A DNA stretch of 40,687 bases from positions 1 to 40,687 of the forward strand of contig JAFRGL010000014.1 of NCBI GenBank assembly GCA_017433825.1, given 5' to 3'. Source of the stretch: Eubacterium sp. Its GTDB lineage: Bacteria; Bacillota; Clostridia; Lachnospirales; Lachnospiraceae. Below, one piece after another: positions 1 through 40,687 of the stretch (its first letter is position 1; the number at the start of each line of letters is the position of its first letter). The position numbers were made by a program, and so were the translations under genes. The notes beneath the pieces were generated by a model. The model saw nothing but the letters and a program-made list of their open reading frames with translations, did not search any database and was not told the DNA's origin.

Positions 1-2
1 AA

Positions 3-146
3 AAGATTCTCATAACCTGTGATAAAACCAATGACGCATCAAGACGTACCATCGTGAAAAACGGAGGCAAATTGGAAAACGAAATAGAAGATGACGCAGG
101 GTTGGGTGAATGCGGGATCATCCAGCGATACTGGATTACCCTGTGA
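3..146 (+). CDS. GNAT acetyltransferase, C-terminal end (5' cut by window edge)
   Basis: The frame is open from base 3 to a TGA at 144-146 and encodes 47 residues that read like the last part of a GNAT N-acetyltransferase. It begins KILITCDKTNDAS, the strand-helix step in which these enzymes describe the residue after the acetyl-CoA site, continues with an NGG turn (residues 20-22) and a LENE strand, and ends with IIQRYWITL, a typical closing strand. It is too short for automatic gene calling and lacks its start because the window begins inside it. The gene may be intact upstream of the window. The substrate cannot be read from this part. Confidence 0.75.
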   Translation, partial: KILITCDKTNDASRRTIVKNGGKLENEIEDDAGLGECGIIQRYWITL

Positions 147-215
147 TTTCTGGAGTATTGATCTGTTTCGTCGACTGTATCCAATCGAGACTGTATGCTG
201 CCTGTACCACAATAG

Positions 216-308
216 AAGGACTTCGTTTCAGTGCCGTATGAACCGGGGAAACAGAATACAAAGTTTGATGTTGAAGAGTATTTACTAAAGCTGAAGAGAG
301 CAGAATAA
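216..308 (+). pseudogene. Possible C-terminal relic of an unknown gene
   Basis: After a TAG at 213-215 this frame encodes about 30 residues that look protein-like (VPYEPGKQNTKFDVEEYLL in the middle, then a basic end) and stops at TAA 306-308. It has no start codon or ribosome binding site of its own. The composition, with an amphipathic DVEEYLLKLK end, suggests the tail of a decayed gene rather than chance, but I do not recognise the family. The stretch 147-329 holds nothing else I can support. Confidence 0.25.
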
Positions 309-329
309 TCAGTACGAATAAATGAAAAT

Positions 330-512
330 ATGAAAAAAGTAATACTGTCGATACTTGTTGCTGTTGCTGTCTTTTTTGTGATTGCCCTGATTCAGACGCT
401 GATAAGGGGCATGGCATTTACAGAGGCTCTTTCAAGACCGTATAATTACTTCCTTGCCGCAATTGCGTTCATAGGGACTTTTACCGCAATGAAAAGGAAC
501 GGGGAAAAGTAA
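330..512 (+). CDS. Small two-segment membrane protein, function unknown
   Basis: This is a 60-residue peptide. Residues 3-25 form a hydrophobic helix (VILSILVAVAVFFVIALI) after a KK start, and residues about 39-53 form a second one (YNYFLAAIAFIGTF), with a basic tail KRNGEK. It therefore looks like a hairpin membrane protein with both ends inside. The start at 330 has only a weak upstream ribosome site. It stops 33 bases before the Sel1 gene and may be cotranscribed with it. No family is recognised, and a role cannot be inferred beyond the membrane location. Confidence 0.5.
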   Translation: MKKVILSILVAVAVFFVIALIQTLIRGMAFTEALSRPYNYFLAAIAFIGTFTAMKRNGEK

Positions 513-545
513 TAAAAGATACGCTGGAAACGGAGGAAAAAAGAC

Positions 546-1454
546 ATGGGAAATGAAAACCGTTCTGCGGAAGAACTCTTCCGCGAGGGTCTGGAATATT
601 ATAAAAATGAGGAGTTTGACGGCGCGGAACAATACTTTACTCTTGCGGCCGAAGCGGGATTTGGCTATGCCTTTTACGTTTTGGGTGAAATGTATCTTTA
701 CGGCCAGGGCGTACCCGTCGATTATGACAAAGCCTTAAAGTGGTATACCGAAGGCGCCAAAGGCGGCAGCGGTGAATGCCGGGCAAATCTGGGATACATG
801 TACAATTACGGCGTCGGCGTCACTGAAGATCTTGCGGAGGGCCTGAAATGGACCAGGATGTCCGCCGAACAGGGCAACGCAATCGGCGAAAACAACTTTG
901 GCGCCTTTCTGTTCCACGGCAGGGGAATCGAAAAGGATGATGTCGAGGCTTTCAAATGGTTCAGGCGTTCGGCAGAAGGCGGCTACGGCGTTTCCTATAT
1001 CTGGATGGGTATTCTGTATTCCGGAGGAATCGTCGTGGAAAAAGACCTTGCGGAAGCCTTCCGGTGGTATATGAAAGCCGCGAAGCTTGGCATTTCTTTC
1101 GCGCAAAGCGAGGTTGCCCGGATGTATGCCGCCGGGGAAGGCGTCGGGCAGGATTATAAGGAAGCCCTTAAATGGTACATTTCCGCCGCTTCCCACGGTT
1201 CATACAGCGTTTACAACAACATCGCGTATGCCTACCAGTACGGACTTGGCGTAAAGCGTGATCTGAAAACGGCGGAAGAGTGGTATAACAGGCCGACCAG
1301 GGAAGGTGAACCGGAAGCTCAGTACAAGGTGGGAACCATGTATGAGGAAGGCTTAGGCACTGCGGCAGATAAAAAAGAGGCAGCCAGATGGTATGCCAAA
1401 GCCGCCGTGCAGGGTCATGAAAAAGCGAAGAAACGGCTGGCGGAAATCGATTAA
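546..1454 (+). CDS. Sel1-like repeat protein
   Basis: This 302-residue protein is almost entirely Sel1-like (TPR-type) repeats. Seven units of about 36 residues can be counted from residue 24 on, each with the pattern A...G...A...LG.MY..G.GV..D...A..WY, plus a partial eighth at the end. Such solenoids act as protein-protein interaction scaffolds. No signal peptide is seen, so it is probably cytoplasmic. The start is set by a strong AACGGAGG site about 8 bases upstream. Neighbours give no clear partner: a small membrane peptide lies before it and an enolase-superfamily enzyme after it. Sel1 proteins are common in Clostridia accessory regions, and the bound partner is unknown. Confidence 0.9.
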   Translation: MGNENRSAEELFREGLEYYKNEEFDGAEQYFTLAAEAGFGYAFYVLGEMYLYGQGVPVDYDKALKWYTEGAKGGSGECRANLGYMYNYGVGVTEDLAEGLKWTRMSAEQGNAIGENNFGAFLFHGRGIEKDDVEAFKWFRRSAEGGYGVSYIWMGILYSGGIVVEKDLAEAFRWYMKAAKLGISFAQSEVARMYAAGEGVGQDYKEALKWYISAASHGSYSVYNNIAYAYQYGLGVKRDLKTAEEWYNRPTREGEPEAQYKVGTMYEEGLGTAADKKEAARWYAKAAVQGHEKAKKRLAEID

Positions 1455-1498
1455 CGAGACAGATTAATTAATCAAACGCAGAGTAAAGGAGACTATTT

Positions 1499-2692
1499 AT
1501 GAAGATTACAAGCATTGACGTTTTTGCCCTGAAACCCAGGTACGTACCGGAATCCATGAGAGGCATTGTATGCAGGATTAATACGGATACGGAGATTTAC
1601 GGCTACGGTGAAGCCGCCCTTTCCTATGGCAGAGGATCCATGGCGGGATTCCATATGATAAAAGAGCTGGCTCCTTTGCTTTTAGGCCGGGATCCCATGC
1701 GGACGGAGTGGCATTGGAAAAACATGTTCATGGAAACCTTCTGGGGCCAGAGCGGCGGACCGATTTTCTACGCTGCCATGAGCGCCATCGACATTGCGCT
1801 TATGGACATCAAGGGCAAGGCGTACAAGGTGCCGGTTTACGAACTCATAGGCGGCAAGTTCCGGGACAGCGTGCGGGCGTACGCAAGCCAGCTGCAGCTG
1901 GGCTGGCCTGATAAGGATACAAAGGGCTATGTGCTTCAGGCGACGCCGGAGGATTACGCCAGACAGGCGGAAAAAGCTGTCGCTGAAGGATACACGGCCA
2001 TTAAGGCGGACTATACCTGTGTTACGCCGGACGGCAGGATGCGGGACCATGATACCATGCGGGGCATCGTCGACCGGGAAATGATCGACACTGCATGCGA
2101 AAGGCTCGAAGCCACCAGGAAGGCCATTGGCTACGATATCGATATCATCGTGGAATGCCACAGCCATACGGACGCCCTTTCCAGCGTCCAGTACGGGCAG
2201 GCAGTTGAAAAATACCGGATTTACTATTTCGAAGAGGGTACTTACCCCATGAATACCCAGACCGCCAGGAATGCGGCCCGCAAGATTAATATCCCCATGG
2301 CCAACGGCGAGCGGATTTATACCAGATGGCAGTACCTGCCCTTCTTCCTGGACGACTCCATCCAGGTGATCCAGCCGGAGATTGCCAACTGCGGCGGCAT
2401 AACCGAATGCAAGAAGATCTGCGATCTGGCCCACATCTTTGATGCCTCCGTCCAGATTCATGTCTGCGGATCGCCCATCAGCCTCGCTGCGGCACTGCAG
2501 GTGGAGGCTGCCATCCCCAACTTCCAGATCCACGAGGATCATGTCATTAACCGCGTCGGTTTTGTGCGGGAGCTGGGTAAAGTAGATATGTTTGCGACAG
2601 ACGGTAAATTTACGATTCCCGATACGCCGGGCATCGGCCAGGAGCTTTCCGAGTACGCGCTGCAGACGGCCTATCACGAAACGGTAAGATAA
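1499..2692 (+). CDS. Enolase-superfamily sugar-acid dehydratase-like enzyme
   Basis: This 397-residue protein has the two-part enolase-superfamily layout: an N-terminal capping domain (about 1-115) and a barrel with the metal site. Likely magnesium ligands are E219 (in IIVECHSH), E245 (YFEEGTYP) and E271 (ANGERIYTR). H221, two residues after the first ligand, and H321 (QIHVCGSP) match the acid/base histidines of the D-galactonate dehydratase branch of the mandelate racemase group, as does the following GGITECKKI stretch. It is therefore probably an acid-sugar dehydratase acting in the cytoplasm. The exact sugar acid cannot be read, and no kinase or aldolase of such a pathway lies next to it. 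It is full length. The hydrolase gene follows 16 bases later and may be in the same transcript. Confidence 0.85.
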   Translation: MKITSIDVFALKPRYVPESMRGIVCRINTDTEIYGYGEAALSYGRGSMAGFHMIKELAPLLLGRDPMRTEWHWKNMFMETFWGQSGGPIFYAAMSAIDIALMDIKGKAYKVPVYELIGGKFRDSVRAYASQLQLGWPDKDTKGYVLQATPEDYARQAEKAVAEGYTAIKADYTCVTPDGRMRDHDTMRGIVDREMIDTACERLEATRKAIGYDIDIIVECHSHTDALSSVQYGQAVEKYRIYYFEEGTYPMNTQTARNAARKINIPMANGERIYTRWQYLPFFLDDSIQVIQPEIANCGGITECKKICDLAHIFDASVQIHVCGSPISLAAALQVEAAIPNFQIHEDHVINRVGFVRELGKVDMFATDGKFTIPDTPGIGQELSEYALQTAYHETVR

Positions 2693-2708
2693 CATAATGA
2701 GGTAACCT

Positions 2709-3482
2709 ATGGAGAACTTTTCCATAACCAAACCGGACGGCAAAAAGGTTTCCTGCGTGAAGGAAATCCCGGAAAGCGCGAAGACTGTGGTGGTTGCAGT
2801 CCACGGCTTTACCAGCAGCAAGGAATCTTCGACGGTTCAGCTTTTGTTAAAAAGGCTGCCCGCGGCGGGCTTCGGCGTGGTCGGCATTGACCTGCCGGGC
2901 CACGGGACAGGCGAATCCTTAAAGGAAACGCTGCGGATTCCTACCGCTGTCGATTCCATCGAAGCCGCGGAAAAATACTGCCTGGACTTGAATCCGGACT
3001 ACGAAATCTGCTATTTTGCGTCAAGCTTCGGCGCATACCTGACCGCAATTTACATCAGCACGAGAAAACATAAGGGAAGGAAGGCCTTCTTCCGCAGCGC
3101 GGCGGTCAACATGCCGAAGCTGTTTGTCAAGGAGAACCCGACGGAAACAGAGAAGAAGTGGCTTGAAGACCTGGACAGGCTGGGGTATTTCGACGCAACG
3201 CTGGATATCGGGGCGCCGGTGCGGATTACCAGGGAGATGTTTGATGATCTGCGGAATTCGGATTTGTTTGCGCTGTTCAATCCGGGCAGGTTCGGTGAGC
3301 ACAAAATCGCTATGGCGCACGGCGAAAAAGACGAGCTGATTGACCCGGAAGAAGCCAGACACTTTGCGGAAAAATTCCATATACCGGCAGCATTTTTCCC
3401 CGGGGAAGGGCATTCCCTGTCAAACAGCCCGGAAACGCCGGATGCGGTAATTGACCTGGCGGTATCGCTTTACAAATCCTGA
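2709..3482 (+). CDS. Alpha/beta hydrolase
   Basis: This 257-residue protein has an alpha/beta hydrolase fold. It has an oxyanion-loop HGF motif at 32-34 (VAVHGFTSS), the DLPGHGTGES turn at 61-70, a nucleophile elbow at S106 (ASSFG, with Ala in place of the first Gly of GxSxG), an acid D208 (HGEKDELID) and a catalytic H235 (PGEGHSL). It resembles serine aminopeptidase or acylglycerol-lipase-like hydrolases. There is no signal peptide, so it is cytoplasmic. A GAGGTAAC ribosome site lies just upstream, and the gap to the dehydratase-like gene is only 16 bases. The substrate is not predictable. Confidence 0.88.
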   Translation: MENFSITKPDGKKVSCVKEIPESAKTVVVAVHGFTSSKESSTVQLLLKRLPAAGFGVVGIDLPGHGTGESLKETLRIPTAVDSIEAAEKYCLDLNPDYEICYFASSFGAYLTAIYISTRKHKGRKAFFRSAAVNMPKLFVKENPTETEKKWLEDLDRLGYFDATLDIGAPVRITREMFDDLRNSDLFALFNPGRFGEHKIAMAHGEKDELIDPEEARHFAEKFHIPAAFFPGEGHSLSNSPETPDAVIDLAVSLYKS

Positions 3483-3529
3483 AAAAAAGCATCCGCCAGG
3501 ACAGAGCGGACGATTAAGAGGAACAAAAA

Positions 3530-4096
3530 ATGCTATATTTGATTCGACACGGCAAAACGGCGCTTAACCATGCAAATGTACTGCAGGGCAGAAGCGATTA
3601 TCCCTTAAACGAAGAGGGCATCCGGCAGGCGGAGGATGCGGCACGGATGCTTAAAGACGTTCATTTTGATCACGTTTTTACCAGCCCGTTAATCCGGGCG
3701 GTACAGACCGCAAAGATTATCGCGCCGGAAGCAGAGCCGGTTGTCGATGAGCGCCTGATTGAGATGGATTACGGCCCTTATGAGGGAATGGATTTGAAAA
3801 AGCCCGCGCCGGAAATCATTGCGTTTTTCAGTGATTTCGTCCACAATCCCGCGCCGGAAGGCATGGAACAGCTGGACTGTGTGGTGGCAAGGCTTGGGGA
3901 ATTCCTGGAGGACATCAGAAGCCTTTCCGGCAATATCCTTATTTCCACCCACGCAATTGCCATGAAAGGCGCGCTGGAGTACCTCACGCCCGAATCAAAA
4001 GGGAAATACTGGTCCACATTCATCGGAAACTGCGCGGTATATACGGCTGAAAACGAAAACGGACAGTACAGCATCCCCGTACCGATGCAGGGATAA
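3530..4096 (+). CDS. Histidine phosphatase family protein
   Basis: This 188-residue protein has the histidine phosphatase core: RHG at residues 6-8 with phospho-accepting H7, a second arginine in the SPLIRAVQTA segment, the acid E78 (LIEMDYG) and the second histidine H141 (ISTHAIAM). It is a phosphoglycerate-mutase-type phosphatase of the short class, as in cobalamin phosphatase CobC-like or general sugar-phosphate phosphatases. No cobalamin genes are nearby, so a cobC name is not justified. The ribosome site AAGAGGAA precedes the start. A second family member lies at 29433, and the two differ enough to be separate paralogues rather than a recent copy. Confidence 0.9.
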   Translation: MLYLIRHGKTALNHANVLQGRSDYPLNEEGIRQAEDAARMLKDVHFDHVFTSPLIRAVQTAKIIAPEAEPVVDERLIEMDYGPYEGMDLKKPAPEIIAFFSDFVHNPAPEGMEQLDCVVARLGEFLEDIRSLSGNILISTHAIAMKGALEYLTPESKGKYWSTFIGNCAVYTAENENGQYSIPVPMQG

Positions 4097-4148
4097 GGAT
4101 AACCCGTATGGAAAACCGGCGGTTTAAGACCCCGGCGGAGAAGGATAA

Positions 4149-4697
4149 ATGACGTTAGAAGAAGCAAAAGAGTTTTATTTTTCATACAAGGGCTTCAGCT
4201 TCCACATGGACCGGGAGGAACCGGTGAAATACAATATGTTCCGAAGCCTCTCCTTAGGAAAGGAAGTCCTTCAAAAATGGGATGAAGAGCTTTTAAAGGA
4301 ACAGTTTGCGCGCATGACGGAAGATTCGGAGCGCGCCTGGGTATATCACGGGGATATCCTGAAGATTATAAGCCGCGGAAACTGCGACATTTCCTTCCGG
4401 GCGGAACGCCTTCTCAAAGAAATGGGGAAGATGGAACGGCTCGACGCGAAAAACCTGATGCTTATCATGGAAAACATGGCGGGAAGGACAGAGTCCCTGA
4501 AGGACGGGGGCGTTTATCTTTTCTGCCGGCATGCAAAGCTCGGAAAACAGATGGAAGAGGTCATGAAACAGTTCATCGGCTTCTTTGATCCGAAAGACGG
4601 AAGAAGCCGGGAGGATGAACCCGGCTGGTACGACACAAAGGAAAGATTCGGCCGTGCCGTAAGGCTGTACCGGTCTGCCATTGGCAAATGGGGCTGA
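4149..4697 (+). CDS. Conserved hypothetical protein
   Basis: This 182-residue protein is soluble and charged, with no signal or membrane segment. It opens with an aromatic stretch (residues 8-22, EFYFSYKGFSFHMDREE), followed by mostly helical sequence. Proteins that start in this way are widespread in Clostridia as far as I remember, but I know no function. A central RGNCDISFRAERLL segment and a late GWYDTKERFGRAV segment look conserved. The start at 4149 follows GGAGAAGGATAA. It lies 52 bases after the histidine phosphatase and probably ends that transcript, with a terminator downstream. Confidence 0.7.
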   Translation: MTLEEAKEFYFSYKGFSFHMDREEPVKYNMFRSLSLGKEVLQKWDEELLKEQFARMTEDSERAWVYHGDILKIISRGNCDISFRAERLLKEMGKMERLDAKNLMLIMENMAGRTESLKDGGVYLFCRHAKLGKQMEEVMKQFIGFFDPKDGRSREDEPGWYDTKERFGRAVRLYRSAIGKWG

Positions 4698-5119
4698 AAA
4701 GACGGCGTTATGCAAACGTATACGAATACTTCTTCCATGATTTTCATTATTTTTGATGACAGATGCACAAAAATGCATTAGATATGGAACCCATTGAATG
4801 GATACAGGCAAAAGACATAAAAAAGCGCAGTTTGCTGTTATTTTTCCGTCGGAAGACAATTTCGGGGAAAACGAAAAAGAGACAGTAAATGTCAAAAAGA
4901 AGCGGAGTTTTAAATCAAAACACTGAATTCGAGGCCCGTCGGTTTTCCGGCGGGCCTTGCTTTTGCTGCTATCCGATTAAAACCTGTGACAGAATATTAG
5001 GCAGATGCGGGTATAACATCTTTACAACTGCTGCCTGAAAACGGTATTATTGCAGTAAAGCCGCACGCCTGTTCCGGGCGGCGCAGCTTAACCAGAAAGA
5101 ACATATAAGGAGAATTACA
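4698..5119 (+). other. 422-base gap without a supported gene
   Basis: It holds a rho-independent terminator at 4933-4965 and the leader of the flavin reductase gene. A 41-codon frame at 4763-4888 lacks a ribosome site and family resemblance, and I do not call it. A GC-rich imperfect hairpin near 5060-5088 and a TATAAC box at 5012-5017 without a good -35 are the only other visible elements. I see no riboswitch consensus. Confidence 0.6.
4933..4965 (+). terminator. Rho-independent terminator
   Basis: GGCCCGTCGG pairs with CCGGCGGGCC (one G-T pair) around a TTTT loop and is followed by TTGCTTTT. It would end the transcript of the 3530-4697 genes before the flavin reductase unit. Confidence 0.75.
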
Positions 5120-5671
5120 ATGAGCAGAGTAAATTTCGGATCAAAGCCTCTTATGTACCCGCAGCCGGTTCTGATTATCGGAACCTACGATGAGAACGGC
5201 GTTCCCAATGCGATGAATGCCGCGTGGGGGATAACGACAGATTTCAATGAGATTACGATAAGCCTCGGTGAACACAAAACAACGGACAACCTTAAAGTCC
5301 GGAAAGCATTTACCGTAAGCATGGCAACGGAAGATCAGGTTGTGCCCTGTGATTATGTGGGCATCGCGTCCGGCCGGGACGTGCCCGACAAGTTTGAAAA
5401 GGCGGGATTCCATGCAACAAAAAGCGAATTTGTGGACGCCCCGCTTATTGACGAGCTTCCCCTTGCTTTGGAATGCAGGGTCATCAGCTTTGAAGACGGC
5501 ATCCTCGTTGGCGAGATTGTAAATATTTCCGCGGATGAAAGCGTCGTAACAGACGGCGTGGTGGACATTAAAAAGGTTAAGCCCATCAGTTTTGATCCCT
5601 TCGGGAACGCGTATTTCGGCGTAGGCGAAAAGGTCGGCAATGCATATAAGGACGGAATGGAACTGAAATAA
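5120..5671 (+). CDS. Flavin reductase family protein (FMN-binding split barrel)
   Basis: This 183-residue protein has the flavoredoxin / flavin-reductase fold. It starts with a YPQPVLIIGTYDENGVPN strand-turn, followed by MNAAWG, the ISLGEHKTTDNL nucleotide loop and the AFTVSMAT strand. A PLIDELPLALECRV segment and a late KPISFDPFGNAYFGVGEKVG segment are typical of clostridial members. These proteins bind FMN and pass electrons from NAD(P)H or ferredoxin to partners. The electron partner here is unknown. A clear AAGGAG site lies 9 bases upstream. It begins a new transcription unit after the terminator at 4933. Confidence 0.92.
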   Translation: MSRVNFGSKPLMYPQPVLIIGTYDENGVPNAMNAAWGITTDFNEITISLGEHKTTDNLKVRKAFTVSMATEDQVVPCDYVGIASGRDVPDKFEKAGFHATKSEFVDAPLIDELPLALECRVISFEDGILVGEIVNISADESVVTDGVVDIKKVKPISFDPFGNAYFGVGEKVGNAYKDGMELK

Positions 5672-5747
5672 ACGGTTTTTTTGGAAAGCGGAAAACTGAT
5701 TAAAATGAAATTCCGGCACCGGTATGACGAAAAGGAGAGGCTTTAAG

Positions 5748-6893
5748 TTGAAAGACAGATTCACAGGCTGCATTATCGGCGGGGCTGCAGGAGACGCTCT
5801 GGGCTATCCCGTGGAGTTTTTGGATGACGGGGGCATTGTCAGAAGATACGGCAAAAAGGGAATAAGGAAGTTCGATCTGGAAAACGGCGCTGCTCAGTTT
5901 TCCGATGATACGCAGATGACCCTTTTTACGATGGACGGCATTCGGCAGGGGATAATAAACGCGGAAACCGAAGGCTCCGGTTTCGAACCGGAAGTCTGGA
6001 TATACCGGGCATATCTTGACTGGCTGCAGACCCAGAACGGAAACTGGCAGACATACAAAAACTCCTTTACCGACCTGTACAGGAGCGAGTCCGGCCTGGA
6101 TGCCCGGCGCGCGCCGGGGAATACCTGTCTGTCCGCGCTTCGCGCCCAACAGGGAATCGATATCTTTCGCCCGCAGTTTGGCACCGGAAATCCGGCAAAC
6201 CACAGCAAAGGCTGCGGCGGCGTCATGCGTGTCGCACCGATAGGCCTGATGGTCGATGAAACAAACGCGCTGGGAAGCTGCGGAACAGCGGCAGAAATTG
6301 CTGCGGAAGCTGCGGCAATTACCCACGGGCATCCCTTAGGCTGGCTTCCGGCTGCATTTTTAGGAGGACTCATTAACCGGATCGTCTGGAAAAACGACGG
6401 AAGAACGGACCTGGCAGGCTTTATAGAAAAAACGCGGGAAGACATCAACCGTCAGTTTGCGAAAACGGAATACCTGGAAGATATGGATGCCATCAACAAA
6501 AAAGCGCTGGAAATGGCATATGCGGTGAACAAAACCGTAGGAGAGAACAATCCCGGCCCTCTTTACACCGACTGGGACAACATAGAGGAACTGGGCGGCG
6601 GCTGGGTTGGCGAGGAAGCCCTGGCGATTGCGCTGTACTGCGCCGTGAGGTTCCCGCAGAATTTCCCGGAAGCATTGCGTGCGTCGGTAAATCATTCCGG
6701 CGACAGCGATTCCACAGGCGCAGTGTGCGGAAATATCTTAGGCGCTTATCTGGGATTTGATGAAATCGTCCGACAGATGAAATCGGATACTGAAGACAAC
6801 CTCGTTTTGGAAAGCCTGGAAATGTATGAGAGGCTGATATACTGGACGGAAGCGGCTTATTGTGCAGTTATGACAATCACAAAAGGACAATAA
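5748..6893 (+). CDS. ADP-ribosylglycohydrolase family protein
   Basis: I place the start at the TTG at 5748, because AAAGGAGAGG ends 7 bases before it and family members begin at this point. The in-frame ATG at 5724 has no ribosome site. The 381-residue protein opens with the family signature GGAAGDALGYPVEF (11-24), has the first metal cluster SDDTQM (D53, D54, T55), a GGVMRVAPIGL segment, an HGHPLGW segment and the second metal cluster GDSDSTG (D319, D321, T323). The two magnesium clusters needed to cut ADP-ribose from arginine or serine, or ADP-ribose derivatives, are therefore intact. It lies between a flavin reductase and a 2',3'-cyclic phosphodiesterase. The target is unknown. The two TIR loci in the window make a link with ADP-ribose products worth testing. 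Confidence 0.92.
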   Translation: MKDRFTGCIIGGAAGDALGYPVEFLDDGGIVRRYGKKGIRKFDLENGAAQFSDDTQMTLFTMDGIRQGIINAETEGSGFEPEVWIYRAYLDWLQTQNGNWQTYKNSFTDLYRSESGLDARRAPGNTCLSALRAQQGIDIFRPQFGTGNPANHSKGCGGVMRVAPIGLMVDETNALGSCGTAAEIAAEAAAITHGHPLGWLPAAFLGGLINRIVWKNDGRTDLAGFIEKTREDINRQFAKTEYLEDMDAINKKALEMAYAVNKTVGENNPGPLYTDWDNIEELGGGWVGEEALAIALYCAVRFPQNFPEALRASVNHSGDSDSTGAVCGNILGAYLGFDEIVRQMKSDTEDNLVLESLEMYERLIYWTEAAYCAVMTITKGQ

Positions 6894-6921
6894 TCCCAGT
6901 CTTGAAAGGATATGGACCGCC

Positions 6922-7413
6922 ATGAGACTGTTTATCGCAATCAGGCTGACCGACGAACTGCAGTCGGTGCTGGCCGAAACCATGCATCTTTTAAAAAAAG
7001 CGGGGGTAAAGGGAAGTTACGCGCCTAAGCAGAACCTGCATCTGACGCTGGCTTTCCTGGGTGAAGTACAGGACCCGGAAGCGGTGCGTGAAGTTTTAGG
7101 CAGGATAAAATACAAGCCATTCCGGCTGTCCTTTTCGGAAACAGGGGCCTTCGGGGACATTGTCTGGGCCGGCATAAAAGGAAACCAGGGGCTTGCCGCG
7201 GCGGTTAAAGATATCCGCGCGGCACTGGATGCCGCCGGGATCGGTTACGACCGGAAGAAGTTCGTACCGCACATTACGCTGATACGGAAAGCCGCAGGGA
7301 AATGGCAGGCAGTTCCGGCGCCGAAAGGGGATATGATGGTAAAAAGCATTTCCCTGATGAAATCCGACGTTAGGGACGGGAAACGTGTTTATACGGAACT
7401 GTTTTCAATATGA
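6922..7413 (+). CDS. thpR: RNA 2',3'-cyclic 3'-phosphodiesterase (LigT/ThpR type)
   Basis: This 163-residue protein of the 2H phosphoesterase superfamily has both catalytic HxT motifs: H40-L-T42 (NLHLTLAFLG) and H117-I-T119 (VPHITLIRK). It also has the family start MRLFIAI. The family opens 2',3'-cyclic phosphate ends of RNA to 2'-phosphates and was first known for a reverse tRNA half ligation. It is full length for the family. It follows the ADP-ribosylglycohydrolase by 28 bases, and its stop overlaps the long form of the next open frame. An RtcB ligase that uses the same RNA ends lies 5.6 kb downstream. Confidence 0.92.
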   Translation: MRLFIAIRLTDELQSVLAETMHLLKKAGVKGSYAPKQNLHLTLAFLGEVQDPEAVREVLGRIKYKPFRLSFSETGAFGDIVWAGIKGNQGLAAAVKDIRAALDAAGIGYDRKKFVPHITLIRKAAGKWQAVPAPKGDMMVKSISLMKSDVRDGKRVYTELFSI

Positions 7414-7451
7414 TAACGCAAATACGGCAATACGCCTTGAAAGGAGAAATT

Positions 7452-7853
7452 ATGGAGAAACTAATCACAGGCATCCATCACGCAACCCTTAAGTGCAGCA
7501 GCGTGGAAGAGTTTGAAAAGACAGTACGTTTTTACAGCGAAACCCTCGGTATGGAAATCGTCCGCACCTGGGGGGAAGGCGCTTTTGCCGGCATTATGCT
7601 GAACACAGGCGACGGCTCCCTGATGGAGATTTTCGCAAATGCGGAAAGCAGGCTTCCCCAGGGCGCCATAAGGCATCTTGCCTTAAGGACCGGCGACGTG
7701 GATGCCGCGGTGGAAGCCGTCCGGAAAGCCGGATATGAGATCACCGATGAACCGAAAGACATCGTCATTCCCTCAGAAGTTCCCTTCCCCGCCAGGGTGG
7801 CATTTGCCATCGGCCCGGTCGGAGAAGAAATCGAGTTCTTCTGCGAGAAATAG
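7452..7853 (+). CDS. VOC family protein (glyoxalase/dioxygenase fold)
   Basis: The start is the ATG at 7452, preceded by AAAGGAG. An in-frame ATG at 7410 overlaps the thpR stop and has no ribosome site. The 133-residue protein has two beta-alpha-beta-beta-beta halves: GIHHATLKC (8-16) with a likely metal histidine, FYSETLGMEIVRTW, then RHLALRTGDVDAAVEAVRKAGYEI, and an EIEFFCEK end with a metal glutamate. It is a lactoylglutathione-lyase-like VOC protein. The substrate cannot be told. Confidence 0.9.
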   Translation: MEKLITGIHHATLKCSSVEEFEKTVRFYSETLGMEIVRTWGEGAFAGIMLNTGDGSLMEIFANAESRLPQGAIRHLALRTGDVDAAVEAVRKAGYEITDEPKDIVIPSEVPFPARVAFAIGPVGEEIEFFCEK

Positions 7854-7876
7854 GAAGGTACGGTAAAAGCGGTACG

Positions 7877-8161
7877 ATGACCATTTACGAAGCCCTTGAC
7901 GAACTGCAGCGCCGTGCCAGGAAGGAACCGGAAATACGGAACCTCCTGCTGGAGACCAGGAAAGACGCAAGCCCGGTTAAGGCATTCTGCGCGTGCTGCC
8001 GGAAATTAGGCTATCCCGTCTATATGATGGATTTGATCGATGCAGGCGAAGCCGCCTACGCGGCAATGAAAAGAAGCACCAACGGGGGCGGGGAAAATTC
8101 CCCGAAGCTTACCGGGGAGGACGATTTCTATGAATTGTTTTTCGCGGCGCTGGAAGACTGA
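7877..8161 (+). CDS. Small conserved protein, function unknown
   Basis: This 94-residue acidic protein is helical in its first 35 residues (ALDELQRRARKEPEIRNLLL), then has FCACCRKLGYPVYMMDL, a glycine-rich STNGGGENSP loop and a DDFYELFFAAL end. The layout faintly recalls the Nif11-type leader domain, in which a short helical leader ends in a CGY-like or GYP turn, but no modification enzymes lie nearby. I therefore leave it unassigned. It follows the VOC gene by 23 bases and ends before the strong hairpin at 8201-8236. Confidence 0.65.
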   Translation: MTIYEALDELQRRARKEPEIRNLLLETRKDASPVKAFCACCRKLGYPVYMMDLIDAGEAAYAAMKRSTNGGGENSPKLTGEDDFYELFFAALED

Positions 8162-8200
8162 AAAGGTAAGGCGGCAATGATTTTGCCGCACTGTTACAAA

Positions 8201-8236
8201 TAAACGTCACCGGGAGTTAATTCCCGGTGACGTTTA
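8201..8236. terminator. Bidirectional terminator hairpin between convergent genes
   Basis: A perfect 15-bp stem (8201-8215 with 8222-8236) closes on a 6-base loop and is followed by TTCCTTTT on the + strand. The minus-strand TIR gene ends inside it: its stop codon is 8217-8219 in the loop and its last residues (NVTGN) are encoded by the right arm. It would end both the 5120-8161 transcript and the TIR operon. Confidence 0.85.
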
Positions 8237-9101
8237 TTCCTTTTGCGGAGAACAGTTTCTCGTAGAACTCCGCACTGGTTTTGTATTTGTATTTGTGTAT
8301 TGCCTGCAGGCGCATCAGCCGCATGGCCATGCCGGCCGGAAGCTTTGTATCTTCCAGGTAGACCAGCAGACGTTCCTTGCCCAGATCCCTGGCATAGCTG
8401 ACCTCGTCCCTGCAGTTTTGCGACGCCACATAATTTGCGGACAAAAAGGCGATGAAGTAGCTGCATTTGTTGATGTGGCCGGCTATGTTTTCATCCCACT
8501 CCGAAGCAGGGTCGATTCCTTCATCGTACCAGACCCGGAACCCGTTTTTCTGCAGCTCGCAGATAATCTCGAAGACCTTCTGCATATCTTTGTGCGAATA
8601 GCTGATAAAAATGTGCGGTTCATCGCCGTCGTAAGGCTTTTCAGGCTTCCGGCTTTCCGGCACGGCAGAAGAACCGTCCGTACTGCTTCTGCACTTCTCC
8701 ACAAAATCGTCCAGGAACTTTGCCAGGTTTTTCAGGGAAGCGCCTGCACTGATGTCAAACAGAGTTACTTTATCCATGGCAAGAAGCCGGTTGCCGAAAG
8801 GATGCCCGCCCATGCATGTGTCCCCGGCATGAAACCTTATGGCAACGACCGGGATATCACAGGATATGGCATAATCAAGCTCCGCGTCTGCCGAAAGTGA
8901 GCTTGCCAGATCATCGTTCATAAAGGTAATGTAGGCGTCACAGCTTGAAAGCTCTCCCTGGATTTTCACATAGTCCAGTCCGAGCCCGTCATCGCTTGCA
9001 TGCTGCGCATCCATCCAGCGTACACCCTTCTTTTCAAGAGCCTTCTGCACGTCCTGGGCCCTCTTCCAGCCTTTCGCATAGGAACTGATAAAAACTCTCA
9101 T
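8217..9101 (-). CDS. TIR-domain protein with N-terminal TIR-like domain
   Basis: This 294-residue protein has a clear C-terminal TIR domain (about 162-290): strand HIFISYSHKD, a WYDEGIDPASEWDENI segment, and NCRDEVSYA with E233 at the position of the catalytic glutamate of NAD-cleaving TIR domains. The N-terminal 135 residues look like a second, worn TIR fold: MRVFISSYAKG, KALEKKGVRWMD, CDAYITFMNDDL and ADAELDYAIS (E74). A poorly ordered linker (137-160) joins them. It is the last gene of the minus-strand operon, 20 bases after the other TIR gene, with an AAAGGA site. By family it may cleave NAD or signal through ADP-ribose products. No ThsA or sirtuin partner is present. It could also be only an adaptor. 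Confidence 0.9.
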   Translation of the reverse strand: MRVFISSYAKGWKRAQDVQKALEKKGVRWMDAQHASDDGLGLDYVKIQGELSSCDAYITFMNDDLASSLSADAELDYAISCDIPVVAIRFHAGDTCMGGHPFGNRLLAMDKVTLFDISAGASLKNLAKFLDDFVEKCRSSTDGSSAVPESRKPEKPYDGDEPHIFISYSHKDMQKVFEIICELQKNGFRVWYDEGIDPASEWDENIAGHINKCSYFIAFLSANYVASQNCRDEVSYARDLGKERLLVYLEDTKLPAGMAMRLMRLQAIHKYKYKTSAEFYEKLFSAKGINVTGN

Positions 9102-9121
9102 GTCCGTTTTCCTTTCATTGA

Positions 9122-9910
9122 TTACAGCTGTTCATCCCGGCACAAATCGATGTCCTGTGCCGTATCCACTTTATCAAGGAACTGTCTTTTGTCCGTGTAT
9201 TTGTAATAAAAGAGCGCCTGCTTGCGCCCGAACCGCATGGCATAGGCCGGATCCAGTTCCATATCCTCCAGATAGACAGGGAGAATATCCAGGTCCAGTT
9301 CCCTGGCAAAGTAAAGCTCGTCCTTGCAGTTTGTCGATTCGAAATAGTTCTTTGAGAAGAAGGGGATCAGGTAACCGGCGGCTTCGAGATGCGTTGCGAT
9401 ATTGTCATCCCACTCCGTTCCGGGGTCAATGCCCTCGTCAAACCATACCCGGTAGCCATGGCTCTGCAGGATCCGGATAATGGAGAAGACCTTCTGCTTA
9501 TCCTTGTGGGAATAGCTGGCGAAGATATACGGTTTGTCACCGGTATAGGGTATGATTACCGAGACGTCCTTTTGTATCTTTTTTGCTTCCTCCAGGCCGG
9601 CTTCTACCTCTGCAAGCACGCCTTCTGGCGTTACGGTTTCCAGTTCGAACGTCAGCTGGAGGAGGCCGCTTTCTTTGGCTTCCTGCAGTTCTTTCACCAG
9701 CCGGAAGGACTTCCTGGCTGCTTCCGAGTCAAAATACAGAATCATAACAGATTCATGAATCGCATCCGTCACCGCCTGCTGCCAGTTCCCGAAGTAAATG
9801 ATATCCCTGCCGGGAAGCCAGCACGAAAAGCCCGTCTGTTCGAGGAGCTCTACGACAGGCAGGATGGTTTCCCGGTCTATATTGCTGAAACAAATGTATA
9901 AGTCTTTCAT
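9122..9910 (-). CDS. TIR-domain protein with N-terminal TIR-like domain
   Basis: This 262-residue protein has the same plan as its neighbour. A C-terminal TIR domain (about 126-250) has strand YIFASYSHKD, WFDEGIDPGTEWDDNI and NCKDELYFA with E198 at the catalytic position. The N-terminal part (1-115) again begins like a TIR domain (LYICFSNIDRE, LLEQTGFSCWLPGRDI) but lacks a clear catalytic glutamate. The two proteins share motif order and the GIDP-x-x-EWD segment but differ elsewhere, so they are old paralogues and may form a heteromer. The start has an AGGAAG site, and the coiled-coil gene ends 9 bases upstream, indicating translational coupling. Confidence 0.9.
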   Translation of the reverse strand: MKDLYICFSNIDRETILPVVELLEQTGFSCWLPGRDIIYFGNWQQAVTDAIHESVMILYFDSEAARKSFRLVKELQEAKESGLLQLTFELETVTPEGVLAEVEAGLEEAKKIQKDVSVIIPYTGDKPYIFASYSHKDKQKVFSIIRILQSHGYRVWFDEGIDPGTEWDDNIATHLEAAGYLIPFFSKNYFESTNCKDELYFARELDLDILPVYLEDMELDPAYAMRFGRKQALFYYKYTDKRQFLDKVDTAQDIDLCRDEQL

Positions 9911-9919
9911 AACTTCTTC

Positions 9920-10450
9920 CTACTGCCTGTCCTTTGCAATGTCCAGGTTGCTGACCAGGTTTGCTTTCCTGTTTTCCCACTCCTTTTTTGAATCCGCATA
10001 GAAGGCTTCCAGGTTTTTGCTTACCTGCTCTTCCCGTTCCCGCCTCTTTTTTGCGGCTTCGCTGCTGGCCCAGGCGGCGCTTGCTGCATCTGCTTTCTTT
10101 CTGGCTTCCCTGCGGGCTTTATCCGCTTCAGCCTTTTTCCTCTGCTTTTCGAGGATTTCGTCCGCTTCCGCCACGCGCTTTTCCAGCCCGGCCTTCTGCT
10201 TTTCAAAATCTGCTTTCTGCCTTTCAAACTCCGCTTTCTGCTTTTCCAGTTCTTCTTTCTCGTGCTTCTGCCAGGACAGCATCTTTTCGAGAATATGTTT
10301 TCTTTGACAGAAAAGCAGCGCGTCCGAATCAGATGCGCAAACCGGCGAGAGCGTCCTTTTTTCCAGGATGTTTTTATCACGGACGAAGCCGCAGGCGCAT
10401 TCGTGCCTGTTCTCCAGATTCTCTTTTCCGCAGATGATGCATTTCCACAT
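9920..10450 (-). CDS. Zinc-ribbon plus coiled-coil protein of the TIR operon
   Basis: The frame is open further upstream, but the real start is the ATG at 10450, just after AAGAGGG, because a zinc ribbon begins right there. The 176-residue protein has cysteines C4, C7, C18 and C20 (CIIC...CAC), then a long charged helix from about residue 57 to 145. Within it are three heptads with the pattern E-x-Q-K-A (about 69-89) and an alanine/arginine-rich stretch, a coiled coil. It has no membrane segment. As first gene of the operon with the two TIR genes it could be the scaffold or sensor that clusters them. This role is inferred from order and domain type only. Confidence 0.85.
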   Translation of the reverse strand: MWKCIICGKENLENRHECACGFVRDKNILEKRTLSPVCASDSDALLFCQRKHILEKMLSWQKHEKEELEKQKAEFERQKADFEKQKAGLEKRVAEADEILEKQRKKAEADKARREARKKADAASAAWASSEAAKKRREREEQVSKNLEAFYADSKKEWENRKANLVSNLDIAKDRQ

Positions 10451-10656
10451 AATGTTTCCCTCTTGAAAACGGATGGCCGCACGCCTGCTGATTATTTGCC
10501 GCAGGCTTTCCTTTAAGATTAAGATTAACGGAAAACGGCGGAAAATACAAGCCTCATGTTCCTGATACCGGGCAGATTTCGGGACAGTATCGCGAGGTAG
10601 AATAAGGCCAGTACAAGGATAATGGGCCGGTTGCTGCCTGCAGGGGGAAATATAAA
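10451..10656. other. Divergent promoter region of the TIR operon and the nuclease-like gene
   Basis: This 206-base gap separates two divergent units. On the minus strand a TTGTAT box lies 17 bases from a TAATCT box (about 10520-10548), a weak fit to sigma-A. On the plus strand TAGAAT at 10598-10603 could be a -10, without a good -35. A short direct repeat AAGATTAAGATTAA is at 10515-10528. No operator palindrome is evident. Confidence 0.35.
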
Positions 10657-11901
10657 ATGAACGATGATTATCCATATCCGCCAATTCACGAAAAACCGAC
10701 GCAAAGTCTGTCTTTTGAACGGCTTAATATGCTTTGGGAGCGGTACCCGCAGCATCATGAAATGACAACCTTTTCCACCATGGACGAACTGCTTTCTGAA
10801 CACGAATCCTGGAAAGGGGAGTTTGAAGAATTCAGAAAGGAATACGAAGAAGGAGGATATGACCGGTTCCTGGTGCAGCTGTCCTGGTCGGACCTTCCCT
10901 ACCGGTACGCTGCCGGAAAATTAATCGAAAAAGATGGTCCGCTTAAAGCCAATCCGTATACCGAAGCTTTCCTTGGACAGTTTTCCGGGCTGGATACGGA
11001 AAAAAAGGCCTGCTTCCTCTTTCCGGAAAGCTTCGCATCCCGGTTTTTTGTCATTATGGAGGTCTGCAAAAGGGCGGAAATCCTCCGTCCGGTAAAAAAT
11101 CTTTTCCCGGACGAGGAAAAGATGCATTATCTGGCCGTTTTTGATAAAATGGATATGGACAGCATCCTTTTGATGTACCACCTGCTTTATACAAATGCCG
11201 CGGAGGATTTGTACGGGGGCTATTTCCTGTATGATTATTCCCTTTCCTGGTACCAGACGCACCTGCAGGAAAAAGGTACGGTGCTTCGGTCGCCGTATCT
11301 TCCGGACCGGCTTGCGAGATACCAGGGGAACCTGCCAAGGCATTTCAATCCGGTAAAAACCGTCCATGTCCGGCAAAACATCCGGCATATCCTGGAAAAC
11401 GGCTGGTTTTCATCGGAACTGGAATTCTTCCGGAACCTGACGGAAATCATCATGCCGCTTTTCCAGTGGTGGTATACGGATTTGGCTATGTACGAGGAAA
11501 AAGACGGCTTTCGTACCAACTGGCGGCTGGAAAGGACGAAAATCAGGACGAAGCTTACGGCGGAGGGGATTATAAAGCCGAAATGGAAGCATGAGCTGTC
11601 ATTGTTCTATGCAGTGCAAAAACTGTATCCCGATACCCTGTACCAGCATCGTCCGCAGTGGCTGGGCCGGCAAAGCCTGGATTTGTATATCCCTTCCATC
11701 AGGACGGCAATAGAATACCAGGGGGTCCAGCATTATCTGCCCGTGCCCTTTTTCGGCGGGGAAGACGCTTTAAGCAGGCGTCAGGAACTGGACAGGCAGA
11801 AAAGACAGCTTTGTGAAGAAAACCGCGTCCGCTTTATCGAATGGCCCTATCACATTGAACCGACAAAGGAAAACATACTGGCTGAGCTGGCCTGTGACTA
11901 G
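10657..11901 (+). CDS. Protein with C-terminal PD-(D/E)XK-like nuclease domain
   Basis: This 414-residue protein has an uncharacterised N-terminal two thirds, mostly helical and rich in aromatic residues, and a C-terminal domain (about 305-410) with restriction-endonuclease-like motifs. These are SLDLYIP with D342, then IEYQGVQHY with E353, Q355 and H359, followed by FFGGEDAL and a basic helix. This matches the D...E-x-(K/Q) core of the PD-(D/E)XK superfamily as in small very-short-patch-repair-like domains. It could cut DNA. The start follows CAGGGGGAAA. It is divergent from the zinc-ribbon/TIR operon and 6 bases from the phosphoesterase gene. What the N-terminal part binds is not known. Confidence 0.8.
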   Translation: MNDDYPYPPIHEKPTQSLSFERLNMLWERYPQHHEMTTFSTMDELLSEHESWKGEFEEFRKEYEEGGYDRFLVQLSWSDLPYRYAAGKLIEKDGPLKANPYTEAFLGQFSGLDTEKKACFLFPESFASRFFVIMEVCKRAEILRPVKNLFPDEEKMHYLAVFDKMDMDSILLMYHLLYTNAAEDLYGGYFLYDYSLSWYQTHLQEKGTVLRSPYLPDRLARYQGNLPRHFNPVKTVHVRQNIRHILENGWFSSELEFFRNLTEIIMPLFQWWYTDLAMYEEKDGFRTNWRLERTKIRTKLTAEGIIKPKWKHELSLFYAVQKLYPDTLYQHRPQWLGRQSLDLYIPSIRTAIEYQGVQHYLPVPFFGGEDALSRRQELDRQKRQLCEENRVRFIEWPYHIEPTKENILAELACD

Positions 11902-11907
11902 TGTATA

Positions 11908-12618
11908 ATGAAAATACTTGTAATCCCTGATGTGCATCTGAAACCGTGGATGTTTGAGCGCGCATCGGCGTTAATGAAAAAGAATAAAGCGCAGCGTGCG
12001 GTCTGTCTTATGGACATCGCTGATGACTGGCGGCAGCAGTACAACCTCGACCTCTATATGCAGACGTATGACGCTGCGATAAAGTTCGCAAAAGATTTTC
12101 CGGATACGCTGTGGTGTTACGGGAACCACGACTTAAGCTATCTGTGGCAGAAGAAGGAATCCGGGTATTCCCCGGTTGCACCCCGGATTGTCTGTGAAAA
12201 ACTGCGTATTTTGAGGGAAACGCTTCCCGATGAACGGCAGCTTGCCTTTCTGCACCGTATCGACAGTGTTTTGTTTTCCCACGGCGGGCTTTCTGACGAA
12301 TTCGTAATGGAATATGTTCCCGGGACATATTATAATGATGCTGACGCAGTAATAGAAACGATTAACGGCTTCGGCCCTGCTGAAATGTGGCAGGATTTAT
12401 CACCCATATGGTACAGGCCCCAGTATTATCCGGGAGAAATGTACGGTTCCGGGAAACTCTTACAGGCTGTCGGCCATACGCCGGTGAAAGACATAATTAA
12501 AGAGGGAAATGTTATTTCCTGCGACGTTTTTTCAACAGACAGTAACCGGAAGCCTTTAGGAACACAAAAGTTTCCGGTAATCGATACGGTGACAGGGGAC
12601 TGCTGCGGGCTTGTTTAG
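11908..12618 (+). CDS. Calcineurin-like metallophosphoesterase
   Basis: This 236-residue protein has the dimetal phosphoesterase motifs D8-x-H10 (IPDVHLK), the second-metal segment LMDIADDW (D36; Met replaces the usual Gly of GDxxD), GNHD (N73, H74), a later H125 (FSHGGL) and GHTPV. It is thus likely active on phosphomonoesters, nucleotides or nucleic acid. The start lies 6 bases after the stop of the nuclease-like gene and has no separate ribosome site, which argues for translational coupling and a shared job. The alternatives are a Ser/Thr phosphatase-like enzyme or a dinucleoside tetraphosphatase. Confidence 0.87.
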   Translation: MKILVIPDVHLKPWMFERASALMKKNKAQRAVCLMDIADDWRQQYNLDLYMQTYDAAIKFAKDFPDTLWCYGNHDLSYLWQKKESGYSPVAPRIVCEKLRILRETLPDERQLAFLHRIDSVLFSHGGLSDEFVMEYVPGTYYNDADAVIETINGFGPAEMWQDLSPIWYRPQYYPGEMYGSGKLLQAVGHTPVKDIIKEGNVISCDVFSTDSNRKPLGTQKFPVIDTVTGDCCGLV

Positions 12619-12639
12619 TTAAAGAAAGGGTTCAAAAAC

Positions 12640-12966
12640 ATGTTGTCATCTGCATTTACCATTCCTGCGAAGAATACGATTGCCAAAGGGGAGGATCTGA
12701 ACCTTTTGGGCGGCATCGTAAACCGGTCGGAAGAAGCGGTCACTGCGGTTATCCGCGTATGGGCGAGGCTTTCCGGCGAATGGAAGCCGGTTCTTTCAAA
12801 GGAAGAAGAAATTGCGGCAGGAGAGCATAAGCATGTGTATTACACCCTTCCGTTTGCTGCTCTTGAAGATGCCTTTCCCGGGGAAGATCTGGAAGAAGTG
12901 GAAGTATATATATCCGATTGTATGCCGGATGCGAAGACAAACGGTGAACTGATATTAGTGGACTGA
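12640..12966 (+). CDS. Small beta-rich protein, function unknown
   Basis: This 108-residue protein alternates short beta-type strands (TAVIRVWARLSG, KHVYYTLPFAAL, EEVEVYISDC) and has a GGIVNRSEEAV turn early on, so it looks like a small immunoglobulin-like sandwich. It has no signal peptide. It lies 21 bases after the phosphoesterase gene behind AAAGAAAGGG and probably closes that unit. I recognise no family. Confidence 0.65.
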   Translation: MLSSAFTIPAKNTIAKGEDLNLLGGIVNRSEEAVTAVIRVWARLSGEWKPVLSKEEEIAAGEHKHVYYTLPFAALEDAFPGEDLEEVEVYISDCMPDAKTNGELILVD

Positions 12967-13014
12967 CCGAAACTATAAGAAGGCAAAATTACATAAAGAA
13001 GACAGGAAAAACCA

Positions 13015-14268
13015 ATGTTTGAAATAAAAGGAAAAATTACAACCGCGGTATGCTACGCAACCGTCATAGAGGACGCCGCGATAGAGCAGATTCAGAAAAT
13101 GTGCGATTACGCGCTTACGGAAGGCTCCCTGGTACGCATCATGCCGGACGTGCATGCAGGTGCCGGGTGCACCGTCGGAATGACCATGACCGTTGCGGAT
13201 AAAGCCTGCCCGAACATCGTCGGCGTGGATATCGGCTGCGGGATGTACACCGTGAAACTGAATGACAGAAGGCTTGATTTCGAAAAAATCGATGAAGCTG
13301 CCCATTTCATCCCCTCCGGCATGAATACCTGGGAGGAAGCCGCTGAAAAATTCGACCTTGCGGGGCTGAAATGTTTCGGCAGCTTAACCGGCATCGGAAG
13401 GCTGGAATGTTCCCTGGGAACCCTAGGCGGCGGAAACCATTTCATTGAGATAGACAAAGCCGCAAACGGTGATTATTATCTGATAATCCATTCCGGAAGC
13501 AGGAATCTGGGAAAACAGGTGGCGGAGTATTATCAGAAGCTTGCCATTGACCTGCATGCGGGCAGGGAGGATTACCTGCGCAGAAGAAATGAAATCATTA
13601 AGACATATAAAGAAGAAGGCAGGCAATCCGAAATACAGTCTGCTTTGAATGCACTGGATAAAGAGTACAAAGAGAAAACGCCGGACGTGCCGGATGATAT
13701 CTGCTGGCTGTACGGCACTTCCTTTAAAGACTACCTGCACGATGTGGAAATCTGCCAGCGCTTTGCGAAAAGAAGCCGCGAGATAATGGCGGATATTATC
13801 CTGCGAAGGACCGGCATGACGGCAGATGAAAGCTTCCATACCATCCACAATTACATCGACACAAGCGAAATGATTCTCCGCAAAGGCGCGATTGCCGCGC
13901 ATAAAGGCGAAAAAGTCCTGATCCCCATCAATATGCGGGACGGTTCCGTCATTGCCGTGGGCAAAGGGAATCCGGAATGGAATTTTTCCGCGCCTCACGG
14001 CGCCGGCCGCCTGATGTCCAGGAGCAAGGCAAAGGCGGCAATAGACCTGGAAGCCTACAAGGCTGCAATGGAAGGCATCTATACGACCTCCGTAAACGAG
14101 AACACCCTGGACGAGGCGCCTATGGCATATAAATCCATAGACGATATCATAGACGTTATAAAGGAAACCGTAGACATACTGGAGGTCATGAAACCGGTAT
14201 ATAACTTCAAGGCGTCCGAAGACGAACTTCCCTGGAAGAAAAAAGCAGCTGTTCCGAAAGAGGACTGA
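13015..14268 (+). CDS. rtcB: RtcB-type RNA ligase
   Basis: This 417-residue protein has all core RtcB signatures: MPDVHAGAGCTVG (H47), GVDIGCGM (D72, metal ligand C75), LGGGNHFIEI (N141, H142), IHSGSRNLG (H159) and SAPHGAGR with the guanylated H328. RtcB joins RNA 2',3'-cyclic phosphate (or 3'-phosphate) ends to 5'-OH ends using GTP and manganese, repairing cut tRNA or rRNA. The length matches the family, and nothing is missing. There is no archease or RtcA gene next to it and no sigma-54 regulator as in enterobacteria. The neighbour MntP, a manganese exporter, is 1 kb downstream. Confidence 0.95.
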   Translation: MFEIKGKITTAVCYATVIEDAAIEQIQKMCDYALTEGSLVRIMPDVHAGAGCTVGMTMTVADKACPNIVGVDIGCGMYTVKLNDRRLDFEKIDEAAHFIPSGMNTWEEAAEKFDLAGLKCFGSLTGIGRLECSLGTLGGGNHFIEIDKAANGDYYLIIHSGSRNLGKQVAEYYQKLAIDLHAGREDYLRRRNEIIKTYKEEGRQSEIQSALNALDKEYKEKTPDVPDDICWLYGTSFKDYLHDVEICQRFAKRSREIMADIILRRTGMTADESFHTIHNYIDTSEMILRKGAIAAHKGEKVLIPINMRDGSVIAVGKGNPEWNFSAPHGAGRLMSRSKAKAAIDLEAYKAAMEGIYTTSVNENTLDEAPMAYKSIDDIIDVIKETVDILEVMKPVYNFKASEDELPWKKKAAVPKED

Positions 14269-14301
14269 AAAACACGGCAGACATAAAGGGGGTCAGAAGC
14301 C

Positions 14302-15357
14302 ATGAGAAAAATACTTCTTGTAATCGACATGCAGAATGACTTCATTGACGGCGCTTTGGGCACGCCGGAAGCAGAGGCAGTCGTGGAAAATGTGAAGGAC
14401 AAAATCCGCTCTTATCCGGCAGAAGACATATTTGTGACAATGGATACGCACGGCGATGACTATATGGATACCCAGGAAGGGAAATACCTTCCGGTGCCGC
14501 ACTGCATCCGCGGTACGAAAGGGTGGGAAATCAGACCGGACATCAAAGAATTACTGACAGGGGCCCACGTTTACGAAAAGCCGACGTTCGGAAGCACCCT
14601 TCTTGCGGAGGATCTGAAAGCGCTTTCCGAAACGGAAGAAATCGAGCTGGAGCTTGCCGGAGTCTGCACGGATATCTGCGTGGTATCCAATGCGCTTCTT
14701 TTAAAAGCGGCGATGCCGGAGGTTAAGCTCAGCGTGGATGCTTCCTGCTGTGCGGGCGTTACGCCGCAGAAACACAAGGCCGCCCTGGAGACCATGAAGT
14801 CCTGCCAGATACAGGTAAGGGAAGAGCATGGCACGGTGGTTCTGCGGACAAAGCGGCTTACCCTGCGAAAATACCGCCCGGAAGACGCGGATATTATTTA
14901 TCGGTATTTCGGAACTGATCCTGACATGGTCCGGTACTCCGGCTGGAATCCGTATGCGACCCTGGAAATGGCACGGGAAACCGTGAACAGGTACATAGAA
15001 AGCTATGGGGATGAGCATTTCTACGGCTGGGCGATAGAAGCGGACGGTGCTTTTGCCGGAACAATAGGAGCCTATGACTTCGAAAATGACCGGATAGAAA
15101 TCGGCTACAGTATCGTGAAGGATTTCTGGGGGCTGGGATATGCGGCCGAAGCGCTGGAGAAAGTGCTGGGACACCTGACGGAAAACGAAGGCATTTCCTG
15201 CGTGACTGCCTGGTGCGCTGCGGAAAACACAGGTTCCCGAAAAGTGCTTGAAAAGGCGGGAATGAAACTGGTCAGCATTGAAAAAGACGGCCTTGCGGTC
15301 GGAGACAGGATATACGATAAATTAAACTATGAATACACTCGGACCCTTTATCATTAA
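14302..15357 (+). CDS. Fusion: isochorismatase/nicotinamidase-like domain with GNAT acetyltransferase
   Basis: This 351-residue protein joins two enzymes. Residues 1-172 are a cysteine hydrolase: D9 (VIDMQNDF), K93 (YEKPTFGS) and C126 (GVCTDICVVSNA) form the triad, and D48, H50 and H67 match the metal site of nicotinamidases. Residues about 178-350 are a RimJ/RimL-type GNAT acetyltransferase (LTLRKYRPEDADIIYRYF, FWGLGYAAEAL as the acetyl-CoA loop, NTGSRKVLEKAGM). If the first half is a nicotinamidase it would recycle nicotinamide released from NAD. The joint at 170-180 carries no stop or gap. The end overlaps mntP by 29 bases. The start follows a GGGGGTCAG site. Confidence 0.9.
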   Translation: MRKILLVIDMQNDFIDGALGTPEAEAVVENVKDKIRSYPAEDIFVTMDTHGDDYMDTQEGKYLPVPHCIRGTKGWEIRPDIKELLTGAHVYEKPTFGSTLLAEDLKALSETEEIELELAGVCTDICVVSNALLLKAAMPEVKLSVDASCCAGVTPQKHKAALETMKSCQIQVREEHGTVVLRTKRLTLRKYRPEDADIIYRYFGTDPDMVRYSGWNPYATLEMARETVNRYIESYGDEHFYGWAIEADGAFAGTIGAYDFENDRIEIGYSIVKDFWGLGYAAEALEKVLGHLTENEGISCVTAWCAAENTGSRKVLEKAGMKLVSIEKDGLAVGDRIYDKLNYEYTRTLYH

Positions 15358-15919
15358 CAGTATTCTTTTAGGCGTGGGCCTGGCGATGGACGCCTTTTCG
15401 GTGTCGATGGCCAACGGGCTTAACGCGCCGAAGATGTCCCGCGGCATGAAAACGGTTATTCCGCTTACATTTGCATCGTTCCAGTTCCTGATGCCTGTGA
15501 TCGGCTGGATCTGCGTGAGGGGCATTGCGGAGGAATTCACCGCTTTCCAGAAGGCCATACCCTGGATTGCGCTGGGACTACTCGTGTTCATCGGCGGTAA
15601 AATGTGCTTTGAAGGCATCCGCGGCGGTGAAACGGAAAGTTCAAACCTCACACTGAAGCCCGGCGCGCTGCTGATACAGGGCGTGGCAACCTCCATCGAC
15701 GCTTTGTCTGTGGGCTTTACCATCGCAGAATACCATACCGCGCAGGCTTTATCTGCCGGCATCATCATCGGCGGGGTAACCTTTGTCATCTGTTCTGCCG
15801 GCCTTCGCATCGGCCAGCGCTTCGGCACGCGTCTTGCCGGGAAAGCGTCCATATTAGGCGGCGTCATCCTCATCGGCATCGGCATTGAAATTTTCGTCAC
15901 CGGCATCTTCGGCGGCTGA
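15329..15919 (+). CDS. mntP: Manganese efflux pump MntP
   Basis: This 196-residue inner-membrane protein has six hydrophobic segments in two homologous halves. Each half carries an acidic motif: GLAMDAFSVS with D21 and ATSIDALSVG with D124, the residues on the manganese path in MntP. It exports Mn(II) when the metal is in excess. The start lies inside the end of the isochorismatase-GNAT gene (29-base overlap), with no strong ribosome site, so translation is probably coupled. No yybP-ykoY manganese riboswitch can be present directly upstream, because that region is coding. Confidence 0.93.
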   Translation: MNTLGPFIINSILLGVGLAMDAFSVSMANGLNAPKMSRGMKTVIPLTFASFQFLMPVIGWICVRGIAEEFTAFQKAIPWIALGLLVFIGGKMCFEGIRGGETESSNLTLKPGALLIQGVATSIDALSVGFTIAEYHTAQALSAGIIIGGVTFVICSAGLRIGQRFGTRLAGKASILGGVILIGIGIEIFVTGIFGG

Positions 15920-15975
15920 CCGGTGGCTAAAAAAAACTTGTAACAAGCCGGAGCTTTGGAAGAAAGGAGTACCGG

Positions 15976-16935
15976 ATGGGCATTAAAATATTCAGCAGTG
16001 GCGAATGGGAAAGGCTGCAGGAAGGCTGCCTGTATAAAACGGACTTTACGGGGCTGGACCATACCCTCGACAGGCTGCTTATCAGATATATGGCGCCGCG
16101 CTGCCATGAGCCGTGGATGCCTCTTGCCCTGCGAAGATTCCGGGACGTCCTGGAAGAGGAAGGATCCGGGGATGATTCTTCGGACGAAGCGTACTGTGCC
16201 TACTATGTCCTGCGGGAACAGGTAATGAGGGAAAATGACCGGGAAGAGCTTAAAAAGGCGGCTTTTCGAAACGGCAGGCAGGATATCGGCTGGTTTGCCT
16301 TCTGCCGCCTTACGGGGTACAGCCTGCCGTCCTATGAAGATGATACGGATGATTACGGCTTGTTTGACTGCGGGCTGAAAAGCGACATGCTGCGGGAAGA
16401 TATCGATGCTTTCTGCAGGGAAATGATAAAAGAGGAAGGACCGTTTGAACCGGAAGCCCGTAAATGGCTTGAAAAGCTGCAGGAAATATCCGACGATACG
16501 CTGGACGAATGGGCGGACGGACAGACGGAGAGAAGTGATTATATTAACTTAAGCGATGAACTGCACGCACTCCTTCGTGTAAAGGCAGGCGCAGAAACCC
16601 TTGACGGGGAAGAGCTGGCGGAAACGGTCAGGGCCGTATTTGACGCGTATGTCCTGATGGTTTATGAGGAAAAAAACGGCAGGGTTTCCAGAAAGCAGAA
16701 ATACACCCTTTTGGATTCGTTCACCCGGAAATGTTTTGAAAGCCTGAAAAAGATGCGGCGCAGCATGATAACGGATGAAACGGAAGCGGTCAAAGCAATC
16801 CTGCAGACCGGCCGGGCAATGCGGCATGATATAACCGGAATCTGGATTCGAAAAACCGCCTGGGATGAGCCTGCCGGTAACCAGCAGCACAGCTTCTTCC
16901 TTAAGATGGCACACGAGTGCGGCATTAAGGAATAA
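15976..16935 (+). CDS. Hypothetical protein
   Basis: This 319-residue protein is acidic, helical and soluble, with no signal peptide or recognised motif. The first third contains YMAPRCHEPWMPLALRRF, and the middle has an acidic DDTDDYGLFDCG loop. The ribosome site AAAGGAG is about 8 bases upstream. It sits alone between mntP and the small repeat-like protein. I cannot assign a family. Confidence 0.7.
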   Translation: MGIKIFSSGEWERLQEGCLYKTDFTGLDHTLDRLLIRYMAPRCHEPWMPLALRRFRDVLEEEGSGDDSSDEAYCAYYVLREQVMRENDREELKKAAFRNGRQDIGWFAFCRLTGYSLPSYEDDTDDYGLFDCGLKSDMLREDIDAFCREMIKEEGPFEPEARKWLEKLQEISDDTLDEWADGQTERSDYINLSDELHALLRVKAGAETLDGEELAETVRAVFDAYVLMVYEEKNGRVSRKQKYTLLDSFTRKCFESLKKMRRSMITDETEAVKAILQTGRAMRHDITGIWIRKTAWDEPAGNQQHSFFLKMAHECGIKE

Positions 16936-17006
16936 TACCAAGATTACGATATAAGAATATTATTCATGTGCACGGTTCTATGCCGTCTTATCTACGGAGG
17001 TTTGTC

Positions 17007-17366
17007 ATGTTTACGATTGACCCGAAAGACAATGCAAAAATAAAATACAAAACGGAATATCATAAGGATGCAGGGGGAAATATTACCGGCTGGTCATTAA
17101 CCGAAACCAGGCCGGACGGTGAATACAGTGTCTTTGAATTCAACAGTGAAGGTGTGTTGACGGGTTATGAAAAATACACCCTCGAAACCATCCATCTGAA
17201 TACGGTTTATCTGGAAGAAAGAATCCGGTTTAATGACGACGGGGAAATGATATGCCGGGAACGCTGGGACTACCTTCCGGAAGACGGCTTAGGCTGGGAC
17301 TTTTACCGTACGGAATACGACGTAAAAGGCAATGTTATTGATACGGACTGGCACGGGCAGGCATAG
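17007..17366 (+). CDS. Small protein with RHS/YD-like strand repeats
   Basis: The start is set at the ATG 17007 by the ACGGAGG site 6 bases upstream. The frame is open to 16968 but has no site there. The 119-residue protein has repeated beta-turn units of the type Y-x-x-x-G-x-(I/V)-x-x (HKDAGGNITGW, EFNSEGVLTGY, RFNDDGEMICR, EYDVKGNVIDT), like isolated RHS/YD repeats. It has no signal peptide and no toxin domain, so it is not a full RHS toxin. The function is unknown. It is followed after 8 bases by the next small gene. Confidence 0.7.
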   Translation: MFTIDPKDNAKIKYKTEYHKDAGGNITGWSLTETRPDGEYSVFEFNSEGVLTGYEKYTLETIHLNTVYLEERIRFNDDGEMICRERWDYLPEDGLGWDFYRTEYDVKGNVIDTDWHGQA

Positions 17367-17374
17367 CGGCATAT

Positions 17375-17569
17375 ATGCAGAAAATGTTTGATTTGGAAAA
17401 AAACGAAAATGACGGCTTTGCGGCCCTTTCCTATGCCGAAAAGAACCGCCTGCTGTTTGAAAAGCAGAAAGCCCTGCTGGACCAGTTCCTGAAAACAGGC
17501 GCGATTTCCCAATCCCAGCATGACAAAAGCCTTCACGACCTGGTTGAAAAGATGGGTGAAACTGATTAA
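17375..17569 (+). CDS. Small helical protein, function unknown
   Basis: This 64-residue protein has a helical central part (EKNRLLFEKQKALLDQFLKTGAIS begins near 22) and a SQHDKSLHDLVEKM end. Proteins of this plan are common in Clostridia as conserved small genes, from memory. It ends 2 bases before the GIY-YIG gene start, so the two are probably translated together. No motif gives a role. Confidence 0.65.
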   Translation: MQKMFDLEKNENDGFAALSYAEKNRLLFEKQKALLDQFLKTGAISQSQHDKSLHDLVEKMGETD

Positions 17570-17571
17570 TC

Positions 17572-18204
17572 ATGAATTACGTCTACCTTCTCCGCTGTGC
17601 GGATGACACGTATTACTGCGGATGGACCACCAGCCTTAAATCCCGCGTGGCGGCGCACAATGCCGGCACCGGGGCAAAATACACACGTTCCAGAAGACCG
17701 GTGCAACTGGTTTATTTTGAGGAATACGAAGACAGACACGAAGCCCTTTCCCGGGAGTGGCATATCAAAAGGATGTCCCGGGAAGAAAAGATTAGTTTAA
17801 TGGAAAGAGGCAGAAAAATGCTCGAAACCGGAATCAAAGGCACCTTGGAGACAACGGTAACAAAAGACAAGACAGCATGCCATGTAGGAAGCGGCGAGCT
17901 GGAAGTCTATGCCACGCCCATGCTGATTGCTCTTGCGGAAGAGACTGCATGGAAAAGTGTTGCAGCGTATCTTAAGCCCGGCATGGGAACTGTCGGTACA
18001 AAGATGAATCTGGATCATCTTGCCGCAACTGCCGCAGGAAGGAAAGTCCGCTGTGAAACGGTGTTAACCGGCATCGAAGGAAGAAAACTGGTGTTTTCGA
18101 TAGAGGTCTTTGATGACGCCGGGAAAGTGGCGGAAGGCACGCATGAACGGTTTATTATCGACAATGAAAAGTTCATGGCGAAAGCCGTATCCAGGGGCAG
18201 GTAA
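17572..18204 (+). CDS. Fusion: GIY-YIG domain (UPF0213/YhbQ type) with hotdog thioesterase
   Basis: This 210-residue protein combines two families usually encoded apart. Residues 1-80 are a small GIY-YIG nuclease-fold domain: YVYLLRC (4-9), YYCGWTTSL as the second motif, R25 in SLKSRVAAHN and E58 in HEALSREWHIK. Residues 83-210 are a fluoroacetyl-CoA-thioesterase-like hotdog domain starting MLETGIKG, with the active segment ATPMLIALAEETAW and a GTKMNLDHLAAT helix. M83 (base 17818) has AAAGAGGC upstream and is exactly where free thioesterases begin. The thioesterase may therefore also be made alone. The joint suggests loss of a stop between two neighbouring genes. Confidence 0.88.
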   Translation: MNYVYLLRCADDTYYCGWTTSLKSRVAAHNAGTGAKYTRSRRPVQLVYFEEYEDRHEALSREWHIKRMSREEKISLMERGRKMLETGIKGTLETTVTKDKTACHVGSGELEVYATPMLIALAEETAWKSVAAYLKPGMGTVGTKMNLDHLAATAAGRKVRCETVLTGIEGRKLVFSIEVFDDAGKVAEGTHERFIIDNEKFMAKAVSRGR

Positions 18205-18237
18205 GCTTTTGGCAGGAATGCCGGAAAAGGGACGACA

Positions 18238-18861
18238 GTGAAAGACGCGCAGTGGGATAAACTGTTAAGAATAAGGACGTCCGGGAGGGACGACTCCCGT
18301 TCGGACCAGTACCGCTATCCGTATGAACCGACGCCTTACAGCGTGCTGGAAAGACTTGCGGAAAGCGGTTTCCTGACAAAGAAGAATACGCTTCTGGACT
18401 ATGGCAGCGGCAAGGGCCGGGTGAGCTTTTTCCTGGCATACCAGGCAGGGTGCAGGTGCATCGGCGTGGAGGCGGACGACAGGATTTACGCAGCCGGCCT
18501 TGAGAACCTGGAAACGGCGGCTTCTTCGGGCAAAACCGCCTTTGAACAGGCGGAAGCGGAAAAGTACAAGGTGCCGGAAACCGTGGACCGCTGTTTTTTC
18601 TTCAATCCGTTTTCGGTGGAAATCCTTAAAAAGGTGACGGCCCGCATTTTGGAATCCTGGTATGAAACCCCGCGGGAAATCATATTGTTTTTCTACTATC
18701 CGTCGGACGAGTATATTTCTTACCTGATGTCCGTTCCGGAAATGATGTTTACGGACGAAATTGACTGCAGGGACTTGTTCCCGAAGGCGGATGAGCGGGA
18801 GCGGATCATGATATTTTCAACAGCAGTTCAGGAGAAAAAAGATGATGACACAGACAATTAA
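18238..18861 (+). CDS. Class I SAM-dependent methyltransferase
   Basis: This 207-residue protein starts at GTG 18238 behind AAAAGGGACG. Motif I is LLDYGSGKGRVSFFL (53-67), followed by CIGVEADDR as motif II, and CFFFNPFSVEIL stands at the substrate/motif IV position (NPF replaces the NPPY of base methylases). It has an early YPYEPTPYSVLERL helix, common in small Rossmann methyltransferases of unknown target. Its end overlaps the nitroreductase gene by 20 bases. Confidence 0.88.
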   Translation: MKDAQWDKLLRIRTSGRDDSRSDQYRYPYEPTPYSVLERLAESGFLTKKNTLLDYGSGKGRVSFFLAYQAGCRCIGVEADDRIYAAGLENLETAASSGKTAFEQAEAEKYKVPETVDRCFFFNPFSVEILKKVTARILESWYETPREIILFFYYPSDEYISYLMSVPEMMFTDEIDCRDLFPKADERERIMIFSTAVQEKKDDDTDN

Positions 18862-19609
18862 GGAACTTTTTGAACGCAAATCCGTGCGTGTTTTTACAGG
18901 GGAGAGTATTCCTCCCGAAGACAAAGCCCTGATACTTGAAGCTGCCGCAAACGCACCGACTGCGGGCTGCCAGCAGTTCTATACCATAATCGACGTGACG
19001 GACCGGGAATTAAAGGAGAAGCTTGCCGTATCCTGCGACAATCAGCCGTTTATCGCAAAAGCCGATATGGTCCTTGTGTTTCTTGCGGACTGCCGGAAAT
19101 GGTACGAAGGCTTCCTGGACGTGGACGCCAGTCCCAGAAAACCCGGCGAAGGAGACCTCATCCTTGCCGTAACCGACGCTGCCATTGCCGCGCAGAACGC
19201 CGTTACCGCAGCGCAGAGCCTGGGAATCGGAAGCTGTTATATCGGCGACATCATGGAAAACTGCGAAAACGTGAAGGCCCTTTTAAGCCTTCCGAAGTAT
19301 GTATTCCCCGCTGCGATGGTTGTATTCGGCTATCCCACAAAGCAGCAGGAAGAAAGGGAAAAGCCCAAAAGAGCCGCAATGCAGTATATCGTCTCCGAAA
19401 ACGGGTATCCGGAAATGTCCCCCGAAGACAGGAGGCAGATGTTCTTCGAAAGCCGGAAGCTTGCAAAAGAAGGCTTCGAAACACTTCCGGAACAGGAAAA
19501 AGAGGAAGTATACCGCAGCTGGATGCGCGCCTTTGCCGACCGGAAATACAACTCAAACTTTGCCAAAGAGATGACCAGGTCCGTCAGGGAATACCTGAAG
19601 GAATACTGA
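18842..19609 (+). CDS. Nitroreductase family protein
   Basis: This 255-residue flavoprotein has the nitroreductase start ELFERKSVRVFTG, the FMN-contacting LEAAANAPTAGCQQ segment, an AIAAQNAVTAAQSLGIGSCYIGDI helix-turn, and the C-terminal extension of NfsA/FRP-type members. It probably binds FMN and reduces quinones or nitro compounds with NAD(P)H. CAGGAGAAA precedes the start, inside the end of the methyltransferase gene, so the two are coupled. The physiological substrate is unknown. Confidence 0.92.
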   Translation: MMTQTIKELFERKSVRVFTGESIPPEDKALILEAAANAPTAGCQQFYTIIDVTDRELKEKLAVSCDNQPFIAKADMVLVFLADCRKWYEGFLDVDASPRKPGEGDLILAVTDAAIAAQNAVTAAQSLGIGSCYIGDIMENCENVKALLSLPKYVFPAAMVVFGYPTKQQEEREKPKRAAMQYIVSENGYPEMSPEDRRQMFFESRKLAKEGFETLPEQEKEEVYRSWMRAFADRKYNSNFAKEMTRSVREYLKEY

Positions 19610-19702
19610 GTCGGATTACCATCCTTTTGGAAGACCCGGAGGAAAAGTACGGGCATATCTTCTGCAGCAAATAAGTTTCCTGAAAATTTTTAAAAATAGT
19701 GC

Positions 19703-19730
19703 TTGACCTTGCAGTTAACTGCAATGATAC
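19703..19730 (+). promoter_or_regulatory. MerR-type promoter with palindromic operator
   Basis: A TTGACC -35 box (19703-19708) is followed directly by the perfect 16-base palindrome at 19709-19724 (TTGCAGTTAACTGCAA) and then a weak -10 (TGATAC or ATACCG). A palindrome filling the -35/-10 spacer is the mark of promoters that MerR-family regulators twist open. The regulator gene starts at 19754, so self-control is likely. Confidence 0.8.
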
Positions 19731-19753
19731 CGTACAGCCAAGGAGGAAAAGAT

Positions 19754-20641
19754 ATGATAACAATCCAGGGATTCGCAAAGCTTTGCGGATGCAATGCCCA
19801 GACGCTGCGGTATTATGACCGTATCGGCCTTTTGAAACCGGCGAAGGTCGACAGCTGGACGGGTTACAGGTATTATGAAGAAGAGCAGGCGGTGCTGTTT
19901 GTAAAGATTAAAAATCTGCAGCAGGCTGATTTCTCCATTGAGGAAATCAGGAACCTTCTTACGAAGGATGACGATCTTTTGATGGCGGCATTTGACAGGA
20001 AGGTTAAAGAGCAGGAGCAGAAGCTTGCAAGAATCCGGGAAATACAGAAATCATATCTTAAAGAATCAATGGATATGCAGAAAATGGTAAATATGCTGAC
20101 GGATTTTGTGGAAGGCAGGATGGCAAGCCCCGCACTTTGGAAAGAGCTGGGACTGGATGCTGAGCAGGAAACGAAGACCCGCGCCAGGGTAAATGACACT
20201 CTGGCTGAATGGCTTTCCGAGTGCAGAAACGCAGGCGCTGAAATGGCGGAACAGATGAACAGCCTTTCCCCGGACGCCATGAAAGACGTCATCGACAGCC
20301 TGAAAAATGAGCTGCCTGACGGAAGCATTCCGGCTTCCGGGGCGTCAGATGAACAAACCTCTTTTGCGGAAGACGTACCTTCCGACGCGGCAAAGGTATA
20401 CGAACGCAGCGGATGGGAACATGTAAGCGAATGGATAAATGATATCCCGGACCTTGAAAGCGGCAGGCAGAGTTACTTCCTGTTCAGGGTTTGCAAAGAC
20501 AGCCCGGTAAACGACCCGGGATTTCCGACCCTTATGCTGGCGCTGATGGACGTGCGGTTCGGCGCCGTTTCAGGCGGCATGAACTGCAGTATCAGCGTAA
20601 GCGGCGACGGCGTTAATCATTTCACACTGTTTCAGAAATAG
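19754..20641 (+). CDS. MerR family transcriptional regulator
   Basis: The start is at 19754 behind AAGGAGGAAA. An upstream in-frame ATG lies in the promoter itself. The 295-residue protein has the winged helix-turn-helix MITIQGFAKLCGCNAQTLRYYDRIGLLKPA (1-30), the wing WTGYRYYEEEQ and the dimer helix (about 70-115). The C-terminal 180 residues are an effector-binding region of unknown type, with no metal-binding cysteine pair. It most likely controls its own promoter at 19703. No efflux pump gene follows directly, and a strong terminator stands right after the stop, so other targets would be elsewhere. Confidence 0.93.
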   Translation: MITIQGFAKLCGCNAQTLRYYDRIGLLKPAKVDSWTGYRYYEEEQAVLFVKIKNLQQADFSIEEIRNLLTKDDDLLMAAFDRKVKEQEQKLARIREIQKSYLKESMDMQKMVNMLTDFVEGRMASPALWKELGLDAEQETKTRARVNDTLAEWLSECRNAGAEMAEQMNSLSPDAMKDVIDSLKNELPDGSIPASGASDEQTSFAEDVPSDAAKVYERSGWEHVSEWINDIPDLESGRQSYFLFRVCKDSPVNDPGFPTLMLALMDVRFGAVSGGMNCSISVSGDGVNHFTLFQK

Positions 20642-20652
20642 ACGGTAAGCGC

Positions 20653-20690
20653 AAGCCCTCAGCTTTTGGTAAAGCTGAGGGCTTGTTTTA
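20653..20690 (+). terminator. Rho-independent terminator after the merR gene
   Basis: A perfect 14-bp stem (20653-20666 with 20671-20684) around a TGGT loop is followed by GTTTTA. It isolates the regulator transcript. Confidence 0.9.
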
Positions 20691-20769
20691 ATGCCTTGCC
20701 GCAGGGTTCGGCACGCGTTTTTCAGGAGAAAAGGCAGCAGACCGGATCCGGTAATTATTCAGAAAACGT

Positions 20770-20798
20770 TTCATTAATTACAGCGTATGGGGTATAAT
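20770..20798 (+). promoter_or_regulatory. Probable sigma-A promoter
   Basis: A consensus TATAAT at 20793-20798 stands 17 bases after a weak TTTCAT -35 (20770-20775), about 85 bases before the 20885 gene. The leader between them is about 80 bases long. Confidence 0.5.
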
Positions 20799-20884
20799 AT
20801 TAACTGGAAGACAGCAATCATCTGAACGGTCAAAGAAAGTCCGGACTGCTTAACGCATGTACAGTATATAAGGAGGAACACTGT

Positions 20885-21373
20885 ATGGAAAACTGCCGGT
20901 TCACTGAGCTTGTGAAAAAGGAAAATGGCTTTGAATATTACCAGGCCTTCCGCGATGAAGTCGACTGGATCCTCGGCGGAAAAGGCGATACGTACTGGTT
21001 TGTAATCATGAAGGACCAGTCTGTTAAGGAAACATATATCGGAAAGTGCAGGGACGGCGTATGGACCGACCGCCTGATAAAAGGAAAGGGAAAGAAGAAA
21101 ACCGAAAAGGAAATGCCTGCGGGAAGCATGATTAAACGCATAGAGGAAAGAGCTTATTTCATGCAGGATGAAAAGTGGGTAACGGACAGGAAGCCGGGGC
21201 TTATTGAAGACGCCCATCCCCACTATCACTATGTCTACGGTATAGGAGACAAGGCGCTGGATGTATCGGAAGCCTACGGGGTGAGCATTGCATATTCGGA
21301 CCTTAAAGACCTTTCGGCAGGCTTCCGCTTAAGGTATCTTTATACGGGAAAAGATGTGGGGCTTCCTGAATAG
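20885..21373 (+). CDS. Hypothetical protein
   Basis: This 162-residue soluble protein has a very strong AAGGAGGAA site. It is rich in aromatic residues (DTYWFVIMKDQ, HPHYHYVYGIG) with a lysine cluster GKGKKKTEKE in the middle. No signal peptide, membrane part or known motif is visible. It heads the unit started by the promoter at 20770 and is followed 23 bases later by a methyltransferase gene. I do not recognise the family. Confidence 0.7.
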   Translation: MENCRFTELVKKENGFEYYQAFRDEVDWILGGKGDTYWFVIMKDQSVKETYIGKCRDGVWTDRLIKGKGKKKTEKEMPAGSMIKRIEERAYFMQDEKWVTDRKPGLIEDAHPHYHYVYGIGDKALDVSEAYGVSIAYSDLKDLSAGFRLRYLYTGKDVGLPE

Positions 21374-21396
21374 ACGCAGGTCCATAGAGGTGAAAG

Positions 21397-22176
21397 ATGA
21401 GTTTGCTTGAGGAATACTATAACAGCAGAGATGAAGAAAACCGGCTTTTGTCACAGCATGGACAGGTTGAATACCTGACAACCATGAAATACATCCATGA
21501 ATGCGTTTCCCATTTTACCGATCCCGGCATTTTGGAAGTCGGTGCCGGTACAGGCAGATACAGCGTTGCGCTTGCTAAGGAAGGATATTCCGTAACTGCA
21601 GTTGAATTGGTTCAGCACAATTTGGATGTATTAAGATCAAAACTGGATGGTACCGAACCGATTGCGGTTTTACAGGGAAACGCCCTGGATCTGTCGGCAT
21701 TTCAGGATAAATCGTTTGATGTAACAATGCTGTTAGGTCCCATGTATCATCTATATACAACAGAAGATAAGATACAGGCACTGTCCGAGGCGGTGCGTGT
21801 TACAAAACCGGGGGGATACATACTGGTTGCTTACTGCATGAACGAAGCCACGATCATTCAGTATGTATTTCTGGGTGGTCATCTTAATGAGGTGAACAAC
21901 CTGCTGACCGATGACTGGCACTGCAAAAGCGAACCGAAAGAAATATTTGAGCTGGTCAGAACAGAAGATATTTCTCAGCTGAATGCCCTATTCCCTTTGG
22001 ACAGGGTCAGGCTGGTAGCAACAGACGGTGCAGCTCATTATCTAAGCGGATTGATTGATGGAATGAGTCAGGATACTTTCGCCAAATGGATGGAATATCA
22101 TTTTGCAACTTGTGAACGGCAGGATCTAATCGGAGCCTCCAATCATACCCTCGATATTCTGAAAGTCCGCGGATAG
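21397..22176 (+). CDS. Class I SAM-dependent methyltransferase
   Basis: This 259-residue protein has motif I ILEVGAGTGRYSVALA (about 48-63), motif II VTAVELVQHNL, and the DVTMLLGPMYHL segment after strand 4, typical of small-molecule methyltransferases of the UbiE/COQ5 type. The substrate is unknown. Base composition is more A+T-rich here than in the 13-20 kb stretch, which hints at separate ancestry. GAGGTGAAAG precedes the start. Confidence 0.92.
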   Translation: MSLLEEYYNSRDEENRLLSQHGQVEYLTTMKYIHECVSHFTDPGILEVGAGTGRYSVALAKEGYSVTAVELVQHNLDVLRSKLDGTEPIAVLQGNALDLSAFQDKSFDVTMLLGPMYHLYTTEDKIQALSEAVRVTKPGGYILVAYCMNEATIIQYVFLGGHLNEVNNLLTDDWHCKSEPKEIFELVRTEDISQLNALFPLDRVRLVATDGAAHYLSGLIDGMSQDTFAKWMEYHFATCERQDLIGASNHTLDILKVRG

Positions 22177-22271
22177 ATTCCGGTTTGCCTGTTTGTTCCG
22201 CGGCTGGCTTGTTTGAAGAAATGCCGTATGGCTGCAAAAACTAAACCGGAGGCTGTGAAGGAAACGCGCAG

Positions 22272-23180
22272 ATGAAAGATACGAAAAAGATAAGAAGTAT
22301 TATACTCATAATCAGCCTTGTACTGACTGCCGGTTTATGCGGCTGCGGTGCAAAACAGAAAACAACAAAGGCGGATGACGCAGGCCACAGCTATCAGCTT
22401 ACGTCTGTTCATCCGGTGAACGGGCGGCAGGGAATCTGTACGGAGGGCGGTTATTACTGGGTCAGCGGTTCGGGAAGCCTGACAAAATATGATAAAGACT
22501 GGAATATCGTTGCCGAAAACAATGACCCGTTCTCAGGCTATGAGCTTGAGGTCAATCACATTGGTGATATCGACGTATGGCAGAATGAGCTGTATTTAGG
22601 CGTTGAATATTTTATGGACGGTGAGGGAAAGAATATCCAGGTCGCTGTCTATGACGGCGATACGCTCAACCTTAAGCGTGTGTTCCCGTTCCGGGCCGAT
22701 ACAGGTCAGCTGGAATGCTCGGGGATCGCGGTCGATCCGGACTCTGAAACGGTATACATGTGTTCCTGGATCGATGATGAATCCAGCGAATATCTGTACA
22801 TGTACGGCCTGGATTCGGGCCAATACCTTGGAAAACTCCATATGGACCCTGTACCAAAGTGGATACAAGGTGTCGCATCCGGCGGTAAAGATCTCTATGT
22901 GACCTGCGACGACGGCGATGCGGATGACGATGCCCCGGACCATATGTACCGGGTCGAAGTCAGCGAAGACCGGCTGAACGGTAAAGTGTTTTCAGAAAAG
23001 ACTTTTGATGAGGTGACAAAGCAGGGTGAGATCGAAGGCTTATGCTTCGACCGTGAGGAGAACCGCTTCCTTCTTCTCTATAATCGGGGGGCCCGCATTG
23101 TGCTGGGCATGCCAAAAGGATTTTACGAAGGCTATACGGAAGAGATCCACGAAGTGTTTGTCTTTGACGTTTTAAGTTGA
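22272..23180 (+). CDS. Lipoprotein with probable beta-propeller fold
   Basis: This 302-residue protein starts with a basic end (MKDTKKIR), a hydrophobic helix (10-21) and a lipobox L22-C23-G24-C25, so C25 is probably lipid-modified and the protein anchored outside the membrane. The mature part has repeated beta segments (GGYYWVSGSGSLTKYDKDW, VAVYDGDTLNLK, SGIAVDPDSETVYMCSW, YMYGLDSGQYLGKL), as in YncE- or SMP-30-like propellers. Acidic turns such as DDGDADDDAPD could bind calcium. The function is unknown. Confidence 0.8.
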   Translation: MKDTKKIRSIILIISLVLTAGLCGCGAKQKTTKADDAGHSYQLTSVHPVNGRQGICTEGGYYWVSGSGSLTKYDKDWNIVAENNDPFSGYELEVNHIGDIDVWQNELYLGVEYFMDGEGKNIQVAVYDGDTLNLKRVFPFRADTGQLECSGIAVDPDSETVYMCSWIDDESSEYLYMYGLDSGQYLGKLHMDPVPKWIQGVASGGKDLYVTCDDGDADDDAPDHMYRVEVSEDRLNGKVFSEKTFDEVTKQGEIEGLCFDREENRFLLLYNRGARIVLGMPKGFYEGYTEEIHEVFVFDVLS

Positions 23181-23202
23181 AATTTGGGGAGATAGAGGAT
23201 AT

Positions 23203-23700
23203 ATGGAACGTCAGGTTATTTTGCTGAATGGTCCGTCCAGCAGCGGAAAATCCACTTTGGCCGAAGCTTTACAGGAACTGATCTTAGAAAAAAGGTCAGA
23301 AAGGTATGGTATTGTTTCTATAGATGATTTTCTGAAAATGTCGATAGCCAAAACAATATATGAAGATGATGTTTTCGAACAATCCGATATATTATGCAGT
23401 AAGGCACTGGAAATGCTGGAGACCGGAGACGGCGTCATCATTGACCATGTGATCACGAGTAAACGGATTTTCGAGCATCTGAAAGAGAAGCTGTCTTCCG
23501 GTCATATAAAGATGGTGCGCATTTCCTGCCCTTTGCATCTGCTGAAAAAAAGGGAAAGCGAGAGAGGAGACAGATGCCCCGGATCGGCAGAAGCCTCAGA
23601 AAAGTATCTTTTTCCCAGGGATGGATATGACCTGGTTGTTGATACCGGCACGAGATCGCCGGCAGAGAATGCCCTGGTGATCCTTGACAATTTGTTCTGA
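23203..23700 (+). CDS. P-loop kinase-like protein (chloramphenicol phosphotransferase type)
   Basis: This 165-residue protein has Walker A GPSSSGKST (10-18) after the ILLN strand, a Walker-B-like DGVIIDHVI segment, a lid RESERGDR and a C-terminal LVVDTG strand. The arrangement (VSIDDFL after the second strand) matches the chloramphenicol-phosphotransferase-like group. That fits either antibiotic phosphorylation or, more often, an unknown small-molecule kinase. Resistance should not be assumed. It follows the lipoprotein by 22 bases. Confidence 0.82.
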   Translation: MERQVILLNGPSSSGKSTLAEALQELILEKRSERYGIVSIDDFLKMSIAKTIYEDDVFEQSDILCSKALEMLETGDGVIIDHVITSKRIFEHLKEKLSSGHIKMVRISCPLHLLKKRESERGDRCPGSAEASEKYLFPRDGYDLVVDTGTRSPAENALVILDNLF

Positions 23701-23711
23701 CGGGGTAGAAA

Positions 23712-23876
23712 ATGAAACAGTATTATGTTGCAAGCCTTTGCCGGGAAGGTGTTCTCGGAGGAGGTATTGCTGCAGATGATGAGGGAATATCGATGAACGA
23801 TGGAGAGAACTACAGGTTTATTGTTTTCAGCCTGAAGCGCTTTGGTGCTTTGCTGAGCGATAAGGTGAAACGTTGA
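23712..23876 (+). pseudogene. Relic of a longer conserved gene, internally deleted
   Basis: A 54-codon frame (too short for the usual length cut) begins MKQYYVASLCREGVLGGGIAAD behind GGGGTAG and ends IVFSLKRFGALLSDK before TGA 23874. From memory, the first part is the start and the last part the end of a 120-150-residue PH/GRAM-like protein in Clostridia, with the middle missing. It may still be translated as a miniprotein. The assignment rests on recall only. Confidence 0.4.
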
Positions 23877-23918
23877 ATTCCCGTTTGATGAGATACGTAC
23901 TTTTACGGAAAAAGAAAA

Positions 23919-24605
23919 ATGAAAGAAGAATGTTTGATTTGCAAGGCACCGCTGGAATATCTGGAAGCAGATGTTCTTATGGAATGCGAGATTTGCCACA
24001 AAAAAGAAAACAGTAAAACAAGATGCGTCAACGGGCACTATGTCTGCAATGAGTGCCATACACGGGGACTTGACAGCATCATAGGCTTATGCCTTTCGGA
24101 AAAATCAAAGAATCCGGTTGCGGTTCTGGACAAAATGATGGCACTGCCGTTTTGCCACATGCATGGCCCGGAGCATCATGTGATGGTGGGGGCTGCGCTT
24201 CTGACCGCTTATCATAACGCGGGCGGGGATTTGGATCTTCCAACAGCTCTGCATGAGATGATCAATCGAGGGAAAAGCGTTCCCGGAGGCGCCTGCGGAT
24301 TTTGGGGAGCATGCGGGGCCGGGATCAGCTCAGGCATGTTTGTTTCGATTGTTTCAAAGTCAACACCGCTTTCCAACGAACCGTTTGCCCTTTCTCATCA
24401 AATGACGGCAAGATCACTTGGCAGGATCGGAGAAATCGGAGGACCGCGGTGCTGCAAGAGAGACTCGTATCTTTCAATCCTTTCTGCGATAGGTTTCGTA
24501 AAAGAGCATTTTGGTATCGAGATGGAAAGGCCTGAAATAAAATGCCGGTATTCAGCGCAGAATAATCAGTGTATCGGGAAACGGTGCCCGTTCTCGAAGT
24601 CATGA
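23919..24605 (+). CDS. DUF5714 domain protein, cysteine-rich
   Basis: This 228-residue protein begins with CxxC pairs (C5-C8 in ECLICKAP, C23-C26 in CEICHK) and further cysteines in CVNGHYVCNECH, a rubredoxin-like knuckle. It continues with the DUF5714 core: FCHMHGPEHHVMVGAALL, GGACGFWGACGAGISSG, and a C-terminal CC pair, YSAQNNQCIGKRCPF. The many conserved cysteines suggest a metal or iron-sulfur centre. Members occur in anaerobes and methanogens, and the reaction is not known to me. It is preceded by the relic at 23712 and has a GGAAAAAGAAAA site. Confidence 0.75.
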   Translation: MKEECLICKAPLEYLEADVLMECEICHKKENSKTRCVNGHYVCNECHTRGLDSIIGLCLSEKSKNPVAVLDKMMALPFCHMHGPEHHVMVGAALLTAYHNAGGDLDLPTALHEMINRGKSVPGGACGFWGACGAGISSGMFVSIVSKSTPLSNEPFALSHQMTARSLGRIGEIGGPRCCKRDSYLSILSAIGFVKEHFGIEMERPEIKCRYSAQNNQCIGKRCPFSKS

Positions 24606-24638
24606 GTGTTACCCCGGGGCAGTAAGAAAAGAAATAAT

Positions 24639-24986
24639 ATGAGAAAATACGCGAGACTCAAAAAACCGCTCAAAAATGATGAGAATGCGGTAACCTGTAA
24701 AATCATGCTGTATAAAGCCGAAGAAGGCACATATCTTTTTGAGTATTCAAGTCCGGATGCTGTTATCTGCTCATCTGACCGCTGTTATGAATCACTTGAA
24801 GATTTATATGATGACTGGAACGAACTGATTGATGAGGAAGGCTGGATTGAAATGGATGATCCCCTGCCGTACTGTCAGCATGACGCGTTCATACCCCTTA
24901 GGGTAAAGGAACGGGACACAGGAAAACCGGAGTGGGGGCATTTCGAGACCCTGAAAAACGGACGCTGGATTGAATGGACGCCCTGA
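24639..24986 (+). CDS. Hypothetical protein
   Basis: I use the ATG at 24639. The frame also has a GTG at 24606 overlapping the previous stop. The 115-residue protein reads MRKYARLKKPLKN..., with a basic start and an acidic middle (SLEDLYDDWNELIDEEGWIEMDDPLP). It ends in GHFETLKNGRWIEWTP. No family is recognised. Confidence 0.6.
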   Translation: MRKYARLKKPLKNDENAVTCKIMLYKAEEGTYLFEYSSPDAVICSSDRCYESLEDLYDDWNELIDEEGWIEMDDPLPYCQHDAFIPLRVKERDTGKPEWGHFETLKNGRWIEWTP

Positions 24987-25095
24987 TGATGCCATATCAA
25001 GGCTGACGTGGGATTCCAACAAAACGGCTTTGTATGAACTGAATTGCCGGCTGCTTAACAGATGACAACCGGGTATTTGTTCATGAGGATTACTG

Positions 25096-25175
25096 ATGCA
25101 GATACAGCAGGACAGAATCAAATTAGTTCCAATGACAGATGAAATGTATCAATGCTTGGAAAAAGACGAGGATTT
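25096..25175 (+). pseudogene. N-terminal fragment of a GNAT acetyltransferase
   Basis: The frame starts MQIQQDRIKLVPMTDEMY, the usual first strand and helix of a GNAT acetyltransferase family, and loses resemblance after about 25 residues, exactly where the carbon-nitrogen hydrolase gene begins in another frame. It ends in-frame at 25335 only by overlap. It looks like the stub of a gene cut by a rearrangement, and its start region now serves as leader of the hydrolase gene. Confidence 0.5.
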
Positions 25176-25177
25176 CA

Positions 25178-26035
25178 ATGAAACTGACAATCGCATTCCT
25201 GCAGATTCTCCCGGCGGGAAGCCTGCAAAAGAATATGGAAAAGGGAATGGGAGCCTGCCGCCAGGCGAAAGAAAAAGGCGCAGACATTGCGATCTTTCCG
25301 GAAATGTGGAGCTGCGGTTATGCATTTCCGCATGAAGAGGAAAGCCTGCGGGAATGTTCCGTTTCCTGTGACAGCTTTTTTGTAAACCGGTTTTCAGAGC
25401 TTGCGGCAGAGCTGGATATGGCCATAGCCATAACCTTGCTGGAACGGCACGATCCGAAACCTAGAAACACGGTTTGTCTTTTCGACTGGCATGGCGATCT
25501 GCAGTATCGGTATTCCAAAGTCCATATCTGTGATTTCGGAGAGGAAGATGACGAAGGAGTCCTGGACGCCGGCGATGCCTTTTTTGTTGCGGACCTGGAC
25601 ACAAAATGCGGGAGCATTAAGGTTGGCTCAATGATCTGCTATGACCGGGAGTTTCCGGAAAGCGCCCGGATTCTGATGCTGAAAGGAGCAGAGCTCCTTT
25701 TGGTGCCAAATGCCTGTCCGATGGAACTGAACCGCCTCGCACAGCTTCGCGGCAGAGCCTATGAAAACATGCTGGCCATCGCCACCTGCAATTACCCGGC
25801 TCCGCATCCGGACTGCAACGGCCATTCCACCCTGTTCGATGGTGTTGTATATCTTCCGGAGCTTTCCGGTTCGAGGGATACGTGTGTATTTGAGGCAGAT
25901 GAGAAAGAAGGCGTGTATACGGCAGAACTGGATTGTGACATGCTGAGGAATTACCGCCGCTGTGAGGTATGGGGGGTGAAAAACCGCCGTCCGGAACTGT
26001 ATGGAGACATTTCAGATAAGGAGCGGACAGTATGA
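25178..26035 (+). CDS. Carbon-nitrogen hydrolase (nitrilase superfamily)
   Basis: I start at ATG 25178 (MKLTIAFLQ), where the family begins. The frame is open to 25139 but that part is the GNAT stub in another frame. The 285-residue protein has the Glu-Lys-Cys triad: E42 (FPEMWSCGY), K114 (YSKVHICDF) and C154 (GSMICYDREFPE). It lacks a membrane segment. It belongs with amidase/carbamoylase-type members, but the substrate cannot be read. Its stop overlaps the GNAT start by 4 bases (ATGA), so the two are coupled. Confidence 0.92.
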   Translation: MKLTIAFLQILPAGSLQKNMEKGMGACRQAKEKGADIAIFPEMWSCGYAFPHEEESLRECSVSCDSFFVNRFSELAAELDMAIAITLLERHDPKPRNTVCLFDWHGDLQYRYSKVHICDFGEEDDEGVLDAGDAFFVADLDTKCGSIKVGSMICYDREFPESARILMLKGAELLLVPNACPMELNRLAQLRGRAYENMLAIATCNYPAPHPDCNGHSTLFDGVVYLPELSGSRDTCVFEADEKEGVYTAELDCDMLRNYRRCEVWGVKNRRPELYGDISDKERTV

Positions 26036-26487
26036 TCAGACTTGCGGATGTAACAGAGGATAACTGGTTCGAAGCTGCCACGCTGTCTGTCAAGGAGAGT
26101 CAAAAGGGGTTCCTTGCACCGGCAATCGGCATTCTGGCCAGAGGGTATGTCTACCGTAACTGCAATGCTAAAATCTTTGTTATAGAGAACGATGAAGCAA
26201 TTGTCGGCCTTGCCCTCGTTAGGGAATTTACTGAGGAACCGCTTGGATATGACCTGCAGCAGTTTATGATCGACCGGCAGTATCAGGGCAGGGGCTATGG
26301 TTCCGAAGCCCTGGGGCTGATCCTTGATGAGCTGAAAAAAGAAGCTCACTTTGACCACGTGGAAGTATGTGTAAAGAAGGAAGACGCTGAGGCCATTCAT
26401 TTGTATGAAAAATGCGGATTCGCCGATTCCGGCTATATCGATGAAGACGCGCCGGATTCGGTTAATATGATTTGCCGTCTGTTCTGA
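26032..26487 (+). CDS. GNAT family N-acetyltransferase
   Basis: This 151-residue protein has the GNAT core. It starts MIRLADVTEDNWFEAATL, a form shared with BltD-type polyamine acetyltransferases. The acetyl-CoA loop is RQYQGRGYGSEAL (about 82-94) and the motif B end is AIHLYEKCGF. Coupled to the nitrilase-type gene by ATGA, it may act on the same amine-containing compound. Polyamine specificity is possible but not shown. Confidence 0.92.
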   Translation: MIRLADVTEDNWFEAATLSVKESQKGFLAPAIGILARGYVYRNCNAKIFVIENDEAIVGLALVREFTEEPLGYDLQQFMIDRQYQGRGYGSEALGLILDELKKEAHFDHVEVCVKKEDAEAIHLYEKCGFADSGYIDEDAPDSVNMICRLF

Positions 26488-26613
26488 ATATAATTGACAA
26501 GCATGCAGCAGGGATGCGGCTCAACTGACAGGCGGATTATCTCACGCAGCAGTCGCTGTTGCCGTGTTCTTTTTTCTGATACGATGAGGTCACATTAAGC
26601 GAGGGAGGACTTT

Positions 26614-27642
26614 ATGATGGAAATGGGAAAAGAGATTCACCGCCTGAGACTCAGCCGGGGCATTACGCAGGAAGCTCTTGCCGAGGCTTTGAATGTGACA
26701 GCGCAGACAGTCAGCAAATGGGAGCGCGGCGCCAGCATGCCGGATGTGCAGATGCTGCCGCAGATAGCGGTATTCTTCGGCGTTACGATTGATCAGCTTT
26801 TTGCCATGGCACCGGAACAGCAGATGGAGCGCATCGAGAACCGCATTTACAGCCAGGGGCTGTTTGATGAGGCAGAAAAGCGGCAGATTGAACGGCAGCT
26901 TAACGCTTTTGCGGAGAATCCGGAATACGAAGGACGTGCCAGGCTTCTTCTGGCGGTTCTTTACAATCATCAGGCCGACCAGTACCGAAAGCTTGCGGTA
27001 AAGTACGGAAAGGAAGCAGTGGAAAAGACCGGCGGGGACAGAGAAGCCGTCAGCGAACTGGCAAATGCCTGGGGCAGCTATATTCCGGACTGGAATGTCC
27101 GCAACCACCATGCCCTGATTGAATGGTTCAGCGATTACTGCCGCCGCAACCCGGACAACCGGGGGGCACTTATGTGGCTGCTTGACAACCTGATTGATGA
27201 CAGAAGGCTTGCGGAAGCGAAAAAGTGGCTGGAAAAGCTGAAACGGACAGACCGCACCTTTAGGGTTCCTATGTATCAGTACATGATAGCCCTGGCGGAA
27301 GGAGAAAAGGAAGAGGCCAAATCCCGGCTTTGCGAACTGGAAGCGATGGAAAACCAGGAATGGAGCTGGGCGGTCACCTTAGGCGATATCCATACCCTGC
27401 GGCAGGAATATGACAAAGCAAAAGAATGGTACCGGAAAGGCCAGGAAATGCAGCCTTCTCCCAAATATGTTGACAGCGCAGCCAGCATCGCGCATATCTG
27501 TGAAATCTTAGGCGACCGGAAAGGGGCAGTTTCTGCTTATGAAGAAGAACTGCGCCTCCTGCGCGATGAGTGGGGGATTATAAGCGGAGAAGAGTATGAG
27601 GCGGTGGAACGGGCCATCCAGAGGCTTCGGAAACCTGATTAG
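26614..27642 (+). CDS. XRE-type regulator with TPR-like C-terminal domain
   Basis: This 342-residue protein starts with a Cro/C1 helix-turn-helix (IHRLRLSRGITQEALAEALNV, then TAQTVSKWERGASMPD, up to about 65), followed by helical repeats with TPR character (NPEYEGRARLLLAVLYNH, YDKAKEWYRKGQ, AVSAYEEELRLLRDE). Regulators with this build sense a peptide, protein or stress and bind DNA as dimers. The site GAGGGAGGAC gives the start. It is followed by a hairpin at 27682-27716, so it is probably monocistronic. Its target is unknown. Confidence 0.9.
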   Translation: MMEMGKEIHRLRLSRGITQEALAEALNVTAQTVSKWERGASMPDVQMLPQIAVFFGVTIDQLFAMAPEQQMERIENRIYSQGLFDEAEKRQIERQLNAFAENPEYEGRARLLLAVLYNHQADQYRKLAVKYGKEAVEKTGGDREAVSELANAWGSYIPDWNVRNHHALIEWFSDYCRRNPDNRGALMWLLDNLIDDRRLAEAKKWLEKLKRTDRTFRVPMYQYMIALAEGEKEEAKSRLCELEAMENQEWSWAVTLGDIHTLRQEYDKAKEWYRKGQEMQPSPKYVDSAASIAHICEILGDRKGAVSAYEEELRLLRDEWGIISGEEYEAVERAIQRLRKPD

Positions 27643-27681
27643 AGAAAAAAGACGTAAAACTGCTTTCAGCAAGTAAAACAT

Positions 27682-27716
27682 AAGACCTGCAGGCAAACTA
27701 TCGCGGGTCTTAATTT
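27682..27716 (+). terminator. Hairpin terminator
   Basis: AAGACCTGC pairs with GCGGGTCTT (one G-T pair) and is followed by TAATTTA. It separates the XRE gene from the promoter at 27721. The T run is weak. Confidence 0.5.
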
Positions 27717-27720
27717 ATGC

Positions 27721-27749
27721 TTGACAGCGTAACAATGTTATGCTATATT
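27721..27749 (+). promoter_or_regulatory. Consensus sigma-A promoter of the bactofilin operon
   Basis: TTGACA (27721-27726), a 17-base spacer and TATATT (27744-27749) make one of the best promoters in the window, 50 bases before the 27800 gene. Confidence 0.85.
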
Positions 27750-27768
27750 CCTATTGTAACAATGTTAC
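27729..27768 (+). promoter_or_regulatory. Twin palindromic operator
   Basis: The 13-base palindrome GTAACAATGTTAC lies at 27756-27768, and a copy with one changed base (ending AT) lies at 27729-27741 inside the -35/-10 spacer. Centres are 27 bases apart. This is the layout of a repressor that binds cooperatively and covers the promoter. The DUF4004 protein encoded next is the first candidate. Confidence 0.75.
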
Positions 27769-27799
27769 GTAACGAACCCCAAAACAGGGAGATAAATCA

Positions 27800-28180
27800 A
27801 TGGACGGAAAACTAATATCCAAAAAGGAGCTGCTTTCGCGATACGGTATTTCATACGGTGCCTTGTACCGCTGGAAGCGTATGGGCCTTATCCCGGAGGA
27901 ATGGTTCATTAAACGGGCCACCCCTACCGGTCAGGAAACTTTTTTCGATGAAGAGACAATATGCGCCAGGATTGACATGATAATCGCGGCAAAAGACGCA
28001 GTGTCCCTGGAAGAGCTTTCCAGGCATTTAAAGCCGGAACAGGCAGCGGATCCGGAGCTGGTCATTGAAACGACGTACGGCAGCTTCCGTTACCGGGCGG
28101 GCGATATCCGCCGTATCACAACAGGAAGCGGCCGCGATATTACGGACGCGGTCGCGCAGATTTTCATCAAAGAGGTGTAA
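27800..28180 (+). CDS. DUF4004 / YhbD-like helix-turn-helix protein
   Basis: This 126-residue protein is close in form to YhbD of Bacillus subtilis: ISKKELLSRYGISYGALYRWKRMGLIPEEWFIKR (6-39) is a MerR-like helix-turn-helix with wing, followed by TGQETFFDEE and a dimer helix ARIDMIIAAKDA. In B. subtilis the gene lies next to the bactofilin genes yhbE and yhbF, and here too a polymer-forming protein follows after 40 bases. It probably represses the twin operator at 27729. Confidence 0.85.
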   Translation: MDGKLISKKELLSRYGISYGALYRWKRMGLIPEEWFIKRATPTGQETFFDEETICARIDMIIAAKDAVSLEELSRHLKPEQAADPELVIETTYGSFRYRAGDIRRITTGSGRDITDAVAQIFIKEV

Positions 28181-28220
28181 AACAAACTGACAGACACCAT
28201 CAGCAGGAGGTATAATAATA

Positions 28221-28952
28221 ATGGCAAATGATGCGCATATCAGCGGAAGCGGAAGACTGACAGGCGGAGATTATAACGAAATCCATATCAGCGGCAGCGG
28301 ACATTGGGACGGCCCCGTCCACTGCAGAGAATTCCATGTCAGCGGGACCTGCAAAGGTACGGGGGACCTTACGGTTACAGACAGCATGCACTGTTCCGGA
28401 AGCCTCCGGACAGACGGCCATATGGACTGCGGACAGGTCAGGATTTCCGGCGCTGCCCGCGTCGGGGGAAACATAACCGGACGTGATGAGGTGCGGGTAT
28501 CCGGAAGTCTTGTCTGCCACGGCTTGTACGGCGGAAAGATTACAGTCAGCGGAGGGCTGGATATCCAGACCGATGTGGAGGCTGACAGCTTTGCCCTTTC
28601 CGGCATGGCGAAGATCCAAGGACTTTTGAACGCGGAAGAAGTTGACATTACTGTCGGCGGGATGCCGGGGACCGTTGTCATCGGACAGATCGGCGGCAGC
28701 CGCATTACAGTCAGAACAGCAGAGACCAGGGGGTTCTTAAGGAAACTTGTCAGCGGCAGAAGGGCCTCTGCCGGAGAAGTGAAAGCGGGCAGTATTGAAG
28801 GCGACGACATCGACCTGACAGCTGTGGCTGCGGACGTAGTGCGCGGCAATAACGTCACGCTGCGCGACGGATGCCGTATCAAACGTGTTGAGTACACCGG
28901 CAACCTGACACTAGAAGGCGACGCGCAGGCCGATGAACAAATCCGGATATAA
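28221..28952 (+). CDS. Bactofilin-like polymer-forming protein
   Basis: This 243-residue protein consists almost wholly of short beta-helix rungs: HISGSGRLTGGDYNEIHISGSG, FHVSGTCKGTG, HCSGSLRTDGHMDCG, VRVSGSLVCHG. The hallmark is a V/I-S-G-S/A turn about every 18 residues, as in bactofilins and YhbE/YhbF. Such proteins polymerise without nucleotide into filaments near the membrane. In B. subtilis they serve flagellar assembly. It is longer than the classic bactofilin (150-180 residues), and the C-terminal third (about 160-243) keeps the rungs, so it is one long helix. Its site is AGGAGG. Confidence 0.88.
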   Translation: MANDAHISGSGRLTGGDYNEIHISGSGHWDGPVHCREFHVSGTCKGTGDLTVTDSMHCSGSLRTDGHMDCGQVRISGAARVGGNITGRDEVRVSGSLVCHGLYGGKITVSGGLDIQTDVEADSFALSGMAKIQGLLNAEEVDITVGGMPGTVVIGQIGGSRITVRTAETRGFLRKLVSGRRASAGEVKAGSIEGDDIDLTAVAADVVRGNNVTLRDGCRIKRVEYTGNLTLEGDAQADEQIRI

Positions 28953-28974
28953 AGGAAACGGGGAAGACTGACAG

Positions 28975-29340
28975 ATGGTACTTAAGAGACTTGAGCATAA
29001 GCTTACGGTGTGCAAGACGGCGGATTTATCCGGGGCGGACCTGTCTGCGGATTTTTATTTCATAGGGAAAACAGATGAAGAGCTGTCGCTGGTATGCAGA
29101 ACGGAAGATGTCCCGGCTGAAACAATTGAGCGCGATGACGGATGGAGGGGCTTCCGTATCCGGGGAATTCTGGATTTTTCCCTGATAGGAATCCTCGCAA
29201 AACTGTCCGGAATCCTTGCGGAACACAAGATAGGGATTTTCGCGGTCTCGACGTACAACACGGACTATATACTGGTAAAAGAAGAAAACTTCGACAGGGC
29301 CATGGAAGTACTGGCAGATGAAGGATATACGGTAGAGTAG
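28975..29340 (+). CDS. ACT domain-containing protein
   Basis: This 121-residue protein has two ACT-like halves. The second is clearest (LDFSLIGILAKLSGILAEHKIGIFAVSTYNTDYILVKE, about 66-103), with the usual loop before helix 1 and the TDYILV strand. Stand-alone double-ACT proteins of this type (often called CASTOR/ACT-7-like) bind amino acids. It lies 22 bases after the bactofilin gene. A role in that operon is not clear. Confidence 0.85.
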   Translation: MVLKRLEHKLTVCKTADLSGADLSADFYFIGKTDEELSLVCRTEDVPAETIERDDGWRGFRIRGILDFSLIGILAKLSGILAEHKIGIFAVSTYNTDYILVKEENFDRAMEVLADEGYTVE

Positions 29341-29432
29341 GACGGAGACGAAAAGCAGGCCTCGGACAGGTTCATTTTCCTTTGTTCGGTCGGGATGCGG
29401 ATGTAATGTTCCACAGCAAACAGGAGTAAATA

Positions 29433-29996
29433 ATGGCAGTTTTTTATCTTGTACGGCACGGGCAGACGGACTGGAATGTAGAGCATAAGCTTCAGGGACA
29501 GAAGGATATCCCCATGAACGATGAGGGAAAACGCCAGATGAACGAGCTGGCGGATAAACTGGCCGAAACCGGTCTGACTTTCGACCTTATCATTTCAAGT
29601 CCTTTGGACCGGGCGAAGACCAGCGCCGAAATCATTGCGGAAAAGATTAAATACGAAGGCGGAATTATCTGCGATCCGGGTTTTTTGGAGAGGGATTTCG
29701 GGGAGCTTGAAGGAACAAAGTGGACGCCGAATTTGAAGTTCGAAGGCCCGCACAATCGTCTGGAGTCCGTATCCGAGGTGTGTGACAGGGCGAAAAAGAC
29801 ACTGGAGAAGTATACATTTCCGGAAGATGCCCGGGTCATGATAGTTTCGCACGGCGCAATGCTGACGGCCGTAAGGACCGTACTGTCAGACGGGAAAGTA
29901 AGTTATGAGGACAGAAGCATCCCGATTATACAGGGAAATGTACTGTGCTGTGAAAAAATACACGGAAAGGAACCGCGTTTCTACGTATTATTATGA
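29433..29996 (+). CDS. Histidine phosphatase family protein
   Basis: This 187-residue protein has RHG at 8-10 with H9, TDWN, the second arginine in SPLDRAKTSAEII, the acid E86 (FLERDFGELEG) and H140 (IVSHGAML). It is a phosphoglycerate-mutase-like phosphatase. It is not a close copy of the one at 3530. CAGGAGTAAATA precedes the start. Its last codons overlap the EcsC relic. Confidence 0.92.
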   Translation: MAVFYLVRHGQTDWNVEHKLQGQKDIPMNDEGKRQMNELADKLAETGLTFDLIISSPLDRAKTSAEIIAEKIKYEGGIICDPGFLERDFGELEGTKWTPNLKFEGPHNRLESVSEVCDRAKKTLEKYTFPEDARVMIVSHGAMLTAVRTVLSDGKVSYEDRSIPIIQGNVLCCEKIHGKEPRFYVLL

Positions 29997-30276
29997 TATA
30001 TTACGGTTTCCTCGTAAGGGCGGTCCAGGAACTGGCTTATCTGTACGGCTTTGAGCAGTTCGATTTTGAGAATGACGGCTCTGACTCCAGGGCATTGCTT
30101 CAGATCAGATTCTTTCCGATACGGTCGTATCTTCCATTCCTGTCGCCGGCAGCGCCGCCTCAGGAGGCGTCACGTTTGTTTCTTTCGGAAATAACTGCAG
30201 GCGCTTGAGAAACAGGCTGAGAGAATACCCCTTAAGCGATCCGGAATACTACCGGATGAAGAGCAAGACCTCATAA
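29993..30276 (+). pseudogene. EcsC-family relic with internal deletion and frame change
   Basis: The first frame reads FLVRAVQELAYLYGFEQFDF, the conserved helix of EcsC-family proteins (named from a Bacillus ABC-transport-linked protein). A second frame, from about 30080 to the TAA at 30274-30276, reads SDTVVSSIPVAGSAASGGVT and then SDPEYYRM, the family's closing segment. About 100 residues of the middle are missing and the frame changes, so this is a decayed gene. Its start overlaps the phosphatase stop by 4 bases, as in a former operon. Confidence 0.65.
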
Positions 30277-30294
30277 AACATGCGGAATCATTCT

Positions 30295-30332
30295 AAAGGC
30301 AGCAGGAGACTGTTTCAGACTGCCTTTTTTTT
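30295..30332 (+). terminator. Rho-independent terminator
   Basis: AAAGGCAG (30295-30302) pairs with CTGCCTTT (30320-30327) and is followed by TTTTT. It ends the transcript ahead of the toxin-antitoxin promoter. Confidence 0.7.
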
Positions 30333-30333
30333 G

Positions 30334-30362
30334 TTGACAAAGAAGAATTAAGTAGGTAAAAT
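30334..30362 (+). promoter_or_regulatory. Sigma-A promoter of the AbiE locus
   Basis: TTGACA (30334-30339), 17 bases, TAAAAT (30357-30362), about 60 bases before the antitoxin gene. A CGGC...GCCG inverted repeat downstream (about 30375-30396) could be the antitoxin's site. Confidence 0.8.
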
Positions 30363-30422
30363 TTGATTGAAATTCGGCATAATATAAAAAAGCCGTAAAT
30401 AAATAAAATGCAGGTGGTTCAG

Positions 30423-31010
30423 ATGGCATACACAGAAATGCTCCCTGAAGGGCAGAAAATCTTTTCCATGCAGGAACTTAAAAGCAAAGGCCTTTCACAA
30501 TATAAAGTCCATAAACTCGTCAGTGAAGGCAGACTTATCAAACTGAATAAAAGCTATTATGAAAATGCAGATTATTGCGGGGAGGAGTCTGACTTCTATT
30601 TTACAGAGGCGTATGCACCGGAAGGCGTGATATGTCTGCTTAGTGCAGCAGCTTATTACAATCTGACAACCTTTATTCCGGATGCAGTTGATGTGGCAAT
30701 ACCGAGGAAGGCAAAAGTATCAACTCTGCCATCCTGGCCTCAGATGAATATCCATCATTTTACTGATGCAAGGCATGAGCTGGGCGTTACAACAGTTACT
30801 GAAGGAAAAAATGGTTTTCTCATTTATGATATGGAAAAAACCGTGGTTGATATAGTGTTTTACAGAGAGAAGGTCGGGATCGAAGAAACAAAGGAAATTC
30901 TGGTGACTTATCTCAAGCGCAGGGACCGCAACCTGAACCGGCTTCTAAAATATGCAGAGCTCATGAAATGCGGTAAAATAATGCGGCAATATCTGGAGGT
31001 GCTTGTATGA
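30423..31010 (+). CDS. abiEi: AbiEi-type antitoxin / transcriptional regulator
   Basis: This 195-residue protein starts at 30423, where GCAGGTGG is 5 bases upstream (an ATG at 30408 lies before that site). The N-terminal winged helix is IFSMQELKSKGLSQYKVHKLVSEGRLIKLNKSYYEN, as in AbiEi, followed by a C-terminal antitoxin domain with FYREKVGIEETKEILVTYLKRRDRNL. In type IV systems AbiEi counteracts the nucleotidyltransferase without binding it and represses the operon through inverted repeats. The gene overlaps the toxin gene by 4 bases. Base use is more A+T-rich than in neighbours, a sign of transfer. Confidence 0.88.
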   Translation: MAYTEMLPEGQKIFSMQELKSKGLSQYKVHKLVSEGRLIKLNKSYYENADYCGEESDFYFTEAYAPEGVICLLSAAAYYNLTTFIPDAVDVAIPRKAKVSTLPSWPQMNIHHFTDARHELGVTTVTEGKNGFLIYDMEKTVVDIVFYREKVGIEETKEILVTYLKRRDRNLNRLLKYAELMKCGKIMRQYLEVLV

Positions 31011-31903
31011 TTAGCGCCAAATCGGTGAAGGACAGATTGAAGAACAAGGCTCTTACAGGCGGAAAGTCGATGCAGGAAATATTGATCGCATATGGGTTGG
31101 AGAGAACAGTCTACAGGCTTTCAACATCAGAGTATAAAAAGAGTTTTACACTAAAAGGCGGTATATTCATGTATGCTCTGTTTGGAGGAAAATATCCAAG
31201 AGCCACAAGAGATCTGGACTTATTGGCAAGGAATGTGCATAATAGTGAAGAAAATATAAAGAAGATTTTCGAAATAATCTTCTCTGTCGAATGCGATGAC
31301 GCGCTTAAATATGATCTGGCTACCTTAGAAGTCAGAACAATAACGGAGTTCAAGAAATACCACGGTGTTAATGTATCTATAGTGACTTATCTGGACAGAA
31401 CCAGAATCCCGATTTCCATCGATATCGGATTTGATGATGTGGTTTATCCGGACAGAGTGAAAATGGAGTTCCCGGTATTGCTTGACACAGAAGCCCCAGA
31501 GATTTATGTGTATTCAATTACTTCAGTGATCTCTGAAAAGTTTGAGGCAATAGTTTTATTAGGGAATGCAAACAGCAGATATAAGGACTTTTATGATATA
31601 TACATACTCGCCAATAGTTATGATATTGATGGTGAAGAATTAAAAGAATCAGTTGATGAAACTTTCAGGCACAGAGAAACAAGTTTTGATGATATTTTCG
31701 CTTTCACAGATGATTTTGTAACAAGCGAAATCCATCAGAGAAGATGGAAAGCTTTTATGGATAAGAAGAAGGTGATGGTATGTGCAGAACTAAAAGATGT
31801 TGTGAATCTGTTGCGGAAGCTATTGTTTCCGGTTGTTGATAGTATACGAAGCGGTATGCAGTATACTGCAAAGTGGGATCATGAATCCCGGAGTTGGATA
31901 TAA
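31007..31903 (+). CDS. abiEii: AbiEii/AbiGii-type nucleotidyltransferase toxin
   Basis: This 298-residue protein has the DNA polymerase beta-type nucleotidyltransferase core: LKGGIFMYALFG (49-60) and RATRDLDLL with metal ligands D69 and D71. A later SIDIGFDD strand (third acid) and an EKFEAIVLLGNANSRYKDFYDIYIL helix are typical of AbiEii. The family modifies tRNA or other acceptors and stops growth, giving phage abortive infection in lactococci. ATGA overlap with the antitoxin confirms coupling. It appears intact. Confidence 0.9.
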   Translation: MISAKSVKDRLKNKALTGGKSMQEILIAYGLERTVYRLSTSEYKKSFTLKGGIFMYALFGGKYPRATRDLDLLARNVHNSEENIKKIFEIIFSVECDDALKYDLATLEVRTITEFKKYHGVNVSIVTYLDRTRIPISIDIGFDDVVYPDRVKMEFPVLLDTEAPEIYVYSITSVISEKFEAIVLLGNANSRYKDFYDIYILANSYDIDGEELKESVDETFRHRETSFDDIFAFTDDFVTSEIHQRRWKAFMDKKKVMVCAELKDVVNLLRKLLFPVVDSIRSGMQYTAKWDHESRSWI

Positions 31904-31961
31904 AAGGGGCAGCACAGAACCGTTTCTTGACGGCCTCAATGAAATTGGAGGGAAATAACCT

Positions 31962-32369
31962 ATGAAGCATTCACTTTTTCTGATTGTACTGCCATACGGG
32001 GAACATGAGCTGGAGTACTGCATCGATGACGCAGGCACACCTGTTTTGGTTGAGAAGTTTTACAAGATCATTCATCACGGGCCTTCATATTTTCTGGGTG
32101 ATGAACCAGGTCCGCTGGAGGAAGAAACCGAACGCAATATCACGTTTTCCGAACTGCGTAAAGCCGCAAGGAAAAAGAATGCAGAGCTGTTCTTCGATAT
32201 AAATGAAGAAAACTGGCAGGAGCTGGTTGAAAAGCATGAAAACCATCAATCCTTCCTGAGGCAGAAGGACATTCTGGACTGGCGTTTAAAGAGAGAAAAG
32301 ATATCCCGGGAGGAATATGATGAAAGACTTCATGAGCTCATCGAAAGAACGGGAGAGTACGAAGAATAA
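31962..32369 (+). CDS. Hypothetical protein with SHOCT-like end
   Basis: This 135-residue protein opens with a hydrophobic strand (LFLIVLPYGEHELEYCID). It ends with FLRQKDILDWRLKREKISREEYDERLHELIE, which resembles the short SHOCT helix pair (L...G.IT..EY...). No signal peptide is seen. GGAGGGAAAT precedes the start. It follows the toxin by 58 bases and could belong to the same element, but it is not part of known AbiE systems. Confidence 0.65.
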   Translation: MKHSLFLIVLPYGEHELEYCIDDAGTPVLVEKFYKIIHHGPSYFLGDEPGPLEEETERNITFSELRKAARKKNAELFFDINEENWQELVEKHENHQSFLRQKDILDWRLKREKISREEYDERLHELIERTGEYEE

Positions 32370-32389
32370 AAAGTCCCGGGTATAAAGAT

Positions 32390-32425
32390 GACCCCAAAAA
32401 CAGTCACACTGTTTTGGAGTCACCT
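32390..32425. terminator. Hairpin between convergent genes
   Basis: GACCCCAAAAACAG pairs with CTGTTTTGGAGTC apart from one bulged A and one mismatch. It lies between the 31962 gene and the convergent TIR gene and may end both transcripts. Confidence 0.55.
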
Positions 32426-32459
32426 TAACATTTGGGTATGTATTCTGAGAAATGACAGG

Positions 32460-34244
32460 TCAGTCAAGACCGCATGCTTTTCTTATACGCTTGTCGTAAT
32501 AATCTATCCTTTCCAGGTTGTATTTAACCCTGCTTCTGTAATACTCCATTCTTTCGGCACAGTAGGCAGGCCGGGACTCTTTTTCTCTTTCATATATTTT
32601 CAGACATTCTTTTTCAACCTTGTCCAAATTAAAAACATTTTGTTTCATTTCGATGAAACAATCATCCACGTTCATGCTTCTGTTATCCGGCAGGGGGTAA
32701 TGCTCTTCATTCAAAGCGTAGTAAAACAGTTTGCAGTATCTTTCTGCCTCCTTTTGTTCCATGCCATAATTTTTCATTATCAGGTTAACAGCGCCTGCCT
32801 GGTCATTATTGTCAAAACAGTCTGATATACCCTGCATTGTCAGCGGAACCGGTGAAAATGAAGAATTGGCCAGATCCTCCTTCTTTTTCTCTTCAAACAT
32901 CCTGTCTACCGCGGCCTTACCGTCTGCCAGTCCGGCACCGGTCTGTTCGCGGTAGTATTTAATGGCTTTTATCGGGCTGTCAGAAAAATGCTCAAGAATA
33001 TAGTTTTTCAATGCCTGATAGCTGCTTCCTGCAGCATTTCCGCTTCCGGAAGATACTGCCGTCTGGCCGGCAGGTTTCTGTTCCGTTTCAAAAATGGCAT
33101 CTACGGCATGTACCGCCGTGCGTAAATCCGCCCCGGTCTGTTCACGGTAATATTTTACGGCTTTTATCTTGGTATTGCTGTTGAAGTTTCTCCTGATGTA
33201 TTCTTCCACATTTCCGGAACCGGCCTGCAAAACAGCCGGATTCTGCGCAGGAATGCTGCCGGATACCCGGGAAGCCTGACTGCCGCCGGCCTGCAGTCCG
33301 GCAAGTTTCCGTTCCAGTTCCTTAATGTAATCTTCCCTGCTCTGCGCTTTGCTGCCGATCAGTTTCTCAATACCACGCAGCAAGTCCTGGACGGCTCCGA
33401 TTTTCCCCATATCCTGTGCCTGCAGGCGCCGGAATTCGGATGGCATATCGTAAGCGTCGATATCCCTGTAACAGGGGATAAGGAATTTCTGCGGGTCGTT
33501 CTGCATCAGCATCAGGTAACGGCTCCACTCGTTTTTAACCCAGACTGCATTGAAGTATTCATAATCGGTACCGAATACCAGCATGACCTTAGCCGAATTC
33601 AATGCCGCGAAAATATAAGGTTCATATTCCTGTCCCAGCTTGTCTTCAAGGCTGACGCGTGAGAAGAACACCCGGTATCCTTTCCGGGTAAGCGCGTCAT
33701 ATACATCCTGCGCGATTACACTGTCCAGTGTACGATTGCCGGAATCGTCTGTTTCCTTGTATGAGATGAAAATATCGTAAGGTTCTTCTTTTGCCGAAAC
33801 GCTTAAGATTCCTTCGCGAATCCGTTCGATTTCCTTCGCTTCTTCCCGGTACAGCCTTCGGGAATCCGGATCCGCATATTCCATGGCCATCTCAAAATCC
33901 CCGTCGGAAAGCACTTCCTTATAAGACAGTCTGTGGCAGGTGGGGATTTTTCTTCCCGTCCCGGGGTCATCTACATATTCAATGCCGTATCTGCACAGGA
34001 CAATACCCCAGTAGCCTTCGGCTTCCGACGGAAATTCGGAAACAATACTCTCATAAACAGCAGCCGCTTTGTCAAACTCATGGTTTGAAAACAGACGCTG
34101 TGCCCTGTTGAAAAGATTCGTCTTTTTTTCATTATCGTCGGCAGGTACTGTCTGCCGGGTGCCGCAGTATTCGCATTCTCCGATATTGCCGGCCGGCTCC
34201 ATCAAAAGGCTGCCGCCGCATCTTCTGCATTTAAAAACAGACAT
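32460..34244 (-). CDS. Zinc-ribbon / TIR protein with L7/L12-like repeats
   Basis: This 594-residue protein has an N-terminal zinc ribbon (C6, C9, C24, C27), a short TPR-like pair of helices (about 44-90), and a TIR domain (about 155-300) with YDIFISYKETDD, RKGYRVFFSRVSLED and E239 in WVKNEWSRYLML at the catalytic position. A linker follows, and then two repeats like the ribosomal L7/L12 C-terminal domain: KIKAVKYYREQTGADL (about 359-374) and PIKAIKYYREQTGAGL (about 424-439). The C-terminal 130 residues have no recognised fold. It lies 21 bases downstream of the SPFH gene. The TIR part may cleave NAD, and the ribbon and repeats suggest docking to a partner. Confidence 0.9.
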   Translation of the reverse strand: MSVFKCRRCGGSLLMEPAGNIGECEYCGTRQTVPADDNEKKTNLFNRAQRLFSNHEFDKAAAVYESIVSEFPSEAEGYWGIVLCRYGIEYVDDPGTGRKIPTCHRLSYKEVLSDGDFEMAMEYADPDSRRLYREEAKEIERIREGILSVSAKEEPYDIFISYKETDDSGNRTLDSVIAQDVYDALTRKGYRVFFSRVSLEDKLGQEYEPYIFAALNSAKVMLVFGTDYEYFNAVWVKNEWSRYLMLMQNDPQKFLIPCYRDIDAYDMPSEFRRLQAQDMGKIGAVQDLLRGIEKLIGSKAQSREDYIKELERKLAGLQAGGSQASRVSGSIPAQNPAVLQAGSGNVEEYIRRNFNSNTKIKAVKYYREQTGADLRTAVHAVDAIFETEQKPAGQTAVSSGSGNAAGSSYQALKNYILEHFSDSPIKAIKYYREQTGAGLADGKAAVDRMFEEKKKEDLANSSFSPVPLTMQGISDCFDNNDQAGAVNLIMKNYGMEQKEAERYCKLFYYALNEEHYPLPDNRSMNVDDCFIEMKQNVFNLDKVEKECLKIYEREKESRPAYCAERMEYYRSRVKYNLERIDYYDKRIRKACGLD

Positions 34245-34265
34245 TTTTCAGGATTCCTTTTACAA

Positions 34266-36026
34266 TCAGTCTTTCGGTGTTCCGCAGTCCGGACAGAATT
34301 TACTGGTAATGCCCGTCCTGCCGCATTGTCTGCAGGTCCAGCCGTTATCTTCCGAAGGCTTCGGAGAACCGCAGTCCGGACAGAATTTACTGGTAATGCC
34401 GGTCTTTCCGCAGTTTCTGCATGTCCATGAATCATGGTCCGGGCTTAAGACACCTTTTTCGGAGAGGCCGGAACCTTCAAATCCGATTTCCGCGAACCTT
34501 ACCCCCATCTTCATCAGTCCTTCCGGAAGAGCGGAATCAACGTTTACCCGGGAGCCTGCCTGGCCGATTCCTTCCGCATAGGCTTTCTGTACTTCGGCAT
34601 TTATAACGTCCTTCTGCGTGTAGCCTTTCAGGCGCATCTCTTCAGCCTCTATCTGGGCTGTCTGCAGCTTCCTTTCCATTTCAAGCTGCAGGCGGAGCCG
34701 TTCGGCTTCCGTTTCCGATTTTGCTTCCTCTACCTGGACCTTTCCCTTGTACAGAGTTCCGAGCACTTCGTTTTCGCCTTTTGCAGCCAGATAATCCGCC
34801 TTGGAACGCTCTATTTCCGCGGCCATTTGCTGGTTTTTTATTTCCACGGCCTTTTTCGCGTCCATGGCTGCCAGCGTCAGGTCTGTTTCATTGTCAATGA
34901 CCGCTTTTTTCAGATTAGACTGTCTGAGGCCTATAATCGTCTGCAGCGCGTCATACCCTAAGTCGCCTTTTTCCGGCAGCTCGATGCCGGCAATCATCAG
35001 TTCCGTTATTTCAATGCCGTAATCATCAAAATACGGTTTCAGTTCCGGCAGCACGGCTTTGGACAGGCGTGCCCGCGACAGGTCGATTTGTAAAATATCG
35101 ATGCTTTCATTCGTAATGGCGGACGCGATGCAGGACGGGGCCACGACCTGGATCACCTCACGGAAATAGTTCCGGATATGGCTGTTGCCGTTATCCATCA
35201 CGTCTTCCCTCTTTAAGCCGCCTGTGGTGCCGACCAGTTTCAGCACGAATTTCCTGGAATCGCTGATCCGGAAATTCAATACGCCGCGCACGCCGATGGA
35301 GAAAGGCGCGCCGGTTAAGGGATCAATAATGTTGACCCTGTCCGGGGTTCCCCATTTCACCGCCATCTGGCTGGCCATATTGACAAAGTAAACCTGGGAA
35401 TGAATGACGTCGTCCGAATCGGGCATCAGATACACATAGTCTTCAGCCGGTGGAAGCCCCTTGCTTTCCAGCGTATAGCGGCCGGCGGTAAACGGTGTCA
35501 GCGCCATACCGTTTACGAAGAAAATCACTTCCTGGGAATCCCGGACAACCATCTGGGATCCTTTGTTGAAATCCTCCACCGGGTGTTTCCACACCAGGGT
35601 ATCCGCGTCGCCTTCGAAAAGGATGCGGGAAGGCACGCCGGATTTCTGTATTTCCGCAAGCGCCTTACATGCCTGAACATCATTTACATGGTCGCAGACC
35701 GGGCAGGTGTATGTGGCCGCGTCTTTATCCGCCAGGAGGGTAATGCCGCATTCTTCACAGGTGAATTCCACCACTTTCGATATATCGTCCAGCGTATTGA
35801 TAGGCTCATGGCAGACCGGGCAGAGTGCTTTGTCTCCCTTTTTCTGGTCAAATACCACGGTGTTGCCGCAGTGACGGCAGACCCGGCTGGAAAGCCTGTC
35901 TGTTTTCACATCAATCGTATATCCGCAGGTACATTTCAGCTTTCTTGTTCCGAAAAGACCGAAAATACCTTTTCTTGCTTCCGCATATTTGCCGCAGTTC
36001 GGGCATTCCATTACAAACTTAGCCAT
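34266..36026 (-). CDS. SPFH-domain protein with multiple zinc ribbons (YdjI-like)
   Basis: The start is at 36026, directly after AAAGGAGCC. The upstream extension of the frame lacks a site. The 586-residue protein has six CxxC-type knuckles in the first 115 residues (pairs C8/C11, C32/C34, C50/C53, C69/C72, C90/C93, C108/C111). It then has a YdjI-type SPFH domain (VWKHPVEDFNKGSQMVVRDSQ, about 140 to 380), a long charged helix (about 400-500) and two tandem zinc ribbons at the end. SPFH proteins form large membrane-bound rings or cages. YdjI works with PspA-type envelope-stress proteins in Bacillus. Here the gene heads an operon with the TIR gene. Confidence 0.9.
   Translation of the reverse strand: MAKFVMECPNCGKYAEARKGIFGLFGTRKLKCTCGYTIDVKTDRLSSRVCRHCGNTVVFDQKKGDKALCPVCHEPINTLDDISKVVEFTCEECGITLLADKDAATYTCPVCDHVNDVQACKALAEIQKSGVPSRILFEGDADTLVWKHPVEDFNKGSQMVVRDSQEVIFFVNGMALTPFTAGRYTLESKGLPPAEDYVYLMPDSDDVIHSQVYFVNMASQMAVKWGTPDRVNIIDPLTGAPFSIGVRGVLNFRISDSRKFVLKLVGTTGGLKREDVMDNGNSHIRNYFREVIQVVAPSCIASAITNESIDILQIDLSRARLSKAVLPELKPYFDDYGIEITELMIAGIELPEKGDLGYDALQTIIGLRQSNLKKAVIDNETDLTLAAMDAKKAVEIKNQQMAAEIERSKADYLAAKGENEVLGTLYKGKVQVEEAKSETEAERLRLQLEMERKLQTAQIEAEEMRLKGYTQKDVINAEVQKAYAEGIGQAGSRVNVDSALPEGLMKMGVRFAEIGFEGSGLSEKGVLSPDHDSWTCRNCGKTGITSKFCPDCGSPKPSEDNGWTCRQCGRTGITSKFCPDCGTPKD
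34282..34400. repeat. Exact 32-base direct repeat inside the SPFH gene
   Basis: Bases 34282-34313 and 34369-34400 are identical and 87 bases (29 codons) apart. They encode the GITSKFCPDCG core of the two C-terminal zinc ribbons, so this is a recent in-frame duplication or gene conversion. Confidence 0.9.
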
Positions 36027-36116
36027 GTCAAGGCTCCTTTCGTGTTCCGGTTGTTTATTATGCTGATAGATCAGTGAAAAGTTTACCGTAAAGCCGGAAA
36101 AAAGACAAGGTTTACT

Positions 36117-36149
36117 TTCCCGGGAGTGATTGTTACAATGACCTGGGAA
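36117..36149. promoter_or_regulatory. Imperfect dyad in the SPFH / P-ATPase divergent region
   Basis: TTCCCGGG (36117-36124) and CCTGGGAA (36142-36149) are near-complementary, around a central TTGTTACAA palindrome. It lies in the 236-base gap between the two divergent genes and could be an operator. No clear -35/-10 pair was found. Confidence 0.35.
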
Positions 36150-36262
36150 TAAGGAATTACAGACTGAAGCAGTTGGCGCTTTTGGGTCAAAGCCGTCCTT
36201 CTTTGTCCTAAAAAGGATGACATTTAAAGGCGCATCCTTCTGCCCGGAGAGAAAGGAGACAC

Positions 36263-38893
36263 ATGGAACATCAGGGATTAACAACAGAAGAAGTATTAGA
36301 AAGGGCTAAGGACGGGAAAAACATACTTACACAGGGAAAGAAAAAGAGCCTTTTTTCCATTATTCTGGGACAGTTTGCTTCTCCTTTACTGCTTTTGCTG
36401 ATTGCCGCCGCAGTCATTTCCATCGCAACAGGCGAGCTGGTTGACGGCATCATCATTATCGTGGTTGTGCTTGCGAACGTCATCATCGGTACCGTACAGG
36501 AAGTATCCGCGGAAAAATCCGTGGAAGCCCTCAAGCAGATCAATGCCTCCACAGCGGTGGTTATAAGGGATGGCGAACAGAAGGAAATACCGGCTGCAGA
36601 CCTGGTTGTGGGCGATTACGTCATCCTGGAAGCCGGACGGGTTGTACCGGCAGACCTTGCGCTTACCGCGACCAGTTCCCTTAAAGTGAACGAGTCGGCC
36701 CTTACGGGCGAAAGCGTTGCGGTGGAGAAGGACTGCAATGAAAAAAGCGATGAAAAGACACCGCTCGGGGATCGGAAGGACAAGGCGTTTATGTCTTCCC
36801 TGGTGGAATACGGCAGGGGAGAGGGCATCGTGGAAAAAATAGGCGATGCCACCGAAATCGGCAAGATTTCCGGCATGCTCCATAAGATCACCAAGAAAGA
36901 CACCCCCCTGCAGAAAAACCTGAACAGTATTTCCCTGGTGCTGGGCATCGCAGGCGTGGTTTTATGCGTCCTGATGTTTGCCTGCCAGTTCTTTATGTAT
37001 AAAACGGCGGTTATAGAAGCCTTGATGATCTCCATCGCGTTTGCGGTGGCGGTCATCCCCGAAGGCCTTGCCACGGTCGTAACCTTGGTGCTTTCCGCCG
37101 GCATCCAGAAAATGAGCAAAAGAAACGCCATCGTAAAGCAGCTCCACGCGGTGGAAACCCTTGGCGCTGTCAACGTCATCTGCTCTGACAAGACGGGAAC
37201 ACTGACCCAGAACAAAATGACGGTTGTACGGTGGTACATGAACGGCCGGGAGTGGGAACCTGCGGAAATCAAGCCTGAAAATCCTGTGTTTCAAACGATG
37301 CTGGAAGGCTTCTTAGCCTGCAATGATGCCAAATATTCCGAAGAAACAGGGCAGGAGATAGGCGACCCCACGGAGACCGCATTTGTCAAATATGCGAAGG
37401 ACAACGGGCTCGGCTATGACGATATCATGTCCGGTATCTCCCGTTTTGATGAGATTCCCTTTGATTCCGACAGGAAGATGATGACGACTTTAAGCCACGT
37501 GGATTCGGGCGGATACGTCATGAACCTTTCCTACACGAAAGGCGCGATTGATTCCGTCATCGTGCGCTGCGGCCGCATCCTGGATGAACATGGCATACGA
37601 AGCATTACCAATGAGGACGTGCTCCTTGCCACGAAATCCGCGGAAAAGATGAGTTCGGAAGCCCTGCGCGTACTGGCCCTGGCATACCGGGAAGGCGATG
37701 AGAAGCCCAAAGAAGAGGATATGATATTTGTCGGCCTTGCCGCCATGATAGACCCGCCCAAGCCCGGCGTAAAGGAAACGGTCGACGAATGCCACCAGGC
37801 AGGCATCGACGTCGCCATGATTACGGGCGACCACAAGATTACAGCCTTTGCCATCGCAAAGGAGCTTGATATAGCCACGGATATTTCCCAGAGCATTTCC
37901 GGCGCGGAAATTGACGCGATGGACCCGGAGGAATTCCGCAAAAACGTGCTGAACTACCGTGTGTTTGCCCGGGTATCGCCCGAAAACAAGGTGCAGATAG
38001 TCCAGGCCTTCCAGTCCCACGGGAAAATCTGTTCCATGACGGGCGACGGCGTAAACGACGCGCCTTCCTTAAAGGCGGCGGACATCGGCGTGGCGATGGG
38101 CATCGGGGGAACCGAAGTGGCCAAAGACGCCGCGGAGATGATCCTTGTGGACGACAATTTCATTACGATTAAAAATGCGGTAATGGAAGGCAGGAATCTG
38201 TTCAACAACATCACGAAATCCGTTGTGTACCTTCTCCGGTCCAATTTCGGTGAAGTGGTGCTGATGGCATCCGCCATCTTTGCGGGCTTTGCCTCACCCC
38301 TTTCCACCATACAGATACTGTGGGTGAACCTGCTTACGGATACGGCGCCTTCCCTTGCTTTGGGCATGGACGTGGGCTCGGATGCCGTCATGAACGAAAG
38401 GCCAAGGAACGTCAAGGCCGGAATCCTTTCCAGAAGCGATTACTTAAGCATTGTCATCCAGGGCCTGATAAGCGGCGCGGTCGCGCTTCTGGCATTCCTC
38501 CTTCCCGTGATAGCACGTTACGGCACGGGGGACATCCTGGGGGCTTTAAGAGGAAACGCAGAGCTTATAAGGCTTTGCAGGACCTACTGCTTCAGTACCC
38601 TTGCGATTAACGAAATGCTCATGGCCTATGTATGTAAAACCAGGGGAAGCCTGGCGTTTGCCACGAAGGAGTCCTGGAACAATAAAGTGCTGAACATCAT
38701 CACGGTAATCGGTATTGCGCTGCAGATTGCTGTGCTGGCCGTTCAGCCGCTGCGGTCCCTCCTCAAACTGTCTGCGGTTACATTCGGCGATGTGGTGCAG
38801 ATGTTTGTGATTGCAATCTTAGGCGTTTTGGTAAATGCGGCCATAACGCTTGCCAAGGAGAGGCTTGATATCAAGAGAGAAAGGAACCTGTAA
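36263..38893 (+). CDS. Calcium-type P-type ATPase
   Basis: This 876-residue membrane pump of the P2A/P2B class is complete. It has the actuator TGES loop (NESALTGESV), the M4 site PEGLATVVTLVLSAG, the phosphorylation motif DKTGTLTQNKM with D309, the nucleotide-binding KGA (SYTKGAIDSV), the hinge TGDGVNDAPSLKAADIGVAMG, and the M5-M6 residues NLLTDTAPSLALGMD with an N..D pair for calcium. It exports Ca(II) from the cytoplasm, or possibly a related cation. AAAGGAG precedes the start. The divergent neighbour is the SPFH gene, and the next gene follows after 5 bases. Confidence 0.93.
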   Translation: MEHQGLTTEEVLERAKDGKNILTQGKKKSLFSIILGQFASPLLLLLIAAAVISIATGELVDGIIIIVVVLANVIIGTVQEVSAEKSVEALKQINASTAVVIRDGEQKEIPAADLVVGDYVILEAGRVVPADLALTATSSLKVNESALTGESVAVEKDCNEKSDEKTPLGDRKDKAFMSSLVEYGRGEGIVEKIGDATEIGKISGMLHKITKKDTPLQKNLNSISLVLGIAGVVLCVLMFACQFFMYKTAVIEALMISIAFAVAVIPEGLATVVTLVLSAGIQKMSKRNAIVKQLHAVETLGAVNVICSDKTGTLTQNKMTVVRWYMNGREWEPAEIKPENPVFQTMLEGFLACNDAKYSEETGQEIGDPTETAFVKYAKDNGLGYDDIMSGISRFDEIPFDSDRKMMTTLSHVDSGGYVMNLSYTKGAIDSVIVRCGRILDEHGIRSITNEDVLLATKSAEKMSSEALRVLALAYREGDEKPKEEDMIFVGLAAMIDPPKPGVKETVDECHQAGIDVAMITGDHKITAFAIAKELDIATDISQSISGAEIDAMDPEEFRKNVLNYRVFARVSPENKVQIVQAFQSHGKICSMTGDGVNDAPSLKAADIGVAMGIGGTEVAKDAAEMILVDDNFITIKNAVMEGRNLFNNITKSVVYLLRSNFGEVVLMASAIFAGFASPLSTIQILWVNLLTDTAPSLALGMDVGSDAVMNERPRNVKAGILSRSDYLSIVIQGLISGAVALLAFLLPVIARYGTGDILGALRGNAELIRLCRTYCFSTLAINEMLMAYVCKTRGSLAFATKESWNNKVLNIITVIGIALQIAVLAVQPLRSLLKLSAVTFGDVVQMFVIAILGVLVNAAITLAKERLDIKRERNL

Positions 38894-38898
38894 CAGAA

Positions 38899-39894
38899 AT
38901 GAATAAAAAGCCTTATATGAACCGTAAAGCAGTTAAGTACCTGGCATTTTTTGCCGCCGTTTTGGGTTTAATGTGCCTTCTGGCAGGCTGTTCAAAAAAC
39001 ACGGAAGGTGATGCCTCCGGTCCGGCTGCGGACCCGGCTTATGTTTCGGAAGTGTTTCCCCTGGAACGGGAGGGGACGGCGCTGCACCTGGAATGCATGA
39101 AAACGGAAGGCGCGGAACCGGAAAAAAACATCCTTCTGATTCACGGGGTGACATATTCATCCCATGAATTTGATATCAATTACGAGGACTACAGCATAAC
39201 GCGCAGACTTGCAAGGGAGGGGTACCGTGTCTGGAGGCTGGATATCGCGGGATTCGGGCTGTCTGAAGAGGTGGAAGACGGGTTCCTTCCGGATTCGGAT
39301 TATGCCGCGGAAGATATAGCTGCCGCGGTTGACCTCATTGTCTCTGAAACCGGGCAGGAAAGGATAGATATCCTGGGCTGGAGCTGGGGTTCGGTGACGG
39401 TAAGCCGCTATGCCGTATCCCACCCCGAACATGTGAACAAACTCGTGCTGTACGGCCCGATTCTTTGCGGGATCGGGGAATACGAGGTGGAGGAACCGTT
39501 CCACCATAACACCTGGGAGCATGCGGCGGACGATTTCCAGTGTACAGACGACGGCTCATTTGACTGTTCCGTCACAGACCCGGTCCTTATAGAGATGTGG
39601 TGCTCAAGCTGCTGGCACTATGATAAGGAGTCAAGCCCGAACGGAGGCCGGAAGGATGTCTGCGTATCAGAAGAGGAGAAACTGATAGACCTTAAAGGCA
39701 TTACAATGCCCACACTTCTCATCTGCGGCAGCAAAGACCCGTACCTTAATTACGACCTCGTAAATGCAGCTTTAAAGGACCTTCCGGAAGGTTCGGTGCT
39801 GGAGATGATAGAAGGAGGGTCCCACGTCGTTATGGTGGAAAAGCCCTTCTATCACGATTTCCAGGACAGGCTTATGAGTTTTCTGGAAAACTGA
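38899..39894 (+). CDS. Lipoprotein alpha/beta hydrolase
   Basis: This 331-residue protein has a signal peptide ending in the lipobox LAGC with lipid-modified C31. The mature protein has an alpha/beta hydrolase core: LLIHGVTYSS (79-88), RLDIAGFGLS (113-122), the nucleophile elbow GWSWGS with S162, the acid D280 (CGSKDPYL) and H309 (EGGSHVVM). It should act at the outer face of the membrane on an ester or peptide. It starts 5 bases after the ATPase gene, so it is probably cotranscribed, although no functional link is evident. Confidence 0.92.
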   Translation: MNKKPYMNRKAVKYLAFFAAVLGLMCLLAGCSKNTEGDASGPAADPAYVSEVFPLEREGTALHLECMKTEGAEPEKNILLIHGVTYSSHEFDINYEDYSITRRLAREGYRVWRLDIAGFGLSEEVEDGFLPDSDYAAEDIAAAVDLIVSETGQERIDILGWSWGSVTVSRYAVSHPEHVNKLVLYGPILCGIGEYEVEEPFHHNTWEHAADDFQCTDDGSFDCSVTDPVLIEMWCSSCWHYDKESSPNGGRKDVCVSEEEKLIDLKGITMPTLLICGSKDPYLNYDLVNAALKDLPEGSVLEMIEGGSHVVMVEKPFYHDFQDRLMSFLEN

Positions 39895-39944
39895 CATATC
39901 CATTACCGAATTTTGGGAACAGCGGATAAATGGAAAGAAGAGCA

Positions 39945-40439
39945 ATGAGAACGATTGAAATAAGAAAGGTTAGTATTGCCGTGCTGAATGATGAAATCAT
40001 TGAAAAAGGCCGTGAAGCCTTTAAGCAGACAGGCGCTTCCCGTTATAAGATTGCGGACAGAAACGACTGGAAAAGGCTGGATATGCCGAAACAGCATGAT
40101 ACCTTTGTGTTTAAAAGGCCGTTTTCGGAAAAACAGATGGACTTGCTTCGCCGCGGCAATATCCCGCAGGAGATGGAAGACAAATGGTTCTGGTTCATGG
40201 AGGGCGATACACTTTACGCGCACCGCAGCTGGACCGGGTACTGCATTTACCGCATCGATCTCAAACCGGATAATAACCATGTCGTAACGGTGAACCGGAA
40301 TCCCGAACAATACAAGTGTACCAGTACTGACGAAGATATAAAACAGCTGAACAGCCTTTTTAACTGGTGGACGCAGGAATCCTATGATTATTACAACGAG
40401 TGGCTTTCGGAGACCGTCGATACGCTGAAAAAAACGTAA
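39945..40439 (+). CDS. Protein resembling a C-terminal domain of macrodomain proteins
   Basis: I choose ATG 39945, since GGAAAGAAGAG fits it better than the ATG 39930. The 164-residue protein contains TFVFKRPFSEKQMDLL, GNIPQEMEDKWFWFMEGDTLYAHRSWTG and YRIDLK, and a closing NSLFNWW. From memory, this block occurs at the C terminus of some Firmicutes macrodomain (ADP-ribose-binding) proteins and also alone. Here no macrodomain is attached. The link is recall, not shown by sequence, and the function is unknown. A terminator follows. Confidence 0.6.
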   Translation: MRTIEIRKVSIAVLNDEIIEKGREAFKQTGASRYKIADRNDWKRLDMPKQHDTFVFKRPFSEKQMDLLRRGNIPQEMEDKWFWFMEGDTLYAHRSWTGYCIYRIDLKPDNNHVVTVNRNPEQYKCTSTDEDIKQLNSLFNWWTQESYDYYNEWLSETVDTLKKT

Positions 40440-40453
40440 ACAACCGGCAATAT

Positions 40454-40497
40454 GCCTCCTTCTGCTCACAATGGAGAGCAGGGGGAGGCTTTTTTTA
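40454..40497 (+). terminator. Rho-independent terminator
   Basis: GCCTCCTTCTGCTC pairs with GAGCAGGGGGAGGC (wobble pairs in the middle) and is followed by eight Ts. It ends the ATPase transcript. Confidence 0.88.
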
Positions 40498-40687
40498 TTG
40501 GGCGGATTTTGGGACTCCTTTTTCAGTATTCTGGTAGTGTAGGCACTTTAGAATGAAAAATTAAACCCGTTCTTTGACAACTGAAAATCGCTAAAAAAGT
40601 CTGGTTTACTATTGCAATGGCATCTGTTACGGTTCAGATACCGATCACTATCTGCGGAATGGAGCAGATATGTATTACAAAAGAAGT
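40498..40687 (+). other. Last 190 bases: no gene supported
   Basis: A TTGACA at about 40574 has no matching -10. A short open frame from 40601 to the window end reads YYCNGICYGSDTDHYLRNG but has no start codon or ribosome site. It may be the beginning of a gene or a relic that continues outside. Confidence 0.3.

Follow-up and report, generated by a model that had tools for sequence, protein, structure and literature searches.

Many NAD-destroying immune enzymes are built with TIR domains, and the main difference among TIR immune systems is how the TIR gets switched on; non-enzymatic adaptors are also common among TIR domains. According to PMC12578639, type I Thoeris of S. aureus has ThsB1 and ThsB2, one being a sensor and one an enzyme, and two-TIR sensors are known. 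The locus considered here belongs to a stretch of 40,687 nucleotides from Eubacterium sp. (contig JAFRGL010000014.1, hereafter the window) and resembles ThsB1/ThsB2 in that two different TIR proteins are encoded together: TIRa (9122..9910, minus strand, 262 aa) and TIRb (8217..9101, minus strand, 294 aa). Unlike in type I Thoeris, both are TIR-TIR tandems, and no ThsA is identified. In a Pfam scan of ten genes (5724-15357), none is a ThsA effector of the SIR2-SLOG, TM-SLOG, or macro type, and STALD (PF18185) has no match in the own genome, although the control for this profile is silent everywhere too. Neither protein clearly exceeds a curated ThsB model: the PADLOC ThsB matches are weak, with a best value of 1.9e-7 (TIRb), and the Pfam ThsB_TIR domain is just passed by TIRb. 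NCBIfam Thoeris_type3_ThcB4 (NF058526) matches the TIR of TIRa at the same place in the protein (129-220 on profile positions 130-223), with a score of 32.8 bits that is far under the curated cut-off of 220. The earlier note is supported in that the TIR genes have no close match among the named TIR systems of PADLOC and NCBIfam.

As for other described systems, the sequence of known structure that best matches the C-terminal TIR is Cat1 (CARF-TIR, type III CRISPR; PMC12162218), whose active-site residues E74, D33, and S7 are conserved in this TIR. In comparison with Cat1, however, no CARF domain is seen, and the second domain is another TIR. Regarding SPARTA TIR-APAZ and SARM1, Pfam reports no APAZ/Argonaute, ARM, or SAM domains. 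PMC9503650 describes SLATT as a predicted membrane effector regulated by ADPr derivatives in TIR/SLATT neighborhoods. As in the neighborhoods sketched there, the pair of one relative (locus L063) lies upstream of SLOG/DUF4231-like and RyR-like genes, whereas the window locus shows no such gene. We take DUF4231 to correspond to SLATT. In the literature covered, which takes in few subscription papers, we found neither a ribbon/coil TIR system nor paired TIR-TIR proteins described; the words "two TIR domains" do occur in some papers, PMC12847820 and PMC11364022 among them.

The tandem architecture of both proteins, which is directly observed, was missed by the earlier note. Pfam TIR_2 scores 109.4 bits for TIRa and 95.9 bits for TIRb (cut-off 28), with two stretches per protein. 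In TIRa the N-terminal TIR spans about residues 4-93 (9632-9901, minus strand) and the C-terminal TIR residues 119-247 (9170-9556, minus strand). In TIRb the N-terminal TIR-like domain, which is the most variable part, takes residues 3-95 (8817-9095, minus strand), and the C-terminal TIR residues 154-282 (8256-8642, minus strand). Taken alone, the N-terminal domain of TIRa scores 35.6 bits against TIR_2, over the cut-off, and that of TIRb 22.9 bits, under it. For the TIRb-type relatives the corresponding values are 55.1, 42.2, and 39.6 in three and 13.2 and 15.1 in two, and the TIRb-type N-domain of L063 has no TIR_2 match. Pfam ThsB_TIR is over its cut-off of 21.2 in TIRb (21.7), and two TIRb-type relatives also exceed it with their N-domains, at 29.7 and 23.8. 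Identities of the N-terminal parts were computed with the linker included. Foldseek matches also include unrelated Rossmann-type proteins, and those of TIRb include BcmB and DNPH1, which are nucleotide N-glycosidase-type enzymes; the N-domain of TIRb may be nearer to TIR or nearer to the BcmB/DNPH1 type.

Conservation of the catalytic-site residues is likewise a direct observation. TIRa E198 (codon 9317-9319, minus strand) is aligned to Cat1 E74, a NADase-site residue that is required in vivo according to PMC12162218. The matching Glu is conserved in all four TIR domains (7/7 members for each); the codons of TIRa E74 and TIRb E233 lie at 9689-9691 and 8403-8405, respectively, both on the minus strand. 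Sequence comparison thus places a catalytic Glu and pocket residues of the NADase type within the TIR fold, and the NADase chemistry proposed by the earlier note appears plausible from the active-site residues shared with Cat1. TLRs and MyD88, examples of non-enzymatic adaptors, are also among the solved-structure sequence matches.

One genome scan gave at least 557 loci, of which the best 80, ranked with TIRa as the reference, were analyzed; with this ranking, solitary TIRb genes could sit among the remainder. Full-length TIRa relatives are present in 5 of these best 80 loci, and a TIRb-type gene is adjacent in 5/5, which bears out the earlier statement that the TIR genes form a unit. The five loci belong to five other uncultured bacterial genomes, and counting the window there are 7 pairs. 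Neighboring TIR genes as such are not rare, since 11 of the 75 remaining loci among the best 80 have at least 2 TIR ORFs. The co-inheritance of the pair is observed directly: TIRa and TIRb fall into the same two groups on one tree, and their distances are correlated (r 0.87 over seven pairs, 9/5040 permutations), which would also be expected from plain vertical inheritance. The tree includes 79 C-domains (14 from pairs and 65 others with >140 bits and >110 residues, shorter or lower-scoring ones being dropped ahead of the tree count), and the TIRb clade as a whole has a support value of only 0.56.

Several details of these loci concern how the counts are read. The gene caller gives no TIR ORF in 6 of the 80 (L073, L076, L083, L108, L111, and L127), where the matches cover the C-domain only. 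L068, L069, L081, and L118 have wide query ranges, yet the whole-length models, whose source sequences are those of the pair, match just a C-type TIR there. In L069 two C-type TIR matches belong to a TIR-TIR-membrane protein, so tandem TIRs exist outside the pair. L045/L075 and L046/L105 are duplicate fetches of one place each. PADLOC matches of the relatives exceed those of the window proteins, with SAVED_TIR at 4.6e-16 and Aga_TIR at 4.3e-13 for TIRb of L066, covering TIR domains only. The pair is rare, a full-length match being found only in the own genome in samples of 392, 397, and 391 genomes (at most 6 candidates per genome scored). A search of 72,556 plasmid records with TIRa is empty at E 1e-10, and among 50,697 phage records there is a single match, partial at 42% coverage. 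Viral contigs contain no relative when scanned with TIRa, ZnCC (described below), or the TIRa alignment, and one partial C-domain relative when scanned with the TIRb alignment. An argument from shared neighborhoods or an empty site was dropped because the region 5700-15400 is split over different contigs in the genomes G001 and G003.

The gene coordinates of the earlier note are confirmed, and all the ORFs exist there. Its model, in which ZnCC nucleates the TIR pair and ZnCC, TIRa, and TIRb, perhaps with a nuclease-like gene, form the system, now appears improbable. ZnCC (9920..10450, minus strand, 176 aa) has a zinc-ribbon-like N-terminus (CX2C-X10-CXC) followed by a charged, coil-like remainder; it matches no Pfam family, and its cysteines C4, C7, C18, and C20 are invariant in 6/6 aligned relatives. 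The same strand and the 9-base gap suggest co-transcription with TIRa in the own genome, and ribbon and TIR do recur in cis: a zinc-ribbon-like CxxC...CxxC starts two own-genome TIR proteins (window 32460-34244 and L177), and two further proteins, L092 and L116, have a TM2-ribbon-TIR layout in which the ribbon scores 22.7 and 19.7 for Zn_Ribbon_TF, below the cut-off of 29 bits. However, ZnCC is matched at 0/5 pair loci (up to 6 kb examined per side), and its profile finds nothing outside the window among 764 ORFs called in 85 loci. The best ortholog, with 54% identity, is in the same-genus genome G001 (94% complete) and has no TIR gene beside it, nor does G001 have any TIRa/TIRb match. An AAA+/HerA operon with no TIR matches ends in ZnCC paralogues. 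Over 397 family genomes the profile matches in 4, the own one included, and the matches in the other three are different ribbon proteins, whose repeats look RCC1-, Sel1-, or MORN-like by eye. ZnCC was thus rejected as a core member, being absent from the pair loci and standing alone in G001; it shares the apparent operon here, lies outside the conserved unit, and is at most a local accessory. ZnCC and RtcB are less than 5 kb apart both in the window and in G001, which may be chance.

The divergent nuclease-like gene (10657..11901, plus strand, 414 aa) fares similarly. Pfam, PADLOC, and NCBIfam assign its protein to no family, and sequences of solved structures give no match up to E 1; D342, E353, Q355, and H359 are conserved in 4/4, and the PD-(D/E)XK-like motif is a label given by eye only. 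The phosphoesterase that follows after 6 bases (11908..12618, plus strand) scores 28.8 bits for Pfam Metallophos (cut-off 21.5). None of the three full-length orthologs of the nuclease-like gene in other genomes adjoins TIR genes or the phosphoesterase, and both genes were rejected as members; the former is judged a bystander and the latter outside the system. The earlier interpretation thus survives in the TIR pair as a unit, its lack of a close match to the named systems in PADLOC and NCBIfam, and the plausibility of NADase chemistry, and not in ZnCC or the nuclease-like gene. Rare joint occurrence, which had been named as evidence against the model, is found for ZnCC-TIR-TIR and not for the TIR pair. 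With no ZnCC found at the five pair loci and the nuclease-like orthologs not beside TIRs, a co-inherited double-TIR pair is supported in place of a system of three genes plus a nuclease.

The adjacency of similar pairs in five other genomes suggests a two-part anti-virus alarm, and the double-TIR pair is probably immune. We give about an even chance to a reading in which TIRa and TIRb each supply one half of an immune module that consumes NAD+ through TIR domains, most likely a two-component TIR sensor/NADase that resembles ThsB1/ThsB2 of Thoeris; NAD activity and phage defense of the pair are what we infer here. Each half would combine a divergent N-terminal TIR for assembly or sensing with a canonical C-terminal TIR bearing the NADase site. 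On infection, TIRb, whose N-domain varies most, would bind a phage cue and assemble with TIRa, after which the C-terminal TIRs would cleave NAD+. The outcome could be direct NAD+ exhaustion or an ADP-ribose-type signal, which a locus-specific effector might read where present, such as the SLOG/2TM-like protein of L063. That gene lies 36 bases past TIRb and is followed by an RyR-like gene (scores below cut-off), and another pair relative has a neighboring candidate-defense KAP NTPase; beside the pairs of the other three (L062, L064, and L065) no effector is recognizable, and those of the first two differ. Weighing against the module reading are this patchy set of effectors, the adaptors among the TIR matches, the rarity of the pair, its scarcity in the plasmid and phage records, the neighboring TIR genes and tandem TIRs that occur outside the pair, and the lack of a strong defense-island setting. 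A more far-reaching form of the idea, rather doubtful at present, is a four-TIR hetero-assembly of two interlocking double-TIR proteins as an undescribed kind of TIR immunity, with composite active sites forming only once the fast-evolving sensor domain of TIRb binds a phage cue, and outputs differing by host (direct NAD+ loss, SLOG/2TM pore, KAP NTPase, perhaps ZnCC).

Alternatively, in a Thoeris-type scheme, the pair could make a cyclic ADP-ribose and so switch on a SLOG or membrane effector encoded elsewhere in the genome. The SLOG/2TM-like gene of L063, the ThsB_TIR scores above cut-off in TIRb and two relatives, and the two-TIR sensors of type I Thoeris point this way, and the weak PADLOC ThsB value among the window proteins points against it; such signaling is rather unlikely. 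A non-enzymatic TIR scaffold or phage-unrelated signaling, with the pair as an expansion in a TIR-rich genome, is likewise rather unlikely. It would fit the 12 TIR_2 matches of the own genome, 11 of them above cut-off, and a C-TIR subfamily whose relatives in species genomes number at least 557, with many different attachments among the best 80; however, the catalytic-site Glu is retained in four TIR domains (7/7 each), which scaffolds need not do.

As a two-half TIR module, a conserved pair with one markedly variable domain offers a small, directly testable model of activation by TIR-TIR hetero-assembly, and also of one sensor core possibly reused with different effectors. The part list is corrected as well, as the zinc-ribbon and nuclease-like genes would probably turn out to be bystanders if tests were centered on them.

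Regarding the layout, TIRb and TIRa are separated by 20 bases, TIRa and ZnCC by 9, and ZnCC and the divergent gene by 206. The latter region (10451..10656), presumably the operon promoter region, has none of the listed consensus promoter-like sites inside. Promoter-like sites number 4 versus 2.3 (sd 1.4) in shuffles, and terminator-like sites 4 versus 3.7. A palindrome spanning the TIRb stop codon (8199..8238) is absent from the listed terminator-like sites and is a candidate bidirectional terminator, possibly shared with the convergent plus-strand gene. The defense-island setting of the window is not strong, with AbiE-like genes 20 kb off. The codon-usage score, which was trained on a set with both TIR genes and the divergent one but without ZnCC, retains these frames, and the ATG of each minus-strand gene is preceded by a purine-rich RBS-like stretch (by eye). 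The ORFs 6922-7413 and 7410-7853 look LigT-like by eye.

The tandem TIR-TIR proteins TIRa (9122-9910, minus strand) and TIRb (8217-9101, minus), hereafter the pair, each consist of an N-domain and a C-domain, and Pfam finds TIR_2 twice in each. Upstream in the same apparent operon lies ZnCC, a zinc-ribbon/coil protein (9920-10450, minus), followed by a divergent gene for a 414-aa nuclease-like protein (10657-11901, plus) with a phosphoesterase gene behind it (11908-12618, plus). All four genes from TIRb to the divergent one lie where the earlier note had placed them, with intergenic gaps of 20 (TIRb/TIRa), 9 (TIRa/ZnCC), and 206 bases (ZnCC/divergent gene). According to the Pfam scan, ZnCC and the 414-aa protein are without any family. 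The window makes up an entire contig (C13) of its 2.6-Mb, 25-contig genome. Operon GC content is close to that of the window (0.508 vs 0.497) and GC3 of TIRa, TIRb, and ZnCC is less than 1 standard deviation from 30 window genes, so that base composition gives no hint of recent import.

GTDB species genomes, scanned with a TIR alignment, yielded 557 relatives. Among the best 80 of these, full-length TIRa relatives occur in 5 loci, with identities of 66% (L062), 66% (L063), 52% (L064), 44% (L065), and about 40-43% (L066, where 40% refers to the best segment), and a TIRb-type gene directly adjoins the TIRa relative in 5 of 5, compared with at least two TIR ORFs in 11 of the 75 remaining loci. 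Adjacency is kept although the order within the pair flips, and L062 carries two pairs in succession. Each of the two whole-length models, for TIRa and for TIRb, hits 103 ORFs across 85 loci. Assigned by their best full-length score, 7 ORFs are of TIRa type and 7 of TIRb type, every one in a pair; three proteins of TIRb type and one of TIRa type also score, less well, against the other model. With the N-domain models, pair members reach 145-172 bits, and the highest scores outside pairs are 44 (L131) and 43 (L133). Of the five genomes, two are listed as uncultured Clostridiales and one each as Lachnospiraceae, Oscillospiraceae (from water buffalo rumen), and Mogibacterium (from sheep colon). 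Genome samples at the level of order (392), family (397), and class (391) have full-length matches in the window's own genome only; any match at the chosen limits occurs in 14, 14, and 7 genomes, respectively, own included, the others via the C-domain. The pair is therefore rare, yet spread over several families. Tandem TIR domains are not exclusive to it: L069 encodes a TIR-TIR-membrane protein without a second called TIR gene in the locus. The same C-type TIR also stands behind a tubulin/FtsZ-like stretch (L087:5518-6555; 19.8 bits, cut-off 33) and behind a TM2 domain plus zinc ribbon (L092:1374-2360 and L116:5515-6477).

A tree built from 79 C-domains places the seven TIRa in one clade (0.90) and the seven TIRb in a second (0.56). 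The two clades share one split, separating the window, the first L062 pair, L063, and L064 from the second L062 pair, L065, and L066, with supports of 0.96-0.995. Between TIRa and TIRb distances the correlation is 0.87, a value that 9 of 5040 permutations reach; it is 0.74 for N-parts only (67/5040) and 0.79 for C-parts only (24/5040). Identity between members is 25-71% (N-part) and 38-76% (C-part) for TIRa, and 14-34% and 56-82% for TIRb, whose N-part is the most variable, as would be expected if it were a sensor caught in an arms race.

In the HMMER alignment, TIRa S132, D158, and E198 correspond to S7, D33, and E74 of Cat1, the CARF-TIR protein of type III CRISPR, where they line the NADase site (PMC12162218). 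According to that source, N10A, D33A, S68A, E74A, K121A, and Y122A are all defective in vivo, and the two variants described in vitro show partial (D33A) and complete loss (Y122A). E198 is invariant in 7/7 TIRa-type and E233 in 7/7 TIRb-type proteins, as is the equivalent N-domain glutamate (E74 in both; 7/7 each). The kept residues support, at sequence level, the predicted NAD+ cleavage by the pair.

The membership of ZnCC proposed in the earlier note did not hold up, with 0 matches beyond the window among 764 ORFs called in 85 loci (the 80 named loci extend up to 6 kb each side of the TIR match). ZnCC is present in 2 of 98 searched genomes, the own one and G001 of the same genus, whose ortholog (54%) has no TIR gene alongside; no TIRa or TIRb match was found in G001 among 2 and 3 scored candidates, respectively. 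In the own genome, ZnCC paralogues stand last in an operon that also encodes two AAA proteins and an ATPase of HerA type; judged by eye, G001 appears to share it. At L021:1-10892 (own genome, contig C4) and, by eye, at L022 (same genus), an operon combines two AAA proteins, one an AAA ATPase (PF00004, 94 bits) and the other scoring 26 bits, with a HerA-type ATPase that has cysteine clusters, several helical proteins that fall in no family, and two membrane-segment proteins resembling ZnCC. In G001 (L020:9414-15281), the ZnCC ortholog lies near WYL/WCX-like regulators (one below, one just above cut-off), RtcB, and, by eye, a TROVE/Ro-like protein; ZnCC is <5 kb from RtcB in both genomes. The divergent nuclease-like gene, also raised as a possible member, likewise drops out: it has full-length orthologs in G003 (same genus, 74%), G001 (70%), and G087 (59%), and in the 19.5 kb surrounding each of them nothing matches the TIRs or the phosphoesterase of the window. 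Any match to it occurs in 8 of 98 searched genomes, own included. Both genes are placed outside the pair system, and may have a local accessory role in this one genome.

Neighbours of the pair differ. In L063, a SLOG/DUF4231-like gene follows TIRb after 36 bases (DUF4231 24.2 bits, cut-off 24.7; SLOG-type matches weaker), a RyR-like gene comes next (18.5 bits, cut-off 27.4), and two further TIR-bearing genes, one with TIR_2 over cut-off, precede the pair. Together these six genes (L063:2096-11484: TIR-TIR-TPR, phosphatase-TIR, TIRa, TIRb, SLOG/DUF4231-like, RyR-like) suggest a locus rich in ADP-ribose signalling. L066 has a KAP NTPase 30 bases after TIRb (43.8 bits, cut-off 20; PADLOC candidate PDC-S49, 3.8e-34), no partner is evident among the neighbours, judged by eye, in L064 and L065, and the clostripain-family gene upstream of the L062 pairs is probably unrelated. 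Effector use thus seems to vary between loci, and the proposed output is therefore one of two kinds, direct depletion of NAD+ or an ADP-ribose signal specific to the locus.

Judged from sequence, the pair resembles the two-TIR sensor/enzyme core of Thoeris; it differs in that no ThsA was seen near it and that its proteins do not clearly reach curated ThsB models. In S. aureus Thoeris, as described in PMC12578639, ThsB1 bound to the capsid brings in ThsB2, whose cyclase it stimulates. By analogy, one TIR protein of the pair would probably sense and the other, or both, catalyse. Among the leading literature matches, no description of paired TIR-TIR proteins was found; a "tandem TIR" passage in PMC13142454 concerns an amoeba protein. 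The pair is a clean, testable unit from few genomes, with a predicted NAD+ activity.

Elsewhere in the window lie an AbiEi/AbiEii-like toxin-antitoxin pair (30408-31903, plus; PADLOC 1.7e-94 and 3.2e-88) and a TIR protein (32460-34244, minus) that is zinc-ribbon-like and carries a domain resembling the C-terminal one of L7/L12; it adjoins an SPFH/zinc-ribbon protein (34266-36284, minus), and a similar ribbon-TIR protein is found again in the own genome at L177. On contig C12 of this genome, three adjacent genes (L005:9142-14260) each start, by eye, with a TIR or degenerate TIR-like region followed by a transmembrane-like segment. The third protein (1020 aa) has leucine-rich repeats, with LRR-like ends by eye in the other two, and this layout of N-terminal TIR, membrane, and C-terminal LRR resembles a Toll-like receptor in reverse.
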